A DNA stretch of 64,000 nucleotides from a virus, in the IMG/VR virus record IMGVR_UViG_3300018080_003942, positions 27,578 to 91,577 of that record. The stretch is one strand, 5' to 3'. The position numbers and the translations under genes were made by a program. This document shows positions 1 to 64,000 of the stretch, one piece after another. The first letter of the stretch is position 1; each line of letters opens with the position of its first letter. The notes beneath the pieces were generated by a model. It did no database searches, was not told the origin of the DNA, and saw only the letters and a list, made by a program, of their open reading frames with translations.

Positions 1-325
1 CCACACAGGTCCCGTAGATCGCGATGACGCTGAGCATCAGCGCGGCGGAGCCGACCACGGCGCTCGTAGTCCACCACATCCACGTGGGAAGCGGCAGGAT
101 CGTCAGGTCGTACACGCCGGCGACGACCACGATCGTGTAGACCGCGACCAGGGTCGCCACGATGGCGTACGCGGAGCGGTTGAGGTCCTTGAGGACCCCG
201 GCGTGCATCAGCACGATGCTGATCACGCAGGTCGCCGACACGACCAGACCCGTGTTGGGGCCCAGTCCGAAGAAGGCGACGACGGCCCAGAACAGGCCGT
301 ACAGGGTGTTGAAGGTGCGCGACAT
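1..325 (-). CDS. Multi-pass membrane protein (3' end outside window)
   Basis: The reading frame is open from an ATG at 325 to the window edge, about 108 codons, so the C-terminus is missing. A GGAGG ribosome site lies about 6 nt upstream. The translation begins MSRTFNTLYGLFWAVVAFFG and has about four hydrophobic segments (roughly residues 8-22, 25-42, 51-67 and 82-104) separated by short polar turns, so it should sit in the host inner membrane. I do not recognise a family. Holin or membrane-modifier roles are possible but unsupported. The GGGG-N8-CCCC element lies 35 nt upstream of the start codon. Confidence 0.75.
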   Translation of the reverse strand, partial: MSRTFNTLYGLFWAVVAFFGLGPNTGLVVSATCVISIVLMHAGVLKDLNRSAYAIVATLVAVYTIVVVAGVYDLTILPLPTWMWWTTSAVVGSAALMLSVIAIYGTCV

Positions 326-359
326 GGTCGGCCTCCAGTGTTGGGGTGATGATGGTGCC

Positions 360-375
360 GGGGTAGACATTCCCC
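360..375. promoter_or_regulatory. GGGG-N8-CCCC upstream element, copy 1
   Basis: The element GGGGTAGACATTCCCC is followed on the plus strand 13 nt later by CATGCCCGA (389-397). A nearly identical module is at 62049-62085 and a variant at 53897. Here it is 35 nt upstream of the minus-strand membrane protein gene. It could be a promoter core (TAGACAT or the complementary TGTCTAC as -10) or an operator. The conserved flanks make chance unlikely, but the direction of action is not settled. Confidence 0.45.
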
Positions 376-485
376 GGATCACTAAACTCATGCCCGAACC
401 CTCGCTTGTTCTGGCGCTTTTGGGTACCTACACTTCTTGTCGATGATGAGTCGGCGCCTCTGCGGGGCGGCTTCTTTCATGGGCA

Positions 486-522
486 GGGCCTCGACGCAGC
501 GGCAGCGTCGGGGCCCTATTTT
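486..522 (+). terminator. Rho-independent terminator reading rightward
   Basis: Arms 486-497 and 505-516 form a 12-bp GC-rich stem whose central T491-G511 pair is a wobble on the plus strand but an A-C mismatch on the minus strand. The loop is 7 nt and TATTTTG follows. No plus-strand gene lies upstream, so it would end a short RNA starting near the element at 360-375. Confidence 0.55.
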
Positions 523-526
523 GTGG

Positions 527-541
527 CACTGGCTCCCAGTG
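527..541. repeat. CACTGG-N3-CCAGTG palindrome, copy 1
   Basis: CACTGGCTCCCAGTG is a perfect 6-bp inverted repeat around 3 nt, abutting the stop codon of the sigma factor gene. The same arms recur at 40550-40564 and 53938-53952. The outer bases are also shared (TGG before, TCAGAGAT after copies 1 and 2). The role is unknown; operator or processing site are possible. Confidence 0.5.
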
Positions 542-1390
542 TCAGAGATTGGGATCGATGTCCTCGAGCAGCACCCACAGCTCTCGAAGCCCCTCGTTCT
601 CGATCTGCCTCACACGCTCCCGAGTCCGCCGGTAGAAGCGTGCGAGCTCCCCATAGGGGGTCGGGTTCTCGTGCCCGAACCCGTAGTGCCGGCGGATGAT
701 GTCCTCAGCCTCCGGCTTCAGCTGCGCCAGGGCCCAGTTCAAGAGGTCCCGGTTCTCCTGATTGATGACCCGATCGAGCATCGCCGGGGCCGGTCCTAGC
801 TGAACCCCCTGCGCTGTGTCCTGGGTGAGCCGGCCGCACGCCTCGGTGATCTCGGTGTCCAGGGTCACCAACCGACTATCCCGAGCGTGCCTGTACTTCC
901 GGATCTTGTCCGGGTCCCAGCCGAGCTCCTCGAAGATCTCCTCCTCGTCCGGGTAGTAGCCGTTGGTCTTCAACATCCGGTACGCCTTGGTCTGGTAGTC
1001 GGTGACCAGGGACCGGTGGCGAATAGGCTTGGCTGAGAGGTTGCGGTACTCCCGACGGACCTCGGCGTCGATCCACCAGACGGCGTAGGTACTGAACTTG
1101 ACGTGGCTCTTCGTGCCCTTGACGACCCGGTCAAGGTCGAAATCCCTGAGCGCCTTCATAAGCCCCACGAACCCCGCGGAGATCATGTCGTGATAGCGCG
1201 CGTCCTTGGCCTCGACGAAGCGCTGCACTCGTCGGATTACCAGGCGGACATTGTGTTCGACCAGCCGCTGAGCTGCGGCATCATCCCCCTCGCGTAGCGC
1301 TTTGACGAGCAGCTCGCGTTCTTCCTCCTTCGACAGGACTGGGTGATCAGCTGCCTTGTGTAGGGCGATCTCGTCGAAGGACCAGTCCAC
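542..1390 (-). CDS. Sigma-70 family RNA polymerase sigma factor
   Basis: This 282-aa protein should redirect host RNA polymerase to phage promoters. Region 2 runs roughly from residue 46 (NVRLVIRRVQRF) to the -10 recognition segment (FSTYAVWWIDAEVRREY, about 98-114). A region 3-like helical part follows, and region 4 ends with the helix-turn-helix ERVRQIENEGLREL near 258-272. The layout resembles a compact primary/group 2 sigma without region 1.1. It starts 1 nt after the stop of the upstream 148-aa gene. A second, different sigma factor is encoded at 60741-61481, which suggests staged transcription. Confidence 0.93.
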   Translation of the reverse strand: MDWSFDEIALHKAADHPVLSKEEERELLVKALREGDDAAAQRLVEHNVRLVIRRVQRFVEAKDARYHDMISAGFVGLMKALRDFDLDRVVKGTKSHVKFSTYAVWWIDAEVRREYRNLSAKPIRHRSLVTDYQTKAYRMLKTNGYYPDEEEIFEELGWDPDKIRKYRHARDSRLVTLDTEITEACGRLTQDTAQGVQLGPAPAMLDRVINQENRDLLNWALAQLKPEAEDIIRRHYGFGHENPTPYGELARFYRRTRERVRQIENEGLRELWVLLEDIDPNL

Positions 1391-1391
1391 G

Positions 1392-1838
1392 TCAACAGCC
1401 GAACGTGTCGAGGAGAGCCTTTGCGATGCGGCGCAAAGTCTCCTTCTCGCGTAGGCGTGGTACCCCGAGAAGGACGAAGTCGTACTGGTTACGGAAGAGG
1501 GGACTCACGCCAGCCTCGGCTTGGGTCCCCTGGATATTCAGCTTGCGAGCCACGAGATCATAGAGGTATGCACTGAGCTCCTCTAGATCCGCAGACACGA
1601 TCTGCTTGAAGTGGATGAACACCTTGGATTGATCGCCCAAGGCCTGTGTTCCAATGTGAGCCTGGTAGCGCCGGCCGCCGCTGCTCTGAAGCTCCAGAAC
1701 ATCGGGGACGACTGCCACGCCTTTAGCCCCCTCGTAGAGGCTGGCGTCTTCAAGAGCCTTGGCGTCTTCAAGAGCGTTTTTCCACTCCTTAGATCCGGGC
1801 TTGATGACGGAGAAGGACGGGTCAGGTGTCGAGGACAT
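1392..1838 (-). CDS. Hypothetical protein, 148 aa
   Basis: Soluble protein of mixed composition with no motif I recognise. It overlaps the upstream gene (stop at 1822) by 17 nt and ends 1 nt before the sigma factor start, so it is probably co-translated with the sigma gene. The C-terminal half has hydrophobic beta/alpha character (NQYDFVLLGVPRLREKETL). An alpha/beta fold is likely; the function is unknown. Confidence 0.7.
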   Translation of the reverse strand: MSSTPDPSFSVIKPGSKEWKNALEDAKALEDASLYEGAKGVAVVPDVLELQSSGGRRYQAHIGTQALGDQSKVFIHFKQIVSADLEELSAYLYDLVARKLNIQGTQAEAGVSPLFRNQYDFVLLGVPRLREKETLRRIAKALLDTFGC

Positions 1839-2298
1839 CGTTGTGCCTCAGGATGCGGGCGATGATGTCTTCGCCCTGGTAGAAGAGCTCAACCCAGTAA
1901 TCGTCGGGTTTTCGAGCCAACTGGCGCTCAATCCCTAGACCGAGGAGATGAGATGCACTATTGCAGTAGACCTCAAGCTCCCAGGCTTTGTCAACAAACT
2001 GTTGCAACCACCTAGGGGGAGCGTAGAAGGTAACCACCGGGCCTTTCTTTCGGCTAGCCCCAGGGACGCGTGCTTGTGGGAGGAGGCTGTCGAGCGTACC
2101 GTCTAGGTAAGCCTCCTCAGCGAGCCACATGATAGGCCCGCTCGCGGCCCGGTCCGCCTTCTTCAGGATGCGTAGAAGGCGTTTCTTGGTCGGGGCGGTC
2201 AAAAACGCCCGACAGTCTTGACCAGTGCTTCGGTAGCTAGTGCCGAATGGCCTGGAAACCGTGCCCGCAGGAGGCGCAGCAGTAGGACTCTCGGACAT
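1822..2298 (-). CDS. Hypothetical protein, about 158 aa
   Basis: The frame opens farther upstream, but I choose the internal ATG at 2298 (MSESPTAAPP) because the upstream part is antisense-free yet fully overlaps the zinc-ribbon gene 2237-2449 in another frame. The protein has a basic central part (TKKRLLRILKKADRA) and an aromatic-rich C-terminus (DDYWVELFYQGEDIIARIL). I do not recognise a family. The overlaps at both ends fit the tight operon. Confidence 0.6.
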   Translation of the reverse strand: MSESPTAAPPAGTVSRPFGTSYRSTGQDCRAFLTAPTKKRLLRILKKADRAASGPIMWLAEEAYLDGTLDSLLPQARVPGASRKKGPVVTFYAPPRWLQQFVDKAWELEVYCNSASHLLGLGIERQLARKPDDYWVELFYQGEDIIARILRHNDVLDT

Positions 2299-2449
2299 GG
2301 GTCCCGAGCCTAGCTGCCTCAGCCATCTTCTGTAGGTCTCGATCTCCCTGTTCCTCGAGCTGTCCGACATCCGTAGCCTCGCGGCTGGGGGCAGGCGTGC
2401 AGTCTGCGCTGTTGCATTCAGGGCAGGAAACGACTCCGTACTTCTCCAT
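2237..2449 (-). CDS. Small zinc-ribbon protein, 70 aa
   Basis: Two cysteine pairs, CPEC near residue 9 and CASCGHGF near residue 58, are spaced as in a zinc ribbon. The protein probably binds nucleic acid or a protein partner. It starts 2 nt after the RuvC-like gene stop and overlaps the next gene by about 62 nt. It is one of many small Cys-rich proteins in this genome. Confidence 0.65.
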   Translation of the reverse strand: MEKYGVVSCPECNSADCTPAPSREATDVGQLEEQGDRDLQKMAEAARLGTHVRESYCCASCGHGFQAIRH

Positions 2450-2451
2450 GT

Positions 2452-2979
2452 TCAGTCTTCGCTAGCAGCTTGTTGTCGACGGACCTCCGCAGATGCAGCG
2501 TAGCAGAGCACCATCGCATCCGAGATGTCCTCGTGGGCTTTGGGCACACCATCAGGATAGCCCAAATCGGCCAAGTCATCGGAAAACCGTTCATTCATTC
2601 GAGCCCGCGCCCCGTCCTTATCCTTGGCCTTGACGCGACTGCGGGCCGTCTTAGCTGTGATCAGGACCGGCTCGTAACCCGCTCGGGCGACCTCCGACAT
2701 CACGGCCCCGATAGCCATGGCGACCTTGCCCATGGATGATAGGTTCCTGGCGTGCTTGTTGAACTTCAAGTCCTCGATGATCACGTGATCCGGGTTCCAC
2801 TTGGCGAGCACCTCCCGCACCCGCTTCCCTAGCTGCCCGATCCGAGCAGCGAAGGTGTCCTTGGCGCGCAACCGAAGGAGCTCGACATGCAGCATCTCCC
2901 ACTCATCGCTCTCATCCATCCGCATCAAGGCCACCCCTGTTTTGAGGCTGCCGCAGTCGAATCCCATTACAACGGTCAT
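2452..2979 (-). CDS. RuvC-like Holliday junction resolvase
   Basis: This 175-aa RNase H-fold endonuclease likely resolves four-way or branched DNA in replicating or packaging DNA. The acidic catalytic set is visible: Asp8 in GFDCGSLKTGVALM, Glu69-Asp70 in VIIEDL, and the C-terminal HEDISDAMVLCYAA, where RuvC has its last two carboxylates. Length matches RuvC (about 170 aa). It overlaps the downstream gene start (2976-2979) by 4 nt. Assignment to the RuvC/phage-resolvase clan is strong; strict substrate specificity cannot be read from sequence. Confidence 0.88.
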   Translation of the reverse strand: MTVVMGFDCGSLKTGVALMRMDESDEWEMLHVELLRLRAKDTFAARIGQLGKRVREVLAKWNPDHVIIEDLKFNKHARNLSSMGKVAMAIGAVMSEVARAGYEPVLITAKTARSRVKAKDKDGARARMNERFSDDLADLGYPDGVPKAHEDISDAMVLCYAASAEVRRQQAASED

Positions 2980-3380
2980 TCACGCCCCCCGGCTCCTCGG
3001 CCGCGGTTACGGATGGCCCGCTGAATGGCCTCTCGCCGGCTCGGCGGGATCTTGTGCAGGGGGAGCTCGACCGGAGCTTCGGGGACCTTCTGGAAGGGCA
3101 GGTCACCGAAGATCTTGATCAGGGATCCAAGAACGTCTTGAGCATTCATCGTGTCGAGACGCCCATCGACCATGGAGATCGGCAGCTCGAAGGTCATCGG
3201 CTGATCGAACGGGGTCAAGTAGTGCATTCGGAGCCCCATGTGCTCCTCATCACCTTCGGGGGCGATGTTCGTCACGTGACACCAGATGAACCAGCCGGTC
3301 ACGTGGATACCGGAGGCGCCGAATCGAATGTCCTTGGAGCTGAAGGTCCAGAAAGGCTTAGGAGCGTTGGGGTTATCCAT
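2976..3380 (-). CDS. Hypothetical protein, 134 aa
   Basis: The N-terminal half looks beta-rich (PFWTFSSKDIRFGASGIHVT), followed by a Pro-rich linker and a basic Arg/Gly tail (RNRGRGAGGRE) that could contact nucleic acid. It overlaps the RuvC-like start by 4 nt, so the two are translationally coupled. It may be an accessory of that nuclease, but no family is recognised. Confidence 0.65.
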   Translation of the reverse strand: MDNPNAPKPFWTFSSKDIRFGASGIHVTGWFIWCHVTNIAPEGDEEHMGLRMHYLTPFDQPMTFELPISMVDGRLDTMNAQDVLGSLIKIFGDLPFQKVPEAPVELPLHKIPPSRREAIQRAIRNRGRGAGGRE

Positions 3381-3382
3381 AG

Positions 3383-3431
3383 CTAAAAGAGAGGAAGGGG
3401 CGAGGCCGGCACCCCGAAGGGCGCCGACCTC
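3383..3431 (-). terminator. Intrinsic terminator with TTCG loop
   Basis: On the minus strand a 13-bp stem (plus 3402-3431, two G-T wobbles) closes on a TTCG tetraloop and is followed by a pyrimidine tract containing CTCTTTT. It separates the acidic-protein gene (ends 3440) from the 134-aa gene (starts 3380) and may partly attenuate the operon. Confidence 0.75.
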
Positions 3432-3439
3432 TGGGGGAC

Positions 3440-5158
3440 TCAGATGATCGCGTTCCAGTCGACGATGACACCGGCCTCGTCGAGCAAGTCGTAGAACCAG
3501 GTCACGACGTGGACGTAAGCACCTAGCGGGTCCTTGGGGTGGCGCTTCTGGGCCTCCTCGCGCTTGGCACCGAACTCGTCGGTCTTGGCCAGCTTGTGCT
3601 TCTTGCAGGTCTGGCCGAGCAGGCTGAGCAGGGCACGCTGCTGAGTGGAGTTGAGCTTCGAGTAGTCAGGGCGCACGTTCTCGTCGAACGGCTCCTCTTC
3701 TTCCTCTTCTTCCTCTTCCTCCTCCTCGCCAGGCTCCTCCTCGTCCTCCTCCTCAAGATCGTCGAGCTCCTCATCGCTGGGCTCTTCTTCGTCGAGGTCC
3801 TCCTCGTCGAGCTCCTCGTCTTCTTCCTCGTCAGGCTCCTCCTCGTCGAGGTCCTCGTCTTCTTCCTCCTCCTCGTCGAGGTCCTCCTCGTCGTCTAGCT
3901 CCTCCTCGAGCTCTTCTTCTTCGAGCTCCTCGAGCTCCTCGAGCTCCTCCTCTTCTTCCTCCACATCAGGGGCGGAGGCAGCAACCGGAGCCTCCCGCTT
4001 GCCGATCATGTCGTCAGGCGGGATAGGGGTGTGAAGAGGGCCGGAGACAGCGATAGGGAACGCGCGGATCGTGTCCTCGGGAACGCCGAGCGTATCCGCG
4101 GCCTCCGCGAGGCTGGTGGCCAGCACGTAGCGCAGCGTGTCGGAGCCGTCCTCGTCTTGGCTGTAGGCCTGGTACACGGCATGGACCGACGGGAGCCCGA
4201 TATGCTCTTGCATGTAGTTGGGGTCACCATCGGGCGCGACGAAGACAGCGCTGACGCCCGGGCAGCAACGCTCAGCCGCTTCTTTGAGGCGCATCAGGCC
4301 CACGGCCCGCCACGCATCGTCAGCGCCTTCGGTCAGGTGCGAGGACGCGGCCACGAGGGCCTCGATCATCACATCACCGTCGGTCGGCCAGCGGTCAGAG
4401 TCGTCAGTACCGGACGCGGCCCGCTTGAGCAGCTCCTGGTAGGAGTAGTAGAGGTCCAGCTGCGGCTGGGTGAGTCGGAGCTTGAGCTCGCGGTACTTGG
4501 CCTCGCCGGGCTCGAGCCCCTCGTCCTCCTCGTCGTTCATGTCCTGGATCGCCTGCTGCACCCGGCGCTTGAGGTCTGCGGAGCGCAGCGCGTGCGGGTG
4601 ACCCAGGGGCTCGCAGAAGGGCAGCCACTCGGAGATGTTGTCCTCGTGGATAGCGCCGGCGCGGACGCCCGGGCTCAGCTCGACAAGCCGGTCCCAGACC
4701 ACGTGGCGCAGGACGGCGGGGTTCAGGCTCAGCGACAGCAGCATGGCCCACTGGCCTGCTAGCTGGTTGGCCTTGGCCGGGTTCATGTTGAGCCGCATGT
4801 CCGCGACCTGCTCGAAGCTCTCGGCGGCCGGCAGATCACCGACAGGAGCCGCGACCTCGATCCACGCACCTTCTCGCAGGTTGAACAGGTGGCAGGCCAG
4901 CTCAGCAGTCTGAGCGCCTCGGGCCTGCTGGAGCTCGACACACCGGTCCAGACGCTTGATCGCCGGGAGCTTGCCGGTGCCGGCGAAGGGGGCTCGCTGC
5001 CCCTGTAGGAGGTTCTGGGTTGCGTACTCGGCGCGCTCTTGAGCCTCTTCGAGGGCCACCAGTGCGGCGTTCTCGGAGCCCGGCTGCGGTTGGGTAGTCG
5101 GCGCAGCAGCCGCTTTCTTCTTCGTGGCCTTCTTGGCGGCCTTCTTTTTCTTAGCCAT
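3440..5158 (-). CDS. Large protein with Lys-rich N-tail and poly-acidic linker
   Basis: About 572 aa from the ATG at 5158. It starts with a histone-H1-like tail (MAKKKKAAKKATKKKAAAA), continues as a helical globular part, has a segment of over 100 residues made almost only of Glu, Asp and Leu (about residues 400-510), and ends in a short conserved-looking domain (TQQRALLSLLGQTCKKHKL). The acidic DNA, rich in CTC/CTT triplets at 3690-3960, is low complexity and prone to length change. No enzyme motif is seen. DNA-binding or DNA-mimic roles are plausible but unproven. The start overlaps the Cas4-like gene stop by 8 nt. Confidence 0.75.
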   Translation of the reverse strand: MAKKKKAAKKATKKKAAAAPTTQPQPGSENAALVALEEAQERAEYATQNLLQGQRAPFAGTGKLPAIKRLDRCVELQQARGAQTAELACHLFNLREGAWIEVAAPVGDLPAAESFEQVADMRLNMNPAKANQLAGQWAMLLSLSLNPAVLRHVVWDRLVELSPGVRAGAIHEDNISEWLPFCEPLGHPHALRSADLKRRVQQAIQDMNDEEDEGLEPGEAKYRELKLRLTQPQLDLYYSYQELLKRAASGTDDSDRWPTDGDVMIEALVAASSHLTEGADDAWRAVGLMRLKEAAERCCPGVSAVFVAPDGDPNYMQEHIGLPSVHAVYQAYSQDEDGSDTLRYVLATSLAEAADTLGVPEDTIRAFPIAVSGPLHTPIPPDDMIGKREAPVAASAPDVEEEEEELEELEELEEEELEEELDDEEDLDEEEEEDEDLDEEEPDEEEDEELDEEDLDEEEPSDEELDDLEEEDEEEPGEEEEEEEEEEEEPFDENVRPDYSKLNSTQQRALLSLLGQTCKKHKLAKTDEFGAKREEAQKRHPKDPLGAYVHVVTWFYDLLDEAGVIVDWNAII

Positions 5159-6200
5159 GGGCGGGGGTCTTCTTCTTCTTGGTTCTTTTGTAGGGGAAGC
5201 AGTCAAGGCGGTTGCGGCATCGCTTGGCCTTGGCGGTGTTGCGGCTAGAGCAGGCCTTCGGGCCAGCTAGGGGCTGTCCAAGCTCTACGAGGCGATGGAC
5301 AGAGTCGATGTAGGGGTCGACGACCATGGGCAGGAAGTCGGGGTCATAGGCGATCTCGTAGGCCCGGTCGGCAAGTCGGTCCCTGTCAAGATATAGCAAC
5401 GAAGTGCCCTCACAGAGGTCAGGATCTAGCGGAAAGATTCCTTGACGCCCCTGCTCGACCAAGATGGCCGGGTAGAGCTTGCCTTGGTAGGTGTCCTTCT
5501 CCAGAGGGAGCGGGCCCTGCCGGGGCTTGAGCACGAAGGTTCCGGGCTCTTTGCCCCGGACGCGCGACATACTGTCGAACTGGTCCCGCTCCTTGCTCTT
5601 CATCTCCAGCACTCGCCAGTGCCCGGTGGGCTTGATCCAGATACCGTCAGCACGGCCGCGGATCATCCACGCGTCACCGCGATTCTTGGGGTCGGGCCGA
5701 CGAATGCGGATCTCCTCGTAGCGCCATCTGACACGCTCCCGGGCTAGGACCCGATCGCAGTTGTTCTCGTGGACTACCCCATCCGCATCACGGTAGGCGA
5801 CGGTGTTGGTGCACACCTCCTCGGGCCTGAACCCTTCGACGACCTGGTGACAGCTCATACACCTCCACAGGCCCCAGAGGCGCCCGACGTCGCCTGTGAT
5901 CTCAGGTAGGATCACGGACTGGAAGTGGTCATGAACAGCGTGCCCAGCTGCGAACAAGCGTAGCGCCTGGGGACTAAAGCCCTGAGCGTCGCCCCACATA
6001 TCGTGGAGGCGCTTGAAAGCGTCTTGGACCATACACCCGTTGCAGAGGCTGCTTGGGTTGAAGGCTCTGGAGACATACCCCTCACGCTCTTCTCGACGGA
6101 GAAGCGCCTGGTCGATGGCCGGCGTCCAAGACTGATCGGCCTCGACCCTCGTCGTCATCTTGCAGATGAAGTCGACGATGTCTTGTGTGAAGGTGTTCAC
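5151..6200 (-). CDS. Cas4/RecB-like PD-(D/E)XK nuclease
   Basis: This 349-aa protein has the order typical of RecB-family exonucleases: a Cys/Ser-rich start (NPSSLCNGC near 48-56), the AGHAVHDHF helix (about 85-93), GRADG (182-186), the catalytic core VLEMK (197-201) and a later Gln/Tyr helix (QGKLYPAILVEQ). Further cysteines occur mid-protein (CMSC) and near the C-terminus (three within about 20 residues), as expected for Cas4-type Fe-S or zinc stabilisation. It probably trims DNA ends during recombination with the RecA and SF2 helicase encoded nearby. The C-terminus is Lys-rich. Confidence 0.8.
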   Translation of the reverse strand: MNTFTQDIVDFICKMTTRVEADQSWTPAIDQALLRREEREGYVSRAFNPSSLCNGCMVQDAFKRLHDMWGDAQGFSPQALRLFAAGHAVHDHFQSVILPEITGDVGRLWGLWRCMSCHQVVEGFRPEEVCTNTVAYRDADGVVHENNCDRVLARERVRWRYEEIRIRRPDPKNRGDAWMIRGRADGIWIKPTGHWRVLEMKSKERDQFDSMSRVRGKEPGTFVLKPRQGPLPLEKDTYQGKLYPAILVEQGRQGIFPLDPDLCEGTSLLYLDRDRLADRAYEIAYDPDFLPMVVDPYIDSVHRLVELGQPLAGPKACSSRNTAKAKRCRNRLDCFPYKRTKKKKTPAHG

Positions 6201-6201
6201 G

Positions 6202-6438
6202 CTACTCCTCGTTGAGTCCCTCAGGTGCCCAACTGAACGCGCCTCGGATCTCCCGAGGGGTTGCAGCTTCTTTCAAGTTGCCGATCTCGGCTACACCCAC
6301 ACGGTCCTCCTCAGGCTGCTCCTTGCCCGGGTCGGCGAGGAGGACTACGTTACCTGAGGGCGATACGAAGATGTGGTACGGCTGCTCCGGTTGATCGGCG
6401 TAGGCGGCCGCGACCTTGGCGATTAGCTCTTGTTCCAT
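6202..6438 (-). CDS. Hypothetical protein, 78 aa
   Basis: Small acidic protein with a beta-hairpin-like segment (YHIFVSPSGNVVLLADPG). It overlaps the upstream dTMP-kinase-like gene by 16 nt and ends 1 nt before the nuclease start. No family is recognised. Confidence 0.6.
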   Translation of the reverse strand: MEQELIAKVAAAYADQPEQPYHIFVSPSGNVVLLADPGKEQPEEDRVGVAEIGNLKEAATPREIRGAFSWAPEGLNEE

Positions 6439-7166
6439 GCGTAGTGTCTCTGTAGGTGGATGAAGGCGAGGGCTGCGGCTTCGGCAGCGTCGTACTCTTT
6501 GTCGATGTACAACCAGTTCTTGAAGCGGTTGTTGAAGGCTTGTCGATCCGGGTTTGACATGGCCCGCGCCATCTCGGCCTCAAGCCTCGGGTCCCGAGCG
6601 GTCGGATCTAGGTTGTCGCGGCCAGGGCCTAGTAGCCCCTCCAAAGCTATGTAGAGGTGCCTCACGTGCCGGTGCTGCCCTAGGTCTGTGAAGTGGTCCT
6701 CAGGGCCTTGGTGCCCGTGAGATCCGGTCATCACGATCACCTGATCGAAGGACTCGTCTACCAAGGATCTGTAGGCCGTCCAGATGGCGCGAACCATGGT
6801 AGGGCCTCCTTTCATGAACCCTTGATAGATCAACGTGGTCAAGATTGATCGGTCGCGCAGAGCAACAGGGATCTCACCTCCAGCTGATACAAACCCGGCC
6901 CACTCCTGCACCTGCACCGCTGTCTGTGCCATCCCTGCGATGAACAGAGCGGCGCTGGCCTGAGTACAAGGGATCTGCGACTCACCCGTACCCCCCGTCG
7001 CCTGGCCGTGGAGCACTAGCTCCCGGAGGCCTTGGATGCTATCCCCCGGTTCCCGGAAGACTCGAGCCTTCCACCCCCCGACGTTGTTGTTGATGTCGTC
7101 GCAGAGGGATTGAGCTAGGGTGCTCTTCCCGCTGCCGTCAGGGCCTTCGAGGATGATCTGGTGCAT
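6423..7166 (-). CDS. Thymidylate kinase-like P-loop kinase
   Basis: This 247-aa protein has the Walker A LEGPDGSGKST (6-16), the dTMP kinase REPGDS segment near residue 39 and a DRS motif after the second strand (about 106-108), the usual dTMP kinase landmarks. It would phosphorylate dTMP or a modified pyrimidine nucleotide for phage DNA synthesis. It is slightly longer than cellular Tmk (about 210 aa), with an insertion around 140-190. Its ATG overlaps the stop of the upstream nuclease. A deoxynucleoside kinase of another specificity remains possible. Confidence 0.8.
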   Translation of the reverse strand: MHQIILEGPDGSGKSTLAQSLCDDINNNVGGWKARVFREPGDSIQGLRELVLHGQATGGTGESQIPCTQASAALFIAGMAQTAVQVQEWAGFVSAGGEIPVALRDRSILTTLIYQGFMKGGPTMVRAIWTAYRSLVDESFDQVIVMTGSHGHQGPEDHFTDLGQHRHVRHLYIALEGLLGPGRDNLDPTARDPRLEAEMARAMSNPDRQAFNNRFKNWLYIDKEYDAAEAAALAFIHLQRHYAWNKS

Positions 7167-7723
7167 CAGGTGGTCTGGGCGATTACGCGTTGGAGAAGGG
7201 AGCCATGAGTCACGACCAGCTCGTGCTTGGCGGTCAGGGGATCCAGCTTGGCCTTGAAGGTCAAGCCAAGGGACCCGAGCATCCCAGTGCGCTGTCGCTC
7301 CAAGTCCTCTTGGATGACCTCTACGGGGATGCGGGTCTCCTTGGTGGTGATGTCGAAGTACCGAAACGGCCCGTCAACGAACTGCTCGAGCTCCTCAGTC
7401 ATGGGCATGATCAGGAGATCAGCGGGGAAACCCTCAAACACGCGATACGTGTTGTGGTCCGTGAAGTGGTAGGCGAGGGCGATGTTCGGGCGCGCTAGCT
7501 TGCGCGCGTCTTGCACCGCCTTCTCCCACCACCGAGGCTGGAACCGGAAGTCGGTCCCTGTTCTCGACTTGGCCTCGACAAACCACCCGTAAGGGGTGCC
7601 GAGGTCTCCTCGGAAGAACGAGCCGCAGCCAGATCCGGGGACCCGCTGCAAGCCGGTCTCTCGCATCAGGCGAAGCTCGTGCGCGTCACCCGTCCTCTTG
7701 TTCGAGGCCGGCCTCGAGCGCAT
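7166..7723 (-). CDS. PD-(D/E)XK resolvase-like nuclease
   Basis: About 185 aa from the ATG at 7723 (MRSRPASNKRTGDAHELRL), which minimises overlap with recA. The arrangement KRTGDAHE, GSGCGSFFRGDLGTP and FVEAKSRTG fits the nuclease core (early Glu, then RGD, then E-x-K) seen in Hjc-like and phage Holliday-junction resolvases. A Gln/Trp-rich helix follows (FQPRWWEKAVQDAR). It is translated just after RecA and before the kinase, in keeping with recombination. Assignment is by motif pattern only. Confidence 0.7.
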   Translation of the reverse strand: MRSRPASNKRTGDAHELRLMRETGLQRVPGSGCGSFFRGDLGTPYGWFVEAKSRTGTDFRFQPRWWEKAVQDARKLARPNIALAYHFTDHNTYRVFEGFPADLLIMPMTEELEQFVDGPFRYFDITTKETRIPVEVIQEDLERQRTGMLGSLGLTFKAKLDPLTAKHELVVTHGSLLQRVIAQTT

Positions 7724-9296
7724 CGAGGGGGTCACCTCCCTCTGCTTCTTCTGAATCTTCGGCAGCCCCAGCGGCTGGCTGATGTCCTTTGAGTCGGTCA
7801 TGGGCTTCGTGAATGAGATCCTGGAGAGGGTCGTCGAAAGGCCCATAGAGATGGGCCTCTGCGTCGAGGTGGCCTCGGAAGGTCCGCGGCATGATTGCGG
7901 CAGCCAGCGGATAGCGCAGGCGATAACCGATGTCGGGCCGGCTCAGGAAGGCCTTGATGTCCGCGATCTTGGTGAAGGTGCGGCCGAGGATCTCATACCC
8001 CCGCGAGGTCTTCTTGAACCACCTGTCATCAGGCGGCAGCTCCCAAGCGCCCTCAGATAGGGCTTTCAGGAGCTCAAACACGCGCGCACCCTCGTCGGTC
8101 TCGCCGGCTTCGTAGTGGACACGGTCAAACAGACGATCCTTGAGGAACAGCCGAGCCTGGGCGCTAGCGTTGGTGCCGCCCCCGGACGCCTTGTCCTTCT
8201 TCATCGTCATCGTCATCTCCGCCATGGCGGCGGGCTCACGGTAGCCGCCGTCCCACGGGTTGTAGCGGGTGCGGATCTCCATGTTCTGCATGAGCGCGTA
8301 CTTGAGGGCGTTACCGCCCGACGCGATCTTGGAGGGACCGCCGTAGCCCCCGGGGCCCGACTGGATGTTGGCGCGCCACTGGTTGGTCTGGATGAACGTG
8401 GGCATCACGCCCGACTGGTTCCAGGCCTCGTTTTGCGCGCTGATCAGCTTCGGGTACAGGCGGGACAGCTCACGAGCCCGGGACGCGGTCTGCTTACGAC
8501 CCGCCAGGTCCTCGTCAATCGCAGCCATGGCCACACTGTCGAGGATGATCAGATCGGCAGCGCCGTTCTTGATCAGGTGGGAAGAGAGGATCTCGACCTG
8601 GTTCAAGGACGTGATGCGGGCCACAGCTACTGTCGAATCCGGGCTGATGAGTAGGCCCTCTTCGACCTCCTCGTACTCAGCCATCGGATCGCTCATGTCC
8701 ACACGATCCGCGATCTTGAACCCCCAGGACTGTGCCCATAGCGGGTCGAAGTCACCCTCGACATCGATGAAGAGGACGGTCGACACATCGTTGGCACCGC
8801 AGCCGCAGCGGATCACGTTATCCCGCTCACCCAGGTCATCATGGAAGGTGAGGATCGGAGTCATGCAGCGCCGGCAAGTGCGCTGGAAGGAGCCGGCCAG
8901 TAGGTAGCACATGAGCGACTTGCCCACATGCTCCGGGCCAATGATCTGCGTCCGGGTGCCGATGGCCATGCGGATGTTCATGTCCATCTCGACCAGTCCC
9001 GTGAACAGGAGCCGGCGGCGGAACTCAGCTGCGGCCTGCGTCGCTCGCCAAGAACCCGTGGGCTGCTTGTTGAGCTCGACTGTCGCAGACTTCATCCCGT
9101 CGCTGAACCGAGCGCTGGTGCGTGTGTCGCGCGGGCTCTTCACTCCGGCCGTCAGCGCCCGCTTCGGAGCGTCGTCCTTGGCTGCGGCCTTCTTGGTCCG
9201 CTTCTTGGCCTTCTTCTTGGTCGCCTTCTTCTTGGTGGCCTTCTTGGTCACCTTCTTTGTGGCTTTTTTGGCGACCTTCTTCTTCTTGGCCGCCAT
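7686..9296 (-). CDS. RecA/RadA-like recombinase with zinc-binding insertion
   Basis: This 536-aa ATPase should drive strand exchange or replication restart. After a roughly 45-residue Lys/Ala/Thr tail resembling histone H1, the RecA core has Walker A GPEHVGKS (120-127), a catalytic FIDVEGDFD segment (about 176-184), Walker B LIILDS (249-254) and a QTNQWR loop near 305. Inserted after Walker A is a CRRC (141-144) and CGC (164-166) cluster likely to bind zinc, unusual for RecA. The C-terminal part is longer than in host RecA and ends acidic. It is co-translated with the resolvase and an SF2 helicase. Confidence 0.88.
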   Translation of the reverse strand: MAAKKKKVAKKATKKVTKKATKKKATKKKAKKRTKKAAAKDDAPKRALTAGVKSPRDTRTSARFSDGMKSATVELNKQPTGSWRATQAAAEFRRRLLFTGLVEMDMNIRMAIGTRTQIIGPEHVGKSLMCYLLAGSFQRTCRRCMTPILTFHDDLGERDNVIRCGCGANDVSTVLFIDVEGDFDPLWAQSWGFKIADRVDMSDPMAEYEEVEEGLLISPDSTVAVARITSLNQVEILSSHLIKNGAADLIILDSVAMAAIDEDLAGRKQTASRARELSRLYPKLISAQNEAWNQSGVMPTFIQTNQWRANIQSGPGGYGGPSKIASGGNALKYALMQNMEIRTRYNPWDGGYREPAAMAEMTMTMKKDKASGGGTNASAQARLFLKDRLFDRVHYEAGETDEGARVFELLKALSEGAWELPPDDRWFKKTSRGYEILGRTFTKIADIKAFLSRPDIGYRLRYPLAAAIMPRTFRGHLDAEAHLYGPFDDPLQDLIHEAHDRLKGHQPAAGAAEDSEEAEGGDPLDALEAGLEQEDG

Positions 9297-9712
9297 CAGG
9301 CTCCTTCGTCAGCCCCCTCAGTGAGCTGCTCGGTGTGGAACAGCGGGTCCTTGCCGACCGACTGTAGGACGCGGTTGAAGATGTCGCGGTTGGCCACGAC
9401 GCAGCGGTGCTGGAACTCCTCGACGATGCCCTCCATGTTCTCGGCAATCTCTTCCCGGGAAGCAGGCACGTTCACGGTGACGTGAACCTCATGGCTCGAG
9501 TAGGCGCCGTAGACCTCGGAGATGCGGGCGTGGTGGCCGACCGAGATCGATCCGACATTAGCGGGGTTGGTCATGATGTGGCGGGTGTCGATGATGTGGG
9601 TGTTGCTATAGCGGAGGACGTACTTGGTGCGTCCTCGCGGGATGGCTCGAATCGTCACCTCGAGGGTGACCGGGCGGGCTGTGATCTCACAGCCCTGGAT
9701 AGTCGATGACAT
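9296..9712 (-). CDS. Hypothetical protein, about 138 aa
   Basis: The ATG at 9712 (MSSTIQGCEI) is chosen over 9724. Beta strands dominate the N-terminus and the C-terminus is helical and acidic. Its stop overlaps the recA start by 1 nt, so it is coupled to RecA; a recombination mediator role would fit the position but no motif supports it. Confidence 0.65.
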   Translation of the reverse strand: MSSTIQGCEITARPVTLEVTIRAIPRGRTKYVLRYSNTHIIDTRHIMTNPANVGSISVGHHARISEVYGAYSSHEVHVTVNVPASREEIAENMEGIVEEFQHRCVVANRDIFNRVLQSVGKDPLFHTEQLTEGADEGA

Positions 9713-11150
9713 GGCAGCGGGCATCCTTGTAGGAGGCTAGCCGGCGGCGCCCGAGCGCGGCCAGAACGGGGGAGTTGGTGTGGACCGGGTCCACCACGAT
9801 CGGGACCGGCTTCCCGTCGACCTCTCGCTCGATACGCCCTCGGGTCTGGCGAACATCACGACGGGGAGAGGCGAGTACAGCGGCATCCTTCCATGGTACA
9901 TCAAGGGCCTTGTCAGCAATGCCGTAAGTGCAGAAGGTGACCGGCTTGTCGAGGGAGGCGTCCCGGCCGACGCGCCCAACCTTGGCATGCTTACCGAAGA
10001 ACAACCCGCTCGAGCCCGGATGCCGGGCTTCCCATAGCTCGTGCAGGTGGATGAGCTGCTTCTGGAACTGGCCGAATACCATGACCTGACGCCCCTTTTG
10101 GAACAGGTGGCCGACGATGTTAACCAACCAGGCTGAGTACGCAGGGTCAGCGATGACCGTCTGAATGTAGGCCGTGTAGTTGTGCTTGTCCTTCCAGGCG
10201 ACGTCCGGGGGAGTCACCATCGGGTTGAGCGGGGGCCGGCCCGGGCAGCTAGTGGGAAAGCCGGCGAAGTCCGGGCACTCACGGCATCCTGCGAGTGTTG
10301 TCATCCCGACCTTCGCCTTGCACCACGCCATCCGGTAGTCGTCGTACTCGACGAGGGTCGTAACTGGGTAGCGGTAGATCGTGGCAGGGACCAGCTTGGC
10401 CGCGGCTTCGACCACGTGGTTACCCAGCGCCGCCTTGAACACCCACTCGAGCCCATCCCGGCGATCCGGGGTGGCGGTCAGGGCGATGCTCCAGGTGAAG
10501 GCTAGGTTCGTGAGGCTGCCGAAAAAGCAAGGTGCTGAGAACACATGCGCCTCGTCGACGAGGAGCATGTCGAGTTCCATCGGGTCTTCGGCCCACTCTT
10601 GTCGCCAGAGGCTCTGACCGACCATGATCGTGAACCGAGCTCGCGTGTCTCGACGCATCTGCCCGTGGCCTCCGCCGAGGATCTCGACGGTGGCCTCGGG
10701 CAGGAAGCGCTCGATCGCACCTTTCCACTGCTCGGCGATGTCGACCTGATCGACCAGCACGCCGACCCGCGCCGCTTGCAACGCGTCAGCGCAGTAGAGG
10801 CCCATGACTGTCTTGCCAGTGCCGCAATCAGCCCGCAGAAGCAGCCCCTCCTTGCGAGGCAGCTCATGTAGGATCTCACTGACCGGCGTCTTCTGGTTGT
10901 CTCTCAGCTCGCCCTTGAACTGCCGCTGTGGGTGCTCTTGGATCGGAGCCCGAGCCGGCAGCGCTCGGGTGAAGTTCTCTAGCCAGAAGCGAGGTACAAG
11001 CAGGGAGCCGTCACTGAACTCATGCCACAACGGGAAGGGCTCTCGATCTCCTTCAGGGCGCGCGATAAGGTCTTGGTCCCGATCAAAGGGCCACAAGGCA
11101 GGATCGCCGAGGATCTCGGCAGGGACGTGGACGAGGCCGCGTAGTTTCAT
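9687..11150 (-). CDS. SF2 DNA helicase (UvsW-like)
   Basis: This 487-aa helicase has motif I RADCGTGKT (106-114), the DEAH-type motif II LLVDEAHVF, motif III ALTATPDRRDG and motif VI RDVRQTRGRIER, so both RecA-like lobes are present. A Cys-rich insertion (CRECPDF...CPG) lies between the lobes. UvsW-like enzymes unwind branched DNA and promote branch migration, which suits its place between RecA and nucleases. It overlaps the 138-aa gene start by 26 nt. Confidence 0.88.
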   Translation of the reverse strand: MKLRGLVHVPAEILGDPALWPFDRDQDLIARPEGDREPFPLWHEFSDGSLLVPRFWLENFTRALPARAPIQEHPQRQFKGELRDNQKTPVSEILHELPRKEGLLLRADCGTGKTVMGLYCADALQAARVGVLVDQVDIAEQWKGAIERFLPEATVEILGGGHGQMRRDTRARFTIMVGQSLWRQEWAEDPMELDMLLVDEAHVFSAPCFFGSLTNLAFTWSIALTATPDRRDGLEWVFKAALGNHVVEAAAKLVPATIYRYPVTTLVEYDDYRMAWCKAKVGMTTLAGCRECPDFAGFPTSCPGRPPLNPMVTPPDVAWKDKHNYTAYIQTVIADPAYSAWLVNIVGHLFQKGRQVMVFGQFQKQLIHLHELWEARHPGSSGLFFGKHAKVGRVGRDASLDKPVTFCTYGIADKALDVPWKDAAVLASPRRDVRQTRGRIEREVDGKPVPIVVDPVHTNSPVLAALGRRRLASYKDARCHVIDYPGL

Positions 11151-11167
11151 GGCATTGGTAGGGGGTG

Positions 11168-11575
11168 TCAGTAAACAGTGGTCAGGATCGGGGTAGCCAT
11201 CGACAAGTCAAAGACCCAGGTCATCTCCAGGTACCGGTGCTTGGCCATAGGTCTTCCGTGATGGTTGTGCTGCGCAGGCTTGGTCTGTTCAACAGCCTCC
11301 AGAGCCGTTCGGCAAAGCCAGGTATGGAGCCCCTCATTCGTCTCTTCGTCGCGGTGCTTGAGGAACACGTCAAGGCAGCGGATCGATGCTCGATCCACCG
11401 CGTGGGCGGTGACTTCAAGGCTTGTGGCCTGCATCAACATGCCGCGCCGCTTCAGTTCTTCAGCAGCGTCTTTCGCTTGATCGTGCTCTACACGCACCAT
11501 CCAGCGCAGGTACCCAGGCGGTACACGTGTGATCGGCTCACCTGTATGTTTTCCGCGTTGCATCACAACCGCCAT
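11168..11575 (-). CDS. DUF3820-like small protein, 135 aa
   Basis: The N-terminus QRGKHTGEPITRVPPGYLRW matches the pattern of DUF3820-type proteins (GK..G..l..vP..YL.W), often found beside phage or bacterial DNA-repair genes. The C-terminal part is basic and His-rich and unassigned. Biochemical role unknown. It overlaps the 84-aa gene by 13 nt. Confidence 0.65.
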   Translation of the reverse strand: MAVVMQRGKHTGEPITRVPPGYLRWMVRVEHDQAKDAAEELKRRGMLMQATSLEVTAHAVDRASIRCLDVFLKHRDEETNEGLHTWLCRTALEAVEQTKPAQHNHHGRPMAKHRYLEMTWVFDLSMATPILTTVY

Positions 11576-11817
11576 GGCTCACAGCCCTCCTCGTCGGCCA
11601 GGAGACGCGCTAGCGCCTCGTCCTTGGTGTAATCCTTTGGCCACTCTCTGACTTCCACTGTAGGGTTGCGGAGACCGGCGCTAAGGCTTTGAAGATCCTT
11701 CCCCAGCCGGCGGAGGACCCCATCGAAGAGGTCCTCCTCTGGCTCGAGGAAGATGCGGGGAAGTTCGATGTAGGAGTCGAACCCCTCTGCACAGACTCGG
11801 ACGTCAATACCCCTCAC
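11563..11817 (-). CDS. Hypothetical protein, 84 aa
   Basis: Small acidic protein with a beta-rich start (MRGIDVRVCAEGFDSYIELP) and a helical tail. It overlaps both neighbours by a few bases (4 nt with the upstream gene), a typical coupled cassette. No family is recognised. Confidence 0.6.
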   Translation of the reverse strand: MRGIDVRVCAEGFDSYIELPRIFLEPEEDLFDGVLRRLGKDLQSLSAGLRNPTVEVREWPKDYTKDEALARLLADEEGCEPWRL

Positions 11818-12896
11818 AGCCCTACTGGGAGGACAGTAAGCGGGTGATCGACGCGGAATCTAGCCGGTATCCCCCTAGTGGTGTCCTCCGTAGGGGTAGT
11901 CCGGGTCGGGGTGCGCCAGCGTCTGGTAGCGTATCTACTCACCATATGATGGTGTTCCAGTAGGCAGATCCCCGAGCTACCTCGGGTATTGGCAAGTTGG
12001 GCCATCCGCGTACTGATGCTCCGGGCCCACTGTCTGGCGTAGTACGCATTGGTAGTGTGGCCTAGAGGAGCATACGCACTCGGCCACTCCCACCCGATCC
12101 AGGAAGCTGCATGGTTGGGCAGCTTGATGCTCACTCGAGGAATATTGCGGGCCTCCTCAGACCAGCGGCGTCGGTGATAGGAGAGGTCCGTAACACCAAT
12201 ACTCCCATCAGGTACCAACGCGTTCATGAGCTCTCTTGGAGAGTACCACGCAGCGTTGGTTGCATACGCCCAGGCCGCGTACGGGTGGGCGGCGTAACGA
12301 AAGTACCTCCGCAACGCCATCCGCACCCCCTGCTTCGACGCCAGATCACCTGCCCGCACATTTGGTACTCGAATAGCTGGGATCAACCCGCGAACTTGAT
12401 CGAGCGGAAATAGCGTGTCAGGCCGGAACAGTACCGGGATTGCCACGCACCACACGCTCAAAGACTTGCATGACACTGAGCTGCGCTTGGAGTAGAAGGC
12501 ATAGATGACGCGCCACTGGAAGTTGGGAAATGTCATCTCCCACGACAGCTTCCCATAGCGCCCGGGAGGGGATGTGGGGTCGATGTGAGGCCGCTGCGTG
12601 CGGCCTCGGCAGCGGTAGCGTGCGTACATGAGCGACCGATCGTTTGGGCCTGACCACAGCATCTGCATCGCCGCAGCACGCCGCGCCTCCCACGTCATGC
12701 CGGCTGGGTTGTTGTTCAAGAAGCGCGACGCGGCTTCGGTCAGTCGATGATCTGCGACGTCGAAAGGAAAGCGGTCGGTGAGTGGGTCGAAGTCCCTAGC
12801 CGTGGCCGACTTCGTCGCCTGGAACCCGTAGACCGCCGCCCTTAGTCGCCAGGTCTCCGGGGGTCCGATCCTTGTCTTGAGTGATTTCGGCATCCT
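11814..12896 (-). CDS. Hypothetical Trp/Tyr/Arg-rich protein, about 360 aa
   Basis: An open frame extends to 13145, but that part is a shadow of the helicase gene. I place the start at the ATG at 12896 (MPKSLKTRIG), which has GGAG 8 nt upstream and overlaps the helicase 3' end by about 100 nt. The protein is rich in Trp, Tyr and Arg (WEWPSAYAPLGH, RYFRYAAHPYAAWAY) and basic, which would suit nucleic-acid binding. No catalytic motif or family is recognised. Confidence 0.6.
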   Translation of the reverse strand, partial: RMPKSLKTRIGPPETWRLRAAVYGFQATKSATARDFDPLTDRFPFDVADHRLTEAASRFLNNNPAGMTWEARRAAAMQMLWSGPNDRSLMYARYRCRGRTQRPHIDPTSPPGRYGKLSWEMTFPNFQWRVIYAFYSKRSSVSCKSLSVWCVAIPVLFRPDTLFPLDQVRGLIPAIRVPNVRAGDLASKQGVRMALRRYFRYAAHPYAAWAYATNAAWYSPRELMNALVPDGSIGVTDLSYHRRRWSEEARNIPRVSIKLPNHAASWIGWEWPSAYAPLGHTTNAYYARQWARSISTRMAQLANTRGSSGICLLEHHHMVSRYATRRWRTPTRTTPTEDTTRGIPARFRVDHPLTVLPVGL

Positions 12897-14742
12897 CGTT
12901 CTCCATATTGATGGCTTGAGGTTCAACACCCATCTCCTTGAGGAAAGGGCTGTCGATGTCGTATGTGGTGGTGTAGAGGTGGTTGATGGCGCGGGTAATC
13001 GCCACATAGGCGAGTCTCCGCTCCTCATCCTCACGGCCGTTCTTGTGTGGAATGAGCCCATCACAGAACCCGGCGATGAAGACAGTGGGGAACTCGAGTC
13101 CCTTGGCCCGGTGAATCGTGAGCAGCTGCACACGGGACCGGCCATCTTGGCGAGACTTGCTCTCCTGCTCGACGAGATTGACGTGGGTCAGGAACTCCTT
13201 GATCGTGCGGAAGCGCGGCAAGGTCTGCATTAGTACCCGAGACACGGCATCCATCATCTCGTCAGGATCCTTGCGCTGGTTGCGGGCAGCCAGTTCACGA
13301 ATGAACCCAGCAAAGCCGAGGCTCTGCCAGATGTGGTGGCCGATGTTGGCCGGCGTGTGACCCTCCTTGACCAACATGTCCAGGTCCTGGAGGAGCGTAC
13401 ACAGAGATCCCGCGGCCTGCTGTTGCCGGAACCCTCCCCGCGTAGCTGCCATGACTTGCATGACAGATGCGGCAGAGCCGTCCGACTTGCCCATGCACTC
13501 AGCCACCCAGTCCCGACGCAGAAACCGGTTGGGCTTGTTGAGCACCCACCGCAGCGACGTGATGTCGTTCGGGCGGGCTGCTAGCCGAAGGTAGCTGACC
13601 AGGGTGCGGATCTCGGTACGACCGTAGAACCCGCCTTGATCATCGATGACCTCATAGGGGATCTTCCGCATGCTGAGCTCATCCTCGAATGCGCCTGACT
13701 GGGCGTTCGTTCGATAGAGCACCGCGATGTCAGAGGCCATACCTCCGGCATCAAGGATCTCCTCGATCCGATCGGCCGTGTACTGCGCCTCCTCGACAGG
13801 ATGCTTCACACGGACCGAGGTGATAGCGCCCTCGCCTGTGAGCGTCGGTCGGAGGACCTTGTCCACTCGCAGGTCGTTGCACTTGATCAGCTGGTTAGCC
13901 GCGTCAAGGATCGGCGCCTGAGACCGGAAGTTCTCTTCCATCGAGATGGCAACCCCTCCGTAGATCTCAGGGAACTCGATGATGAAACGCGGGGAGCATC
14001 CCCGGAACCCATACACCGACTGATCATCGTCACCGACGACCACGAGGTTGCCTTTCTCGAGCTTCTTCAGGATCTCGGCCTGCGCCGGGTCAGTGTCCTG
14101 GAACTCATCGACCAGGATGTGATCCAGTCGATTCTTGAGCACGTCGACCAGTTCCGGGTCATCTCGGAAGAGCTGCAAGCAGTCGATGATCATGTCATCG
14201 AACAGGTACTTCCCGTTCTTCACGATCGACTGATGGAGCGCATGCAGGAGCTCGACATACCCCGGGCCTAGGTTCATATGCGCGTGAATGCGGTCAGTCA
14301 TCGCAAGCCACGCGTCGGGGTGAAACCCGTTGAGCTTGAGCAGGCTGATGTCCCGCAGCATGTCGGCAGGGACGCCAACGGCGTTCGGGGTTTCTCTGAG
14401 CAGCTCCTCGGCCCACTTGATGAGCAACCACTCCTCCCGACCCTCCACGACTTCGCGGTTTTGGTACTGGTTCGGGCAGCGGCGATTGAGAACCTTGAAG
14501 CAGAAGCTGTGGAAGGTGCCAATGAAGCTGCTGGGGGTGAGGGGCACCCCCACACGCTTGTTGAGACTCTCTGCCGCCTTCTTACTGAAGGTCAGCACCA
14601 ACTGGCTCTCGCCAGCCTCGGCATGCTTACGAATGCGCTCGACCAGGACGGTCGTCTTGCCGCTGCCGGCCACGGCGAAGATAACGAGGTTCGAGCCCTC
14701 GTGATCAATCGCCTTCTTCTGCGCCGCTGTGAAGGAGGTCAA
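12796..14742 (-). CDS. UvrD/Rep-family SF1A helicase
   Basis: This 648-aa 3'-5' DNA helicase has the full motif set: Q-motif TAAQKKAI (5-12), motif I AVAGSGKTT (23-31), Ib GTFHSFC, II ILVDEFQDTDPAQ, III VGDDDQSVYGFRG, V LTIHRAKGLEF and VI RRLAYVAITRA. Length matches UvrD/Rep. It probably removes proteins or unwinds DNA during phage replication and repair. It overlaps the 183-aa gene start region and the following gene. Confidence 0.93.
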   Translation of the reverse strand: MTSFTAAQKKAIDHEGSNLVIFAVAGSGKTTVLVERIRKHAEAGESQLVLTFSKKAAESLNKRVGVPLTPSSFIGTFHSFCFKVLNRRCPNQYQNREVVEGREEWLLIKWAEELLRETPNAVGVPADMLRDISLLKLNGFHPDAWLAMTDRIHAHMNLGPGYVELLHALHQSIVKNGKYLFDDMIIDCLQLFRDDPELVDVLKNRLDHILVDEFQDTDPAQAEILKKLEKGNLVVVGDDDQSVYGFRGCSPRFIIEFPEIYGGVAISMEENFRSQAPILDAANQLIKCNDLRVDKVLRPTLTGEGAITSVRVKHPVEEAQYTADRIEEILDAGGMASDIAVLYRTNAQSGAFEDELSMRKIPYEVIDDQGGFYGRTEIRTLVSYLRLAARPNDITSLRWVLNKPNRFLRRDWVAECMGKSDGSAASVMQVMAATRGGFRQQQAAGSLCTLLQDLDMLVKEGHTPANIGHHIWQSLGFAGFIRELAARNQRKDPDEMMDAVSRVLMQTLPRFRTIKEFLTHVNLVEQESKSRQDGRSRVQLLTIHRAKGLEFPTVFIAGFCDGLIPHKNGREDEERRLAYVAITRAINHLYTTTYDIDSPFLKEMGVEPQAINMENEDAEITQDKDRTPGDLATKGGGLRVPGDEVGHG

Positions 14743-15256
14743 AGTCGGACTCCGCGCTCGGGGGGTGAATGAAGGACTCGAAGTCCACGTTCTCCGGCTC
14801 GATGAGCGCTCGGAAGGCGTGGATCTGGCGGATGCGACGCCACGAGACTCCGCCCATCTCGGGGTCGATCGAGAGGATGAACTCGTCGGGGTCGAACGTC
14901 GTCTCGGCCACGAGGCCGTCGACGAAGAGATTGACTGCGTCCTCGATCCGGTTGGGATCGATCTCGATCACGTCGGCAGGCTCGGTCGGGCGGGCGATCT
15001 GGATGCAGTCGTTGAAGTGGTACATCTCGATCTTGCCTCGATAGACCACACGACCTCCGCTCTGCATGCAGTTGCGGATGCAGAGCTTGAGCAGGGCCAT
15101 CGAGACCTCGTGCGCCTGCGTGATACAGGCTCTGGGCTTCTGGGCGAAGTAGGGATTGCGCTTCATGGAAGGAAACCGAAAGGGGTAGAAGCCGAGGAAA
15201 TCATCAATGTCCCTAGACACCTCTGCCCAGGCTCGAGTGATTGGATCAACGTCCAT
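14705..15256 (-). CDS. Hypothetical protein, about 183 aa
   Basis: The ATG at 15256 (MDVDPITRAW) is preferred because the longer frame runs through the end of the HAD gene. Acidic protein with a cysteine-bearing helical middle (ALLKLCIRNCMQSGGRVVY) and a long Asp/Glu C-terminus. Its 3' end overlaps the helicase start by 38 nt. Family unknown. Confidence 0.65.
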   Translation of the reverse strand: MDVDPITRAWAEVSRDIDDFLGFYPFRFPSMKRNPYFAQKPRACITQAHEVSMALLKLCIRNCMQSGGRVVYRGKIEMYHFNDCIQIARPTEPADVIEIDPNRIEDAVNLFVDGLVAETTFDPDEFILSIDPEMGGVSWRRIRQIHAFRALIEPENVDFESFIHPPSAESDFDLLHSGAEEGD

Positions 15257-15968
15257 AGTCAGGACGTACACGCACGATGGTGTTGGCCCCGGTATCGCTG
15301 TAGTACAGCATTCCATCCAGACCGTCGCGGTCTGTGAACGGCGGGCCTAGGGACTCGCGCAGCTTGTTGAAACAGTCGAGTACCTGCTGATCGACGGGTA
15401 CGTCGGGCTGCTCATTGACACAGCAGATGACGCGGATGCAGAAGTCCAGCTCGCGACGACGTGGCATGGGCCCGGCTGCATCTAGGAGCTCTTGGAAGAC
15501 TGACTGGACCTGCTCGGTAGATACTTGAACGTGTTCTTCACCAGACTTATGACGCATTGAGCTCTCAGGACGGGGGTCGGTCCAAGAGTGCGCGCCCTCG
15601 ATCTGGGCCTTGGTAGGGAAGTCCTGTGGCCCTTCGAAGCGCCAGGCCCGGTCATCGATGTAGAGACGGGCGATGGGCTTGTGCTTGGGGAAGGTGATGC
15701 ACTTGAGGCCGCGCGTATGTTCGAGCCCGTACCACATCGGGGGGTTGGCGTGCTTCTTGAGCCAGCGGCGCATGGCTCGACGAGCCCGCCAACTCCGGCT
15801 GCGCGCCGAGACGATGGCGATGTCGTAGTCTTGGATCATCTTCCAGAGCCACGCGAGAGCGTGATTGATCGGCTCCCCCTGGACGTCGTGAGCCTTACCC
15901 GCAGTGGGGATGTAGCGGTGGATGACGCCGTCGAAGTCGACGCAGAGGTGTTGACGGAACTTCTTCAT
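15246..15968 (-). CDS. HAD-superfamily phosphatase-like protein
   Basis: The N-terminal half shows the HAD core: nucleophile motif CVDFDGVIH (Asp11, Asp13), motif II IVSARS and a late RLYIDDRAW acidic motif, as in small phosphatases of the BT0820/polynucleotide-phosphatase type. Substrate could be a nucleotide or DNA 3'-phosphate. The C-terminal 100 residues form an unassigned domain with several cysteines. It overlaps both neighbours. Confidence 0.75.
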   Translation of the reverse strand: MKKFRQHLCVDFDGVIHRYIPTAGKAHDVQGEPINHALAWLWKMIQDYDIAIVSARSRSWRARRAMRRWLKKHANPPMWYGLEHTRGLKCITFPKHKPIARLYIDDRAWRFEGPQDFPTKAQIEGAHSWTDPRPESSMRHKSGEEHVQVSTEQVQSVFQELLDAAGPMPRRRELDFCIRVICCVNEQPDVPVDQQVLDCFNKLRESLGPPFTDRDGLDGMLYYSDTGANTIVRVRPDYGR

Positions 15969-16198
15969 CGGCGATGTCTGGTATCCCGCTTGATCTCGCG
16001 GAAGTTGGTAGTGACGGCCTTGCCCTGACGGCGGTCAAAGATGTAGGCCAGCGTGCGGTTATCGGTGAAGACAGCGAGCGCCCGAGCGGCGCTCACCTGT
16101 CTTTTGAAGCTCTCGTGGTACTGGTACCGGTCGTGGGTGCCGTAGAACCAGACCTCGAAGCGGGGGACGCCCTTTTCAGGGTTCGGGATCCTCGTCAT
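15965..16198 (-). CDS. Hypothetical protein, 77 aa
   Basis: The ATG at 16198 (MTRIPNPEKG) is used; the upstream extension is the shadow of the next gene. Small basic protein with a beta-rich aromatic segment (FEVWFYGTHDRYQYHESF). It overlaps the HAD gene start by 4 nt. Family unknown. Confidence 0.6.
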   Translation of the reverse strand: MTRIPNPEKGVPRFEVWFYGTHDRYQYHESFKRQVSAARALAVFTDNRTLAYIFDRRQGKAVTTNFREIKRDTRHRR

Positions 16199-16724
16199 GA
16201 TCAGGGGGATGGCAACAGCCGTCACAGCCGTGGATGCCGAAGATGTCAGAGACGTGACCCTGCGCAGCGAAGAACGCGAGAGCATCGGGATCGGGGTGAC
16301 CGACGCCGTGCTCGCAGTGCCTCTCGGTCATGCCCGAGGCACGAATGCTCTTGGGCCAGTCCTTCATGTGGTGATCCGACGGGTTGTGGAAGGGGCAGTG
16401 GTGCCCCGCACAAGCGTCCGGCGGGTGTGCCGGGATCGGCTCGGGGTTGTTGGCTAGCCCCAAGGCGGCCAGATCATCAGCCACGGCGGCGCTGATTACA
16501 GCCTCGTGGGCAATCGCGGACCAGTGGCCGATCACGGCTCCGGTGCGGATGTTCGCCCACATTTTCGAGGTGTATGGCGGGTCAAGATCCTCGATACGTA
16601 TCCACGTACCCGCTAGACGGCCGGTTGGGATCGTGACCTTATAGCCGGGCTCTGCGTGTTCGATCCGCTTGACGATCGGGAGGCCTTCGATCTTCTTCCA
16701 GCTGTGCTCTTCTTGATCAGCCAT
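16176..16724 (-). CDS. Conserved Cys/His-rich phage protein
   Basis: 182 aa. The C-terminal half carries a dense Cys/His motif: CAGHHCPFHNPSDHHM then CEHGVGHPDPDALAF. I recall this CxxHxCPFH...GVGHPDPD pattern in many actinobacteriophage hypothetical proteins, though I cannot search. It is likely metal-binding. A final GCDGCCHPPDHD cluster may bind a second metal. It supports an actinobacterial phage origin. No activity is assigned. Confidence 0.75.
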   Translation of the reverse strand: MADQEEHSWKKIEGLPIVKRIEHAEPGYKVTIPTGRLAGTWIRIEDLDPPYTSKMWANIRTGAVIGHWSAIAHEAVISAAVADDLAALGLANNPEPIPAHPPDACAGHHCPFHNPSDHHMKDWPKSIRASGMTERHCEHGVGHPDPDALAFFAAQGHVSDIFGIHGCDGCCHPPDHDEDPEP

Positions 16725-16950
16725 CGGCTACATCTCCTTCGACCGTGGGGGTTGTCCAGGCAGCCGCTAGGTGGTCGCCGGGGATCTCGAGTGTGATGAG
16801 CTTCATGTGGCTGCTAGATAGCTCCGCCTCCTCAAGGGCTTGCGCCCAGCCTGTGGGGTTCTCGTCAATCGTGTACTCATCCCACGCGTCTTTGAGCCAG
16901 GCTTCGGACCAGTTGCCGCTGTCCGACAGCCAGATGGTGTGGATCTTCAC
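16717..16950 (-). CDS. Hypothetical protein, 77 aa
   Basis: Small acidic Trp-rich protein (SGNWSEAWLKDAWDEYTID). It overlaps both neighbours by 4-8 nt. Family unknown. Confidence 0.6.
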   Translation of the reverse strand: MKIHTIWLSDSGNWSEAWLKDAWDEYTIDENPTGWAQALEEAELSSSHMKLITLEIPGDHLAAAWTTPTVEGDVADG

Positions 16951-17180
16951 TTGTCGATCTTCTCCAGTAGCCAGGTAAGCAGCCGACCCAGATCAGGCCT
17001 GACTAGGTCGTTGCCGGGGTTCGCCGCGCGCCAGCGCTTGACCGCCTCGGTCATGCGCGTTTCCTGGAGCTCGAACAACCCCTCGTACTCGCGGACCTCG
17101 TTTTTGAGCTTCTTGTTCTCCTCCTCGAGCGCAGCGATCCGCTTGCGAAGCTCGAGAGTATCTCTCCAGGGTGCTTTCAT
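16947..17180 (-). CDS. Coiled-coil protein, 77 aa
   Basis: The ATG at 17180 (MKAPWRDTLE) follows directly after the terminator. Heptad-like segment LRKRIAALEEENKKLKNEV predicts a coiled coil, so it probably dimerises. Role unknown. Confidence 0.6.
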   Translation of the reverse strand: MKAPWRDTLELRKRIAALEEENKKLKNEVREYEGLFELQETRMTEAVKRWRAANPGNDLVRPDLGRLLTWLLEKIDK

Positions 17181-17189
17181 AATCGGTGT

Positions 17190-17243
17190 GGGGCAAAAAG
17201 CGGCGCGGGTCACCAAGTCTACAAACTGATGACACCGCGCCGC
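17190..17243 (-). terminator. Intrinsic terminator
   Basis: A 9-bp GC stem (plus 17235-17243 with 17200-17208) closes an A/T-rich loop and is followed on the minus strand by CTTTTTG. It ends the transcript carrying the 64-aa gene (stop 17259). Confidence 0.75.
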
Positions 17244-17258
17244 TAGGCTTCTCAGGGA

Positions 17259-17453
17259 CTACCTCGGGCCTCTACGCAAAGCTCTTGTCTTTGAAGGACT
17301 TAGACTCGTGGTCGAGTGCGCTTGGATAGCATCAGCGAGTAGATCTGCTAGATGATCCGCACGCTCCTCAGGGGTAGGTGCTTTACGGGCGCGTAGCTCG
17401 CGCTTACGTATCCATCTTTGGCGGCGCCTGTGTCGGCGCTTGCTACTGGTCAT
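17259..17453 (-). CDS. Small Arg-rich protein, 64 aa
   Basis: Extremely basic N-terminus (KRRHRRRQRWIRKRELRARK) followed by a short helix; it probably binds nucleic acid. It overlaps the upstream stop by 4 nt and is followed by a terminator. Family unknown. Confidence 0.55.
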   Translation of the reverse strand: MTSSKRRHRRRQRWIRKRELRARKAPTPEERADHLADLLADAIQAHSTTSLSPSKTRALRRGPR

Positions 17454-17854
17454 AGGTATGCGATCTGGAAGAGGCCTTGAGTACCGCCGTCGATCGGGTT
17501 CACGGCTTGCACGCCGATCTCGTCGTCATCCGCTAGATCACGCGTACCCATGAACACACCCGTTGGGGGATCAATACTATTCACGGAGAGGCCGACGACC
17601 TCGCCCGCCGCTAGGTCCCGATGAGCCTCCAGCTGGTACAGAACGCCCCATCGTTTCGCTCGCCAGATCGGCCCGGTACGTCGAACGACGGGTTCTGGCT
17701 CCTCTTCTTGAAGGTGCTCCTGAAAGTGCTCCCGGATGCGATTCTCGATCTTGCGTACCTGCTTCGAGGTCCCGAGCTCGCTAGCAGCTGAAAGAGCCTC
17801 GAGAAGATCATCCAGACGCTGCATCGGCGTGGGCTCGTCGAGGGGTCTACGCAT
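17450..17854 (-). CDS. Hypothetical protein, 134 aa
   Basis: A helical N-terminus (MQRLDDLLEALSAASELGTS) precedes a beta-rich C-terminal domain (RWGVLYQLEAHRDLAAGEVV). Overlaps of 4 and 8 nt with its neighbours. Family unknown. Confidence 0.6.
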   Translation of the reverse strand: MRRPLDEPTPMQRLDDLLEALSAASELGTSKQVRKIENRIREHFQEHLQEEEPEPVVRRTGPIWRAKRWGVLYQLEAHRDLAAGEVVGLSVNSIDPPTGVFMGTRDLADDDEIGVQAVNPIDGGTQGLFQIAYL

Positions 17855-18206
17855 GACTGGCTAGGAGCTCTCGCAAGACCTCGTAGTCCTCCCTCCTCAT
17901 CTGGAGCGATACGTAGCCGCGAGGCCACGGACCACCGCTGGGGCGGGCCAGGGAGTCCAGGAGTTCCCGGATTTGCTGGCACTCCTTCGCAGTGTCACGG
18001 TGACGAAGCGTGACCGGGACGATCTTGTAGCCCCGCCGAGACGCAGACTGGCGAGACTCTCCCCACTTCTTCCAGAAGCGGTCCGCCCACTCGCTGCCTA
18101 GGTGGTAGGCCACATGCTCGAAGGACTCGCCCCAGGCAGCGTCTTGGCTGTCGGAGACAGTGTCTGGCTCGATGGTGCCGTCGGGTAGTTGTAGTGCGTA
18201 CAGCAT
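17847..18206 (-). CDS. Hypothetical protein, about 119 aa
   Basis: Start at the ATG at 18206 (MLYALQLPDGTIE); another ATG lies two codons upstream at 18212. Trp-rich middle (SEWADRFWKKWGE) and a basic stretch. It may be a small alpha/beta protein. Family unknown. Confidence 0.6.
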   Translation of the reverse strand: MLYALQLPDGTIEPDTVSDSQDAAWGESFEHVAYHLGSEWADRFWKKWGESRQSASRRGYKIVPVTLRHRDTAKECQQIRELLDSLARPSGGPWPRGYVSLQMRREDYEVLRELLASHA

Positions 18207-18208
18207 GA

Positions 18209-18307
18209 TCAATCCTCGCAGTTGCCCGCGGGTCTGGGGTAGTTGCAGTAGGGGCAGGGGTCGTCATGGCAGGTCTCCGCCGGCCGATCCAACTCGGCCC
18301 CGCACAT
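18209..18307 (-). CDS. 32-aa zinc-ribbon microprotein
   Basis: ATG at 18307, stop at 18209, exactly filling the gap between two genes and linked to the upstream stop (TGACATG). The product has a Cys near the start, a CHDDPCPYC cluster and a late Cys, enough for a zinc-binding fold. Size and perfect packing argue that it is translated. Function unknown. Confidence 0.55.
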   Translation of the reverse strand: MCGAELDRPAETCHDDPCPYCNYPRPAGNCED

Positions 18308-18308
18308 G

Positions 18309-18803
18309 TCACAGGTCGGTTTCAAGTGACTGATCCAGCTCCGCGAGCTGATCAAGGACCTCGGCGCGGTCTCGCCACTCATCAGGATGAGGCAGGATGC
18401 TCTGGTACGTTTCTAGTAGGCGCTCACCGCGACAGAGCCAGCACCAGTCCTTCTCGCTTTGATGACGCTCAGGACAGGGGCATGGGAGCTCATCCGGGTC
18501 GGCGTAGGCGTTCACACGCTCTTTGATGAACTCGATAAGAGGGGCCACCTCCTCAACACGCACAAGATTGTGCATCTGCTGATTATCGATCACCGTATGC
18601 CAGACCCCGCTCATTCGGGCTCGCTCAGCTTTGAGTCGAACAGCGGCATGAAACTCTTCCCAGGCCGCCGGATCCCACCACCACGCAGCATAGACCGGAC
18701 AGCTGGAGCTGTCGCATCGGACCTTGTGCGGGGTTGATGGGGTTAGCGGCACCTCAGTCGGCGGCTGCTCACACAGGGAACAGGAGCACAGCTCTTTAGT
18801 CAT
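18309..18803 (-). CDS. Cys-rich hypothetical protein, about 164 aa
   Basis: Start at 18803 (MTKELCSCSLCEQ). Several cysteine groups are seen: CSCSLC, CDSSSC, CPCP and CWLC, so it likely binds two zinc ions. The middle has the shape of restriction-alleviation/Lar-like proteins (HKVRCDSSSCPVYAAWWWDP, then a W..F.... helix), a tentative parallel. Overlaps the upstream gene by 8 nt. Confidence 0.6.
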   Translation of the reverse strand: MTKELCSCSLCEQPPTEVPLTPSTPHKVRCDSSSCPVYAAWWWDPAAWEEFHAAVRLKAERARMSGVWHTVIDNQQMHNLVRVEEVAPLIEFIKERVNAYADPDELPCPCPERHQSEKDWCWLCRGERLLETYQSILPHPDEWRDRAEVLDQLAELDQSLETDL

Positions 18804-19146
18804 CATCATCACCATCTAGATCGAGGCCGCACTTCCAGCAGATACGAGCGAGCGGATCTTCGGGCGTACCGATCGGATCATGGCGTCCAGCAGCGCAGCC
18901 GCGGGCTCCGCACTCGGTGCAGATCCACTCACCAAAATCGTCGTCGAACCTCATCGACTCATGAGGGCAGTTCTCATCCCCACCGCGGGCCTCGTCGATG
19001 GCATCAACGATAGCCTCTTGGAGGTCCTCAATAGCAGACACAGTGTGCGCAACCAGGAGTAGATCCGACTTTACGACGTTGATCAGGTGCTCGATCTTCT
19101 TGGTAATCAAGTCCGGGCACTTACGCGCTTTAGAGGTATCACTCAT
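18796..19146 (-). CDS. Zinc-ribbon protein, 116 aa
   Basis: The N-terminal helical half is followed by CPHESM...WICTECGARGC and a final CWKCG, giving two CxxC pairs. The tail is poly-Asp. Overlaps the upstream gene by 8 nt. Function unknown. Confidence 0.6.
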   Translation of the reverse strand: MSDTSKARKCPDLITKKIEHLINVVKSDLLLVAHTVSAIEDLQEAIVDAIDEARGGDENCPHESMRFDDDFGEWICTECGARGCAAGRHDPIGTPEDPLARICWKCGLDLDGDDDD

Positions 19147-19585
19147 CGCAGTGGTAGGGATTGAGGCGGGCTAGGGACTCAGCATCGTGCCCGCGTGGGC
19201 AGAACTCGAGAGCCCCCGCCAACCAGACATCCGAGAGGTACCCCCGGACCGCGTGCTGGGCCTGCACCAGATCGAACTCGATTGTGGTCTCGGGGCACAG
19301 CAGGCATGCCGGATCGCCGCATACGCCGGGGTCGGTGAGTAGGCCCGTGCAGATGACACAGCGCTTATCAACCGCCGAATCGGCCTCGATGAGCGGAGGG
19401 ATCTGACCAAGCAGCTCTTCAAGCTCGACGAACCGATCGCCGTCGGAGACATAGGCCTCCCAGTTTTCGGCATCATCGCAGAGCCCGGCCTCGGCCTTGG
19501 CCTCTTCAACCATGTAGTCGTAGGTGAGCTGCAACTGCTCACGCACGGTTGCAAGATCTAGCTCGTGATGATTCTTAGTACTCAT
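19139..19585 (-). CDS. Cys-rich hypothetical protein, about 148 aa
   Basis: Start at 19585 (MSTKNHHELDL). A helical N-terminus (TVREQLQLTYDYMVEEAKA) precedes cysteine pairs (CVIC, CGDPACLLC, CPRGH). Likely zinc-binding. Overlaps its neighbours by 4-8 nt. Confidence 0.6.
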   Translation of the reverse strand: MSTKNHHELDLATVREQLQLTYDYMVEEAKAEAGLCDDAENWEAYVSDGDRFVELEELLGQIPPLIEADSAVDKRCVICTGLLTDPGVCGDPACLLCPETTIEFDLVQAQHAVRGYLSDVWLAGALEFCPRGHDAESLARLNPYHCDE

Positions 19586-20073
19586 GCGAACGCCTCCTGG
19601 CAGTTGACGCATCTGTTGGTGTTCGGGGGGTTGATGTTGTCACACTGCTCACAGGTCCAGGTGGCGCCGGCAGGTACTTCCCCCTCAGCCTTGCGGATCT
19701 CTTCGATCTCCTTGCGGAAGGCCTCCTCGTCAGCGGCCCACCACTGGCCGGGCGCCTGCCCGTCGAGCTGGAGGTATCCCATGATCTGGACGCCCTCGCT
19801 CAGGTAGCGCTTGATCACCGCCCGCCGGGCCTTGGATTGCATCTCACCCGGGACCAGGATTCCGAAGGTCAGAAGCGCCCGGTAAGCCTCGTTGAGATGA
19901 TCGTAGAGCGCTGCCCTGATATTGCTGTGCTCGGTTCGAGCGGCATCACCTAGCCGCTGATTGCGGCTGACATGGGCGAGGGCGTAGTCCAGCGCTACGA
20001 TGCGAGACTCGCAGTCCTTGATGCGCTCGAGGCAGGTGCTGAAAGCCTGCTCGATGATTGGTGTGTCGGTCAT
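19582..20073 (-). CDS. Protein with RanBP2-type zinc finger
   Basis: About 163 aa from the ATG at 20073 (MTDTPIIEQAF). The C-terminal WTCEQCDNINPPNTNRCVNC fits the RanBP2/NZF finger pattern (W-x-C-x2-C, Asn, C-x2-C). In eukaryotes such fingers bind RNA or ubiquitin; here the ligand is unknown, but the genome also encodes a ubiquitin-like cassette. The rest is helical. Overlaps of 4 nt on both sides. Confidence 0.65.
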   Translation of the reverse strand: MTDTPIIEQAFSTCLERIKDCESRIVALDYALAHVSRNQRLGDAARTEHSNIRAALYDHLNEAYRALLTFGILVPGEMQSKARRAVIKRYLSEGVQIMGYLQLDGQAPGQWWAADEEAFRKEIEEIRKAEGEVPAGATWTCEQCDNINPPNTNRCVNCQEAFA

Positions 20074-20399
20074 GGCTTGTCGGGGGTTATCGCCAGGAGA
20101 CGGCCTCGGGGGCAGTCGGTTTCGTGACCACCGTCGGGGAGGTGGGCGTGACAGGTCGGGCACGCATGGCCCTGGCTTTTGCGGTAATCGTCCTCCTGAC
20201 GAATGATGTCGATGGCTTCGTAGAGCGCCTCGATGATCTCGGGGATGTCACGCACCATGGCGACTGCCTCAACACCCGAAAGCGGGACTCGGCCAACGTT
20301 CAGGTAGTGGCCGATACGGGCCAGGTTCTCCGGGACATCCCAGGTCTGGGCGATCTCGGAATACATGTCGAGCGGTAGATAGTGCCAGCGGTCGGTCAT
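20070..20399 (-). CDS. Hypothetical zinc-binding protein, 109 aa
   Basis: A helical domain (SGVEAVAMVRDIPEIIEALY) is followed by a C-terminal CPTCHAHLPDGGHETDCPRG cluster, a zinc site common in small phage proteins. 4-nt overlaps on both sides. Confidence 0.6.
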   Translation of the reverse strand: MTDRWHYLPLDMYSEIAQTWDVPENLARIGHYLNVGRVPLSGVEAVAMVRDIPEIIEALYEAIDIIRQEDDYRKSQGHACPTCHAHLPDGGHETDCPRGRLLAITPDKP

Positions 20400-20920
20400 G
20401 CTTTGTCTCGTAGGAATGGAGCTAGCGCTTTGATCAAGGAGTCACGCTGCTCAGGTGTGAGGTCTTCTAGTACGGCCTTGGCGTTATCCACCAGGTCCTC
20501 GACAGCCGTCGGTTGAATCACATGGCCGTGGAGGACCATCGAGCCTTGCAGGCGGAACGCGCTCGTCTTGCTCGGCATCATGGCAGCCATCCTGAACACA
20601 CCACGACATCCGCTTCCAGCGTCGCAAAGATGTCCGAGCTTGTAGCTAGAGCCGAAGCCGCAGCCGGTGCAGTAGCAGAGCCACGGGACATCGCCGTCAG
20701 GGTCGCTTCCCTCACGCCATTGATTCGCGCGCCGAAGCTCCTTGATCCGCTTTACCGTATGCAGCGGCGTCTCCGGATCACGGTAGCCGTTCAGCATCCG
20801 ATTGACCCAGTCGCGCACGGACTCGCCGTGATCACGCTGCCATCCGGCGGCGCCGTGGGTGATCGAAGAGCCCTCAAGGGAGATGCGGAGCTCGGTCCAC
20901 CAGTCGTGGTCGTCAGTCAT
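20396..20920 (-). CDS. Hypothetical Cys-rich protein, 174 aa
   Basis: Central zinc-type cluster WLCYCTGCGFGS...CDAGSGC, with a helical C-terminus (LEDLTPEQRDSLIKALAPFL). Overlaps upstream by 8 nt and downstream by 4 nt. Family unknown. Confidence 0.6.
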   Translation of the reverse strand: MTDDHDWWTELRISLEGSSITHGAAGWQRDHGESVRDWVNRMLNGYRDPETPLHTVKRIKELRRANQWREGSDPDGDVPWLCYCTGCGFGSSYKLGHLCDAGSGCRGVFRMAAMMPSKTSAFRLQGSMVLHGHVIQPTAVEDLVDNAKAVLEDLTPEQRDSLIKALAPFLRDKA

Positions 20921-21347
20921 TTTGATAGAAGGTGTCAGAGCCTAGACCAGCGCGGTGAAGCTCGAAGACGAGCTCCTCGTGTAGAGGCTCGAGAGCCCGC
21001 CACGCTACAGCGTGAACGAGGTCGTTCAGGGCTTGGTGTTGATGCTGGGGGGTGGATCCAGCTGGGACAGAACTCATCACCCTGAGAGGGTCAAGACGTG
21101 CCTCGAGCGTGCGCGTTTCAGTGTTGACCTGGATCAGCACCTCGACATACGCCGGCTCTAGGCGATCCCTGCACCCCGGGACTCGAGTGACCTGTAGGAC
21201 GCGGATCAGGTTGCTCTGGATCTGGGAGAAGGCGTACTCTCGAGCAACCCGCTGAGCGATGTTTTCACGGGCCTCGACCTGCTTGATCAGGTCAAGCCGA
21301 TGCTTGGAGACGAGGCGCTTCAGCTCTCGGCGATCTGGCTCAGTCAT
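20913..21347 (-). CDS. Hypothetical protein, about 144 aa
   Basis: Two adjacent ATGs (21350, 21347) overlap the stop of the 57-aa gene; the longer frame upstream is a shadow. Basic helical start (RRELKRLVSKHRLDLIKQVE). Family unknown. Confidence 0.6.
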   Translation of the reverse strand: MTEPDRRELKRLVSKHRLDLIKQVEARENIAQRVAREYAFSQIQSNLIRVLQVTRVPGCRDRLEPAYVEVLIQVNTETRTLEARLDPLRVMSSVPAGSTPQHQHQALNDLVHAVAWRALEPLHEELVFELHRAGLGSDTFYQND

Positions 21348-21513
21348 CATAGCGCTCCTCTTGCCACTTCTTGTGGAGCCACTCAGCCAGCTCCTCCATG
21401 TCGCGCTCAGCCGCAGCTCTGCGGACATCGGAGTCGATGTAGGGATCTACGTGGTCGTCGTCGCACAGCTGGAGCAGGCGCTCCAAGAAGGCCGTCATGC
21501 GGGGGTTAGTCAT
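21340..21513 (-). CDS. Small helical protein, 57 aa
   Basis: ATG at 21513 overlaps the stop of the 98-aa gene, and its own stop overlaps the next ATG, so it fills the space exactly. Sequence starts MTNPRMTAFLERLLQLCDDD and ends in a Glu/Trp-rich helix (MEELAEWLHKKWQEE). Function unknown. Confidence 0.55.
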   Translation of the reverse strand: MTNPRMTAFLERLLQLCDDDHVDPYIDSDVRRAAAERDMEELAEWLHKKWQEERYDD

Positions 21514-21802
21514 CGGTCTTGTTCTCCATCATCCAGTGCCAGACGGAGTAGGCCCACTTGGAGCCGTAATCCACGTGGCCGGCAGCGGACTGCTCGGCCT
21601 CTTTGATGAGCTCGAGGGGCGGCCGGGGGAGGCCGTGAGCCTCCGCCTGGTCTCGAGCTTCTCGCCAGACGGCCATGACCTCAGCGTTGTGCCACTCCCG
21701 GAACCCGCGTTCTTCTCGATGAGCCGCCTCCTTCTGGAAGGCGTCGTAGAGAGCGCGCGGGATCTCGTGGGTCGGGCGGAACCAGTCCCTGCCGCCGCTC
21801 AT
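21506..21802 (-). CDS. Hypothetical protein, about 98 aa
   Basis: Start at 21802 (MSGGRDWFRP), overlapping the upstream stop by 4 nt. Helical, charged, Trp-rich (FREWHNAEVMAVWREARDQ). Family unknown. Confidence 0.6.
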   Translation of the reverse strand: MSGGRDWFRPTHEIPRALYDAFQKEAAHREERGFREWHNAEVMAVWREARDQAEAHGLPRPPLELIKEAEQSAAGHVDYGSKWAYSVWHWMMENKTDD

Positions 21803-22296
21803 GTCTGGCACTCCTCGGGAGTGTCAGCGAGTTGGTCGGGCTTGATGACCGTGGTCTTCACATCAGCCGTGCCAGTCAGCGCAGCCATTTCGAGCGCATG
21901 TCGAATAGCACTGTTGACCTGGTTCCAGCGCGCGCGGAGTACACCGGCCGTAGAGCCGAAGACGCAGTGGGGGTTGTGGTGCTTGACTAGCTCTTCACCG
22001 AACAGGGTCGTGATGGTAATGGAGCCATCACAAAGGGCGCAGGACTCGGTCGGGGCGCTTATGTCTTCCCCCTCGAGGCTCTCTGCGCAGTTGTTGCAGA
22101 GGCACATCCAGAGCCCGTCCGCGTACTTGAGCTGCGAGCACTTCTTGCAGGAGAACTCCCCGCAGGAGTCGCAGGTATCCGTGATCTGGCCTTCGGGATC
22201 ACCAGGGGCCCAGCCCCCGCTACCACCCCACCCAGGTGGGGCAAGGCAGTCGTAGTCGGCTACGCGGCAGTAGCCCTTAGTGGCATCGTTTGTCAT
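21799..22296 (-). CDS. Multi-zinc-ribbon protein, 165 aa
   Basis: At least twelve cysteines, arranged as CDSC, CKKC, CLCNNC and CALC pairs over residues about 42-110, reminiscent of RING/B-box or tandem ribbons. The C-terminal 50 residues are helical and Cys-poor. Might be a scaffold. No family is firmly recognised. Confidence 0.6.
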   Translation of the reverse strand: MTNDATKGYCRVADYDCLAPPGWGGSGGWAPGDPEGQITDTCDSCGEFSCKKCSQLKYADGLWMCLCNNCAESLEGEDISAPTESCALCDGSITITTLFGEELVKHHNPHCVFGSTAGVLRARWNQVNSAIRHALEMAALTGTADVKTTVIKPDQLADTPEECQT

Positions 22297-22501
22297 GGGC
22301 GCATGTTTGGCAGTAGCGATCGTCGGGAGTCTCTATCGGTTTGAAGCTGTCGCAGACGTCGGGGACGTCGGTGATGTTGCCCCAATCGCGAGGATCACAC
22401 TTACACGTCAGAGGGATGAGTACCGGTTTGAAGTGGTGATGATCGTCCTCGGGTTGGAGGCAGTACTGGCACATGTCGATGCGGCGTCTAGCCTTCGTCA
22501 T
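22277..22501 (-). CDS. Small Cys/His-rich protein, 74 aa
   Basis: Start at 22501 (MTKARRRIDMCQYC). CQYC and CQTCAHDKRCH flank a Cys-bearing middle; the His-rich DDHHHF segment may add metal ligands. It overlaps the neighbouring microprotein gene (22488-22664) by 14 nt. Confidence 0.6.
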   Translation of the reverse strand: MTKARRRIDMCQYCLQPEDDHHHFKPVLIPLTCKCDPRDWGNITDVPDVCDSFKPIETPDDRYCQTCAHDKRCH

Positions 22502-22664
22502 TGATCGTCTCCATATAGATGCGGGTGGTGTCACCCTGCCGGTCGATTACAAGAGCTCGCCGCCCATCCACCCAGTACAGGACGAATATGGCGGCGATGA
22601 TGATGAGGATGGATGCGAGGTCTCCGCCGCAACCGCGGGGGGCCTGGACCTTGATCTCACTCAC
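22488..22664 (-). CDS. Small single-pass membrane protein, 58 aa
   Basis: A GTG start at 22664 overlaps the upstream TGA by 4 nt (GTGA), and the stop lies inside the next gene. The product has one clear transmembrane segment (LASILIIIAAIFVLYWV, residues about 16-32) and a short charged C-terminus. Role unknown. Confidence 0.55.
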   Translation of the reverse strand: MSEIKVQAPRGCGGDLASILIIIAAIFVLYWVDGRRALVIDRQGDTTRIYMETINDEG

Positions 22665-23077
22665 CCGCGTCTCCGGTTACCGCGGGACTCACCCCGCTCC
22701 CAGAGGGTCTCGCACGCGTCGCATCGGCACTTGGTCCAAGGCCCGTCACGTAGCTTGCCGACGGCTCCGCAGAACTCACACTCCTGGCTACTACGCTCCT
22801 CTGCACGCTCAATGATGGGCGTGAAGACGTCCATGACTCCACTGGTATAGATGCGGAGCGTGCCGAACTTCTCCTTGATCTGGACAACTCGGCAGTCGTC
22901 TTGGATCACAGCCCGCCGACGCGGACTCATGTGCAGGGATAGCCGGGCAGCTTCCTCCATATCCTCGAGGGCCTCGAACAGGATGTTGAACCAACCGTCG
23001 TGGCAGGAGATGACGTCGGGGTCTGGGAGGGTTAGCGGGGCATGCGCCCCGAGGCATGTCCTAAGTGCTTTTAGCAT
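22661..23077 (-). CDS. Conserved phage protein with KEKFGTLR motif, 138 aa
   Basis: The pairing of CHDGWFNILFEALEDME with VVQIKEKFGTLRIYT is a pattern I associate with a widespread phage/bacterial hypothetical family (GDGW..i........v.qvKEKFG.LR.Y). The second half has CEFCG and CRCDAC, likely a zinc ribbon. Function unknown. Confidence 0.7.
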   Translation of the reverse strand: MLKALRTCLGAHAPLTLPDPDVISCHDGWFNILFEALEDMEEAARLSLHMSPRRRAVIQDDCRVVQIKEKFGTLRIYTSGVMDVFTPIIERAEERSSQECEFCGAVGKLRDGPWTKCRCDACETLWERGESRGNRRRG

Positions 23078-23366
23078 GCTTCAAGGCGCGGCTGCGCTGG
23101 AGGTAGGTGAGCCGGATACTAGAGGCGCGGGCCCTCGAGGATGCCATCTCCGCTTTCCACAACTCGTGGTCATGGATGGCTTTGAGGCAGTTCAAACAGG
23201 TTGTGCCCTCGATGTCCGGGTGCGCGTCCTGGCTGTAAGCCGGTTTGACAGTGTTGGGTACTTTTCGGCCGCACCATGTGCGCCAAGTCCCGTCATGTCG
23301 GTAGCTACCGCCGACGTAGTGACGCCAGGCGTGGTTAGCGCGTGCCACGAGCCTCGGCGACCTCAT
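23061..23366 (-). CDS. Hypothetical protein, about 101 aa
   Basis: Start at 23366 (MRSPRLVARANHAWRHY); a GTG at 23348 is an alternative with less overlap. Basic, with CGRK and CLNC cysteines and the beta-type segment YRHDGTWRTWCGRKVP. Overlaps upstream by about 31 nt. Confidence 0.55.
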   Translation of the reverse strand: MRSPRLVARANHAWRHYVGGSYRHDGTWRTWCGRKVPNTVKPAYSQDAHPDIEGTTCLNCLKAIHDHELWKAEMASSRARASSIRLTYLQRSRALKHAKST

Positions 23367-23568
23367 TCCACCAACCCGGGCCAACCTGCCGACCCGTGCA
23401 GCCGGCGGTGCTGCAATCTTCGTTGAGCCGTTCCTCGGTACCCAGTACCCCACACGCGGTGCAGTAGATACGAGTGTAGGGCGGGTCCTTACGCTTGGAG
23501 CAGATCCGGCGGTTCTCGCGTCGGACGGAGATAATGAGACGGCACGCCTCAGGAGTGAGCTCTTCCAT
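23335..23568 (-). CDS. Zinc-ribbon protein, 77 aa
   Basis: Cysteines in RRICSKR, YCTACG and CSTAGC suggest one zinc site. Starts 2 nt after the upstream stop. Function unknown. Confidence 0.6.
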   Translation of the reverse strand: MEELTPEACRLIISVRRENRRICSKRKDPPYTRIYCTACGVLGTEERLNEDCSTAGCTGRQVGPGWWNEVAEARGTR

Positions 23569-23570
23569 GA

Positions 23571-24020
23571 TCAGGGGATGAGGAGGTTGTGGCAGGGGAC
23601 GCAGAGACTGGCGGACTCGCCGGCGTTACCCGAGTCGAACTCGACGGGCATCTCGCCGATCGACACGAGCTCGTGCTCCATGTGGATCGTCTCGCCGCAG
23701 TGGTCGCAGAAGACGGGCTCCTTGAGCTCCTCGTCGATGAAGACGATCTCAGCACGGGTCACGCGGCCCTCGTCGTTGGTGGTGACGATCACACGGTAGG
23801 CGCCGTCGCCGTATCCGCTGGGGATGGCCAAGCCGATGCCGGATCCGAGAGGTTCCTGCACACCCGAGCCGTCAGCCTTTTCGCTTCGGTCCAGGTCTTT
23901 GCAGAAGTCGGCCCAGGTCAAGGGCCCGTGGGAGGAGTCCGCGCCGATGATGTAGCAGGGGTCGCCTAGCCAGATCATGCCGGCGTCGACGCCGATGGTG
24001 TGGTAAGTGCGTTTAGGCAT
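23571..24020 (-). CDS. Conserved hypothetical protein (DPCY/GYGDG type)
   Basis: Start at 24020 (MPKRTYHTIGVDAG). The landmarks WLGDPCYI, AIPSGYGDGAYRVIVT and a following strand-rich region match a conserved phage and bacterial beta-rich family of unknown function. C-terminus has CDHCGETIH and CVPCHN, a zinc knuckle pair. Overlaps the membrane protein gene by 8 nt. Confidence 0.65.
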   Translation of the reverse strand: MPKRTYHTIGVDAGMIWLGDPCYIIGADSSHGPLTWADFCKDLDRSEKADGSGVQEPLGSGIGLAIPSGYGDGAYRVIVTTNDEGRVTRAEIVFIDEELKEPVFCDHCGETIHMEHELVSIGEMPVEFDSGNAGESASLCVPCHNLLIP

Positions 24021-24198
24021 CAGGGGTCTCCTCGATGTGGGCAGCGGGATCGGGGCACGTGTTCGCAGCAAGCCTCGCCCGGTAGTCGACCGAGGTGAAG
24101 TAGACGACAGCGACAAGGAAGGCGCCTAGAGCGAGGCTGAGGGAGATGACAACAGCAGCGCTCGGCCAGTCGAGGCTTGTGGGTTTTTGGCTATTCAT
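24013..24198 (-). CDS. Small membrane protein, 61 aa
   Basis: One strong transmembrane segment (AVVISLSLALGAFLVAVVYF, about 15-34). Lies just after a long inverted repeat and upstream of the conserved 149-aa gene. Role unknown. Confidence 0.6.
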   Translation of the reverse strand: MNSQKPTSLDWPSAAVVISLSLALGAFLVAVVYFTSVDYRARLAANTCPDPAAHIEETPDA

Positions 24199-24213
24199 GA
24201 ATCAGATAGGAGC

Positions 24214-24253
24214 AGGGCCTGGTGTACATGAGACTCATGCCACACCAGGCCCT
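24214..24253. repeat. Nested inverted repeat downstream of DNA polymerase
   Basis: Perfect 12-bp arms (AGGGCCTGGTGT and its complement) enclose a second palindrome CATGAG-A-CTCATG. No T-tract follows on the minus strand, so it is not a classical terminator. It may stabilise or process the polymerase mRNA. Confidence 0.6.
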
Positions 24254-24257
24254 CGCG

Positions 24258-26798
24258 TCAGTTGCGCATAGCTAGCTCTTCTTCCCGCGTCATGACTCGG
24301 GAGGTGCTGGGCTGGGTGATCAGCGGACCACGATCGGGGATCAAGGTCTTGCACCACTCCTGCTCCTCCGGGAGCAGACGCGCACAGCTGGAGGCCAGCT
24401 CAACATCGCCGTTCTCGTCGGCTTCGACGAAGTCGGCCCAGTTCTCTGCGGTGAACAACCGATCCTCGCCCTTGATCCGAGCGAAGAAGGTGCCGACGGG
24501 CGGGACGTTGTCATCGCCCTCTTCAGCCCAGTTGTTGTAGCAGATAGAGGTGTCGGCCAGGATCGGGACAGACAGCCCGAACCAGTCGTACTCCATGACG
24601 TACTTGATGAGCATGGCCGCCTCTTTGGCGAAGCGGATCGGGCACGCATAGATCAGCTCGTCGTGGACCTGCCCGATCACCCGTAGGCCTGGGTATCGAG
24701 GCAGCACGTACTTGCGGATGATGAACATGTTGGCCTTGATCATGTCCGCCGAGGAGCCTTGCACCTTGGCGTTCAGGATCTTGCCGGGCATGACGTCGTT
24801 GTCGTTGAAGTGACGGTGACGTCCGCTGATCATCAGGAAGCTGCGTTGACCTTTCTGCCACTTACCCTGTAGCGCCTGCATGTAAGCAGGGATGCCGCTG
24901 TAGGTCTGGAAGAAGCCATCACGCCAGAGCGCTGCCTTTTCGATGTCGTACTCGCCCTTAGGCGTGAGTAGCGGCACCATACGGGCGAACTTCTCCGGCC
25001 CCATCCCGTAGTTGAAGCCGAAGTTGACGTTCTTGGCCGGCTTCCGCGGGATCCCGAGGCTCTGCGAGGTCTTGGCGTGAACATCGCCCGTGTGAAACAC
25101 GAGCCCGTGGCTCGTGATCGTCTCGTGGTAGACGTTGCGTAGGTTGAAGTCGCCAGTGAAGTGAGAGATCACTCGAAGCTCGACCTGGCTCTGGTCGCTG
25201 ACGATCAGGCAGTAGCCCTCAGGTGCCCACTCATCAGGGGGCGGGCACACGAAGACTTCACGTAGCGCCGGGCCCAGGCCCTGGATCCTCTCGTCGAAGT
25301 GCGCGGGCTTTTTGCGGGAAGGGATGTTCTGGAGGTTGGGTCCAGAACTGCTGAACCGGCCAGTATCCGTACCGAAGGAGTTGAAGCGACCGTGCACTTG
25401 ACCATCCCCGGAGTCTTCAACCTTCTCGCCCATGCTTTCGACATAGGTGCTGAGGAGCTTCGAGACAGTTCGGAAGTTCAGGATGGCCTGCCCGATCGGA
25501 TGATCGAGCATGCTCAGCGTGGTGGTGTCCGTGCTGATGTACTGCTCCCGGATCTCGTCCGGGATACGGTCCGGGTTGCGTAGGTCGACTACGCAGTCTT
25601 CCCAGAAGATCCGACCGTTGGCAGGGTTGCGCTTCATGTACCCCTGCTCGAGGCACCACTTGACGCCGTCCTTGGTCAGCTTCGGTAGCGGGATACGCTC
25701 CCCGTTGATCCAAGCCCACCGGAACGTGGGAGGCGTCAGGTACAGCGTCTGGAACAGGAGGGTGCAGAGCTGCTTCGGGCTGTTGGGGTTGAACTCCTGC
25801 TTGGCCAGCTCGTAGCAGTGGGAGCGGAACTCCTCGACTAGCGGACGCATGATATTGCCGCGCTTCTTGAGCTCCTCGAGATCGATCGTCATACCGGCGA
25901 TCTCCATGCCGATGGTCTGCCACCGGACATCCATCTCGATCTCCATCCACGTACCTGCGCCATCCTTGCGGACCTCGGCGAGGAGCTTACGCAGGAGGGG
26001 GAACAGGTAGCGGGCGTCGTCGCGGGCGTAGTCTTTGAGGAGCTTCAGAGCCTGCGCGCGCAGGTTGGCGATCTTGGTCTCCGCTCGGGCTGTGTGGGCT
26101 CGGACGTAGTCCTCGTACTTCCACCGCTCGAGCTCATCAAAGAGTTCATCCCGCCAGGCCAAGAGAGCGCCATTCTCCTCTTTCGACAGGTCCTTGCCGG
26201 TGATGCCGCGCTCGTCCAACACTTTCTTGCGGATGGCGTTCCAGGACATGGCAGGGTCGTCGAAGGACGGGTACGGCCGCCACCAGGTCCCAGGCTGGGA
26301 CCACTTCTCCAGGTTGTCCTTGTGCATGGCCAGTCGCGCGTTAGTCAGATCGATCTCACGCAGGAGCGGATTGTCGAGCGCCGCCTCCTCGTAGGTTGTC
26401 ATCTGCTTACGCAGCCATTTCTGGACCAGCAGCTTGAGGCCCTTGGGACGCTCCTCGTCAACTGCCCAGGCGTAGCCGAGCGTGTCGAGGCAGCGGGCCT
26501 GCCACTCCTCGTACAGCACCATGCCGGCTCGATGGCCGACGATCACGTCGTAGGGGGCGTTGTGCGCCATCCCGAACAGCTTCGGGTTCGTAGCTAGGCG
26601 CTTGAATGTCTCGCACAGCTCAGGCGTGATCTCGAAAGCCCCGGCGCGGTTAGGTGTCGCCAAAGCTAGGACGGTGGGTCGCGCCGTCCACGCGTTCTTC
26701 GCGTCCTCAGAGCGTCCGGTCTCCGACTCCGTCTCGAAGTCGAACGCAAAGTAGCCCGTCTCGAGGGCGTCGGCTTCAATCAGATGTAGAGGATCCAT
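24258..26798 (-). CDS. DNA polymerase I (family A)
   Basis: This 846-aa replicative polymerase has an N-terminal 3'-5' exonuclease domain starting with FAFDFETESETG (Exo I acids near 20-22), then the palm: motif A SDQSQVELRV (about residue 535), motif B RKPAKNVNFGFNYG (about 590) and motif C GQVHDELIY (about 709). No 5' nuclease domain is present, as in other phage PolA enzymes. The exonuclease domain is more diverged and contains insertions. It lies in the same cluster as primase and the putative ssDNA-binding protein. Confidence 0.95.
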   Translation of the reverse strand: MDPLHLIEADALETGYFAFDFETESETGRSEDAKNAWTARPTVLALATPNRAGAFEITPELCETFKRLATNPKLFGMAHNAPYDVIVGHRAGMVLYEEWQARCLDTLGYAWAVDEERPKGLKLLVQKWLRKQMTTYEEAALDNPLLREIDLTNARLAMHKDNLEKWSQPGTWWRPYPSFDDPAMSWNAIRKKVLDERGITGKDLSKEENGALLAWRDELFDELERWKYEDYVRAHTARAETKIANLRAQALKLLKDYARDDARYLFPLLRKLLAEVRKDGAGTWMEIEMDVRWQTIGMEIAGMTIDLEELKKRGNIMRPLVEEFRSHCYELAKQEFNPNSPKQLCTLLFQTLYLTPPTFRWAWINGERIPLPKLTKDGVKWCLEQGYMKRNPANGRIFWEDCVVDLRNPDRIPDEIREQYISTDTTTLSMLDHPIGQAILNFRTVSKLLSTYVESMGEKVEDSGDGQVHGRFNSFGTDTGRFSSSGPNLQNIPSRKKPAHFDERIQGLGPALREVFVCPPPDEWAPEGYCLIVSDQSQVELRVISHFTGDFNLRNVYHETITSHGLVFHTGDVHAKTSQSLGIPRKPAKNVNFGFNYGMGPEKFARMVPLLTPKGEYDIEKAALWRDGFFQTYSGIPAYMQALQGKWQKGQRSFLMISGRHRHFNDNDVMPGKILNAKVQGSSADMIKANMFIIRKYVLPRYPGLRVIGQVHDELIYACPIRFAKEAAMLIKYVMEYDWFGLSVPILADTSICYNNWAEEGDDNVPPVGTFFARIKGEDRLFTAENWADFVEADENGDVELASSCARLLPEEQEWCKTLIPDRGPLITQPSTSRVMTREEELAMRN

Positions 26799-26904
26799 TC
26801 AACTCCGGTGGTTAGTTGTAAGCGGGGCTCGGCCACCCGCACCCTCCAGCCCGTGCTAGAGCCAGGACCGACACGTCCAAAGCACGTGGAGATTCGCCGA
26901 GGCG

Positions 26905-26941
26905 CAAAGAAGCCCGGACCCCGCGCGGGGATCCGAGCTCC
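26905..26941 (-). terminator. Probable terminator after the ssDNA-binding-protein gene
   Basis: On the minus strand a GC stem (plus 26910-26941, one bulge) is followed by GGCTTCTTTG. The gap 26799-26948 otherwise contains only the polymerase leader; no other gene is seen there. Confidence 0.45.
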
Positions 26942-26948
26942 TCAGTCA

Positions 26949-28310
26949 TCAGCCCGAGAAGGGGTCGCCGGCCAAGGGGTCCTGCCCCTCAGCCGGCTCC
27001 TTACCGTCACCGGCCTGCTGAGCCCCCGCATCCGGGAGATCCTGGAGCGCGCCCAGGGCCGATCCCGACGTCTGAACCGGCTGAGTCGCCGGAGCTTGCG
27101 TCACTTCGGGCTGGGCCGGCGGGGCAAGGGGCCCTCCAAGAGGAGGAGCGGCGGGGGCAGCGGGCGCGGGGGCTGCGGCAGGTGCGGAGCCGGGAAAGGG
27201 CAGGCCGCCACCCTGCGGGGCCGGCTGCGGCGCCGGGGCCTGCTGCGGGAAGAGGCCGCTACCCTGCGCCGGCTGCTGGAACAGCGGGGTCGGAGCAGGC
27301 TGAGGCTGAGCACCGGATTGCTGCATCGGCTGCTGCATCGGCTGCTGCATCGGCTGCTGCATCGGCTGAGGCGCCGCCCCGGCCGGCGGCATTTGACCAT
27401 AACCCGCGCCGCCGGGGACCGTGCCGGTTGCTTGGGAGCCAGGACAGATCTGATCCATGACCCCCGCGTTGTAGGAGAGGCCTCGAACACCCGGGTGCTC
27501 GTCGCAGATCTGCCGGTGCAGACGCAGGATTTCACGAGCCTCCGCCTCGGAGTAGGCCGGGTAGATCTTGTTGAAGTCCACCGAGCCGGCCAGAGCCGCG
27601 AAGTCGCCCTCAGGGTTGGGGGCCATGTAGGCCGCTAGGGCTGTGACTAGCTCCTCGGTCGTGCCGAACGTCTGTCCCTGGTTCTCGCCCAAGTAGTACA
27701 TCGGCATCCAGTTACCCAGCTTCGGGGCCTGCTTCTCGTGGGTGCGGTTCACGTTCCACACCGAGCCAAGGATCGAGCGGTTCTTCATCTGACTGAAGGC
27801 CAGGAACTGATCGAGCATGGACTGGTTAGAGAACATGACCCAGCGGATGCTCCACGGGATCGTCTGCTGCTGCTTGTTGACCCAAGGGGTCATGTTGAGG
27901 ACGGCCGCGGCCATTCCCAGCATCGGTTTCGGCTTACCGAGAGCGGGTCCGAACAGGTCCGGCTGACCGTTCTCGACCGGGTTACCCGCGTTATCGACGC
28001 CGGTGATGTGGGCAGCACGAACGATCTCCCACGTGGGGAAGCTAGCGTTCGGCGTGTTTTTCCACCCAGTAGCCACCCGGTAGTGCGGGATGAGGGTGAC
28101 GTCGGAAAGGAAGGCGACCTGGATCTGCTGGCCGCGGGGCGCGAAGAACTCGCGATGAGGCTTGCGCTCGTCCCAGGTCTTGGACCACGGTCCGCTGCCG
28201 GCACCGATGGAGACGTTCTCGTTCTGGGCGATGGCCTGGTACTGCTGAAGGCCGCCCTGGGCTTGACCGCCTTGAGCGAAGGGGGTCGCGGGGTTCGTGG
28301 GGTCTGTCAT
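26949..28310 (-). CDS. Putative ssDNA-binding protein with Pro/Gln-rich tail
   Basis: 453 aa. The first 270 residues form a beta/alpha domain rich in aromatics (WSIRWVMFSNQSMLDQF). The C-terminal 170 residues are a disordered Pro/Gln/Ala tail with a tandem PMQQ repeat (27326-27365), ending DPLAGDPFSG. An acidic tip ending in a short DPF motif resembles SSB tails that recruit partners. Placement between primase and DNA polymerase supports an ssDNA-binding role. No OB-fold signature was proven, so the call is inference. Confidence 0.5.
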   Translation of the reverse strand: MTDPTNPATPFAQGGQAQGGLQQYQAIAQNENVSIGAGSGPWSKTWDERKPHREFFAPRGQQIQVAFLSDVTLIPHYRVATGWKNTPNASFPTWEIVRAAHITGVDNAGNPVENGQPDLFGPALGKPKPMLGMAAAVLNMTPWVNKQQQTIPWSIRWVMFSNQSMLDQFLAFSQMKNRSILGSVWNVNRTHEKQAPKLGNWMPMYYLGENQGQTFGTTEELVTALAAYMAPNPEGDFAALAGSVDFNKIYPAYSEAEAREILRLHRQICDEHPGVRGLSYNAGVMDQICPGSQATGTVPGGAGYGQMPPAGAAPQPMQQPMQQPMQQPMQQSGAQPQPAPTPLFQQPAQGSGLFPQQAPAPQPAPQGGGLPFPGSAPAAAPAPAAPAAPPLGGPLAPPAQPEVTQAPATQPVQTSGSALGALQDLPDAGAQQAGDGKEPAEGQDPLAGDPFSG

Positions 28311-28325
28311 GATTCGTTGCGTCTG

Positions 28326-29267
28326 CTAGAGGAGGGAGGAGTATCGATCTGAGAGGTCTTGTTGCGTCAGGTACTTCGGGTCCTGATCGAGGTGGTACAG
28401 CATGCTAGGCACGCCGTGCTTCGTCAATACTTTGTTGACATTTTTGGCGGCATTCTGACCCTCGACATCGGGGTCCAGGAGGATGCCCACCAGGGACGGT
28501 TCGGAGGCTCGAATCAGCTTGGCCTTCTCCGCTGAGAAGGCGAGCCCGTTGATACCCGCGGCACGAGCCCCAAGCTGGACCAGGTGCATCGCATCAAAGG
28601 GGCCTTCAACCAAGGACAGGGGCTTACCGGCCCCATAGGGCAGTAGATGCTCGCCGAACAGGTGACGGCCGCTCACGAAAGGCCAGATCGTCCAGTACTT
28701 GAGGCCGTTTCCTGCTAGGGGCCGAACCTGTGCTCCGACGCAGCGAACGATGCCGACGTCTGGAGACACCAGGATGGGGAATACGAGGCAGGGCGCCTTG
28801 GTCGTTTTCGGGTTGTCGTATCGGTCGGTCCCCATGCCGTCGTCGGTGTAACCGGCGGGGACGGTGGTGCAGTAGAACTGCTCGATGGCAAAATCGGGAT
28901 CGACCCCCTTAGCGGCCAGCACATCCCGTCCGAGGGGGAGCATCGGCACACGTAGCAGGTCAGCTAGGAACACGGTGTAGTCCGTGTCCGGGGTCGTACG
29001 GGTCTGTCGAGTGACGCCGGCAGCGGAGAAGTCCAGGCTTTCTAGCGCCAACTCCCGCTCTCGGGCCTTCATCTGGAGGGCCAATCCCGCATACTGACCA
29101 CCACTGAGGCGGTTCAGCTCGAGGAGCGTATCCCCCAGTGATGACAGGTGTTTACACGCGTGGCACTTCAGGAGGGTCACTCCAGGACCCACCGTCGCGG
29201 TCATCGACGGCCTTCGATCAGATCCTTTCCCATGAGTCCACGGAGCCAGCAGGCAGGAAAACTTCAC
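28326..29267 (-). CDS. DnaG-type primase (zinc finger and Toprim)
   Basis: 313 aa from a GTG start at 29267 (GTGA overlap with an upstream 26-aa frame). A Cys/His zinc finger (SCLLAPWTHG, CHACKH) is followed by the Toprim domain: catalytic Glu in LVEGPFDAMHL and the acidic pair in LLDPDVEGQN. It would make RNA primers for phage replication, with the DnaB-like helicase at 37969-39363. It lacks a C-terminal helicase domain, and is shorter than bacterial DnaG. Confidence 0.85.
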   Translation of the reverse strand: MKFSCLLAPWTHGKGSDRRPSMTATVGPGVTLLKCHACKHLSSLGDTLLELNRLSGGQYAGLALQMKARERELALESLDFSAAGVTRQTRTTPDTDYTVFLADLLRVPMLPLGRDVLAAKGVDPDFAIEQFYCTTVPAGYTDDGMGTDRYDNPKTTKAPCLVFPILVSPDVGIVRCVGAQVRPLAGNGLKYWTIWPFVSGRHLFGEHLLPYGAGKPLSLVEGPFDAMHLVQLGARAAGINGLAFSAEKAKLIRASEPSLVGILLDPDVEGQNAAKNVNKVLTKHGVPSMLYHLDQDPKYLTQQDLSDRYSSLL

Positions 29268-29344
29268 ATGGCGGTCCCCCGCGGGTCGAAGCTCCCCCGC
29301 TTGGGGCAGCTGGCGAGGACGGTTCGGAGCTCTACCTCTTGCAT
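29264..29344 (-). CDS. Possible 26-aa leader ORF of primase
   Basis: ATG at 29344, stop at 29264 overlapping the primase GTG as ATGTGA. Product MQEVELRTVLASCPKRGSFD plus six residues. It could couple translation to primase or be a non-functional frame. No strong ribosome site is seen. Confidence 0.3.
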   Translation of the reverse strand: MQEVELRTVLASCPKRGSFDPRGTAM

Positions 29345-29402
29345 CTTTTCGGGTTCTCGGGGTTGGACTTCATAAGCTAAGACAGGGGAGGACCCCACAC
29401 AC
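29345..29402. promoter_or_regulatory. Divergent start region between primase and tail-fibre operons
   Basis: The minus-strand replication block and the plus-strand tail-fibre block diverge here. GGGGAGGA 10 nt before the ATG at 29403 is the fibre ribosome site. Promoters for both directions are expected, but no clear -10/-35 pair stands out. Confidence 0.4.
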
Positions 29403-32400
29403 ATGGCCGATAACGTCCAGCTCTACGACGCGCATCTAAACCTCTGGACCCTCAGGACATCCGAGGACACAGAAATCCACACGCCGCACCACGTGTCGCG
29501 GCTGGCGGACGGGGAGGGGCGCTTCTACAGGCCCGGACGGCCGGTACCTGTGTCGATCTACGGGACGGACGGGGTCGAGATCAACATCGAGGCCGGCTCG
29601 ATCGCTGTCAGCACAGACCACAACGAGGACTCAGTAGCGGTCTTCGGGTCGTCGACCCCTGAGGGGCTGGAAAACTTCAGGTCGCTGGTGGTGGACCCCC
29701 AGGGGCACCTCCAGACCACAGTGGTCTCAGCGCCTGGGGTGGAGCCCGTCGGGGACTCGCCCGACGCGGGGCAGCTAGGTACGGTCATCCTAGGGGTCCA
29801 GGTAGGGGCAACGCCAGCTAGTCAGGTCACGGGGGACGGTCGGACAGCCCCTCTGATCATGGACGATCGGGGCCGGCTCTTCGTCTCTTTCGGCAACTCC
29901 GTCGCGGTTCTGCCCTTCACGCAAAAGGGTGACCTACTTACTTATGACGGATCTGACGAAGTTGTCCTGGGCCCGACGGTCGACGACGCGCTTCTGACAC
30001 TGGACTCCAGTACCAGTACCGGCCTCAGGTGGGTGAGCCCGGTGACGAGCTCCCCCAGCCCCGTGCTCTTCCTACGCGAGGATCTAACATGGGCTCTGCC
30101 CTCAGCAGGGGCACCGGGCGGGGCTGCGGGCGGAGACTTGGGCGGGACCTATCCGAACCCGTCTGTGGTCGCTATCCAAGGGATTTCCACTTCTGCGGCT
30201 GCGCCAACGCCTGGGCAGACCTGGGTGTACACCGGCAGCGCTTGGAGTCCGGGAAGCCCGGCTACCGGAGCTGCTACGGACCACGGGACGCTCACAGGGC
30301 TCCTCGACGATGATCACACCCAGTACATCCTGGCTGATGGCTCTCGAGACTTCTCAGGCTCAATCGGCATGGGTGGGAATGAGATCACGGATGTGGCCTC
30401 TCCTATCCTCGTATCCTGGGCAGCTAACAAGGGTTACGTTGATGATCAGATCACCGCGTCCGTCATCACGGACCACGGCGGGCTAGGCGGGCTCGGGGAT
30501 GACGACCATACCCAGTACGTGTTGGTGGCTGGCACTCGTGCGTTCACGGGCGATCAGAGCCTAGGCGGTAACAAGATCACGAGTCTGGGGTCCCCGACCA
30601 CCGCAAGCGATGGAGCCAACAAAGGTTACGTCGACGCTAACGTGGTCACGGACCACGGCGCTTTGATCGGGCTGGGGGATGATGACCACACCCAGTACAT
30701 CCTGACTGCGGGGACTCGAGCCTTCAGTGGTAACCAGAGCCTAGGCGGCAACCTGATCACAAGCCTAGGCTCGCCTACTACCGCAAGTGGTGGTGCTAAC
30801 AAGGGTTACGTTGACGCGGCTATCACGTCGGCAGTGATCACGGATCACGGAGGGCTTGGCGGCCTGACGGACGACGACCATACGCAGTACGTCCTGGTCG
30901 CAGGTACTCGAGCGTTCACAGGCAGCCAGAGCCTGGGCGGTAACCTGATCACGTCGCTAGGGTCTCCTACTGTTGTAAGTGACGCAGCTAACAAAGGTTA
31001 CGTTGATGCGCAGATCCCGACGAGCCTACCCCCTAGCGGGGCTGCTAGTGGTGATCTAGGCGGCACGTACCCCGGGCCTACTGTGGTGGCCATTCAAGGC
31101 ACCGGAGTCAGTGCAAACGCTCCAAGTACTGGTGATGGCCTGGTTTACACCGGAGCGGCTTGGAGTCCGACCGCGGTCTATCGACCTGGCGGGACGGATG
31201 TGGCTGTGGCAGACGGGGGCACCGGGGCGTCGGACGCGTCCACGGCGCGTAGCAATCTAGGCCTGACCATCGGGCTCGACGTCCAAGCCCACTCCGCAGT
31301 TCTTGACGCTACAACGGCCAGTTACACAACCGCGGCCGAGGGTAAGCTCTCGGGCATCGAGACCAACGCTGATGTCACGGACACAGCCAACGTGACGGCC
31401 GCTGGCGCTGTCATGATCGGCACAACGGCCGCGGCCGGGGACCTGAGCGGTACCTACCCGAGCCCGACGGTCGTGGCCATTCAGGGGACTGGCGTCTCGA
31501 GCACTGCGCCGAGCTCTGGGCAGGCCCTGATCTACTCCGGCACTGTCTGGAGCCCCAGCACGCTCCCCAGCGGGGTGACGGACCACGGGGCCCTGACCGG
31601 ACTCGGAGACGACGACCATACCCAGTACATCCTGGTTGGTGGCACTCGCGCCTTCACGGGCAACCAGTCGATGGGCGGCAACCTGCTCACGTCGTTGGGG
31701 AGCCCGGTGGCGGTAACAGACGCAGCTAACAAGGGTTACGTCAATGCCTCGATCACCGCGGCCGTCGTCACGGACCACGGGGCCCTTGACGGGCTGGCCG
31801 ATGACGACCACACCCAGTACCACAACGACGCTCGGGCGCTGACGTGGTTGGGGACGCGCGACACAGATGACCTGGACCCGAGCGCCACCCGTCTCTACAT
31901 GAGCCCGGGTGAGCGCACCAAGCTCGCCGGGATCGAAGCGCTTGCCGATGTGACCGATGCGGCCAACGTGGCCGCGGCCGGCGCTGTCATGGTCGGTGAC
32001 GCTGCGGGCGGTGATCTTAGCGGTACCTACGCAAACCCGTCCGTGGTCGCGATCCAGGGTACGGGTTGCTCTTCAGCAACGCCGACCGCCGGCCAGACCT
32101 GGGTCTACTCCGGGTCCCAGTGGAGTCCTGGCTCACCCGCTGTTGGTGGCGCGTCAGATCACGGAACCCTGACCGGGCTGGGCGACGACGACCACACTCA
32201 GTACATTCTTGTTGACGGTACACGGGCCTTCACAGGCGCAGTTAGTCTCGGTGGGAGCCAGATCAACAGCCTGGCTTCGCCCACGCTCCCAGCAGATGCA
32301 GCCAACAAGGGCTACGTCGACGACCAGATCCCGACGAGTCTACCCCCTAGCGGGGCAGCGTCTGGCGACCTTGGTGGGACCTACCCGGGCCCAGACGTGG

Positions 32401-33179
32401 TGGCTATCCAGGGGACCGCGGTCAACTCGGCGACGCCGACGACGGGTGAGGCCCTGCTCTACTCGGGAACGCAGTGGAGCCCTGGGCCGATCAACTTCCT
32501 CGAGCTCAACGACGTCGATCCCACAGGCCTGACCAACCTCGACCTGTTCTACTACAGCTCGGCGTCGGGGACTATCGTCCGGTCTAGCGGCCTCACGACC
32601 TACGCGTTCTACACGCACAGCGGATCGCACATCCACGGACAGTACGACGCAATCGACGGGGATCAGCTATCGATCACCCAGCCGGGCGTCAACTACTCCC
32701 CGACGACCGACGCGACATACGGCACCAACACGGCGCACCTCGCTGCCCATCTGCGGGGTATCGGTCTGGTCCTGGAGGATGTCAGTCCCGCGGTCACCAA
32801 GCTCGCCGGGATCGAGGCGGGCGCTGAAGCCAACGACGTTCAGACCAAGAGCATCACGATCGAGGCGCCGACCACGACGGAAGACATCTCGTTCTTCTAC
32901 GCTCCGGTAGCGATGACGATCTCAGAGATGGTCACGGTCCTGGTGGGCTCTCCTACGCCGTCCCTAGCGTGGACGCTCCGGCACAGCACCGACAGGAGCG
33001 CTGTGGGCAACGAGGTCATCACCGGGGGATCCACGGCGAATAGTACGACGACCGGTAACGTGCTGACCTCCTTCAACGACGCAACGGTCCCAGCCAACTC
33101 CTTCCTGTGGGTTGAAACGGCGAGCCCCAGCACGAACGTGACGAGCTTCCAGCTCAGCGTTGAGTACACCGACGACTGA
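29403..33179 (+). CDS. Large repetitive tail fibre protein
   Basis: 1258 aa. After an N-terminal domain of about 190 residues, the protein is built of repeats: seven copies of a DDDHTQY motif, usually followed by a GTRAF-type segment and then a DAANKGYVD-type element, and five GTYPxPxVVAIQG-type segments. These modules are typical of trimeric phage tail fibres that contact the host surface. The last 150 residues are different and probably form the tip. The N-terminal domain is paralogous to the protein at 34315-35124. The ATG overlap with the next gene shows co-translation. Confidence 0.85.
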   Translation: MADNVQLYDAHLNLWTLRTSEDTEIHTPHHVSRLADGEGRFYRPGRPVPVSIYGTDGVEINIEAGSIAVSTDHNEDSVAVFGSSTPEGLENFRSLVVDPQGHLQTTVVSAPGVEPVGDSPDAGQLGTVILGVQVGATPASQVTGDGRTAPLIMDDRGRLFVSFGNSVAVLPFTQKGDLLTYDGSDEVVLGPTVDDALLTLDSSTSTGLRWVSPVTSSPSPVLFLREDLTWALPSAGAPGGAAGGDLGGTYPNPSVVAIQGISTSAAAPTPGQTWVYTGSAWSPGSPATGAATDHGTLTGLLDDDHTQYILADGSRDFSGSIGMGGNEITDVASPILVSWAANKGYVDDQITASVITDHGGLGGLGDDDHTQYVLVAGTRAFTGDQSLGGNKITSLGSPTTASDGANKGYVDANVVTDHGALIGLGDDDHTQYILTAGTRAFSGNQSLGGNLITSLGSPTTASGGANKGYVDAAITSAVITDHGGLGGLTDDDHTQYVLVAGTRAFTGSQSLGGNLITSLGSPTVVSDAANKGYVDAQIPTSLPPSGAASGDLGGTYPGPTVVAIQGTGVSANAPSTGDGLVYTGAAWSPTAVYRPGGTDVAVADGGTGASDASTARSNLGLTIGLDVQAHSAVLDATTASYTTAAEGKLSGIETNADVTDTANVTAAGAVMIGTTAAAGDLSGTYPSPTVVAIQGTGVSSTAPSSGQALIYSGTVWSPSTLPSGVTDHGALTGLGDDDHTQYILVGGTRAFTGNQSMGGNLLTSLGSPVAVTDAANKGYVNASITAAVVTDHGALDGLADDDHTQYHNDARALTWLGTRDTDDLDPSATRLYMSPGERTKLAGIEALADVTDAANVAAAGAVMVGDAAGGDLSGTYANPSVVAIQGTGCSSATPTAGQTWVYSGSQWSPGSPAVGGASDHGTLTGLGDDDHTQYILVDGTRAFTGAVSLGGSQINSLASPTLPADAANKGYVDDQIPTSLPPSGAASGDLGGTYPGPDVVAIQGTAVNSATPTTGEALLYSGTQWSPGPINFLELNDVDPTGLTNLDLFYYSSASGTIVRSSGLTTYAFYTHSGSHIHGQYDAIDGDQLSITQPGVNYSPTTDATYGTNTAHLAAHLRGIGLVLEDVSPAVTKLAGIEAGAEANDVQTKSITIEAPTTTEDISFFYAPVAMTISEMVTVLVGSPTPSLAWTLRHSTDRSAVGNEVITGGSTANSTTTGNVLTSFNDATVPANSFLWVETASPSTNVTSFQLSVEYTDD

Positions 33180-34315
33180 TGAGTGACTTCCTAGTCCAGC
33201 GCGATCAGACCGACGTGCCCACCGCCGGCACGACTGCGTCGATCACCGCCGTCTCGAGCCTGAACTCTGCATTCGAGATGATGAGCAGCAACCGCCGGAT
33301 GTCTGGCGGCCCCTCTGCGGTTACGACCAACCAGGAGGCTGATGACCTCTCCGCGGCCGGCGTGCTCACAGACACGAGCACGATCACCTACTCGCGAGTC
33401 TCCGGGTCGAGCTCGAACACGATGCGCTGCGCCATGGAGGTGGTGGAGTACACGGGCCCAGCGGGCGGCCCCAACGAGTTCATCGTGCGGGGGCGGTACA
33501 CAGGTCTACTGACCGGCGGCACCAACTCAGTAAGTGTCACCGTGTCCGGTGTCTCTGACAAGGACAGGTGTATCCCGATCATCACCGGCATCTTGTGCGA
33601 GGACACAACGGACGGGGGTGCCCGGGCTACCGGTCTGGTCCTGCTCACAAACGCGACTACCGCAGTGGTCTATGCAGGCGGGTCCGCCTCTCGTGTGACT
33701 GTGCACTTCACGCTAGTTGAGTTCACTGGATCGGCGTGGACTGTCGGGCACGCTGCGGCTGGTCCTGTCTCGGCTGACTCGGGGTCCGCTACGATCGTCA
33801 CGGGATCAAACGGCTCGAGCGGAACGACCGTGGATGTCGGGGACTGGGGTACCGCTTGCATCTTCGCGCATCATGCGGGCGATCTGGGCTCGGACGCCAA
33901 TCAGGCCATCGCAGATAACTGGCCCAACATCACACCCACCTCCGGGAGCACGACCTCAGTCGACTACACCTTCAACTCCCAGCACGACGGGGTCAACAAC
34001 CTACACCTGGCTCACGTTCTCCAGCACGACGATATGGTCGTGCAGCGGATCACAGACACTGGCAGCCATACCGGGGCACGGAACGTGTCGATCCCGTCCA
34101 CGCTCTCGTCTATTAGCGAGGCTTTCGTGCGAGTGTGCCGAACCTCGAGCGGTGCGGGTACGGCCTACGGCCGTGGTTGGGTCAACGCCCGGCTGACTAC
34201 GACCAGCAACGTAGAGCTCTGGGTCCACCGAAACGGCAACTCGATCGATACCCGCATCGAGGTTGTTGACCTCTCTAGCATCTCCTCGGCTACCAGGAGG
34301 ATCTTCGTCGTCTGA
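33179..34315 (+). CDS. Tail appendage/fibre-associated protein
   Basis: 378 aa, very rich in Thr, Ser, Gly and Val with alternating beta strands, as in virion fibres or decoration proteins. Start overlaps the fibre stop (TGATG) and its own stop overlaps the next start. It may form part of the tail fibre complex or a fibre chaperone. No catalytic motif. Confidence 0.65.
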   Translation: MSDFLVQRDQTDVPTAGTTASITAVSSLNSAFEMMSSNRRMSGGPSAVTTNQEADDLSAAGVLTDTSTITYSRVSGSSSNTMRCAMEVVEYTGPAGGPNEFIVRGRYTGLLTGGTNSVSVTVSGVSDKDRCIPIITGILCEDTTDGGARATGLVLLTNATTAVVYAGGSASRVTVHFTLVEFTGSAWTVGHAAAGPVSADSGSATIVTGSNGSSGTTVDVGDWGTACIFAHHAGDLGSDANQAIADNWPNITPTSGSTTSVDYTFNSQHDGVNNLHLAHVLQHDDMVVQRITDTGSHTGARNVSIPSTLSSISEAFVRVCRTSSGAGTAYGRGWVNARLTTTSNVELWVHRNGNSIDTRIEVVDLSSISSATRRIFVV

Positions 34316-35124
34316 TGACTGACAACATCCGAATCCAGACGGTCGACGGAGAGCGGTGGATCCGCACCTCCGAGATCGGCGGGGTCCACCACCCACACCA
34401 CATCGCGCGCCTGTCCGACGGCTTGGGCGTGGTGTACAGTCCGGGCTATCCCGTCCCGGTCTCGATCTTTTCCGCAGATGGGTCGGCAACCATTACGCTT
34501 AGCGGCGGCGACCTAGCTGTTGGTCTGGACCATACCGAGGACTCGATCACGATCTGGGCGCACACCAACGCGGCGGGCTCCGGCAGCCCTGTCGCTGTCG
34601 TGGTCGACACCGATGGCCACCTCCAGGTCGACGTGCTCTCGAGCGATTGGCCGCAGCAACCTTTCGACGAACCGGTACCAGCTGAGTACTCCGGCATGGT
34701 TATGCTCGGGGTCCAGACGGGTAGCCCTGAAGCACAAGCCACGGATGGCGCCTTCGCGCCCTTCCAGTTTGACAAGCAGGGTCGCCTGATCGTATCGATC
34801 GACCAGTCCTACCAAGGCGGGGCCTTGAAGCTGGTATCGGCCACCAAGACGAGCCCGTTCGTCGTGTGGGAGGATGATGTGCCCGCCTCTCTCCACTATG
34901 TCGACGTCTATCGTTGTTCTGGAACGTACACAATTGGCCTCCCTTCTCCCGCTGATCCCGCGGCAGCGGATGGCCGAGTAGTCTGGATCAAGAACATAGG
35001 CACAGGCATGCTTACACTGAGTCCTGAAGGCGGGACCCTTGAGCTCAAAGCGGGGCTACTGCTAGCTAGCCGATCCTCTATCACCTTGCGCTCCAACACT
35101 GTAGACGACTGGGAGATTCTCTAA
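34315..35124 (+). CDS. Tail appendage protein with fibre-like N-terminal domain
   Basis: 269 aa. Residues 1-165 parallel the N-terminus of the large fibre: RTSEIGGVHHPHHIARLSDG here versus RTSEDTEIHTPHHVSRLADG there, with PVPVSI, HTEDS, DGHLQ and GVQ elements in the same order. This likely is a shared attachment domain, so the two proteins may dock on the same site or on each other. The C-terminal 100 residues are unique and beta-rich. Confidence 0.7.
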   Translation: MTDNIRIQTVDGERWIRTSEIGGVHHPHHIARLSDGLGVVYSPGYPVPVSIFSADGSATITLSGGDLAVGLDHTEDSITIWAHTNAAGSGSPVAVVVDTDGHLQVDVLSSDWPQQPFDEPVPAEYSGMVMLGVQTGSPEAQATDGAFAPFQFDKQGRLIVSIDQSYQGGALKLVSATKTSPFVVWEDDVPASLHYVDVYRCSGTYTIGLPSPADPAAADGRVVWIKNIGTGMLTLSPEGGTLELKAGLLLASRSSITLRSNTVDDWEIL

Positions 35125-35897
35125 TGACGTTCCTACCGCTCGACACAGACTATTACGCCGCCGTCGAGGCAGGCGAGGTTCCAGGTGCGACCCTGCTCAA
35201 CAAGTTTGGCAGGGCGGAGATCGGGACATCGTTGACGCCTATCAGTCGGGAGCTGGTCTACCAGACCCCTACAACGGCCACAGTGCTGGAGTTTGTATCG
35301 GATGATGCCAACGATACGAGCGCAGGGACTGGGGCTCGGGAGATCTCGATCATTGGCCTGAACTCCTCGTGGGAGGAGGTGATGCAGACCGTCACAACAA
35401 ACGGGACAACAGCGGTAGCCCTCTCGACCCCGCTAATCAGGATGTATCGGTGGTACGTGACGAAGTCCGGAACCTACGCCACGTCATCAACGGGATCACA
35501 TGCCGGGACGCTGACTATCCAAGAATCTGGTGGCGGCACGGTGTGGTCGTCAATCGGCGTAACACCCTTCCCCACCGGGCAGTCCCAAATCGGGATCACG
35601 ACCATCCCCATCGGTAAAAGAGGCGTCCTGCTGTCTACTCACGTGTTCGTTGACACGTCTAAGAGTGTTGATCTGTACCTGTTTCAGCGGCCTAACGCGG
35701 ACGTCGTTACAGCGCCCTACACAGGAGCGATGCGCGTTGTTCGAGAGTTCCAGGGTGTCACAGGCCCGATTACCTACGTTCCCCGCGGAGGGGCCGGCGC
35801 ATTCGTCGGGCCTTGTGATATCGGGTTTATGGGCCAGGTAACAGTTGGCACGGCCGCTGTGTCCTGCGACTTCGAGCTGCTTCTGCTAGATCTTTAG
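35124..35897 (+). CDS. Virion structural protein, 257 aa
   Basis: Thr/Val/Gly-rich beta protein. The segment REISIIGLNSSWEEVMQTVT followed by NGTTAVALSTPLIRMYR resembles a repeated pattern in virion proteins of large and marine phages (v.i.GLd..w.e..etv.lnGt). It is probably a tail or head surface protein. Last gene of the plus-strand fibre operon. Confidence 0.65.
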   Translation: MTFLPLDTDYYAAVEAGEVPGATLLNKFGRAEIGTSLTPISRELVYQTPTTATVLEFVSDDANDTSAGTGAREISIIGLNSSWEEVMQTVTTNGTTAVALSTPLIRMYRWYVTKSGTYATSSTGSHAGTLTIQESGGGTVWSSIGVTPFPTGQSQIGITTIPIGKRGVLLSTHVFVDTSKSVDLYLFQRPNADVVTAPYTGAMRVVREFQGVTGPITYVPRGGAGAFVGPCDIGFMGQVTVGTAAVSCDFELLLLDL

Positions 35898-35898
35898 G

Positions 35899-35934
35899 TA
35901 AAAAAGAGGAGAGTAGCGAGCCGCTGCCCTCCTC
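35899..35934 (-). terminator. Strong intrinsic terminator between convergent operons
   Basis: A 13-pair stem (35906-35918 with 35922-35934, one mismatch) with a 3-nt loop is followed on the minus strand by CTTTTTTAC. It ends the leftward operon whose last gene stops at 35979; the same hairpin may help end the rightward operon. Confidence 0.85.
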
Positions 35935-35978
35935 CACACCGTGGGTCATCACCCCCTAGGATCCTCCCCGCAGTGTCG

Positions 35979-36944
35979 CTAGATCTGGTACGCGTCCAGC
36001 GGCGTGCCGCGGGTCATCCCCAGCCTGAAGCCAGCCGCCTTCGCGTGACCGCCACCGGAGATGGCGATGCCGCGGTCGAACAAGTCGCGCGCGACGGCCG
36101 AGACGTCGATGTCGTTGTCTGCGTGAGTGCGGAGACTGACGATAAGCTGATTGGTATCTCGATCAATGCGCCAGTTGCCCACAATCGCATCGCCCATCTT
36201 GTTGTAGAGAAGCTCAGCAGCCTCAGAGATGTAACGATCCTCAGGAGCCAACCACATCTGGTACCCGCCGATCTCGTACAGCGAGACGTTGTAGTTGCTC
36301 TCGGCTGCTTGCTTGTAGATGTGCCGGCGGATGCCTCGACCCTCGGCCACAAGCCGGTCCCGGCCATCCGGGCAATCAAGACTTTGGTTGAGCATGTCCC
36401 AGTTCTCCCAGTGCCGGGGATAGCTCTGGATAGCAGCGGCAATCTCCTCAGTGTCCGGAAGCTCCTTCAGCCATAGATCACGATCACGGATGTACTCGAT
36501 GAGCGGGGTCGAGTGCTCGAAGAGCAGACGATTTGTCAAAGACGCTCCGCACTCCTCCATGTCGAACACGGCGAAGTCCCGGCATCCGCTGAGCGCATCC
36601 TTGGCGGTCTTGTGGTGATCGATGACCACCAGGTTCTTCATGCGCTCGAGCCAAGCGAGCAGGACATCACGGCCCCAAGAGAAGTCCACGATGATGATCT
36701 GCCAACCATCCGGGACCTCTGGCACGGTGCCGTCGTAGTTGACTCCGCTGAAAGTCAGCTGGGTCTTACCGTCCCACAACGTATCGAACCCCTTGCAGAG
36801 ATCCGTGAAGCCGTGGGCCATGAACCACTTGCGAACAAGCCACGCAGCCGTGAAGCCATCGGAGCAGGGGTCGTGATAGAACACGACTGTCGGGACGTCC
36901 AGGAGGATGCGGACGCCAGGCTCACTTCGGGGCTTGATAGACAT
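35979..36944 (-). CDS. DHH-family phosphoesterase
   Basis: 321 aa. DHH motifs are present: FYHDPCSDGFTAAW (motif I), IIIVDFSW (II), VVIDHHKTA (III) and the DHHA1 substrate motif SGGGHAKAAGFRL near the C-terminus. Members degrade short oligonucleotides or cyclic dinucleotides (NrnA/GdpP type) or ssDNA (RecJ type). Without the RecJ extensions this is more like NrnA. A role in nucleotide recycling or in removing defence signal molecules is possible. Confidence 0.85.
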   Translation of the reverse strand: MSIKPRSEPGVRILLDVPTVVFYHDPCSDGFTAAWLVRKWFMAHGFTDLCKGFDTLWDGKTQLTFSGVNYDGTVPEVPDGWQIIIVDFSWGRDVLLAWLERMKNLVVIDHHKTAKDALSGCRDFAVFDMEECGASLTNRLLFEHSTPLIEYIRDRDLWLKELPDTEEIAAAIQSYPRHWENWDMLNQSLDCPDGRDRLVAEGRGIRRHIYKQAAESNYNVSLYEIGGYQMWLAPEDRYISEAAELLYNKMGDAIVGNWRIDRDTNQLIVSLRTHADNDIDVSAVARDLFDRGIAISGGGHAKAAGFRLGMTRGTPLDAYQI

Positions 36945-37332
36945 GAGGAAGTTTCTCGAGGATGAGGTAGATGTCGCCAGCGTCCCAGGCAGCGGGATCG
37001 GTGAGGGCCTTGAGTACCTGAGTAGACGCCTTCAAATCATCCGGCGCGTAGGGGTCGCCGGTCTTGGCGTTCGACCACATTTTGGGCGTCAGTCGAAGCG
37101 GGCCGGCCCCAACCGGGGAGGACGCAATGTCGCCGCGGTACAGGAGCACGCTGATGACGTAAGCGATCTCTTGATCATCGAGGTGCTGATCCTCGACAAC
37201 CTCGGAGGGCATCGACTTCGTCAGCTTGGGACTCACGTAGGTACTGAACAGGTCCCAGGACACGAAGCCGAGGAACCCGACAAGCAGGAGCGCTACTACG
37301 GTAGCGGTAACCCTAGCGATGAAGGTTTTCAT
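36922..37332 (-). CDS. Membrane-anchored protein, about 136 aa
   Basis: Start at 37332 (MKTFIARV). One N-terminal transmembrane helix (VTATVVALLLVGFLGFVSW, about 8-26), then an extracytoplasmic helical domain. It overlaps the lysozyme gene by 20 nt, which suggests a lysis accessory (spanin- or antiholin-like), but no motif proves it. Confidence 0.6.
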   Translation of the reverse strand: MKTFIARVTATVVALLLVGFLGFVSWDLFSTYVSPKLTKSMPSEVVEDQHLDDQEIAYVISVLLYRGDIASSPVGAGPLRLTPKMWSNAKTGDPYAPDDLKASTQVLKALTDPAAWDAGDIYLILEKLPHVYQAPK

Positions 37333-37876
37333 GGTAAGCGCGGACACGGGTCCAGAAGGGGATGGTGGAGACCCGGGTCATGCCCATGGGTCCTCCGTTA
37401 TGAATTCGAGCGATGGTCTCCAAGTCTCGAGCTGCCCAAGCCTCGGGGACCCAGCGAAGCATGTAGGCTTTGACGACCTGAGCTCCCATGGGGTAGATGC
37501 GGCAGAGCTCGTAGTCATCCGGGATACTTGGATCCTGCTCGCGAGCATCCTGCCAGTAGGCGCGGCTGATCTGAAAGGGGCCGATTGATGTTCCGCCGCC
37601 CCCATCCGGCGGGTCGTACTGGCCGTCGGTCTCGGCAAGCCAGATCAGCTCGAGGACCTGCTCTTCGGTGAGTACAGGCTCTGCCGGAGCCGGGACACGG
37701 TCGGCCGCTTCAACGCCTGCGGCAGCACCATCCTTGAAGCCTTGGTCGTAGGCCAGGCCGCTGTCCTTGCGGTAGTTGTACGCGGTGATTGACGCACTCA
37801 GCACCACCAGGATGGCGGTGACGAGAAACCACGCGACCCAATCGCGGGTGTGGTTGGTGAATGGTTGAGTAGTCAT
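37313..37876 (-). CDS. Membrane-anchored lysozyme-like endolysin
   Basis: About 187 aa from the ATG at 37876 (MTTQPFTNHT). A signal-anchor (WVAWFLVTAILVVLSASI) precedes a C-terminal domain with WLAETDGQYDPPDGGGG, TSIGPFQISRAYW, a CRIYP segment and ARIHNGGPMG. This order fits the invertebrate-type (destabilase) lysozyme family, with Glu in WLAETDG as candidate acid. The N-terminal anchor suggests a SAR-type endolysin or a virion/entry muralytic enzyme. The upstream extension of the frame is shadow of the helicase gene. Confidence 0.75.
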   Translation of the reverse strand: MTTQPFTNHTRDWVAWFLVTAILVVLSASITAYNYRKDSGLAYDQGFKDGAAAGVEAADRVPAPAEPVLTEEQVLELIWLAETDGQYDPPDGGGGTSIGPFQISRAYWQDAREQDPSIPDDYELCRIYPMGAQVVKAYMLRWVPEAWAARDLETIARIHNGGPMGMTRVSTIPFWTRVRAYHENLHR

Positions 37877-37968
37877 GCTGGTTCTCTGGGTGGTTGTTAC
37901 AAGACGTTTGTAGCCAAGGGACTTATGACCGATAGGAGACCCGAGCTGAGCACCCGGATCCCCTGTGG

Positions 37969-39363
37969 CTAGTAGGCAGCCTGACCACCGCTGCTCGCCA
38001 TGTCCTGGACAGGGCCGAGCTGCGCGAACCGCATGTCGTAGAGATCCCATTGAACACGATAGGGTTGGTCGACCGCACCGTCTCGGACCTTGCCGAGCTT
38101 CATGTCGATGACGCGGGCGTTGTTACCGGCATCCTTCGGCGGTACCAGGAAGACGAGGTTGTTGGAGTCGTGCGAGATGCTCTGGCTGAAAGCCACAGCA
38201 TCAGCGTTCGACCGGGCCAGCGTGCCTTCATTTCGGCGCAGCTGCGTGGCCAGCATGTAGTGACGGTTGGACATCAGCGTATGCAGACGCATCTGCCGCA
38301 TGTTGCCCTCCACCTTCTGCCAGCGCTCCTTACCAGGGCCCTCCATGTAGTAGAAGCCGTCGATCAAGACCAGGTCCGCGCCAAACTCCTCAGCCTGTGC
38401 GGCAACCTGATCAGGAGTCGTAGCCTGGTTAGGGCCCACGATGCGCAGGTTCTCACCAACGCGAGCGTGCGGCCCGTCTGCTTTCAGGCTACGCAATGCC
38501 TCGAAGTAGGCCGCCTTCTCCACGTCACTTAGCTTCTGCTTCATGAGGCGGTTGAAGCTAGTGCTCGAGAGCACCGCGGCTTGGCGTCGAGCCACATCGA
38601 TGGGTGCCATCTCCAGACTGACGATCAAGACCCGAGCGCGGGCGGCGTCCTTCTGCTCCTGCGTCCACGCCGGGATGTCGGGTGGGCGGTGGAAGATGTA
38701 GGGATCTCCCAGGAGGCCGGCGGCACTGTTGAGCACGATGAACCAAGTCTTGCCGAGGCCGGTAGGAGCCACACAGCTGGTGATCTGCGCAGGGTGCCAG
38801 CCCCCAAGCTGTTCCTGAATGAACAGGAACGGACAAGGGATGCCGAGCTTCACGCCGGCCAGCCGATCGTTGTAGTCCTGCTCGAGATCCTCAGCGTACT
38901 CTCGGAAGTCCTTGATCTCCGTCTTGTGTGCCGAGTACCTAGCTTGCAACGTATGAGCGTACAAGGACATCGCGTCCTTGATGTCGAACGGGTCGGTGCG
39001 CTCGGTCAGCTGCTTGTGAAGATCCTGAAGGCTCTCTAGCACATCTACACGCACCGCCTCCTTAGCGACTTCGTCGTAGAGAACCGAGATGCTCGCTTCC
39101 GGGATCTCAGTACCAGCCAAGATCGTGGGAAGCTCAGGCCAGGCGCGCTGCGCCGTGTCAGGCGTAGGAAGCTCGTTGTACTGTGCTCGGTACCCGACGA
39201 CCCACTCGATGATCTCCGTCATCGGCTCTTGAAAGAACCCGGGGTTGAGTCCGTTCTTGGCGACGTGGTGGTCGAAGGCGGCTAGGTTCCGGTCACTCAG
39301 GATCTTGGTCAGGAAGAGAGCCTCGACCCTGTCTCGAGAGTTGACGTTGGTGAACCCGGTCAC
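37969..39363 (-). CDS. DnaB-like replicative helicase
   Basis: 464 aa. Walker A APTGLGKTWF (199-208), Walker B LVLIDGFYYM and a late QSISHDSNNLVF segment match the DnaB/RecA-type C-terminal helicase domain; the N-terminal 190 residues correspond to the DnaB N-domain and linker. It would unwind DNA ahead of the phage polymerase with the primase at 28326. Overlaps the next upstream gene by 4 nt. Confidence 0.85.
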   Translation of the reverse strand: MTGFTNVNSRDRVEALFLTKILSDRNLAAFDHHVAKNGLNPGFFQEPMTEIIEWVVGYRAQYNELPTPDTAQRAWPELPTILAGTEIPEASISVLYDEVAKEAVRVDVLESLQDLHKQLTERTDPFDIKDAMSLYAHTLQARYSAHKTEIKDFREYAEDLEQDYNDRLAGVKLGIPCPFLFIQEQLGGWHPAQITSCVAPTGLGKTWFIVLNSAAGLLGDPYIFHRPPDIPAWTQEQKDAARARVLIVSLEMAPIDVARRQAAVLSSTSFNRLMKQKLSDVEKAAYFEALRSLKADGPHARVGENLRIVGPNQATTPDQVAAQAEEFGADLVLIDGFYYMEGPGKERWQKVEGNMRQMRLHTLMSNRHYMLATQLRRNEGTLARSNADAVAFSQSISHDSNNLVFLVPPKDAGNNARVIDMKLGKVRDGAVDQPYRVQWDLYDMRFAQLGPVQDMASSGGQAAY

Positions 39364-39929
39364 TGGTATAGCCCCAGCTCAATAGCTGTTCGGTACTCGC
39401 GATGCACCGGATAGGTCTCGATCACCTCTCTCGGGCAGATCACTAGCGTGACCTTGTTTGCAACTGATAGGCGCGGTGTGAGGATGCCTGACACACTTCG
39501 ACAGAACCTATCAGAGACGTCGTACGGCGGGAGACCTGTCAGGACGGCGAAAGGACAAGCACGGAGCTCTTCCCACATGGTCAGCTCAGCGTTTTCGATG
39601 CGCGGCTGGTCACGGATAATGGCTCGCTCGGCTGCCGCAATGTCACACCAGAGCAGCCAGTCAGCCCGCCACCGGTAGAGCGCGTACAGGGTCTTGAGAT
39701 CGGCTAGAAACTCGGCATCAAGCTCGACGGCGTGGACGTATCCAGGCTGTTTTGCTAGCCGCGGTTCCCAACGTTCTTGCTCAGCCGGGGTAGGTTCGGG
39801 CAGATCTTGGAGGGCCTGGATGACGGGAGCAGGGAACCCGTAGTCCGCCAACCAATCAGAGCCAGTCCCTCTGATCCTCTTCAAGTTGTCGCAGACCCCG
39901 TGGTCCGCGGGCCAGATTCGATAGCTCAT
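39360..39929 (-). CDS. Hypothetical protein, 189 aa
   Basis: Upstream of and coupled to the DnaB-like helicase by a 4-nt overlap. Mixed alpha/beta with a Leu/Trp-rich middle (LKTLYALYRWRADWLLWCD). A helicase loader would fit the position, but no ATPase motif is present. Overlaps the 102-aa gene by 74 nt. Confidence 0.6.
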   Translation of the reverse strand: MSYRIWPADHGVCDNLKRIRGTGSDWLADYGFPAPVIQALQDLPEPTPAEQERWEPRLAKQPGYVHAVELDAEFLADLKTLYALYRWRADWLLWCDIAAAERAIIRDQPRIENAELTMWEELRACPFAVLTGLPPYDVSDRFCRSVSGILTPRLSVANKVTLVICPREVIETYPVHREYRTAIELGLYQ

Positions 39930-40164
39930 ACTGATCGTCGGTGTAGGAGTCGTATAGCTGCTTGATCACCGGCTCGGTAGCGATGATCCGGTCGAGCCGC
40001 TCACATTGAAAATCGGACAGCGCTTTCAAGGCGACGAGGAGCTCGAGCACCTCGAGGCGACTCTGGAGCAGCACGAACTTGTGCGTGGGGTCCTGAGTAC
40101 GCAGCGCCTCGTGTTCGAGATGCTCGAGCTCCGTCAAGAGCTCAAAGGGATCGAGCTGGGTCAT
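39856..40164 (-). CDS. Helical hypothetical protein, 102 aa
   Basis: Leu/Glu-rich helices (LLTELEHLEHEALRTQD, LEVLELLVALKALSDFQ) suggest a coiled-coil or helical bundle. 4-nt overlap with the upstream gene. Function unknown. Confidence 0.6.
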   Translation of the reverse strand: MTQLDPFELLTELEHLEHEALRTQDPTHKFVLLQSRLEVLELLVALKALSDFQCERLDRIIATEPVIKQLYDSYTDDQYELSNLARGPRGLRQLEEDQRDWL

Positions 40165-40481
40165 GTCGTGACTTGTCGGGTCTTCACGGGAGGGCCGGCT
40201 CGCATGCCTTTGTAGCGGCGCTTCGGAGTCACCTTATTGCGCCGTCTACGTTCCCGCTCTCGAGCCTCCCGAGTACGGGCAGCGCGCTGAGCCTGAATCC
40301 GACGCAACGCATCATCGGCAAGACAGGCTGCACACCAGCCCTCTTTACCGTGATCGCTCAGGTCCGAACAGATGCTTCCGCCTTGGGACCACATCTCAGA
40401 GCAACCAAGGCTCCGGATGCGGACTAGCGCATCGCGCCAGACCCGCTCATCCGCATCCGGGCTTGAGAGCTGTCTAGGCAT
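40161..40481 (-). CDS. Basic zinc-binding protein, 106 aa
   Basis: Start at 40481 (MPRQLSSPDADERVW), after the stop region of the 406-aa gene; the longer frame is shadow. Cys/His cluster GCSEMW...SICSDLSDHG...WCAAC suggests an HNH-like or zinc fold, and the C-terminus is Arg/Lys-rich (RERERRRRNKVTPKRRYKG). Likely nucleic-acid binding. Confidence 0.6.
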   Translation of the reverse strand: MPRQLSSPDADERVWRDALVRIRSLGCSEMWSQGGSICSDLSDHGKEGWCAACLADDALRRIQAQRAARTREARERERRRRNKVTPKRRYKGMRAGPPVKTRQVTT

Positions 40482-41694
40482 CGGACTCAGCCGGTGCCAC
40501 CTCTTCAGGGGCCTCGGCCTCCGTGGGCTCCTCGGTCGGCTCTTCCTGGCACTGGGGGCCAGTGTCAGAGATGGCCTCGCGATCGAGCTCGAGCCGGCCT
40601 TCGAAGAGCTTGTAGAGCGCCACATCGCTCTCCGCGCCAGCCAGGCCGGGCGCGTCCTCGAACACACCGTAGGTGTTCAGCGACACCGGCCCCTTCGGGT
40701 CCGGCTGCTGGATCGTCCAGCTCTTGCCGCCCATGATCAGGCCCTGGCCGGTGCGGATGGCCACACTGACCGTGATACCCTGAGGCTGCTGGGCAGCTTC
40801 CTGCATGTCGATCACGCTTCCCGAGCGCTCCAGCGGACCCAACTGGGTCAGGAACAGGGCGTAAGCGTCGATGCGGTCGATCTCACGGCGCAGAACATCG
40901 AGGCGATAGGCGTCGCTGTTGACGTTGCACTCGGTCAGGTTCATCAGGACCGTGACCTCCGGGCCGGCGATCACGGCGATCATCGGCAGGGGAGCGGTGC
41001 GGTTCTGGATCATGGCCAGGCGGTTGGGCTGCTCCAGGATCCGGCCGATACCGAGGGTCACGGGCCTGTCGAGGTCCTTGTGCTCGTGGTCAGCCCACTG
41101 GAAGCGCGTCAGACCCTTAGCGTAGTTCGGGTCCAAACCCAGGCGGACGGTCGGCAGCTCCAGGAAGGGGCAGCCGTAGTCCACCCAGCGCGCCGGCTGG
41201 CAGTTGGCGATGGCGACGATCTCGGGGCGGGCCGAAGTGCCTAGGAAGGCGGGGAGCATGGCCTCGATGTCCCCCATGGCGCGGCTGTACAGGGAGCCTT
41301 GGGTGATGACGTCGCGGCTCATCACCACGGACTCGCCGGGGGTCGGCCGGCGCACGGTCACGGTGAAGGGCTCCTGCGCCGTGTTGAGCTGCAAGGGCAG
41401 CACACCCCCCAGCCGGCGGCAGACGCTGCGCAGGAGGGACGTGGATTGGGTGCTGTGACGGAAGCGCAGGTCTTCGAACTCGAAGTAGGACTCGGCTAGA
41501 TCGGTGTCGACATCACCGGTCATCCGGGAGCAGCCGTTGAAGACCTCGATACGGAGCTCGTTGATGTCGTCAGCCATCTTGGCGATCTCCGAGAGCGACT
41601 GCTTCTCGGGATCGGTGAGGTCGATGACTTGGTCGACCTCGAAGGTGCGGCCGTTGATCAGAAACGTGTTGGGGGTTAGCTGTGCGGTGAGCAT
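40474..41694 (-). CDS. Hypothetical protein, 406 aa
   Basis: Large soluble protein with beta-strand-rich segments (PMIAVIAGPEVTVLMNLTE) and an acidic Glu/Pro/Ala tail at the C-terminus. No catalytic motif recognised. Its 3' end contains the CACTGG-N3-CCAGTG palindrome. Sits between the replication-type winged-helix gene and helicase genes. Confidence 0.65.
   Translation of the reverse strand: MLTAQLTPNTFLINGRTFEVDQVIDLTDPEKQSLSEIAKMADDINELRIEVFNGCSRMTGDVDTDLAESYFEFEDLRFRHSTQSTSLLRSVCRRLGGVLPLQLNTAQEPFTVTVRRPTPGESVVMSRDVITQGSLYSRAMGDIEAMLPAFLGTSARPEIVAIANCQPARWVDYGCPFLELPTVRLGLDPNYAKGLTRFQWADHEHKDLDRPVTLGIGRILEQPNRLAMIQNRTAPLPMIAVIAGPEVTVLMNLTECNVNSDAYRLDVLRREIDRIDAYALFLTQLGPLERSGSVIDMQEAAQQPQGITVSVAIRTGQGLIMGGKSWTIQQPDPKGPVSLNTYGVFEDAPGLAGAESDVALYKLFEGRLELDREAISDTGPQCQEEPTEEPTEAEAPEEVAPAESDA
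40550..40564. repeat. CACTGG-N3-CCAGTG palindrome, copy 2 (inside a gene)
   Basis: CACTGGGGGCCAGTG, with the same left TGG and right TCAGAGAT flanks as copy 1 at 527. Lies in the coding sequence for the acidic C-terminal tail of the 406-aa protein. Confidence 0.45.
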
Positions 41695-41729
41695 GGGCGT
41701 TCAGGGGGTTGCGGGTGTGTCGCTGATTG

Positions 41730-41754
41730 TTGACAGACGGCAGGCTGCTGTCAA
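41730..41754. repeat. TTGACAG/CTGTCAA inverted repeat
   Basis: 7-bp arms at 41730-41736 and 41748-41754 in the 56-bp leader of the 406-aa gene. Could be an operator or carry a -35 element (TTGACA in both orientations). No clear -10 partner. Confidence 0.35.
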
Positions 41755-43172
41755 GGGTTGGGGATGCCTCGGCGAGCGGCTGTGTACAGCGTGTCGAAGG
41801 CCTCGCCCCGGAGCTTGTAGGACGCCATGATGACGTCGCCTTTCCCGGTCGGAGGTGTCTTGTAGGACCTGAGAGCCTTGACGGCCAGCTCGAGGACCTC
41901 GGGCTCGTCGACCCACTCAGGGTAGATGTCCAGGACGCCGTTACGGATCATCGCGTCATGATCCTCGGTCGAGACAGGAGCGGCGTTGATGTACTCCATG
42001 TCGGACATCACGTGGTTGCGCAGCCAGGGGAAGATGTTGTTCCAGGCGGCGGTCCAGTAGGCAGGGATGAAACCGACGTCTTGGCACCTCTGAGGGCGCA
42101 TGAAGTCCTTCCAGTCCCGGATCCAGACCTTCAGGAAGACGGCCTGCTGCTGGTTGGTCCTGATCCCCGAGCTGGCTAGGAGCTCGCGGAACTGGTTCAT
42201 GATCTGGGTCGTACGGGCGATGGAGTGGGCTAGGCGACCGTTGGGGAGGGTCTCGTTGAACAGGCACTTGATCCCTGAGGCCTTACAGGCTGCTCGGATC
42301 ATGCGGACGAAGTCCATGGACTTCCAGCGATCGACGTGGGAGAGGTCGAGGGGATCGACTCGCTCAGCCGGCTTGGGGTGGGCTGGGTCCTCCTGAGGGG
42401 CCCTGTACTTGGACAGGGTCTGCTTGGACTTCTTCTTGACCCGGTCATCCTGACGGGCCTTCTCCTCGCTGTAGGCGGACCCACTGGTCACGTCTTGGAT
42501 GCGCTTCTTCGGGGCCCTATCCCTTCGGGTCATATCCCCCTCCTGAGGGCTTGGCGGGTCCTCCCGCCTCGACGAGGAATGCGAAGCATTCCGAGGAGAG
42601 TCAGAGTCCTTGTAGGACTCTTCCTCGTAAGGGCGGAAGCCGGCTTCACCCTGCTGGCGGCCCCTAGAAGCGGGGTCACCCCCCGCCGCGGCCACGGTAC
42701 CGGCCTTGGCCGCCTCCGGGCAGTGCTCCTGTACCCAGGGGTCGTCTCGGTACCTGGCCCACAGTGCTCGCCAGCACCTGTGGGTGATCGTTCGGGGCCG
42801 GAGCTTGACCACTAGGTCCAGCGTGATCGGGACCGGCACGAGCAGGCTCGAGGCCCGGACGCGGTGGGTCCGATGAAGCAGGCCCACCTCCACAAGCCGG
42901 TTCAGGATCGTACGGATCTGCCGGCTCGACAGGTCGCAGACGTCTCCGAGCACACGCGCGGACGCCGAGCAGATCCCGTTACTGGACGCCTCCGCGAAGG
43001 AGACCACCTCCTGATAGACAAAAACCTCGGTCTTGGTGAGGACCGAGGAGCGTCTGACAGCCTTGGACATCCGGTCGTAGCCGGAGACCTCCGGGGAGGG
43101 GGGCAAAATAATCGCATTTCCCTTAGCAGAAGGGACTTGCGTTCTACCAGTCTCGTGTCCTAGACTACTCAT
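41751..43172 (-). CDS. Winged-helix replication-initiator-like protein
   Basis: 473 aa. Residues about 38-110 (SSVLTKTEVFVYQEVVSFAE, SARVLGDVCDLSSRQIRTIL) form a winged helix-turn-helix like those in phage replication proteins. A charged disordered linker (about 180-270) leads to a C-terminal helical domain. It may bind the phage origin and load DnaB, in the manner of RepA/DnaD-type proteins; that is inference. A candidate antisense RNA starts inside its first codons on the other strand. Confidence 0.65.
   Translation of the reverse strand: MSSLGHETGRTQVPSAKGNAIILPPSPEVSGYDRMSKAVRRSSVLTKTEVFVYQEVVSFAEASSNGICSASARVLGDVCDLSSRQIRTILNRLVEVGLLHRTHRVRASSLLVPVPITLDLVVKLRPRTITHRCWRALWARYRDDPWVQEHCPEAAKAGTVAAAGGDPASRGRQQGEAGFRPYEEESYKDSDSPRNASHSSSRREDPPSPQEGDMTRRDRAPKKRIQDVTSGSAYSEEKARQDDRVKKKSKQTLSKYRAPQEDPAHPKPAERVDPLDLSHVDRWKSMDFVRMIRAACKASGIKCLFNETLPNGRLAHSIARTTQIMNQFRELLASSGIRTNQQQAVFLKVWIRDWKDFMRPQRCQDVGFIPAYWTAAWNNIFPWLRNHVMSDMEYINAAPVSTEDHDAMIRNGVLDIYPEWVDEPEVLELAVKALRSYKTPPTGKGDVIMASYKLRGEAFDTLYTAARRGIPNP
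43137..43166 (+). promoter_or_regulatory. Candidate plus-strand promoter opposite the winged-helix gene start
   Basis: TTGCGT (43137-43142), an 18-bp spacer and TAGACT (43161-43166), followed 65 nt later by a strong terminator. It resembles a sigma-70 promoter reading against the start of the winged-helix gene. Confidence 0.35.
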
Positions 43173-43270
43173 GTCGAATGACTACTCGGCGTTGTGACCC
43201 AGGGCGCATACACCTTCAGGGTCATGAATATGCGGGTGCCCGCCTTGTGCGGGCCCCGCTTCTTTTTTTG
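43167..43270 (+). ncRNA. Candidate short antisense RNA
   Basis: The interval between the candidate promoter and the terminator has no plus-strand gene, carries a TGACCC/GGGTCA stem (about 43195-43224) and covers the first few codons and the leader of the replication-type gene on the opposite strand. This is the arrangement of a short regulatory antisense RNA. Expression is unproven. Confidence 0.35.
43232..43270 (+). terminator. Intrinsic terminator reading rightward
   Basis: GCGGG...CCCGC arms of a 28-nt hairpin (43232-43259) are followed by TTCTTTTTTT. No plus-strand gene precedes it, so it would end the candidate antisense RNA. Confidence 0.8.
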
Positions 43271-43274
43271 GGTA

Positions 43275-43318
43275 CCCCGCACCCTACGCGGTCCTGGGGA
43301 CCGTTTCAAGGTGCGGGG
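43275..43318. repeat. Two-stage hairpin
   Basis: 9-bp arms CCCCGCACC/GGTGCGGGG enclose a second perfect 6-bp stem CGGTCC/GGACCG with a TGG loop. On the minus strand it lies in the leader of the winged-helix gene; there is no T-tract on that strand. Confidence 0.6.
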
Positions 43319-43333
43319 CTCCACAAATCGCAT

Positions 43334-43963
43334 CTAGCCGTCCGTCGTTACCCAGGTGGTCGTCCAGTTACCAGCTCCGGCGTCCGGCCCTGTGTAGGTC
43401 ACCTGCATCACCTGGTCCGTCGTGAGGTCGACCCTCTGCACGTTTGGTTGCGGCTGGGGCCGGGGCTCCTCGTAGGTGAAGCGGCTCCAGAACTGATCCT
43501 CGTCGATAGCCTTCAGCTCGTTTGAGCGCCGGCGGATATCGACCGTACCTGGAGCTAGCTTGAATAGTGAGACGTGGAAAGTGCCTAGGAGCTCTGTCGC
43601 ATTGGCCTCTTGGAGTTGCTCGTGACCGTCCAGGTGCCGGAACGGGTACCACCTGTCCGTGACGCCCTGCATCCTGCCTCCGATGTCCGAGAAGTGCGGG
43701 TAGTCTCGCATGCACGCATTGAAGATACGCTTCCACCATCGGGAGGAGTAGAGCGGATTGGTGCGAGCTCCGATATCTCGGCCCCTGAGGTGCTCTTCAA
43801 TGTGTTGGAGGACCCTGAAGACGACAGCGCGGTGATCGCGATCCGTCGGGCCTCGAGAGCGCAGGGTGCGGAGCGGGAACGTGGCTACGTGAATGCTCTG
43901 CTCCTGGAGGTGGCGGGTGTTCGTGATGTGGAGGACCTGGATAGGGCGGGGCCGGCGACTCAT
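43334..43963 (-). CDS. Hypothetical protein, 209 aa
   Basis: Start at 43963 (MSRRPRPIQVLHI), with a 4-nt overlap with the upstream 236-aa gene. Contains Arg-rich and aromatic segments (SRWWKRIFNACMRDYPHF, RWYPFRHLDGHEQL) and a beta-rich C-terminus. Second gene downstream of the large structured RNA. Family unknown; a nucleic-acid partner is possible from composition. Confidence 0.6.
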   Translation of the reverse strand: MSRRPRPIQVLHITNTRHLQEQSIHVATFPLRTLRSRGPTDRDHRAVVFRVLQHIEEHLRGRDIGARTNPLYSSRWWKRIFNACMRDYPHFSDIGGRMQGVTDRWYPFRHLDGHEQLQEANATELLGTFHVSLFKLAPGTVDIRRRSNELKAIDEDQFWSRFTYEEPRPQPQPNVQRVDLTTDQVMQVTYTGPDAGAGNWTTTWVTTDG

Positions 43964-44670
43964 GGCTTGGTCAGGGTCAGGATGGTGATCATGTAAGGCG
44001 TGCGCAGGAGTAGGTACTTGTCCTGGACTGCCCATAGCACGGGGCTCTTGCCTAGGAGGATCAGGCACTGGCGGAGCTTGGTGACGTTGACGGCCGGGTA
44101 ACGGCGCTCACCCGAGATGGGGTACTCAGTCGGCTCGGCTCGAAGACCCTGCTGTGGGCAGATCTCCATGAACTGGTAGTTCAGGGCTGACTGATGTGCT
44201 CGCGATTGCGGGATGACACCCAGCGGGTCTCCGGTCACGCGCTTGAAGGCTGCGGAACGAGCAGCCAGTTGCTGCATCAGATCTGCGTGCGGGTAGTCAG
44301 GGCCGGCCTTCACTGGCGCAGCCCTCGGGGTGTCGAGCTGCGTGCTGCTGTAGATCGTGGTGACGGTCATGTTGCAGACCATTCGATCTAGCGGCCAGTC
44401 CTCGACCCAGGTCAGCTCTTTGGTGATCGAGGGGTGCAGTTGGTAGAGCAGGCGGCCTCGACCGCGTGCTAGGTAAGGGCGCTTCCACGCAGCCAACCGG
44501 TGCGAGCCTTCGACCCGTTGAGGTGTTTGGTACTCCGCAAAGGGGCCGGCCGGTTCTGTCGGTTCTGCGGCTTTTCGAGGCTGCTCCAGGTGGGTCAGCA
44601 GGGTAAGGACTCGCGCCTGATCACCCGCGCTCAGGGCCTCGATACGCTCAGCGATGGTCTTGTCGGTCAC
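43960..44670 (-). CDS. Hypothetical protein, 236 aa, first gene after the structured RNA
   Basis: GTG start at 44670 with GGAGC 7 nt upstream; the extended frame to 44811 runs into hairpins and is rejected. N-terminus helical (KTIAERIEALSAGDQARVLT), later segments aromatic and basic (AAWKRPYLARGRGRLLYQL), C-terminus beta-rich (YLLLRTPYMITILTL). No family recognised. Its position directly 3' of the giant RNA makes it a candidate partner. Confidence 0.6.
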   Translation of the reverse strand: MTDKTIAERIEALSAGDQARVLTLLTHLEQPRKAAEPTEPAGPFAEYQTPQRVEGSHRLAAWKRPYLARGRGRLLYQLHPSITKELTWVEDWPLDRMVCNMTVTTIYSSTQLDTPRAAPVKAGPDYPHADLMQQLAARSAAFKRVTGDPLGVIPQSRAHQSALNYQFMEICPQQGLRAEPTEYPISGERRYPAVNVTKLRQCLILLGKSPVLWAVQDKYLLLRTPYMITILTLTKP

Positions 44671-44721
44671 TAAAAAGCTCCTTGGTGAATCAACCGGAGC
44701 AGAGCTCCGGAGGTGAAAGGT

Positions 44722-44749
44722 GCCCCACCCGCCGAGAGGCGAGTGGGGC
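44722..44749 (-). repeat. 12-bp hairpin near the 3' end of the RNA
   Basis: GCCCCAC-T-CGCC pairs with GGCG-G-GTGGGGC on the minus strand, with a T-G wobble that would be C-A on plus; loop TCTC. No T-tract follows, so it is structural or leader RNA, not a terminator. Confidence 0.6.
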
Positions 44750-44900
44750 GGTTGCCAGGATGCACACGAACTACTGGAGTGGTGGACCTGAGCTGAGCCG
44801 GAGTATGGCACCGGATCGAGCCGGATTCAGTGACTGCGTATAGCTCGTTGGGTTTGTCTACCTCGTGGATGAGCTCGGAGTCACGACTCGAGCGGAGTCG

Positions 44901-45058
44901 CCTGCCTCGAGCTCATTGTTGCCATCATCTCGTCTGGTTGATGAGATGGCGGCGGCTCCTCCTCTCCTGTTATCCTGCGCTTACAGTATTCTCGGTGCCC
45001 GAGCTCGACCCATCTCGTCAACCTGACGCGATGATGGCAACAATGAGCTCGAGGCAGG
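44901..45058. repeat. Long inverted repeat (28-bp perfect, about 48-bp total)
   Basis: 44901-44928 and 45031-45058 are exact reverse complements. Pairing extends inward (44929-44948 with 45011-45030, 17 of 20 identical, one mismatch a U-G), leaving a 62-nt apical loop. Flanked by smaller hairpins at 44884-44900 and 45057-45077. Confidence 0.85.
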
Positions 45059-45210
45059 CGCCGCAGCGAGAGGCGCCGTGGCTCAGCCTCGTGGTGGGCA
45101 AACCCACGAGTTATTCGCAGACACTGAAGCCGGCCCGGTTGACATGCTCTGGCTCAGCTCAGGGTCTACCCGTAGGTGCAAGTGTGGCCGAGGTTGCTGT
45201 TGCGCTATCT

Positions 45211-45225
45211 GCGGCGATGCGCCGC
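45211..45225. repeat. Triloop hairpin GCGGCGATGCGCCGC, copy 1
   Basis: Perfect 6-bp arms with a 3-nt loop; the same 13-15 nt recurs at 45557 and 45811. Flanking sequence differs between the copies. Confidence 0.7.
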
Positions 45226-45431
45226 AGGACCCTCAAGTCAAGAGGGAATAGCTCTTCGTGTGCGGGGATTCCAAGGCAAGAGCCTGGATGGGCGCGCAGA
45301 GCATGATCCCGGTCGTGGAGGCGTGCCCGAGCTTTGTACGCGACCCGGTTCGGGTCGAGGATAAAGCGAAGGACCAGCACGCTGTAACGATCCGTGGATT
45401 ATGCTCCGCGCTGTCCCAGCCAGCGCTTCGT

Positions 45432-45545
45432 TGGTAGTGGGAGGCGCCTCCGCTAGGAGGCGACGTCCTCGAGTTGCGCTACTGAAGCGACCACACATGC
45501 TGGCATGTGTAGCTTCAGGTGCGCAGTGCTCGAGGCCCACGACCA
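45432..45545. repeat. Three-way-junction fold in the structured RNA
   Basis: Closing helix TGGT-GTGGG/CCCAC-ACCA (45432-45441 with 45536-45545) holds a 7-bp hairpin (45445-45462) and a long arm of stacked helices: CCTCGAG/CTCGAGG, GCGC/GCGC, CTGAAGC/GCTTCAG and ACACATGC/GCATGTGT. Confidence 0.75.
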
Positions 45546-45556
45546 GTCGTACAGTG

Positions 45557-45571
45557 GCGGCGATGCGCCGC
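45557..45571. repeat. Triloop hairpin, copy 2
   Basis: GCGGCGATGCGCCGC, extended by one more G-C pair (45556-45572). Confidence 0.7.
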
Positions 45572-45810
45572 CTGAAGACGTTGTGGATTAGGCCTCCGGT
45601 AGGCCCGTTCCAGTCTTTCTACTCCCTTGGAAAGGTAGTCACCTCTTGCGAGGCTGGCTGGCTACCTTGGTATCGGCGCTCGTAGAGACTACCCGGTCAC
45701 ACGCCCGCCGGAGGCGGGCTTGTGGACGCGTGGTCTCAACGTAATGTGTCACAGGAGACAGCTCGAGGCGCAGCTCGAGCGGGCCTCCGGCCACAGTTTC
45801 TATCACTTGA

Positions 45811-45823
45811 CGGCGATGCGCCG
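45811..45823. repeat. Triloop hairpin, copy 3
   Basis: CGGCGATGCGCCG, one pair shorter than the other copies. Follows a GGCC-TCC-GGCC hairpin at 45782-45792. Confidence 0.65.
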
Positions 45824-45988
45824 CCGCGGAAGTCAGATGGGCTAGCTAGACCACTTCTTTCCTTGCTCCGCCGAAGATGTACCTGTTGGCAGCCCTGGTA
45901 CTGGGCTTTTGGCTATGAAGAACGGATCATCGGGGCCAACTACCCTCCTGCTCTTCGTGCCTGTTGGTACCGGCCTTTGGCCGGCAGC

Positions 45989-46021
45989 CGAGCCTGCTCC
46001 GGATTATGTGGAGCAGACTCG
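45989..46021 (-). repeat. 12-bp hairpin at the 5' end of the RNA
   Basis: On the minus strand CGAGTCTGCTCC pairs with GGAGCAGGCTCG through a T-G wobble (C-A on plus), with a 9-nt loop. It starts about 15 nt after the stop codon of the ubiquitin-like gene. Confidence 0.65.
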
Positions 46022-46035
46022 GTTCACTTGGTGCG

Positions 46036-46503
46036 CTAGCCGCGCTCCTTGACGGGGACCTTCATGATGAGGACGTCGCCCTCCTTGAGGGTCATCCCGT
46101 CGGTCACCTCCTGGCCGCCGATGTGCGGCTTCGACCCCTCGGGGGTGCCGAAGCGGCGAGCGTACTCGGTCCGCGCGTCGGCGACCGAGGTGCCGGCGGC
46201 GACGTTGAGGCGGCCGGGCTCGCCCAGACCGTCGGTGGCCGCGGCGGTGACCGTGGCGACCGGACCCGCCTGCGGGGTCTCCTGGGTCGTCGGCGCCGTC
46301 GTGGCGGTGGGAGCGGTGCGCGTCACGGCGACGGCCACCTCGGTGTCCGTGGGCAGACCCGTGGTCTGGTCCCACTTGGTCGGATCCGAGTGGTCGACCT
46401 CGTAGAGCACGGGGTTGCCGGCCGCGTCGTTCGCGGGGGAGTCGGCGTAGCGGATGCGACGGTTGAGGGTGTCGAACGCGGGGCGCTTGATGTTTCCGGT
46501 CAT
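46036..46503 (-). CDS. Ubiquitin-like beta-grasp protein (PRTRC-C-like)
   Basis: 155 aa. The low-complexity Thr/Ala middle (about 55-95) separates an N-terminal segment from a C-terminal beta-grasp-like domain (RLNVAAGTSVADARTEYARR, then VTDGMTLKEGDVLIMKVPV), which has the terminal turn (GxxLKEGDxL) of ThiS/ubiquitin folds. It ends KERG, a single terminal Gly, not GG; PRTRC-C proteins end similarly in a single Gly. With E1-, E2- and JAMM-like genes immediately upstream it is the likely modifier. Assignment depends on context and fold pattern. Confidence 0.65.
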   Translation of the reverse strand: MTGNIKRPAFDTLNRRIRYADSPANDAAGNPVLYEVDHSDPTKWDQTTGLPTDTEVAVAVTRTAPTATTAPTTQETPQAGPVATVTAAATDGLGEPGRLNVAAGTSVADARTEYARRFGTPEGSKPHIGGQEVTDGMTLKEGDVLIMKVPVKERG

Positions 46504-46526
46504 GGTGCAGAGGGTGTGTAGAGGGT

Positions 46527-47261
46527 TCAGGTGAGTTGGAGGGAGTGCTGCGTCTGCGGCGCGGCTTTCCCACCGAGCACGTCGACCACGATGGTGTTGA
46601 AGCTGGGCTTCATCGGGTCGTCGATCGTCAGGACCTGGGCGAACCAGGTCTGCAACATGGCCTGGGCGACCGCTTGGTTCGCCAGAGCCAGTTGCGGCTG
46701 CGTCTCGTACTCCTGGGTGCAGTCCAGCTGATCGGGAAACTCGTTCCCAGGAGTCTCATGACGCATCTCGGGGTTCCGTTCGGTGAGCGACGCGCAGACG
46801 TCCTCGCTGTTGATGCGGCGCCAGAGCATGGCCTGGCCGCTGTCGAGGTCGTTGCCGCCGTCCACCCACGTGAACTCGTCGAGCTTGTCGAGCTGCTCCT
46901 CGAGGAAGCAGCGGGTCTTGTTGTTGTCCACGCAGCCGAACAGCGTGACGCCCTCGACCAACCACTCACGGTGGTGGTTCAGGAGCCGATCGCTCAGGTA
47001 CATGGAGATCACCCGGACGTCCAGGCCCGGGAAGGTGTCTCGCAGGGTTCGGGCCATGATCTCGGCTTTGTTCTGGCCGATGGCCGCGGCGCCGTGCTGG
47101 CGCGCGAGGTTGTGGTCCTCGACCTCGTCGCCGTCGATGATGAAGAGGGTCGGATTCTGGATCCGATCCCCCACCATCTCAGGCGGGTGGGCGAGAAGAC
47201 GAGCGAGCGGCTCGGCTAGGTGGTAGCCGATGCCGCCCGCTCCGAGGATGGCGTAGATCAT
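46527..47261 (-). CDS. ThiF/E1-like adenylyltransferase
   Basis: 244 aa from the ATG at 47261; the longer frame is shadow of the JAMM gene. Rossmann motif LGAGGIGYHL (6-15), acidic pair IDGDEVEDHNLARQ (42-55, with Arg54-Gln55), Lys65 in GQNKAEI and CVDNNKTR (110-117) are the ThiF/MoeB/E1 signature set that binds ATP and activates a ubiquitin-like C-terminus. Cys156 or Cys181 could form the thioester. It resembles PRTRC ThiF. Separated from the JAMM gene by 4 nt and from the modifier by 23 nt. Confidence 0.88.
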   Translation of the reverse strand: MIYAILGAGGIGYHLAEPLARLLAHPPEMVGDRIQNPTLFIIDGDEVEDHNLARQHGAAAIGQNKAEIMARTLRDTFPGLDVRVISMYLSDRLLNHHREWLVEGVTLFGCVDNNKTRCFLEEQLDKLDEFTWVDGGNDLDSGQAMLWRRINSEDVCASLTERNPEMRHETPGNEFPDQLDCTQEYETQPQLALANQAVAQAMLQTWFAQVLTIDDPMKPSFNTIVVDVLGGKAAPQTQHSLQLT

Positions 47262-47265
47262 GAGG

Positions 47266-49164
47266 TCAGGGGTAGATGGGGAGGGTGGCTTCTGTTTCGG
47301 ACTTGTTGCAGAAGGCGATCTCCTCGAGGAGGACATCGTCTTCCATGTCGTCGGGGTCCTCGAGGACTCCGTCCATCTCGAGCACCAGTCGATCCATCTG
47401 ATCGAGGATCTCTTGGTAGTCCTTGCGGTAGGGAATGCCGGCGTTCTGGGCCGCCTTGCGGACGACAAAGTAGGTCAGCCGGAACCACTCGAGCAGGACG
47501 CCGTCGGAGTCCTCTCGCGAGAATGCCTCGACGTAGCTCAGGTTGGTCTCGATCACGGTCTCGATCACGGTGTCGATCGACGTCTCGGGGAACACAGTTT
47601 TCACCGTCGGGTCGGCGTAGACGTATTTCGAGAGCTTGTCGATCCGGGCATCCAGTGCGATCGACTTGAATAGCCGGTCGAGAAGGTCGTCGATGCGATT
47701 CATCACCTCGTCGATGACGTCTCGAACCAGCATGCTGTAGAGGGTCTGACGACTCTCGGATGCGCTGTTCTGCGCTTCTTCGACGATCTCTTCGATCGTG
47801 GGGGCGTTATCGAACCACTCACTGGTCGAGGCGTGGTTCATGAGCAGATGCAGGGCTAGGGCCGTAGCGTTGCTCGACGTCAGACTGTCCTTGAACGAGG
47901 TGCAGTACGCCCACACGGCTCGTGGGAAGGTCGTTTGCTGACCCTCCGCCTTCTTGATCAGCTGAAGGGGGTAGTGCGCTTGCGGTGAGATCACCATGCC
48001 GTAGAAGCCGGTGTGCATCCGCTGGATGCGGAACTTCTTATCAGCGACCAGCGAAGGGCCAGAGGCTGTCTTGCTGACAGGTACCAGTGAGGTAGTCGTC
48101 TTCTTCGTCGTCTGGCCAAGGCCACCCTGCGCCCCCGTACCCCCAGTCTTGCCGCCAGGAGTCGAAGGCGTACCCGCTTTGCCGCCGGTCCACTTTTTCG
48201 AGCCATAGCCGCCATACCTGCTGGTCTTGGCTTTCTTCTCCGCCTCCTTGATGGCCTCGCTGGCCAACTTGAACGTGGTAAGACAACGGGCGGCCTCGCC
48301 CATCCTGTCCTTCCAACGCCCCAGGCTTTCCATCGACCCACAGAAGGTCATCACAGTGCTCGTGTCGACGTCCTCGAGCTTGTCGACGCTGAGACCGACG
48401 GCGAGCTCGTCGGGATCGACCCCGGCCTTCAGCATGGCTTCGCACAGTCCGGGGTGGGCGACCCGGTTCAGCCACAGCTGAATCAGATCCAGGCCGCCCT
48501 CCACGAAAGGGATGTCGAACAACTCCTCGAGACCGGTCGCGTGGCGGATGCCCTGCGCCTTCTCGTTGCGGTAGCCGGGGAGGGCGGTGACGAACGACGG
48601 GCACACCGAGAAGGGCGGCTTGTCCACGTTCCCGAAGGTGATGTGGAAGCCCGTCTGGTTGAGCTCGTTGGCGTCGTCGGTCGAGCTGTGGTAGGCTCCA
48701 CCAGCGCCGTGACTGTGCGCGGTGCCGACGCAGATGAACTCGACAAGCTCTCCATCCTCGCAGATGGGGCAAGCGTTGCCGGCTTCGAGCTCGATCGAGC
48801 CGATGCGACAGGTCGTGCAGAAGCTCTTGACGTTGGGATCGTACTTCACGTGCCCCGCGGAGGCGGTGTACCACGGCGGACTGACGAGGGTGTAGGCGTC
48901 GTCGACCGGCCCTCGGTGGAAGAGCACGAAGGCCTCGGTCTTCCACAGGCGGTAGACCTCGGCGAAGTAGCGGTAGACGAACATCGTCTCCGCCATGGAG
49001 ATCTTGGGCCAGTTGGTGAGGTCCAGGTCACGCTGGATCTGGTCGGTTTCACCGAGGTCCTCGGCCCGGGCGGGAACGAAGGCCTGAGCCCAGGCGGCCC
49101 CGCCTGGGCCGATGGTCTTCAGCACGTGGGCTTGGTTGCCCTTGTAGTAGATGTCGGTGGTCAT
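47266..49164 (-). CDS. JAMM/MPN-domain isopeptidase-like protein (PRTRC-A-like)
   Basis: 632 aa from the ATG at 49164 (MTTDIYYKGN). Zinc-ribbon cysteines C116-C119 and C132-C135 are followed by the JAMM metalloprotease motif: His150-Ser-His152, ten residues, Asp163. JAMM enzymes remove or mature ubiquitin-like proteins. The 450-residue C-terminal part is helical with a Gly/Thr/Lys-rich linker (about 325-375) and has no recognised domain; it is much longer than a plain JAMM protein. Its start overlaps the preceding gene by 4 nt. Confidence 0.8.
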   Translation of the reverse strand: MTTDIYYKGNQAHVLKTIGPGGAAWAQAFVPARAEDLGETDQIQRDLDLTNWPKISMAETMFVYRYFAEVYRLWKTEAFVLFHRGPVDDAYTLVSPPWYTASAGHVKYDPNVKSFCTTCRIGSIELEAGNACPICEDGELVEFICVGTAHSHGAGGAYHSSTDDANELNQTGFHITFGNVDKPPFSVCPSFVTALPGYRNEKAQGIRHATGLEELFDIPFVEGGLDLIQLWLNRVAHPGLCEAMLKAGVDPDELAVGLSVDKLEDVDTSTVMTFCGSMESLGRWKDRMGEAARCLTTFKLASEAIKEAEKKAKTSRYGGYGSKKWTGGKAGTPSTPGGKTGGTGAQGGLGQTTKKTTTSLVPVSKTASGPSLVADKKFRIQRMHTGFYGMVISPQAHYPLQLIKKAEGQQTTFPRAVWAYCTSFKDSLTSSNATALALHLLMNHASTSEWFDNAPTIEEIVEEAQNSASESRQTLYSMLVRDVIDEVMNRIDDLLDRLFKSIALDARIDKLSKYVYADPTVKTVFPETSIDTVIETVIETNLSYVEAFSREDSDGVLLEWFRLTYFVVRKAAQNAGIPYRKDYQEILDQMDRLVLEMDGVLEDPDDMEDDVLLEEIAFCNKSETEATLPIYP

Positions 49165-49586
49165 GTGGTGATCAGGGGTGGGTGGAATCGACGTAGGACG
49201 GTCAAGACCGCCTGGGTGTCTTCGTTGATGTCTTGCTCGGCTAGTAGGTGATCGAGCCGGCGCATCCAATCACGTAGGGTCGTGAGCTGCTCGGGGCCCA
49301 TGCTCGCCGGAGGGTCGACGACAGGACGTCGGTCGCTCTCGTCTCGGATCAAGTTGAAGCGGATGTTGTTGATCCTTCCACCGTCTAGCGCAACTGGATA
49401 GGTGCGTTGGAAGATCTGACCAAGAGCCTCGATCATCTCTCGAGTAAGACCCGTCCCCTCAAGATCGAGAAGGTGCGGTCGGTTCTCGAGGATCCGAGAT
49501 AGAAGCTCCTCGCGTCTCCGGATAATGGCCTGGTGATCATTGTGTCGATCACGCGCGCCTTGCACGGTGTCCAGAATGGTGGTCAT
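49161..49586 (-). CDS. Hypothetical protein within the conjugation cassette, 141 aa
   Basis: Start at 49586 (MTTILDTVQGARDR), 4-nt overlaps on both sides. Helical and charged (QAIIRRREELLSRILENRPH). No known family. Tight coupling between the E2-like and JAMM genes suggests a dedicated subunit or adaptor. Confidence 0.65.
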   Translation of the reverse strand: MTTILDTVQGARDRHNDHQAIIRRREELLSRILENRPHLLDLEGTGLTREMIEALGQIFQRTYPVALDGGRINNIRFNLIRDESDRRPVVDPPASMGPEQLTTLRDWMRRLDHLLAEQDINEDTQAVLTVLRRFHPPLITT

Positions 49587-50425
49587 CGGACCACCTCTCG
49601 CCACTTCTCGGCCGCCGTACCGAGCTCCCGGCCCAGTACGATCTCATCGACGTCCGTCTGCCAGGTCATGATGCGATCCTCGGTCCAGCGCTGCCATCGA
49701 CAGAACTGCCAGAGCATGACAGTGTTCATGTTCAGGCCCAGATCACGCCGCCTGTCGTAGTCGGTGTAGTCACCTTCGGGGAGTTGCTCGAAGTACGGGA
49801 CCTCTCGAAGCGCTTCGGGAACCTCAAACCCCTCAGGGAGCGGCCCGCTGAAAGGTGGCATGGTCAGGGAGTGCTCGTAGTGCGCGTTGTAGCCGGACTC
49901 GTTGATGAGCTTGAGGACCATCTCCGGGATCGACTGGAGCCCGTTGTACCGGTACTGGCGGAACACAGCACCCGTGCACATGCCTCCCGTATCTTGCTGG
50001 TTCGGTAGGAATGATTTGTACAGAACCGGGGTGTACCCCGCCTCCAGATGCGGCTGCTGCTTGGTGAAGAAGCAGCGGGCATCGGAGAGGCGCCCGTCGT
50101 AGATCGAGATGATGAAGACGCGCGCAGGCATGGCGACCAGGAATCGAAGACCCTCCGGCCAGCCGCGGTTCTCGCGGACGTCGATGGAGATCCTCTCAGC
50201 CCGCGGAGGCACGACTGCCATGAAGTGCTCGTTGTGGGCATCCTTGGTGTGTGCCAGGATGTTTACGTAGGGGTGGTACGGAAAGAGGGCGCCAGCGCGC
50301 CGGCCTCGTTCCTCGAGGGCGGTCACGACGTCTTCTTCCCGCGTGATGCGGTTGACGTGAACCGTTTGATGGATCACGTGACCATCGACGATGACGAGTC
50401 GATCGTGGGTTTCGAAGTTGGTCAT
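49583..50425 (-). CDS. E2-like conjugating protein (PRTRC-B-like)
   Basis: 280 aa. The segment LYKSFLPNQQDTGGMCTGAV (about 135-154) with conserved Asn, Gly and Cys150 follows the PRTRC system protein B pattern (N...G.vC.G), a family placed among prokaryotic E2-like proteins. Upstream strands (FLVAMPARVFIISIYDGRL) fit the UBC-like fold. Cys150 would carry the modifier. Shares ATGA overlaps with the reverse transcriptase gene and the 141-aa gene. The E2 call is by pattern and context. Confidence 0.65.
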   Translation of the reverse strand: MTNFETHDRLVIVDGHVIHQTVHVNRITREEDVVTALEERGRRAGALFPYHPYVNILAHTKDAHNEHFMAVVPPRAERISIDVRENRGWPEGLRFLVAMPARVFIISIYDGRLSDARCFFTKQQPHLEAGYTPVLYKSFLPNQQDTGGMCTGAVFRQYRYNGLQSIPEMVLKLINESGYNAHYEHSLTMPPFSGPLPEGFEVPEALREVPYFEQLPEGDYTDYDRRRDLGLNMNTVMLWQFCRWQRWTEDRIMTWQTDVDEIVLGRELGTAAEKWREVVR

Positions 50426-51525
50426 GGGAGGTACGCGCGTGTCTCGGCGCTGTAGTTGGTGGGGGTGTTGTGGTGCACGTCTTGCGCGACACGCAGTTGT
50501 AGTTGGAGCGAGGCTCCTTGATCAGGGTTGATGAAGTTGACGTGGTTGACGAGGCCGGCGAGGTGGTCAAAGTTCACCGGCACAGGGCCTCGGTGCGTCA
50601 GCTCTCCCCCACGGGGACAGCGGCCGAAGTGCGCGTCGCAGATGATCTTGTGCAGCCGGGCGCGAAGCGCGCGCCGTCGAGGCCTGGGAGCGCTTAGCTT
50701 CTCGTTGACGACGACGCCGCAGACCGTCATGCGACTGCCGATGGAGCGGAATCGGATCTTTTCGGGGGCGACCTTGTAGCCCAGCTTTTTCAGGAACCCG
50801 ATGACGGGGTACTGGAACTGGTACAGCTTTCTGTAATCCGCCGTGAAGGTCATGTCGTCGCTATAGCGGGTGTACGCGATCGGCAGGAGTCTGATCTGAG
50901 TCTGCGTCTTTCGCCGGCGCTCTCCGTGGTTGTCGACCCACCGCATCGTGGGGTTGGTCCGCCAGGACTCGATCAGCTTCAGGATGCCGAAGTCCACCTG
51001 AGCCCCTGCCAGGTTGGAGAGGAAGGGGGACGTGGGGGCTCCTTGTGGTAGGCCACCATCCAAGAAGCAGGCGCGTTTGACTCTGTCAAGGAAGAGCCTG
51101 TCGGCACGTGACATCGGTTGCATGTACCCCCTGGTCAGGAAGTACTCCAGCTGCTCGAGGACGACGTGGGGAGACACGGACGGGAAGAAGTCCCGCAGAT
51201 CGATGTCCAGCTTGTACCGGTGACCTACATGCGGGGCGGCGTTGGTGTGGATACCACGCTTGCGGACGTAGGCATGAGCTGCTGGGGAGGCCCCGATCCC
51301 GAGCGCTTTGAGCTCGCTGAGGATGAGCTTTTGAGCAGCCATTAGCTCCGGGCAAGGGATCTGGAGCTTTCGCATCTTCTGACGTGTCCGACCGTTCGAA
51401 AGCGTCTCGAGTACCGGGACTTCTCGACCATCCCGGGTACGCCTGGTCTTGGGGATTCGTGCGAATCGGTAGTGCTCAGCTTGAGCGGTGTCCGTCAGGA
51501 CATTGAATGATGGGTAGCCAGCCAT
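50422..51525 (-). CDS. Retron-type reverse transcriptase
   Basis: 367 aa. Catalytic core visible in order: NAxxH (TNAAPH, 94-99), motif A LDIDLRDFFPSV (106-117), motif B GLPQGAPTSPFLSN (158-171), catalytic YSDD (221-224; Ser replaces the usual Ala), LGYKVAPEK (248-256) and VCGVVVN (268-274, in the place of the retron VTG motif). NAxxH plus the V-x-G motif points to the retron branch, not group II introns or DGRs. No extra domain is fused. It heads an overlapping gene chain with ubiquitin-like conjugation genes, an association I do not know from described retrons. Confidence 0.93.
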   Translation of the reverse strand: MAGYPSFNVLTDTAQAEHYRFARIPKTRRTRDGREVPVLETLSNGRTRQKMRKLQIPCPELMAAQKLILSELKALGIGASPAAHAYVRKRGIHTNAAPHVGHRYKLDIDLRDFFPSVSPHVVLEQLEYFLTRGYMQPMSRADRLFLDRVKRACFLDGGLPQGAPTSPFLSNLAGAQVDFGILKLIESWRTNPTMRWVDNHGERRRKTQTQIRLLPIAYTRYSDDMTFTADYRKLYQFQYPVIGFLKKLGYKVAPEKIRFRSIGSRMTVCGVVVNEKLSAPRPRRRALRARLHKIICDAHFGRCPRGGELTHRGPVPVNFDHLAGLVNHVNFINPDQGASLQLQLRVAQDVHHNTPTNYSAETRAYLP

Positions 51526-51534
51526 GATCTACCC

Positions 51535-51585
51535 TCAGATGACGGCGCAGATTGCGCTCAAGGCAAGAAGTAGCATGTGCTTCAC
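51535..51585 (-). CDS. Possible 16-aa hydrophobic leader peptide
   Basis: GTG at 51585 overlaps the upstream TGA (GTGA) and the stop is just before the reverse transcriptase ribosome site (GAGGG). The peptide after the first three residues is hydrophobic (LLLALSAICAVI). It may couple translation or be a mini membrane peptide. Confidence 0.3.
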   Translation of the reverse strand: MKHMLLLALSAICAVI

Positions 51586-52184
51586 TCCGTGGTTTGAGGA
51601 AGTAGCGGGAGGTCCGCCTGGTGAAAGGCCTGGAAGATCGCCGAGGCGACGGTCTTCAGACGGCTTTCGAAGATCAGGTGGTCCGGGTGAGACATCTCCC
51701 CAGCGGGCGGGAGCTCTTTGAACAGCCGGTCGATGATGGCTACGAGCAGGTCGTTAGCGTCGGCCTGGCTGACCAGGAGGCTCCGGGGGCGGAGGTTGAT
51801 GTTCAGATTGGAGGCTATGCCCCGTAGCACCGGTGGACGGGACCGGGCCGCGTGGACGGCGAAGGCGATTGAGGCTAGCCGGTGGTTGTTGTCGGCCGCA
51901 GACGGTGTGGTGGTGGCGGGGTTGTGCTTGCGGAGCGGGTCCGTGTCGGGGACCGGGTCGGGCAGCACCAGGGGACCTACGCCGTTTTTGGCCAATCGGT
52001 GGTAAAGGCTTAGAGCTGCCAAAGCCCCGAGTCCCATAGCCGGCAGCAATGCGCGGTTGGAGACTCGAGCGGGGCGTGGTGCGTCGACTGAGTCGGTCGA
52101 CCACCAGGCGGACAGCCCTTCACGAACGGGCCCTTCATAGAGGGGCCACGTCTTCGTCAAGGCATCAATGACGGGGACGTACAT
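51582..52184 (-). CDS. Hypothetical protein, 200 aa, first gene of the RT operon
   Basis: Contains a possible transmembrane stretch (ALLPAMGLGALAALSLY, about 46-62), a Pro-rich linker and a helical C-terminus (DLLVAIIDRLFKELP). No family recognised. As the first gene upstream of the reverse transcriptase it could be its effector or regulator. Confidence 0.6.
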   Translation of the reverse strand: MYVPVIDALTKTWPLYEGPVREGLSAWWSTDSVDAPRPARVSNRALLPAMGLGALAALSLYHRLAKNGVGPLVLPDPVPDTDPLRKHNPATTTPSAADNNHRLASIAFAVHAARSRPPVLRGIASNLNINLRPRSLLVSQADANDLLVAIIDRLFKELPPAGEMSHPDHLIFESRLKTVASAIFQAFHQADLPLLPQTTE

Positions 52185-52319
52185 TCAGATCCGGATAGGG
52201 AGGTGGAGATGTGTTCGTGTCGGCAAACAGTGGCTCACAGGACTCATGCCATGTCTGTTAGGTCTTTTCATGCGGGCCCCCAGGCGCTATCCTGAGCCTG
52301 TCAACAACTGGAGACGACC
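52185..52319. promoter_or_regulatory. Divergent promoter region
   Basis: Separates the leftward RT/conjugation operon from the rightward tail operon. Contains TTGACA on the minus strand (about 52297-52302) and TATCCT on the plus strand near 52290; the ATG at 52320 is preceded by CTGGAGACGACC. Exact promoters not resolved. Confidence 0.4.
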
Positions 52320-52988
52320 ATGTCGCAACGACCCACAGGTTCTCGCCCCGCCCCGCGCGGCTCGATGATGTCCGCTGACGCCGCTGCCGCCGACGTGCGG
52401 GCTCGGCAAGAAGCCGCAGCCCAGGAGCAGCTACAGCAGCAGGCCCAGGCGGCCAATGAGGCTCCCTCTGAGGAGCAGACCGAGCTCGACGAGGCCATCA
52501 GCTCCCAGATCCCCAAGGAGGTTCAAACCTCCCGCGGGATGCGCCCCTACGCCCAGTTCAAGAAGGAGTTCGACGAGGTCTATGAGCAGGTCCGTGACAA
52601 GGACCACCTGCTCTCTGGTCGAGTGACATACTCGACCGAGCTGGCTGGTCTTCCTATCACCATCCAGAGCCTGCGCCAACGGGACCGGCGGCTGCTGGCG
52701 GCCTGGGCCCCTGACGCCCGGGATGAGCATCGGGCATTCATGGATGGGGAGTTCCAGTACCGCTCCCGCCTGATGGTCCTGTCCCTGGTCCGGGTTGGGG
52801 ATGTGGAGTTCCCGAGCCTGCCGATCAAGACGGATCCGGAATCTTGGGAGAAGCAGGACCCGATCCAGCAGGCCCTGTCCTACGTTGAAGACTGGGACGA
52901 GACCCTGTTCAACGTGATCTTCGGGCTCCTATCTGACCTCGAGACCGCCAAGCACTTCGCGCTGCTGGAGAACCTGGGAAACCCCTAG
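52320..52988 (+). CDS. Tail assembly chaperone (G-type)
   Basis: 222 aa. Gln/Ala-rich disordered N-terminus (about 25-50) and a helical C-terminus (QQALSYVEDWDETLFNVIFG). The stop codon is preceded by a GGGAAAC slippery heptamer and followed by a 9-bp stem, giving a frameshift product with the next ORF. The arrangement, at the head of tail genes, is typical of the G/GT chaperone pair of long-tailed phages. Confidence 0.8.
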   Translation: MSQRPTGSRPAPRGSMMSADAAAADVRARQEAAAQEQLQQQAQAANEAPSEEQTELDEAISSQIPKEVQTSRGMRPYAQFKKEFDEVYEQVRDKDHLLSGRVTYSTELAGLPITIQSLRQRDRRLLAAWAPDARDEHRAFMDGEFQYRSRLMVLSLVRVGDVEFPSLPIKTDPESWEKQDPIQQALSYVEDWDETLFNVIFGLLSDLETAKHFALLENLGNP

Positions 52989-53039
52989 CCACCCCGCTCG
53001 CGTACTACCGAGTCCGCCTGCTGCTGCGGGGCGGGGTGG
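52976..53039 (+). promoter_or_regulatory. -1 programmed ribosomal frameshift signal
   Basis: Heptamer G-GGA-AAC at 52976-52982, 6-nt spacer containing the zero-frame stop, then arms CCACCCCGC (52989-52997) and GCGGGGTGG (53031-53039) forming a perfect 9-bp GC stem with a 33-nt loop. Confidence 0.85.
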
Positions 53040-53329
53040 ATCTAGCGGAGTTCTCCTTCCTCGAGCAGCAAGACTTCATCGAGTACGAGCGGAAGGAGCA
53101 GGCGATGCGGTTCGTCGAGCAGGCGACCCAGATCTACGCCACCGCCAAGGATACGGAAAGTGCTAAGGCCCTCGTTGAGCGGCTCCGGGAGGAGCTCTTC
53201 ATCGGCCAGGCCCAGGCCAAAGCTGAGCGCACCAAGCGTCTGAGTGACGAGCTGGTCGAGGCGATCCACAAGACCTATTCGATCACTACGGCCGGCGGAG
53301 CCGCTATCCTTGAGGTGAGCAATGACTGA
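52982..53329 (+). CDS. T-type frameshift extension of tail chaperone
   Basis: This -1 frame is open from the heptamer to 53329 and adds 115 residues, making a fusion of about 336 aa. It has no ATG of its own near the start; an in-frame GTG at 53036 exists but the continuous frame back to the slip site favours frameshifting. Sequence is helical and charged (FLEQQDFIEYERKEQAMRF). Confidence 0.8.
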   Translation, partial: PLATPLAYYRVRLLLRGGVDLAEFSFLEQQDFIEYERKEQAMRFVEQATQIYATAKDTESAKALVERLREELFIGQAQAKAERTKRLSDELVEAIHKTYSITTAGGAAILEVSND

Positions 53330-53882
53330 ATCTTTCACCTCCCAGGTCCTCCGGCAGACCATCAAGCAGGTGCGGGCCGGGTCTCGAGACCTGACCAGCA
53401 CCCGGCTTGAGCCTTACTACCGAGGGACGCGGCGCCTCTCGGCGGAGGAGGTGGCCAGCCGAGCCGCGGCCTCGGCCGCTTTTCGGCAGGAGGCTGGATT
53501 CCGACCTCTCTCCACGGCTGAGGCGGCCCAGCAGATCGGGGACAGCGGGGGCCGGGCCCTGTTCCTGACCCTCATGAGCGGGCTGGGACTGGAGCGTGAG
53601 TACGACGAGGACGTCGTCTCTCAGGATGCTGTGGAGGGGGTCCCGGATCTCGGGGACCGGACGACCTTTGCGGACACCAAAGCCGCCTCAGGCGCCTCGC
53701 TGACGGTCCAGGAGGCCCGTGCCGGCCTGCGGGCGGTCGAGGGCCTAGCCAGCCGCCTCCCCACGGGCGGGCAGGTCAAGCACATCCTTGAGCCCGCGCA
53801 GCCGGCCCTGGCGGATGATGATTCCGTGGTCCAGGAGCGGCTCGAGAAGATGTGGGACTACGTCCGCGACCTGTTGCCGTAG
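53322..53882 (+). CDS. Hypothetical tail-region protein, 186 aa
   Basis: Overlaps the T extension by 8 nt. Ala/Glu/Arg-rich, largely helical, ending in a Trp/Asp-rich helix (QERLEKMWDYVRDLLP). Located between chaperone and tape-measure-like protein, so it is probably tail related. Family unknown. Confidence 0.6.
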   Translation: MTESFTSQVLRQTIKQVRAGSRDLTSTRLEPYYRGTRRLSAEEVASRAAASAAFRQEAGFRPLSTAEAAQQIGDSGGRALFLTLMSGLGLEREYDEDVVSQDAVEGVPDLGDRTTFADTKAASGASLTVQEARAGLRAVEGLASRLPTGGQVKHILEPAQPALADDDSVVQERLEKMWDYVRDLLP

Positions 53883-53896
53883 GTCCGGTCGGAGCG

Positions 53897-53912
53897 GGGG
53901 TTTATACTCCTA
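53897..53912 (+). promoter_or_regulatory. GGGG-N8-CC element, copy 3
   Basis: GGGGTTTATACTCCTA, with TTTATACT where copies 1 and 2 have TAGACATT and TATACACT. 51 nt upstream of the tape-measure-like ATG, whose start CATGCCCGA repeats the CATGCCCGA of the other copies. A promoter for the late gene is likely. Confidence 0.45.
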
Positions 53913-53934
53913 GCAGGCGTAGGAGCCGCTTCTC

Positions 53935-53955
53935 TGGCACTGGGTGCCAGTGCCA
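53935..53955. repeat. CACTGG-N3-CCAGTG palindrome, copy 3
   Basis: Arms extend to 9 bp (TGGCACTGG/CCAGTGCCA) around GTG. Lies between the promoter-like element and the ATG at 53963, in the leader of the late gene. Confidence 0.55.
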
Positions 53956-53962
53956 GTAAACC

Positions 53963-56017
53963 ATGCCCGACCCCTATCCGAACCAGAACCAGGCGCTGTA
54001 CGCCCTCCAGCAGCGGATCCAGGCCCAGCAGCAGCAGCAAATGCGGGCTGAGTCCATGGCCGTGGGGGGCACGAACTCCATGGCCACTGAGTCCATGCGG
54101 GTCTCGATGATGCTGCAACAGCAGCAGCTTCAGCTCCAGATGCAGCAGCAGATGCAGCAGCTGCGCTCGTCCATGTACGGGACGTTCACGGCTGGGGCGG
54201 GCGCCGCATCCCCGGTCATGCGCCAGAACTTCGGCTCTCTGGTGATGGGGGCTGGGGTGGCTCGGGGCGTCAACACGATGACCGGCGGGCTCCTATACCC
54301 GGACTACAACTACCATTGGGGCCTCACCCGGGCTCGGATGGAGCAGGACGCGTCGGACGAGCTCCGTCAGCGGATGTTCAGCGATGTCGGGAACGAGTTG
54401 ATCGCTGGCCTGGTCCCGGACGTGATCCGACGCCGGACCGGGGCGGCCTTCGCAGGCTCGAGGCCTGAGTTTGTGCGGGCAGCTTATGCTCGCTACTCCG
54501 GTTTGCGGGGCGGGGACGTGGCCGCGTTCGGCGGTGGAGGTAACGTTGACGGACCTGGTCTGCGATTGCGGGCTGACGCGACACAGAGCTCAGCGCGGGC
54601 GTTCGAGGCCGGGCTTTTGAACCTCAACCGCCGGCTTGGGTATGCCCTCGGTAGCGATGAGGTGAGCATGCTCCAGGACGTCACGGCAGGCCTCTCGGTC
54701 CACCAGGCCTTCCGAGGTCAGCGCGCTGGGGAGTCGGTCCTTGCCTCGGATAACCGCCAGGTTCAGAGCCTGATTAGCAGCATTCATGACCTGAGTCGTG
54801 CTCTCCAGCTGAACGTTGATCAAACGCGCGAGATGGTGAACATGGGCCGGCAGCACGGCTTGATGCCTAACAGCTCGGCGTTCCAGGCTCTGGGAGCCAT
54901 CGGCCAGGGCGGAAACCTGATCCAGATGAGCAACGCGGATCGGGCCCGGTACGCTATGCCGATCATGGCTCAGGCCCGCGGGATGGGCATGGACGCGGTC
55001 ACCGCAGTCAACCGGCGGTTCGGTAGTGCGGAGGGCGTCCTAGGCCGCTACCGGGCTGGCCTCATGTCTGATGCGCAGCTGTTCCGATTCGGCGGGACCA
55101 GTGAGGACGACGCCGCGATGCGCGTCGCGGAGTATCAAGAGCGGCTCGGTCTGGGATACGCCTCGCGGTTCGGAGGCAGTCTTGGGGCACTCTCCTATGC
55201 GGGGCAGTCTGTCGGAGGTGCTATCAGCACCGGGGCCCGGTTGGGTGCGGTTCTTGGATCCAACCCTCTGGCAGGTTTGCGTGCTTCTATGAGTGGGGCG
55301 GTGCGCTCGAACATGGCAGGCTCGATGCAGATGGATGCTTACGCCTATGCGCAGGATGCCTACCGCATCGGCGAATCGATTCAACCGGGCGGCGGTGAGG
55401 TACTTGCCGCTCGAGTATTCGGCCAGATGATCGGTGAGTCTGACCCGGTTCAGGCTATGAACATGTATCGGCAAATTGCCGGTGAGGTCGGCGCTGTCCA
55501 GCGTGGTACGTCGCTCAGTGGGGCAGAGTCTCTGCGGTTTGTCCGTACCCGTCGAATGATGCAGCAGGTGACCGGCGAAGCCCCGGATATGTTGGATACA
55601 GCTAGGCTGTATCAATCTTTGGCGGGACGGGATGTGACCGCGGTGAGTGTTGCCCGGGCGCTAGCCCTCTCGGGAGCAGGCAGCAACACGCAGACGTCGC
55701 GCGAGTCTATCAACAGTGGCTATCGACAGGCGTCCGTGGATAAGTTCCGAAAGCTGATTACGGGACAGACGGATCCGTCGCTCCTAGCCGTGATTGCCGA
55801 GATCTCCAACCTAGATGGGACGGGACTATCGGTGGATGTTCTTCAGGACATGGCCATCAACAAGAACAGCTCTGGGTGGAACACCGACGCTGTCAGTGTT
55901 CGGGAGCTCCTGACGATGGATCAGTTCCTCGGTAACTTTGGGAAGATCAACAAGAACCCAGACAAGCCCCCGAGCGGGACTGAGAACAATCCGATCTACG
56001 TGAAGACGGTGAGCTGA
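53963..56017 (+). CDS. Tape-measure-like tail protein, 684 aa
   Basis: Gln-rich N-terminus (QQRIQAQQQQQMRAESMA), then long helical Ala/Gly/Met/Arg-rich stretches. The position directly after the tail chaperones is where a tape measure protein is expected. It is short for one and lacks clear transmembrane segments, so another internal tail protein is possible. Confidence 0.55.
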   Translation: MPDPYPNQNQALYALQQRIQAQQQQQMRAESMAVGGTNSMATESMRVSMMLQQQQLQLQMQQQMQQLRSSMYGTFTAGAGAASPVMRQNFGSLVMGAGVARGVNTMTGGLLYPDYNYHWGLTRARMEQDASDELRQRMFSDVGNELIAGLVPDVIRRRTGAAFAGSRPEFVRAAYARYSGLRGGDVAAFGGGGNVDGPGLRLRADATQSSARAFEAGLLNLNRRLGYALGSDEVSMLQDVTAGLSVHQAFRGQRAGESVLASDNRQVQSLISSIHDLSRALQLNVDQTREMVNMGRQHGLMPNSSAFQALGAIGQGGNLIQMSNADRARYAMPIMAQARGMGMDAVTAVNRRFGSAEGVLGRYRAGLMSDAQLFRFGGTSEDDAAMRVAEYQERLGLGYASRFGGSLGALSYAGQSVGGAISTGARLGAVLGSNPLAGLRASMSGAVRSNMAGSMQMDAYAYAQDAYRIGESIQPGGGEVLAARVFGQMIGESDPVQAMNMYRQIAGEVGAVQRGTSLSGAESLRFVRTRRMMQQVTGEAPDMLDTARLYQSLAGRDVTAVSVARALALSGAGSNTQTSRESINSGYRQASVDKFRKLITGQTDPSLLAVIAEISNLDGTGLSVDVLQDMAINKNSSGWNTDAVSVRELLTMDQFLGNFGKINKNPDKPPSGTENNPIYVKTVS

Positions 56018-56718
56018 TGGGGAGCATCGACGACGTCCTGTCTGGCACCGGCCCCGACGATACGGATCTGACCCAGGGTCCGCAGGTGTCGAGCTCGGAT
56101 GATTACGAGATCGTGCTTGGGTACGATCCTGCGGATTATCGCCACCTGGGTGCGGCGATGGGGGCGGAGTACGACAAGGTCCCTGCCACGCTGGTAGTTC
56201 GCGACATCGGAGACGCGGCCACGGCGCAGGAAGGGATCATCGATGCAGCCAGCACAGCGTTGGCTCAAGTACTGCCCTTCCCGCTCGGTCTGGTAGCTAA
56301 TGCTGGGCTCGAGATCGCGCTCTCGCCGATCGTATTCATCACAGACAAGCTGATCCTTACCAGCGCGGTCGAGCCTCGCAGCGCCCGATCGGCTATGGTG
56401 ATGAGCTTCAATCAGCCGACGGTCTACACGTCGGGCATGCAGCCCTACATTTTCCGGTACGCGGGTCACGTGTTGATCAACGAGCTGGATGGGGACGGGC
56501 GCAACCAGTTCTACGCTGCCTACCGGGAGTACCTGCGCGCCTCAGCTAGCCTGGTCGGGGCGGAGCGGCAGACCATGCCGTGGGTCGTAGAGCTCACCTT
56601 CCGAGATATGTTCCGCGCCGGGTATGTGGTCGACCTGTCGATGTCGATCAACGCAGCAGAGCCTAGCAAGGCTGACATCTCGTTCACCCTCTTCGTGATC
56701 GATGACCGGTTCTCCTGA
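56017..56718 (+). CDS. Tail/baseplate protein, 233 aa
   Basis: Starts on the stop of the previous gene (TGATGG). Contains a hydrophobic helix (ALAQVLPFPLGLVANAGLEI) and beta-rich C-terminus. Family not recognised; likely tail by context. Confidence 0.6.
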   Translation: MGSIDDVLSGTGPDDTDLTQGPQVSSSDDYEIVLGYDPADYRHLGAAMGAEYDKVPATLVVRDIGDAATAQEGIIDAASTALAQVLPFPLGLVANAGLEIALSPIVFITDKLILTSAVEPRSARSAMVMSFNQPTVYTSGMQPYIFRYAGHVLINELDGDGRNQFYAAYREYLRASASLVGAERQTMPWVVELTFRDMFRAGYVVDLSMSINAAEPSKADISFTLFVIDDRFS

Positions 56719-57272
56719 TGGCCTTTGAACCTCGAGACACCGAGCTGCGGGAGCGCTTCGGCGAACAGGCCCAGGAGCTCTACGAGGGCGACCGGGCGGC
56801 TGTCCGTGTCTTCCCCCTGGATGCGACAGGGGCTCTGGTTTTGACCAATCCGGTGGCCGAGTTCGATCAGCTCTTGATCGGACGAGTCGAGGAGCCGGAT
56901 CGGGAGCGGGTGCAGTACAGCCAGTCGTTTGACGGCAACAAGCTCTACGCCTACGGCAACGATCACCGGGTCTATGCGATCTCCGCGGCCTTGCTCGATA
57001 CGGACCTGGGGACGACGATTCAACCCCCATCAGGCAGCGAGGCGAGCGCGTGGGAAGGGCGCGGGCATCGTGACTGGGTGCAGTTCTTCGAGCAGTACGC
57101 TAGTCTGTGGGCATGCGCTCGGGATCGTCTGCTGGTCCAGCTGACCTACGGTCGGCGCCAAGTCTACGGGGCCTTCCTTGAGTCGACGCCCAACCTCGTG
57201 GCCTCAGCGCCGCACCGGCTGGATCTCCTGCTCTCCTTTTACGTGACCCACAGTCAGCCCATCGAGTTCTGA
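56718..57272 (+). CDS. Tail protein, 184 aa
   Basis: Mixed beta/alpha. The segment YSQSFDGNKLYAYGNDHRVY and the later WVQFFEQYASLWACARDR look like a tail-terminator or baseplate subunit, but no family is certain. TGATG overlaps on both sides. Confidence 0.6.
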   Translation: MAFEPRDTELRERFGEQAQELYEGDRAAVRVFPLDATGALVLTNPVAEFDQLLIGRVEEPDRERVQYSQSFDGNKLYAYGNDHRVYAISAALLDTDLGTTIQPPSGSEASAWEGRGHRDWVQFFEQYASLWACARDRLLVQLTYGRRQVYGAFLESTPNLVASAPHRLDLLLSFYVTHSQPIEF

Positions 57273-60200
57273 TGACTGCCGAGACCCGAGCCGGCCTCCT
57301 AGCATCCCAGTGGAAGATCTTTCTGGATGGCGTGGAGGTTCCGCACCATGGGTTCAGCATGGTCATGTCTCAGGATCAGGTCAGCGAGGTGATGCTGAGC
57401 CTGGAGCCGGACAAGATCCTGCTCGAGCTTCGGCCGCAGACGATGGTGCACATCTTCGCCAAAGATCGATTCCCTGACCCGGCTCCTGGGCAGGAGGATG
57501 AGGAAGGTGGTGTGCAGTTTGCCAAGACCTATACCTCGGACGAGGACGAGCTCAAGGACACGTGGCACCTGTTCTGGGAGGGCGTGGCCGCTGGGCGCAC
57601 CCACCAGAAATCCAAGGGCAATAGGTCCATCCAGGTTCGAGCACGAGCCTTGGTAGAGAGCCTAGAGCGCACCCCGGCCTTCATGATGGGTATGGGAGGG
57701 ATCGAGTACAGCTCTATTGCTTCCGGCAGCCGACTGCCTGCGACTGTGGCGGGTGTGATCGAGGGCGGCGGGCCTTCGTCGGTAGACACGCTCAGCCTGT
57801 TCACGCTGGCGGATCTCTTCACTAACGACGGGGAGACCGGTTCCGATGTTCCTGGCCGTGATAGCGCTACTCCGCGGTTCGCTGAGCGCTTGATCCGCTT
57901 GATCACCTACCTCAGTAGTTACAACGGGGTGCTACGTCAGCACGTGGTCCGTGGCCGGCTCCTGAACAAGATCGCGTCTATCCCGGATAGCATCCTCGAA
58001 GGGATCCTCGAACGATCTGTGGGCCTGAGCCTGCTGGGCGACATGCAGAACCGAATCACGTCGCGCAGCTCGGTGCTCGACATCATTCGGCAGGTGATGT
58101 CCTATGGGTTCTATCACCTGGTCCAGGTCCCTATGCCTTACCGGCCGAGTAAGCAGCCGGAGATGGGATCGATGATCCCTACTCTGACCGGGAAGCAGGA
58201 TGAGGAGCAGGCTACCGCCCACCAGATTCCCTACGAGTACTACCGGAACGACTACGTGTTCGTGCCGGAGACGTACTACGCGCTGCCGCCTCCGTGCAAC
58301 TTCGTGTTCCCGGATGAGATGGCAGACCTGTCCATCGGGCGGGAGTTCCAGTCGGAGCCGACGCGGCACCTGGTACAGGACCCGCACCTAGCCTCCTTCG
58401 TTGGTAACTTCTTCTACTGGCTGGCTCCTGAGGACATCATCCGCAAGGCGCGGGAGGGTGCTGGTGATGACGTGACCTCGGCGAACCTCTTCGCCATGGC
58501 GTCCACGTTTGGCCGCTCGATCAACGTGAGCGGGGCCACGTCACCGTACGCATACCCGGACTCCGCCGACTTGGAGAGCGGGTCGGTGCGTAGCCTCCTT
58601 GGCGCTGTATCGGACCTAGAGCTGGAGAAGGGTATTGTCCCGAGCTTCGGGCAGAACCGGTTCGAAGCCTTGGCAGCCGCGGCGTACCTGAGCCGCACAA
58701 TCCCACGCACGGAGGACCAGGCCACGGCCCAGTCGATCGAAGACTTTGCTAACCCGGAAAATGCTGCGTACGCCGACCTGATGGCGGCGGTGGCTAACTA
58801 CCAGCTTCAGCTGATGCGCTACCGGCGCCAGGGCCAGGTCTCGATGCTTGGGCACCGGTGGATCATCCCCGGGCTTCCAACCATCATCTTCGACTCGGAC
58901 ATCTCGTACTTTGGTCAGGTCGTGTCGACCACCTTCGTGGTCAACTCTGATGGCCAGGAGTCGACGACTCTTCAGCTGGATCGTACTCGGCCTGTTCCGA
59001 AGATGGAGATCGAGGAGATCCGAGCCGCGCTCGAGGGCCTCTCCACGAAGCTCCAAGAGCTGCAAACCCAGAAGAGCAAGGTTGCGGACCAGGCGCTGGG
59101 GCAGACGATCTCCTCGGCGCTCTCAGGCCCCCTCGCGTCTCAGACTACGCAGTACGGCGGGCTGGGCGCCAAGATCGAGCAGACTCAGTCCGCGCTCCAG
59201 AACTGGAACACGTACATCGGTGGAGATACCGTCGACCTGGTTACGACGACGGGCGCTCCGATCCAGGAGACTCTGACGATTGAGGGCACGCAGTTCGATG
59301 GGACCGGCTTGACGACCTACTTCCAGGACCTATCGACGGAGGCTGCGGAGATTCAAGCAGGCCTGGATGAGCTTCTGGTCGATGGGGCGGCTGTCGCAAA
59401 GGCTCTCAATACTGGGGAGATCGCTGTTGGCGGATCTGCTTTCTCCACGACCCTGACCAAAGGTGACCAGACCATCTACGCGGCGGGCAATGTCAGTCCA
59501 GCGTACTTGGCATACCTGTTCCTCGACGTCCCGGTCCTGGTTGATACGACTGGGCAGATCACAGCAGCCAAGGCGGCGTTGGGTGACGGCTTCTCGGTGT
59601 CGGGACTCAAGAGCGCGCTAGGCTCCATTGTCAACGGCGGCGCCTCCAGCGACGTGTTTACAGGTGGCGAGGCCCCGAACACCGTGGCCGGTGCCCTCGC
59701 GGTCCTGACCGTGGCGGCGACGTACTACGAGCTGGCCACGGCGGCGATTGTCGAGTGGCTTACGATTCAGAAGGACATCGCAGATTCTGGCGAGAACTTG
59801 GACTTCCTCGATCTCCCGCCCTCGACCCAGGCTGCGGCTGATCAATCCTACAAAGACCAGTACCAGACGATCGTCGACACACTGACGAATGAGATCATCG
59901 AGGACGGCCAGAAGGTCCTTGAGGACTTCGATACCCGCTTGGACTGGCCGGCGCCCCCGGCCTTCTTCTCTGAGGACTTGATTGCCACGGAGAAGTTGGA
60001 TGACCTGTACCAGACCTCTTTCGGATGTAAGCCGTTCTACACCGGCCCGTACACGGCGACAGCAACGAACGAGACTGTAGCGGCCATCCGAGCATCCTTG
60101 ACTGAGTTGGATCTTGGGGAGCTTGAGACTGAGTCGGGCCTGAGTATGCAGGATCGACTGGAGTACTACCTCGAGTATCTGTCCGGGGTCTCGGCGTTGA

Positions 60201-60751
60201 ACAACGTCTACCCCATCCTGGAAGGGCAGGAGGAGCTGACGGACGACGTGGCCCCGCCGCCTAGCTGGCATGACGTGGCGGCAGCTGGTGGTGGGCAGGC
60301 CACGCCTTTCGAGTGGGCGCATCGGACGTTCCTCAAACGAGAGGCCACGAGCTTGGGGCAGTTCCTCGAGGATCACAAGCTCGAGCTCGTGACGCAGTTT
60401 GCCGACCGACCCACCACCAAGGAGTTCTATCAGATGCGTCCGGTCTCAGGATCGCAGACGACAACCGGAGCTGGGCTGGTATTCGACGATAGCCTCTTCA
60501 GTAAGCTGGTGGATGAGAAGAAGATGACCAACCCTGCATCCACTGTGGTTAGTGATGTTCTTGAGCAGGTTCTTCCTGGACCCTTCAACGCGGTGGCCGC
60601 CTCCGCGGTAGACGCGGCTTCAAGCGATCCATTGATCCAGGAGGCTCGAGAGCAGGCCACCAACAAGTACCTGACCACTCAAGCACGGCAGGAGTTGATC
60701 CTGTCCTATGCCCGCAAGCACTTCGGCGACCGAGGTTTCGATGGCACGTGA
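57272..60751 (+). CDS. Large tail/baseplate protein, 1159 aa
   Basis: The first 230 residues resemble a beta-rich baseplate hub-like part (SQWKIFLDGVEVPHHGFSMV); the middle contains a helical stretch (LQELQTQKSKVADQALGQTI) and an Ala/Gly/Thr-rich region. C-terminus is helical. No lysozyme or peptidase motif found. Overlaps the sigma gene start by 11 nt. Confidence 0.65.
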   Translation: MTAETRAGLLASQWKIFLDGVEVPHHGFSMVMSQDQVSEVMLSLEPDKILLELRPQTMVHIFAKDRFPDPAPGQEDEEGGVQFAKTYTSDEDELKDTWHLFWEGVAAGRTHQKSKGNRSIQVRARALVESLERTPAFMMGMGGIEYSSIASGSRLPATVAGVIEGGGPSSVDTLSLFTLADLFTNDGETGSDVPGRDSATPRFAERLIRLITYLSSYNGVLRQHVVRGRLLNKIASIPDSILEGILERSVGLSLLGDMQNRITSRSSVLDIIRQVMSYGFYHLVQVPMPYRPSKQPEMGSMIPTLTGKQDEEQATAHQIPYEYYRNDYVFVPETYYALPPPCNFVFPDEMADLSIGREFQSEPTRHLVQDPHLASFVGNFFYWLAPEDIIRKAREGAGDDVTSANLFAMASTFGRSINVSGATSPYAYPDSADLESGSVRSLLGAVSDLELEKGIVPSFGQNRFEALAAAAYLSRTIPRTEDQATAQSIEDFANPENAAYADLMAAVANYQLQLMRYRRQGQVSMLGHRWIIPGLPTIIFDSDISYFGQVVSTTFVVNSDGQESTTLQLDRTRPVPKMEIEEIRAALEGLSTKLQELQTQKSKVADQALGQTISSALSGPLASQTTQYGGLGAKIEQTQSALQNWNTYIGGDTVDLVTTTGAPIQETLTIEGTQFDGTGLTTYFQDLSTEAAEIQAGLDELLVDGAAVAKALNTGEIAVGGSAFSTTLTKGDQTIYAAGNVSPAYLAYLFLDVPVLVDTTGQITAAKAALGDGFSVSGLKSALGSIVNGGASSDVFTGGEAPNTVAGALAVLTVAATYYELATAAIVEWLTIQKDIADSGENLDFLDLPPSTQAAADQSYKDQYQTIVDTLTNEIIEDGQKVLEDFDTRLDWPAPPAFFSEDLIATEKLDDLYQTSFGCKPFYTGPYTATATNETVAAIRASLTELDLGELETESGLSMQDRLEYYLEYLSGVSALNNVYPILEGQEELTDDVAPPPSWHDVAAAGGGQATPFEWAHRTFLKREATSLGQFLEDHKLELVTQFADRPTTKEFYQMRPVSGSQTTTGAGLVFDDSLFSKLVDEKKMTNPASTVVSDVLEQVLPGPFNAVAASAVDAASSDPLIQEAREQATNKYLTTQARQELILSYARKHFGDRGFDGT

Positions 60752-61481
60752 TACGACTGATCGGCCGAGTAAGGCCATCCGAGACGCCCGGAAGGATACC
60801 GATCTAGGTCTGGTAGAGCGGGCGCAGAAGGGCGACAAGGAGGCGCTGAACCGGCTGATCCGTAGCCACATGGATCTGATCCAGATGAAGGCCCGCGGGT
60901 TCCGTAACGCCCCCATCCCAATCGCGGCGATCGAGGGTGAGGGTATGCGGCTTCTGGCTTTGGCGGTTACCAAGTTCGACCCGTCCCAGGGTGTGGCCTT
61001 CCGCACGTTCCTCGACAACTACCTGCGCGGGCTCTACCGCTACGTCAACAGCAACAAGCGCGTGGACCGGGCGCCGGAGCACAGGCACCTGCGCTTCCAC
61101 CGGTACGAGGCGGTCAAGGGCCTCCTGCGGGTGGAGCATAGTCGAGAGCCCACGGTGGCCGAGCTCTCCGATGCGTTGGGCTGGAGCCCTACGGATGTGA
61201 AGCAGATGGACCGGATGATGTCCCAGCGTAGCCTGGCGGGCAGCGGCCTCGAGAACGTCAAGGCACTGGACCAAGCGCACAGCCGGTACCAGGAGTCGGT
61301 TGAGCTGGCGTACGCGGGGTGGACCAAGCAGCAGCAGGCTGTCTACGATCTCAGCATGGGCGCGCACGGTAAGCAGCGCCTATCATCTGTGCCGGCCATC
61401 GCCCGCACCCTTGGGATCACGGCCGACAAGGTCTACAAGATCAAGCGGGAGCTGGCCCAGGAGCTTGGTAGTTCCCTATGA
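60741..61481 (+). CDS. Second sigma-70 family sigma factor
   Basis: 246 aa from the ATG at 60741 (MARDTTDRPSK). Region 2: LVERAQKGDKEALNRLIRSH to GEGMRLLALAVTKFDPSQG and FRTFLDNYLRGLYRYV; region 3: EPTVAELSDALGWSPTDVKQ; region 4: VPAIARTLGITADKVYKIKR. Region 2.4 is unlike that of the first sigma factor, so it may read another promoter class. Located in the late operon between tail genes and a small gene. Confidence 0.85.
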   Translation: MARDTTDRPSKAIRDARKDTDLGLVERAQKGDKEALNRLIRSHMDLIQMKARGFRNAPIPIAAIEGEGMRLLALAVTKFDPSQGVAFRTFLDNYLRGLYRYVNSNKRVDRAPEHRHLRFHRYEAVKGLLRVEHSREPTVAELSDALGWSPTDVKQMDRMMSQRSLAGSGLENVKALDQAHSRYQESVELAYAGWTKQQQAVYDLSMGAHGKQRLSSVPAIARTLGITADKVYKIKRELAQELGSSL

Positions 61482-61789
61482 GGATTCAGGACACACCAGA
61501 GAGTCTGCGCTTCAGTCACGTCCGCCGGCGGCCTCGATCCGAGTGGCCGAACAACTGGCTCAAGGGCGGGTCGGAGCCCGGCGACATCATGCTGCTCGAG
61601 GGAGACTGGGGGAAGATCGGCGGCATCCTCTGCTTGACCAAGACAGGGCGCTACATGGCGTTGACCGTGGCCCAGGTCTTCGAAGGCGCTGAGATCGAGT
61701 GGCCTGAGCCGGGGGCTGCCTTCTCGATTCACCTCATCGGCGACGCCGTCCAGCTAAAAGTAAAAGAAGAGCCCGAAGGCCCTTCCTGA
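61478..61789 (+). CDS. Hypothetical protein, 103 aa
   Basis: 4-nt overlap with the sigma gene. Small beta-type protein (GDIMLLEGDWGKIGGILCLT); possibly an SH3-like or sigma-associated factor. Last gene of the late operon. Confidence 0.6.
   Translation: MRIQDTPESLRFSHVRRRPRSEWPNNWLKGGSEPGDIMLLEGDWGKIGGILCLTKTGRYMALTVAQVFEGAEIEWPEPGAAFSIHLIGDAVQLKVKEEPEGPS
61758..61783 (-). terminator. Intrinsic terminator with TTCG loop
   Basis: On the minus strand AGGGCC-TTCG-GGCTCT (one G-T wobble) is followed by TCTTTTACTTTT. It ends the lipoprotein transcript and lies in the 3' end of the convergent 103-aa gene. Confidence 0.7.
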
Positions 61790-61803
61790 GCCCCGAGAGG
61801 CTC

Positions 61804-62022
61804 TCACAGGTCGCGGACGGTGAACCCGTACTGCTGGAACGTGGACCAAGTGTACGGGCTTGCCGTGCGTTCGGCCCAGTGCTTGGAGCAGTAGTAGGTC
61901 GTCTCGGTCCGGGTCAGTGCCTTAGTGGCCGGGGCATCGCACCGACCGCAGGGGATGCTGGCCCCGCCGCAGCTGGTGGCGACTAGCACGAGGAGCGCGA
62001 GCGTGGTGAGGAATCGTCGCAT
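61804..62022 (-). CDS. Small lipoprotein, 72 aa
   Basis: Start at 62022 (MRRFLTTLALLVLVATSCGG). N-terminal signal with lipobox-like VATSC, so Cys18 is a likely lipidation site. The mature part has CGRC...CSKH cysteines. It could be a superinfection-exclusion or lysis lipoprotein, but this is inference. The longer frame upstream is shadow. Confidence 0.75.
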   Translation of the reverse strand: MRRFLTTLALLVLVATSCGGASIPCGRCDAPATKALTRTETTYYCSKHWAERTASPYTWSTFQQYGFTVRDL

Positions 62023-62048
62023 GACTATGTCGGGTGAGGGTGGTGGTT

Positions 62049-62064
62049 GGGGTATACACTCCCC
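62049..62064. promoter_or_regulatory. GGGG-N8-CCCC upstream element, copy 2
   Basis: GGGGTATACACTCCCC, 27 nt upstream of the lipoprotein start and followed on the plus strand by CATACTCATGCCCGA. Same arrangement as copy 1 upstream of the membrane protein at 325. Confidence 0.5.
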
Positions 62065-62107
62065 AGTCACCATACTCATGCCCGACAGGCTCGCCGCTCT
62101 TGCTGGT

Positions 62108-62617
62108 TTAGGTGTCGAGCGTGCGAAGCGCCTCCCACTGCTCTTCCCACTTCTCAGCGTCGAAGATGCGGCGGTACTGCTCCACGGCTTCCGCCTCAGG
62201 AAGCGTTGGCATGACCGAAGTCTTGAACCAGTCCTCGATGCGCTGGAACAGCGGCCAGATGGAGCCGGTCCTTGGGTACACGTGAGCGCAGATCCGAGAA
62301 CGCCTAGCAATCGTCTTTCGGGTCAGACGGGTGACTTCGAAGAAGGTCCAGTCTGAGGGGATCTGCCCATCGTAGAGCAGTGGTGTCCCTGTCGGCCCGG
62401 TAGGGTGGAACCGCCACCCATCGCCGACCGGCGGCGCACCTAGCTCAGCTACATCGCCCCATGTTGCGAACCCACGCAGGGGGTTCACGGTGAGGATGTC
62501 ATCACGGACGCGGACATCCGGCCGCAGATCGAAGTGCACAGGGGTTAGTCCATCCATCAGGTGCATGATGACTGGGCGCCAGATGTAGTCACCTACGCTG
62601 GTCTTGGGGAGGCTCAT
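62108..62617 (-). CDS. Hypothetical protein, 169 aa
   Basis: Beta-rich N-terminal half (DVRVRDDILTVNPLRGFATW) and a helical C-terminus. Stop/start 1-nt overlap with the upstream gene. Family unknown. Confidence 0.6.
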   Translation of the reverse strand: MSLPKTSVGDYIWRPVIMHLMDGLTPVHFDLRPDVRVRDDILTVNPLRGFATWGDVAELGAPPVGDGWRFHPTGPTGTPLLYDGQIPSDWTFFEVTRLTRKTIARRSRICAHVYPRTGSIWPLFQRIEDWFKTSVMPTLPEAEAVEQYRRIFDAEKWEEQWEALRTLDT

Positions 62618-63171
62618 CAGAGGAAGTCGTCAAGGGCGTCAAGGGGATCGGTCGGCTTCGGTTTCTTTTTGCGGCGAGGAGCTCGCTTGGAGAGTGCCTC
62701 TCGAACCTGAGCCAGCGTGGCATCTCGAACGGCCACGTCAAAGGATAGCGGGTCTTTCCCAGCAGCCCGATCGGCCGCAGCCTCCATACGAAGGTTTAGG
62801 TTGACCCATGCAGTCTCAGGTGTCGAGATAGTCTTGGTGCGCGGGAGGCGCCCAGCTGCTACGACAGGGATTCGCGGTATCCCTTTGTAGATCCAGTACT
62901 TAGAGTAGAAGTGTCGGCCGACTGCGAGTTTGGCTCCCTGCTTCTGTACGTAGGCGCGTAGGCGCGCCCGCTGCTGTGCTGTGAGCGCGCTGAATCCTGC
63001 GACCAGGCTGCGCACGATCCATACGGCCGGCTCCTTGGTCGGGTGGCAGGCTCGATAGAAGCAAGGGGAGCAGGTGGGTTTGGCTCCCGGTCCGCCGAGA
63101 TGCCCAGCAGCGGTGCAGCGTACCAGGTCCTCTTTGGCGGTAGGCCTGCCGCAGCGGCTGCACTTACTCAT
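62617..63171 (-). CDS. Zinc-binding hypothetical protein, 184 aa
   Basis: N-terminal CSRCG...CTAAGH...CSPCFYRAC cluster, then a basic helical domain and a Lys/Arg-rich tail (KRAPRRKKKPKPTD). Likely nucleic-acid binding. Overlaps its neighbours by 1-8 nt. Confidence 0.6.
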   Translation of the reverse strand: MSKCSRCGRPTAKEDLVRCTAAGHLGGPGAKPTCSPCFYRACHPTKEPAVWIVRSLVAGFSALTAQQRARLRAYVQKQGAKLAVGRHFYSKYWIYKGIPRIPVVAAGRLPRTKTISTPETAWVNLNLRMEAAADRAAGKDPLSFDVAVRDATLAQVREALSKRAPRRKKKPKPTDPLDALDDFL

Positions 63172-63568
63172 TGGGCGAGATCAGGTCGAGCGGCTCCTCG
63201 GTGATTCCGGCCATTTCGAGGATCTGAATCGGGGTCAGCGCCTCGGTCGGGTCGTCGCTCCAGGTCATACCGCCCGTGAGGAGGTAGACGCGCTTGTCGA
63301 TGAGCAGCGTCCCCACGTCTCGGCGGTTGCTGTTCAGCACGTCGATCGCGCCCTTGATCGTTTCACTCATCTCATCCAGGCGATCGTCCTCTGCATCGTC
63401 CTCGCCCCAGATGATGCTGCACATATCCAGCAGCCGGTCACGGGTCAGCGTCTCCGCCCTCTTCTCGAGCTCTTCGACGCCGTCAGGGTGGTCGGTGATG
63501 CAGTAGATCGTCTTACCGTCGTTGAAGGTCGGTAGCTGTGTGATGGCGAAGTTGAAGAATGCACCCAT
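63164..63568 (-). CDS. Hypothetical protein, 134 aa
   Basis: Acidic, helical middle (VEELEKRAETLTRDRLLDMC); beta start (FFNFAITQL). Preceded by a strong hairpin. Family unknown. Confidence 0.6.
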   Translation of the reverse strand: MGAFFNFAITQLPTFNDGKTIYCITDHPDGVEELEKRAETLTRDRLLDMCSIIWGEDDAEDDRLDEMSETIKGAIDVLNSNRRDVGTLLIDKRVYLLTGGMTWSDDPTEALTPIQILEMAGITEEPLDLISPNE

Positions 63569-63589
63569 AAGAGAAAGAGGTGGGGGAGG

Positions 63590-63615
63590 TGCCCCGACCG
63601 GTGAGGGTCGGGGCA
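63590..63615. repeat. 10-bp intercistronic hairpin
   Basis: Perfect arms TGCCCCGACC/GGTCGGGGCA with a 6-nt loop between two minus-strand genes. A pyrimidine tract, but no T-run, follows on the minus strand, so it may be a weak terminator or an mRNA stabiliser. Confidence 0.65.
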
Positions 63616-63632
63616 GGATGGTGGTTGGTCGA

Positions 63633-64000
63633 TCAGTGCGTGTTGCCGGGGGCGGCCCAACCCGCGTGGGCGGGCACGGGATCGGCCGGCGGGTCCTCGA
63701 CGGTGGTGGCCTCCGCGGGGAGCTCCGGCGGGTCCTCGTCGACCTCGGGGTGCTCGGCCGCCACGATCTCGTGGGCCGGCAGCACCTCGGTCGAGGCCGC
63801 GTGGACGAGGAAGACGTGACCGGCGGCGTTCGCGTTCTCCTCGGGGTAGAAGAGGTCCGTCCGCTCGACCATCGCCAAGGCGAGGGCCTTGGGGACGATG
63901 AACACGGTGTCGTCCTCCCGCTCGTCGGGCATGTTGGCGACCTGGATCTGGACCTTCTTGATGTTCAGGTCCTGCGCGGGGTCGCCGGCCTCCTCGGGCA
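63633..64000 (-). CDS. Hypothetical protein (5' end outside window)
   Basis: The frame is open through the right edge (...NIKKVQIQVANMPDER), so the ATG at 63932 may be internal. C-terminus is Pro/Glu/Asp/Ala-rich. Contains KALALAMVERTDLFYP. Family unknown. Confidence 0.6.
   Translation of the reverse strand, partial: PEEAGDPAQDLNIKKVQIQVANMPDEREDDTVFIVPKALALAMVERTDLFYPEENANAAGHVFLVHAASTEVLPAHEIVAAEHPEVDEDPPELPAEATTVEDPPADPVPAHAGWAAPGNTH

Follow-up and report, generated by a model that had tools for sequence, protein, structure and literature searches.

A putative giant multi-hairpin RNA at the 3' end of a viral operon for a retron-type reverse transcriptase and ubiquitin-like pathway proteins

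A viral operon headed by a reverse transcriptase (RT) gene is followed by a 1,365-nt gap that is a real structured non-coding region and folds far better than shuffled sequence on both strands. The window analysed here spans 64 kb, bases 27578-91577 of the 91,577-base virus record IMGVR_UViG_3300018080_003942. The RNA and its architecture are well supported, and an architecturally matching gap at the syntenic place in a second phage (L011) bears out the first-pass annotation, which had proposed that the gene cassette is followed by a giant, ornate non-coding RNA. We give about even chances to the reading that this giant multi-hairpin RNA is the partner of the RT, its hairpins holding several RT molecules and its long rod serving as template or scaffold. 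We infer the link between RT and RNA from synteny, shared anatomy, enrichment of a hairpin class beside phage RTs, the RT tree, and the lack of room for an upstream non-coding RNA. The features are listed in Table 1.

Table 1. Coordinates of the putative RNA, its structural elements and the neighbouring genes in the window.
Feature	Position	Strand	Evidence or remark
Putative giant structured non-coding RNA (whole gap)	44671..46035	-	Non-coding in six frames; MFE versus shuffles; Rfam-negative; syntenic L011 gap
3'-terminal hairpin, 10 bp	44690..44716	-	Centroid fold
Giant rod, 390-nt unbranched hairpin, ~150 bp	44781..45170	-	-0.617 kcal/mol/nt, z -14.6
Repeated hairpin copy 3, CG[CAU]CG	45209..45227	-	Repeat family D1; hairpin-class count
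Fourth hairpin of the same class, CG[AAC]CG	45341..45357	-	Hairpin-class count
Repeated hairpin copy 2, CG[CAU]CG	45556..45572	-	Repeat family D1; hairpin-class count
Repeated hairpin copy 1, CG[CAU]CG	45809..45825	-	Repeat family D1; G-U in minus sense only
5'-terminal hairpin, 13 bp	45988..46022	-	Part able to pair with the RNA 3' end instead
Putative ubiquitin-like protein, single Gly at C-terminus	46036..46503	-	Position after ThiF; sequence
ThiF/E1-like enzyme, PRTRC_ThiF-like	46527..47261	-	ThiF 9e-14, above Pfam cut-off; PRTRC_ThiF 9e-15, under cut-off
JAB-domain protein, PRTRC_A-like	47266..49164	-	Prok-JAB 3e-5, just under cut-off; PRTRC_A 6e-4
Prok-E2_D-like protein, 280 aa	49583..50425	-	4-nt overlap with RT; related to L011 11034-11918, E 3e-8
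Retron-type reverse transcriptase, first of five coupled genes	50422..51525	-	RVT_1 4e-14; PADLOC; Ec86
Hydrophobic micro-ORF, 13 codons, before RT	51535..51576	-	Read by eye
Small putative membrane protein	51582..52184	-	Syntenic small ORFs elsewhere

The gap is flanked by minus-strand ORFs at 43960-44670 and 46036-46503. Codon scores, trained on 12 ORFs of which one was out of frame, were negative over the gap in all six frames and positive in the annotated frame on either flank, in agreement with the earlier description of about 1.35 kb without a gene. The gap is one of four of at least 300 nt left in the window by a crude gene finder, which puts its start at 44812 because it accepts an upstream GTG for the 43960 ORF. 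The MFE was -770 kcal/mol on the plus strand, where dinucleotide shuffles averaged -582 (sd 10.6, n=30), and -716 kcal/mol on the minus strand, where their average was -531 (sd 12.6, n=40). Blastn of the gap against 50,697 phage and 72,556 plasmid records returned zero matches, and a search against its own contig recovered only the gap itself and its own rod. Nor is the gap linked to other parts of the window by any repeat of at least 40 nt. On these two grounds a template/variable repeat pair, and with it a diversity-generating retroelement, was rejected.

The minus-strand centroid fold contains 19 hairpins of at least 5 bp, which confirms the earlier count of more than 15 stem-loops. One of the 19 is a rod of 149 bp (151 bp in the MFE structure). 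When the rod is taken out, the remaining 850 nt still reach z -11.1. In 96 non-gap stretches the longest unbranched helix averaged 32 bp, with a single one of 128 bp in a coding region of the related locus L012. We judged the rod by energy rather than by number of base pairs because that coding stretch, despite its length, is far weaker (z -6.3 versus -14.6 and -16.8 for the rods of the window and L011). All three occurrences of the core of the repeated short hairpin in the 91.6-kb contig fall inside the gap. An inverted repeat, I5 (45994-46007/44689-44702), joins the two ends of the gap. Pairing of the RNA ends in the manner of a1/a2 is weak, with 12 of 14 positions complementary in the window (a value reached by 9 of 300 shuffles) and 11 of 14 in L011 (28 of 300), and both ends also form local hairpins.

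Relatives came from alignment-based scans of IMG/VR; in the scan with L011, 256 were confirmed and the best 80 of the 256 were kept. Scans of IMG/VR with single-protein queries (the flanking proteins and the RT) had found none. L011, a 183-kb phage contig, carries the best RT match (43% identity) among these best 80 of 256 relatives. Its genes have the order and orientation seen in the window, namely RT, E2-like, JAB, ThiF and ubiquitin-like (Ubl), and at the same place after the Ubl gene there is a gap of 1,677 nt without a gene (15210-16886). This gap folds to -783 versus -560 for shuffles (MFE/shuffle ratio 1.40) and contains a 400-nt rod at 15916-16315 with -0.613 kcal/mol/nt and z -16.8. 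The corresponding intergenic region is thus structured and syntenic, while its sequence cannot be aligned with that of the window (blastn, no match at E 1e-3). Two common words of the window and L011, GACAAACCCA and CGTGGGTTTG, were dropped after being judged by reasoning to be at chance level.

A short hairpin recurs in both gaps, in three copies with the loop CAU in the window and in four copies with the loop GUAG in L011. We aligned the seven copies, which were chosen by sequence repeats and are not independent within a genome. Read in the operon sense, 48 of the 49 pair cells (98%) were standard pairs, compared with 86.8% in shuffles. Three of the seven pairs had changed on both sides, which 7 of 500 shuffles matched, although the counts for the third and fourth pairs rest on few sequences. 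The covariation score was reached by 0 of 500 shuffles, and slid controls scored lower. Thus, the stems of the repeated hairpins covary across the window and L011.

The same alignment bears on the strand of the RNA. All four wobble cells in the seven copies are G-U in the operon sense and A-C in the other. The first-pass annotation had favoured a minus-strand RNA, naming two hairpins that would be continuous on that strand only. This holds for copy 1, and the minus strand is further favoured by the four G-U cells and by operon orientation. Bulk wobble counts do not add to it: the whole fold has 46 G-U pairs on the plus strand and 18 on the minus strand, a difference of 28 that is uninformative because shuffles are equally asymmetric (mean 25, sd 6.8), and a strand call from these counts was dropped. 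Neither single-mismatch helix counts nor base composition at unpaired sites held a strand signal. The motif CG-N3-CG equals its own reverse complement and therefore does not fix the strand; four such hairpins are also present on the plus strand. Good folding on both strands and the replication genes a few kb downstream would suit inverted repeats acting as DNA, in a replication origin or a packaging or recombination site. G-U wobbles, however, are meaningful for RNA only, although four cells are too few to be decisive, and the flanking genes are co-directional, so the gap is not a divergence point. We regard such a DNA-level element as very improbable.

The putative RNA follows the last gene of a minus-strand operon of RT, Prok-E2_D-like, JAB, ThiF/E1 and ubiquitin-like genes, and a consensus search found no promoter or terminator belonging to the gap itself. 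The latter result, together with the position between co-oriented genes, could also be explained if the gap is no free RNA but a long, structured 3' UTR or intercistronic leader with a part in protecting, processing or insulating the operon mRNA; a rod of 150 bp would be an RNase III site. Such a function hardly calls for 1.4-1.7 kb with repeated covarying hairpins, which far exceeds the needs of stability or processing, and at the same place L012 has an ordinary hairpin-plus-T-run terminator, as read by eye. We consider the UTR or leader improbable.

Judged by profile matches, the window RT is of the retron type. It matches PADLOC RT_III-A at 2e-44 along with many other retron models, the RT of retron Ec86 among PDB sequences at 2.7e-20, and NCBIfam retron_St85_RT at 2e-38, the last being under the cut-off of the model. 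NAxxH and VTG are the names of motifs of retron RTs; the window RT has NAAPH and an intact catalytic YSDD, with VCG where VTG is expected. Matches to Drt2 (E 1.4e-4) and group_II_RT_mat (2e-10) are both far under cut-off, and a group II intron, for which the gap gave no Rfam match either, was rejected. The space before the RT gene is 56 nt in the window and 39 nt in L011, so there is no room for a canonical upstream non-coding RNA, and the giant gap is the sole large non-coding stretch of the operon. By eye, a hydrophobic micro-ORF of 12-13 codons directly precedes the RT in four of the five RT+PRTRC cassettes (window, L011, L013 and L109), with peptides that are similar but not identical.

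The other operon genes resemble the ThiF, JAB, Prok-E2_D and Ubl set of PRTRC cassettes of phages and plasmids; here, in contrast, an RT stands at the head and the giant RNA comes after. Within this set ThiF alone is above its Pfam cut-off, and the gene order is common to L011. Profile matches in the relatives are also under cut-off: the syntenic L012 and L013 proteins match Prok-E2_D at E 0.009 and 0.036, and the L011 counterpart of the ubiquitin-like protein matches the beta-grasp TGS domain weakly at E 0.007. That L011 protein (14766-15209) lacks the terminal Gly of its relatives, a difference that would bear on conjugation. L012, L013, L109 and L011 (9548-9916) have small ORFs that are syntenic to the small putative membrane protein of the window and contain a segment rich in Gly and Ala. 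In Bacillus phage vB_BauM_KLEB27-3, ThiF and PRTRC_A-like genes occur together.

In phage gaps near RTs, many hairpins have CG-NNN-CG or UG-NNN-CG at the tip, with UUU as the commonest loop. We defined a class as a stem, [C/U]G, a 3-nt loop and CG, and counted it by rule in gaps of at least 500 nt at 106 viral RT loci after dropping five near-copy gaps. There were 34 class hairpins in 15.1 kb upstream of RTs (2.25/kb; 16 of 19 gaps), 24 in 24.5 kb downstream (0.98/kb; 12 of 26 gaps) and 6 in 45.5 kb of all other gaps (0.13/kb; 4 of 50 gaps), so that the density of the class beside RTs is 8 to 17 times that in other phage gaps. The giant gap of L011, at a distance of over 2.5 kb from the RT, was counted among the others. 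In near-RT gaps the strand-specific form UG-N3-CG was found 26 times in the RT sense and a single time on the opposite strand. Within 700 nt before the RT match, at least one class hairpin in the RT sense is present at 60 of 107 viral and 33 of 80 cellular loci, and on the opposite strand at 16 of the 107 viral loci; within 700 nt after the match, the class is present at 4 of 107 viral and 14 of 80 cellular loci. An earlier count had used hand-picked gap sets, in which two of the 32 'far' gaps were actually 1.1 and 2.9 kb from an RT. It gave 30 and 21 hairpins in near-RT gaps versus 1.1 and 1.75 in shuffles, and 6 versus 3.25 in other gaps; the rule-based densities are lower but concordant. 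The hairpin class is what sets near-RT gaps apart; length alone hardly separates them. Gaps of at least 700 nt are present at 28 of 106 loci within -3/+4 kb of the RT and at 25 of 106 farther away, and a rule that RTs adjoin large gaps by length alone was set aside as weak.

The window RNA has four class hairpins in sense in 1.36 kb, compared with a mean of 0.28 and a maximum of 2 in 100 shuffles. L011 has one three-base-loop hairpin, which is not above shuffles, and three of a four-base-loop form (shuffle mean 0.11, maximum 2). The loops are CAU and AAC in the window and GUAG and UAA in L011. The RT of retron Ec86 binds a stem of 8 bp capped by a UUU loop, and that of Ec73 a stem of 9 bp whose loop has three bases (PMC6868368); for Eco1 a variant library identified the loop as the recognition motif, with U required at loop positions 2 and 3 (PMC11754653). 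By this comparison, the enriched class resembles in shape the published retron RT-recognition hairpin.

The RT tree joins the window and L011 as sisters (98/94) and puts both in a clade (100/99) of five RT+PRTRC cassettes, of which only these two have the giant form. The remaining members, L012, L013 and L109, have neither a giant gap after the Ubl gene nor a class hairpin within 1.5 kb before the RT, and L012 has none within 5 kb downstream of the RT either. The L012 RT keeps YADD. An RT of this clade can thus exist without such an RNA, and L012, with YADD yet RNA-less, is the strongest point against strict dependence of RT and RNA on each other. The gaps upstream of the L013 and L109 RTs reach z -5.8 and -4.3 and look msr-msd-like by eye, again without the hairpin class. 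The RTs of L013 (9962-11014) and L109 (9944-11047) have YCDN in place of YxDD; going by this motif, they are possibly inactive, though kept with the same ubiquitin-like genes.

The first-pass annotation had likened the RNA to GOLLD and ROOL. Kinship to these or to OLE is not supported: no Rfam family reached gathering level over the gap, GOLLD, ROOL and OLE were absent among the seven weak Rfam matches up to E 10 at 44500-46200, and the 64-kb window contains no tRNA or tmRNA. The first-pass annotation had not noted the link to a retron-type RT, which we take to be the more informative context. GOLLD and ROOL, large RNAs of phages whose function is unknown, form cages made of RNA alone and are often close to tRNA islands (PMC12286853). 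The window RNA shares with GOLLD, ROOL and OLE large size, a high degree of structure and unknown function, and with the first two a phage origin. It differs in its 390-nt rod, its repeated CG-N3-CG hairpins and its RT operon, and we did not file it under any of the three because neither a covariance-model match nor a tRNA setting was found. It might nevertheless be an ornate RNA like GOLLD or ROOL, structural and perhaps self-assembling, that happens to sit in an RT operon and is unrelated to the RT. Similar size, hairpin number and phage setting speak for this, as do the sister cassettes with an RT and without a giant RNA, which argue that the two can part. Besides the missing Rfam match and the lack of a nearby tRNA, the enrichment of the hairpin class beside RTs and the location of the RNA inside the RT operon in both phages argue for a connection with the RT, and we hold an RNA unrelated to the RT to be rather unlikely.

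If the RNA is the partner of the RT, it would be made, at about 1.36 kb, as the 3' part of the minus-strand operon of RT and ubiquitin-like genes, or be processed from the operon transcript. Its short three-base-loop hairpins of the retron recognition type, at least four in number, would let one RNA hold several RTs. The 390-nt rod is a candidate for the arm that serves as template or scaffold, comparable to the msd hairpin of retrons, and the RT or the particle may be a target of modification by the ubiquitin-like genes. Further observations run counter to this reading. The RNA is about 4.4 kb downstream of the RT gene and does not adjoin it, and the loops of the window and L011 differ from those of Eco1, which requires U at both positions 2 and 3.

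Several features of the system recall retrons. The RT is retron-type by profile, the stem/three-base-loop hairpins are like those that retron RTs bind, and a long hairpin could take the part of msd, so that by analogy the giant RNA may well work like a retron RNA. The retron RNAs known so far measure a few hundred nucleotides, and retrons have mostly been studied as bacterial anti-phage defences. The window RNA differs in its 1.36-kb length, in having several recognition-type hairpins and not one, in loops that are not UUU, and in accessory genes that form a ubiquitin-like conjugation set. It was not filed as an ordinary retron because a retron non-coding RNA adjoins the RT gene upstream, whereas the structured RNA here is far downstream. 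The DRT2 and DRT9 defence systems also combine an RT gene with a dedicated structured non-coding RNA; the window RT falls with retrons, however, and its RNA is much larger. The open PMC literature, covered mainly at abstract level, yielded neither a phage retron-type RT with a giant RNA nor an RT-PRTRC cassette.

More tentatively, and with appreciable doubt, we propose that large phages carry giant multivalent retron-type RNAs of 0.5-2.2 kb with 1-6 recognition hairpins. Such RNAs would gather several RTs into one particle, here together with a ubiquitin-like conjugation machine, and RT-DNA would be made from the long rod during infection. The window and L011 would form one family, and islands with GP88 and glycosyltransferase genes in AT-rich phages another. 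If true, a phage-borne RT with a 1.4-1.7 kb multi-hairpin RNA and an E1/E2/JAB/Ubl operon would reverse the picture of the retron as an anti-phage defence. It would also tell what one large 'ornate' phage RNA does and make the role of large phage RNAs testable, and [C/U]G-N3-CG hairpins beside RTs would be a sequence signature for finding more.

The islands are conserved in AT-rich large phages (L014, L029, L050, L051, L054, L058, L068, L094, L105 and L110) and consist of an RT, proteins of ~165-200 aa and ~70 aa, a GP88 family protein, a long structured gap and a glycosyltransferase. Their gaps measure 0.67-2.2 kb with a GC content of 0.38-0.47 versus 0.34-0.38, a structure ratio of up to 1.37, and no Rfam match in the loci scanned. 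Among 30 glycosyltransferase loci, four are without an RT, all of them cut off by contig ends. Gaps found through the glycosyltransferase neighbour have class counts of 1 (L227), 1 (L240), 3 (L246), 2 (L247) and 3 (L250). The L014 gap (9105-10193) contains four identical tandem hairpins at 29-nt spacing, and the L051 gap (12326-13274) three copies of a CCGGG-type hairpin that differ in their loops and are spaced by 22 nt. A group I intron with a homing-endonuclease-like ORF interrupts the GP88 gene region in L014 (7590-7852) and L090 (10939-11201), and the glycosyltransferase gene of L054 (13631-15970) has a seeming intein (Intein_splicing 6.5e-8, slightly under cut-off).

Other loci have further gene arrangements. 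In three AT-rich phages (L204, L205 and L215), genes for JAB, ThiF, a Ubl with Gly or GC at its end and another ThiF-like protein lie near a gene resembling that for RNA polymerase beta', with no RT in the stretch seen. Phage-borne tmRNA genes are present in L019 (11370-11775) and L071 (11480-11933), two loci where an RT relative and a match to ThiF are also found.

Follow-up and report, generated by a model that had tools for sequence, protein, structure and literature searches.

Known retrons and ubiquitin-like cassettes

Known retrons serve as anti-phage sensors and carry toxic effectors; the ubiquitin-like cassettes of bacteria are known to function in defence or in protein modification. 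In Bil and other bacterial ubiquitination-like antiviral operons the E1, E2, JAMM and ubiquitin-like modifier (UBL) genes lie in one operon, and tagging of phage structural proteins has been proposed for Bil; we know of no reverse transcriptase (RT) or non-coding RNA (ncRNA) in these operons. The initial annotation of the locus described here was aware of no described system that joins a retron to such a cassette, and our search agreed: the combination of a retron RT and a UBL cassette is not described in the literature open to search.

The locus lies in the window, the whole stretch of 64,000 nucleotides of viral DNA that was analysed. It resembles retrons (e.g. Retron-Eco1/Ec86) in its RT group and in the NAxxH motif, and its Clostridia-type relatives also share the a1/a2 ends, the priming G and the msr-like stem-loops. 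It differs from them in its partner, which is a four-part UBL cassette and not a toxin, in being carried by large phages, and in the candidate ncRNAs of the window, which are multiple and located downstream of the cassette. Bil operons carry the same four components in one operon, but they are host-encoded and directed against phages, whereas the cassette studied here is phage-encoded. The nearest models for E1, JAMM and E2 were those of the PRTRC cassette (PRTRC_ThiF E1, PRTRC_A JAMM, PRTRC_B E2-like), although all scores fell under the curated cut-offs (E1, 55.3 bits versus 144.75 for TIGR03736; JAMM, 19.6 versus 101.8 for TIGR03735) and the present locus adds an RT and ncRNA. Type II CBASS (Cap2 E1-E2, Cap3 JAMM, CD-NTase) also encodes a nucleic-acid or nucleotide polymerase together with E1, E2 and JAMM (PMC10449767); here, in contrast, E1 and E2 are separate, a true UBL is present and the polymerase is an RT. 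No CD-NTase model match was found among the seven adjacent window proteins scanned.

Six genes form a single run in the window

Re-reading of the coordinates placed all six genes, previously reported as co-directional, in a single minus-strand run of a large tailed-phage contig: the retron-type RT (367 aa, 50422..51525), an E2-like protein of the Prok-E2_D/PRTRC_B type (280 aa, 49583..50425), a 141-aa protein (49161..49586), a JAMM/MPN metalloprotease (632 aa, 47266..49164), an E1-like ThiF enzyme (244 aa, 46527..47261) and the UBL (155 aa, 46036..46503). The 4-nt overlaps chaining the first four genes were confirmed at 50425/50422, 49586/49583 and 49164/49161, and so were the later gaps of 4 nt between JAMM and E1 (47262-47265) and of 23 nt between E1 and UBL (46504-46526). 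A 200-aa ORF located less than 60 nt upstream of the RT gene (51582..52184, minus strand) is a possible member of the run.

Retron affinity of the window RT

The retron-type identity claimed for the RT was upheld by profile and structure-based comparisons. The protein matched RVT_1 at 4.4e-14 and retron models at up to 2.4e-44, and its closest solved relative was the retron Ec86 RT (2.7e-20), with the NAxxH motif aligned. This motif, a feature of region X in retron RTs (PMC6868368), reads NAAPH in the window RT; the catalytic core reads YSDD, and YxDD was kept in 38/38 aligned relatives. Region Y opens with VCG in the window RT and in L008, where most retrons carry VTG; VTG was found in L043, L039 and L273, and NLG in the Clostridia type. 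The triplet deviates in two known retrons too (PMC6868368).

A group-II, DRT or Abi identity was rejected, the corresponding models scoring much weaker than the retron models. The same applies to a diversity-generating retroelement (DGR): the window RT reads LPQGAPTSP, while the RT motif of DGRs, whose RT gene adjoins one for a variable lectin-like protein, is IPIGNLTSQ. Judged by its sequence, the window RT is a member of the retron group.

Active-site features of the conjugation cassette

Sequence and fold comparisons recovered the full set of E1, E2, JAMM and UBL that had been proposed beside the RT. The E1 matched ThiF (4.7e-14) and PRTRC_ThiF (5.8e-15, under the curated cut-off); its GxGGxG nucleotide loop and C181 were kept in 71/71 aligned relatives, and the conserved Cys was also found in 38/38 relatives of another set. 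The JAMM protein, with the motif HSHx7SxxD, matched Prok-JAB (2.8e-5) and PRTRC_A (5.3e-4). Residues H150, H152, S160 and D163 were invariant in the alignment, the catalytic residues being kept in 38/38 aligned relatives; a CxxC...CxxC insert lies N-terminal of the motif, and the protein has a long C-terminal extension.

For the modifier the predicted ubiquitin fold was obtained, while the E2-like protein gave no significant match in the fold search, so that its identity rests on sequence homology. The window E2-like protein itself matched no profile; 23 of its 28 aligned relatives matched Prok-E2_D. P100, N142 and C150 were invariant in the family alignment, C150, within GGMCTG, being the putative catalytic residue, and PH...C was kept in 37/37 Clostridia E2-like proteins. 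The UBL consists of a low-complexity N-terminus, a beta-grasp domain at about 80-152 and a C-terminus ending in ...KERG. The beta-grasp domain was modelled with an AF2 pLDDT of about 74-96, and Foldseek matched it to SUMO1 (3.3e-4, prob 1.0) and also to archaeal ubiquitin. The C-terminal glycine is absent from the Clostridia UBLs and from that of L008. Across E1, E2, JAMM and UBL, the active-site features of the cassette are intact at the sequence level.

RT and cassette recur together in other viruses

Single-sequence searches of viral contigs with the window RT and E1 gave no matches; such queries were insufficient, and relatives in viral contigs were retrieved with alignments. RT homologues of the rumen/gut Clostridia-phage type (the Clostridia-type set) comprised 80 viral loci and 4 bacterial contigs. 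The UBL/E2-like/JAMM/E1 cassette adjoined the RT in 73 of these viral loci, and 6 of the 7 loci lacking it were cut short upstream; in the bacterial contigs it stood beside the RT in 4/4. Within 3 kb and on the RT strand, E1 was present in 73 of the 80 loci, JAMM in 71, the E2-like gene in 68 and the UBL in 66. Among generic bacterial retron RTs a cassette was found in 1/76, a genuine case with the gene order of the window.

The six-gene order of the window was found again in L008 and in an Omnitrophota contig, and the arrangement is therefore more than chance. Window-type cassettes were present in L008, L086 and L273, and RT and cassette occurred in other arrangements in L039, L043, L093, L139 and L088, gene order varying between lineages: three other genes separate E1 from RT in L088, and an HNH gene does so in L093 and L139. 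When the cassette label was mapped on the RT tree it required 5 changes, as compared with 20.6 for shuffled labels, and none of 500 shuffles was as low. RT matches in L036 and L066, which are DGR RTs, and in L058 and L059, with the RT about 27 kb distant, were left out. RT and cassette homologues co-occur strongly outside the window, and not, as the refuting condition set by the initial annotation had it, never; the sequences show that they recur jointly across several RT lineages. Retron and tagging cassette probably work as one system, given that viruses only distantly related to one another share the pairing.

A retron-type RT was adjacent in only 3/67 loci when related E1 cassettes in viral contigs were considered. 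Most of these cassettes lack an RT and therefore the cassette can work alone.

A predicted template RNA precedes the RT in Clostridia-type relatives

The template RNA is the part that the initial annotation missed. By sequence, the Clostridia type has a retron ncRNA directly 5' of the RT, with paired a1/a2 ends, msr-like stem-loops and an unalignable msd-like middle. The a1/a2 pairing score was 7.94, versus 6.62 +/- 0.17 for swapped partners. A guanosine followed a1 immediately in 21/24 cases (background 0.18; binomial 3.5e-13), as against 6/41 in the swapped control. Complementary a1/a2 ends and a priming guanosine beside a1 are part of the retron description (PMC6868368).

The msd-like middles failed to align between close relatives, and in a wider set (RT 71-81% identical) they were close to shuffle level. 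A hypervariable msd as a general rule was rejected: L202 and L205 retain the middle, and just one pair (L179/L180) is near-identical elsewhere. With a single supporting pair and this counter-case, our claim of msd variability is kept modest.

Candidate ncRNA units downstream of the UBL gene in the window

The feature noted earlier stops at 46036, but the system probably also includes the folded non-coding units that come directly after it (44762-46010). There are three such units, in tandem on the minus strand and a short way downstream of the UBL gene. Fold z was calculated against dinucleotide shuffles, with coding controls at 0 to -2.4. Unit 3 (44762..45263; fold z -14.8, inverted repeats), a candidate retron ncRNA, shows in order a1 GCACACGAA, G, two short stem-loops, a very long imperfect msd-like hairpin and a2 TTCGTGTGC. 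Several alternative 8-9 bp pairings exist in this unit, and its a1/a2 is for this reason a candidate only. Unit 2 (45416..45661; fold z -7.9) has an outer stem, CCAGCCAGC/GCTGGCTGG, with no G after it, followed by stem-loops and an msd-like hairpin. Unit 1 (45700..46010) is a weak candidate, with a fold z of -2.3, within the control range. One or two of the three units are convincing as ncRNA candidates.

All three units carry a small hairpin, GCGGCGATGCGCCGC (direct repeat family D1), at 45209-45226 in unit 3, 45555-45572 in unit 2 and 45808-45825 in unit 1, with spacings of 346 and 253; it is possibly an RT recognition stem-loop. Three copies of GGCGGTAGCGCCG occupy the equivalent position in L008. 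Fold z values of the non-coding regions were -14.8 for the window, -15.7 for L008 and -11.0 for L088. No clear array was seen downstream of the UBL in L086, of the window's own clade, no ncRNA was found upstream of the window RT, where the gap is less than 60 nt, and Rfam gave no relevant family. The templates of the window are probably arrayed in tandem close behind the UBL gene, not upstream of the RT.

Proposed function and alternative explanations

We favour, with a probability of roughly 0.55, the reading that the locus is a phage-encoded retron variant in which a complete, reversible UBL-conjugation cassette replaces the usual toxic effector. The RT would copy the ncRNA or ncRNAs into RNA-linked single-stranded DNA (msDNA) that would remain RT-bound. 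The UBL would be activated by E1 and then transferred by E2, most likely to the RT-msDNA complex or to a protein that this complex holds; JAMM would take the UBL off again. As E2 would add the UBL and JAMM remove it, conjugation could act as an on/off switch of the complex. In type II CBASS, a precedent, an E1-E2 enzyme conjugates the nucleotide polymerase and thereby stimulates it (PMC10449767). We advance only tentatively the fuller proposal that a retron DNA-RNA-protein complex is switched by, or directs, UBL conjugation, with the RT or an msDNA-captured protein as target, reversal by JAMM, and several tandem or fast-changing msd templates per RT. If msDNA-linked conjugation is real, no earlier case would exist of a ubiquitin-like pathway connected to reverse-transcribed DNA. 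A stable union across diverse phages would mean a new output type for retron msDNA, would show phages using both systems on their own behalf, and would offer a natural case of reverse-transcribed DNA controlling protein conjugation.

Retron and cassette might instead be operon neighbours only, co-transcribed and both useful to large phages, having separate targets and no biochemical link. This would suit the 64/67 E1-found cassette loci with no adjacent retron-type RT and the intervening genes between E1 and RT in L088, L093 and L139, but it is made unlikely by the near-perfect retention of the pair across a large and diverse phage family, by the 4-nt gene overlaps and by the persistence of the pair through several arrangements. 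A possible role, though one that we doubt, is phage-carried defence or superinfection exclusion, in which msDNA would sense an incoming phage or a host nuclease and the cassette would tag phage structural or host proteins. Retrons are anti-phage sensors (PMC12548924), UBL cassettes take part in anti-phage defence (PMC10449767), and msd-like middles unalignable between close relatives are what an arms race would predict. However, the presence of the module in nearly all Clostridia-type RT members resembles a core function more than a patchy defence gene, and no toxic effector was recognised among the window genes.

That the RT is a DRT/Abi-like polymerase, template-independent or accessory, with no working retron and with unrelated non-coding folds, seems improbable: retron models far outscore Drt and Abi, and the a1/a2 and priming-G statistics of the relatives argue against it, even if VCG or NLG in place of VTG, the lack of an ncRNA upstream of the window RT and a weak score of the Drt2 model on this RT point in its direction. 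We give hardly any credence to the folded variable templates being decoys rich in restriction sites; the regions look palindrome-rich by eye, but counts of 4- and 6-base palindromes were as in dinucleotide shuffles (window z 0.3 and 1.1), and the idea was rejected. The retron variant with a conjugation cassette is retained as the preferred reading.

Small genes of the run

Profile scans of the 200-aa ORF gave no family match, and BLASTP showed no homology between it and the small gene that precedes the RT in L008. The 141-aa protein, with no function assigned by ORF reading, profile scans or BLASTP, had no homology to its L008 counterpart detectable by BLASTP and is not conserved between lineages. 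A small gene between E2 and JAMM is also present in L008 (163 aa) and in L273 (97 aa).

Gene organization and protein identities

The window covers positions 27578-91577 of a 91,577-base IMG/VR virus record, and the phage DNA polymerase, DnaB-like helicase, UvsX-like recombinase and tail-fibre-like proteins encoded by this record mark it as that of a large tailed phage. Six genes are located in a single run on the minus strand: a retron-type reverse transcriptase (RT; 50422-51525), followed by genes for an E2-like protein (49583-50425), a 141-aa protein (49161-49586), a JAMM metalloprotease (47266-49164), an E1 (46527-47261) and a ubiquitin-like modifier (UBL; 46036-46503). The coordinates agree with the initial annotation, as do the spacings: three overlaps, each of 4 nt, followed by a 4-nt and a 23-nt gap.

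The RT matched RVT_1 (4.4e-14), many retron models and, weakly, Drt2; the closest solved structures were those of retron RTs, Ec86 first (2.7e-20). Its motifs include NAAPH (the retron NAxxH), a YSDD core and VCG in place of the VTG of most retrons. The E1 matched ThiF and PRTRC_ThiF, and its cysteine 181 was kept in 71/71 aligned relatives. The JAMM protein carries HSHx7SxxD; a zinc-ribbon-like four-cysteine insert, common to the L008 phage (see below), lies just N-terminal to this catalytic motif. No match was obtained for the E2-like protein by itself, nor a significant one in a fold search from a moderate model (pLDDT 70.5); in its family alignment Prok-E2_D was matched by 23 of 28 members, with N142 and C150 invariant. 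The UBL ends in ...KERG and has a confident C-terminal beta-grasp domain matching SUMO1 and archaeal ubiquitin.

Recurrence of the RT with the cassette

An E1 alignment retrieved 67 viral loci. The entire cassette, in the same order, was found in L008, a 183-kb phage contig having some flanking genes in common with the window, and in two further loci (L043 and L039) a retron-type RT lies directly or nearly directly 3' of E1. The majority of the 67 loci have no retron RT, which therefore marks a subset of cassettes. At 52320-56017 the window has divergently transcribed genes, among them one for a Q-rich protein of 684 aa; genes of similar appearance lie next to the L008 cassette in matching order, and L008 thus looks like a distant relative of the window phage and not an independent gain.

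In the search from the RT side, 15/80 loci had a same-strand E1 no more than 3 kb away, this and the following co-occurrence counts being of loci, near-duplicates among them, and not of independent events. One of the 15, L086, contains RT, E2, JAMM, E1 and UBL. A group of Clostridia-phage loci, also among the 15, showed the order 124-aa gene, UBL, a protein of about 515 aa, JAMM, E1 and RT. In the 515-aa protein a PH...C.G motif resembling an E2 active site is invariant (H and C in 37/37), and we infer that this protein is the E2.

An alignment of this Clostridia-type RT group was used for a search that yielded 80 viral loci and bacterial contigs. Of the 80 viral loci, 73 have E1 on the strand of the RT at a distance of up to 3 kb; among the remaining seven, six break off within 2 kb upstream and in one E1 is 5.8 kb distant. 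The same proximity was seen in 4/4 bacterial Clostridia contigs and in 1/76 generic bacterial retron RTs of the same scan, used as control. This sole positive, an Omnitrophota MAG contig (L273:8004-12606), has the order of the window, RT, E2, a 97-aa gene, JAMM, E1 and a 71-aa UBL, followed by a RadC-like JAB gene. At the sequence level, these findings show a retron RT stably linked with a complete UBL cassette whose active-site residues are conserved.

When the cassette label was mapped on a 74-sequence RT tree, 5 changes were required (bootstrap 5-7) versus 20.6 after shuffling. The window, L008 and L086 formed one clade (100/99), the Clostridia type a separate one (100/98), and L043, L093 and L139 a third. 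A single origin of the pairing is still conceivable.

In two phages with a UBL cassette, RTs of diversity-generating retroelements are also encoded, next to variable proteins resembling the formylglycine enzyme (L036:5098-6120 and L066:2774-4270).

Candidate non-coding RNAs

The ends of a retron ncRNA, a1 and a2, are complementary, with the priming guanosine right by a1 (PMC6868368). In the E1-RT gap of Clostridia-type phages the sequence just 5' of the RT ribosome-binding site pairs with one just 3' of E1. The pairing score for 44 representatives was 7.94 versus 6.62 +/- 0.17 with partners swapped (20 swaps, maximum 7.06), and a G directly 3' of a1 was present in 21/24 strongly paired loci (background 0.18; swapped control 6/41). 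In the group studied most closely, a1 and the G precede two short stem-loops and then a middle whose alignment (0.59) was hardly above shuffled (0.57); identity was 0.76 for RT, 0.80 for E1 and 0.75 for the ncRNA 5' part. Judged from these features, the gap has the layout of an msr plus msd.

L179 and L180 have 95% of the RT gene in common and not the middle: in their E1-RT gap (about 7722-7982) the 5' parts are nearly identical and the msd-like middles wholly unlike, with RT and E1 about 95% identical. A rapid-replacement mechanism is possible. In another locus (L178:7310-7976) an anaerobic ribonucleotide reductase activase-like (radical SAM) gene is inserted between ncRNA and RT.

The gap upstream of the window RT is under 60 nt, leaving no room for an ncRNA. 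Three units, on the strand of these genes, lie in the 1.2 kb of non-coding DNA that directly follows the UBL gene; all of them contain the hairpin GGCGGCGCATCGCCGCC, exactly or as a close variant. In the fold of unit 3 (44762-45263; z -14.8) a 9-bp outer stem encloses two short stem-loops and a very long hairpin; z was -7.9 for unit 2 (45416-45661) and -2.3 for unit 1 (45700-46010), the latter within the range of the coding controls (0 to -2.4). L008 is arranged likewise: its own hairpin, GGCGGTAGCGCCG, occurs three times (fold z of the units -9.2, -15.7 and -8.4), and a 12-nt outer stem, CAAACGCAAGTA/TACCTGCGTTTG (one mismatch), encloses its unit 2 and is followed by G. Since GC-rich regions here yield outer stems of 8-9 bp by chance too, the window units are good candidates, not proven templates. 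Duplicated msr/msd repeats are on record for Retron-Nex1 (PMC6868368). An array of this kind was looked for and not found in L086; L088 has a closed retron-like fold 3' of RT (z -11.0).

E1 and RT are separated by an HNH endonuclease gene in L093 (7303-7950) and L139 (7303-7926); in L139 the stretch from E1 to this gene also contains a candidate structured RNA.

Proposed function

In the open-access full texts covered, including papers on RT classification, jumbo phages, prokaryotic ubiquitin systems and new retrons, a combination of retron and UBL cassette was nowhere described; given this open-access scope, priority is not claimed.

We propose that RT and ncRNA would produce msDNA, and that the cassette would put UBL on, and take it off, the RT-msDNA complex or its captured partner. 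The nearest logic is that of type II CBASS, a polymerase under E1-E2 conjugation, in which a nucleotide polymerase is stimulated through this conjugation (PMC10449767). The module may shield the phage from its host, exclude competitors or serve replication; that nearly all of the Clostridia-type RT family has retained it argues for an important role in these phages.

The product of the L088 UBL gene (334-963) is polyubiquitin-like, with three Ubl domains in tandem joined at GRKG, and the JAMM may thus process a precursor.
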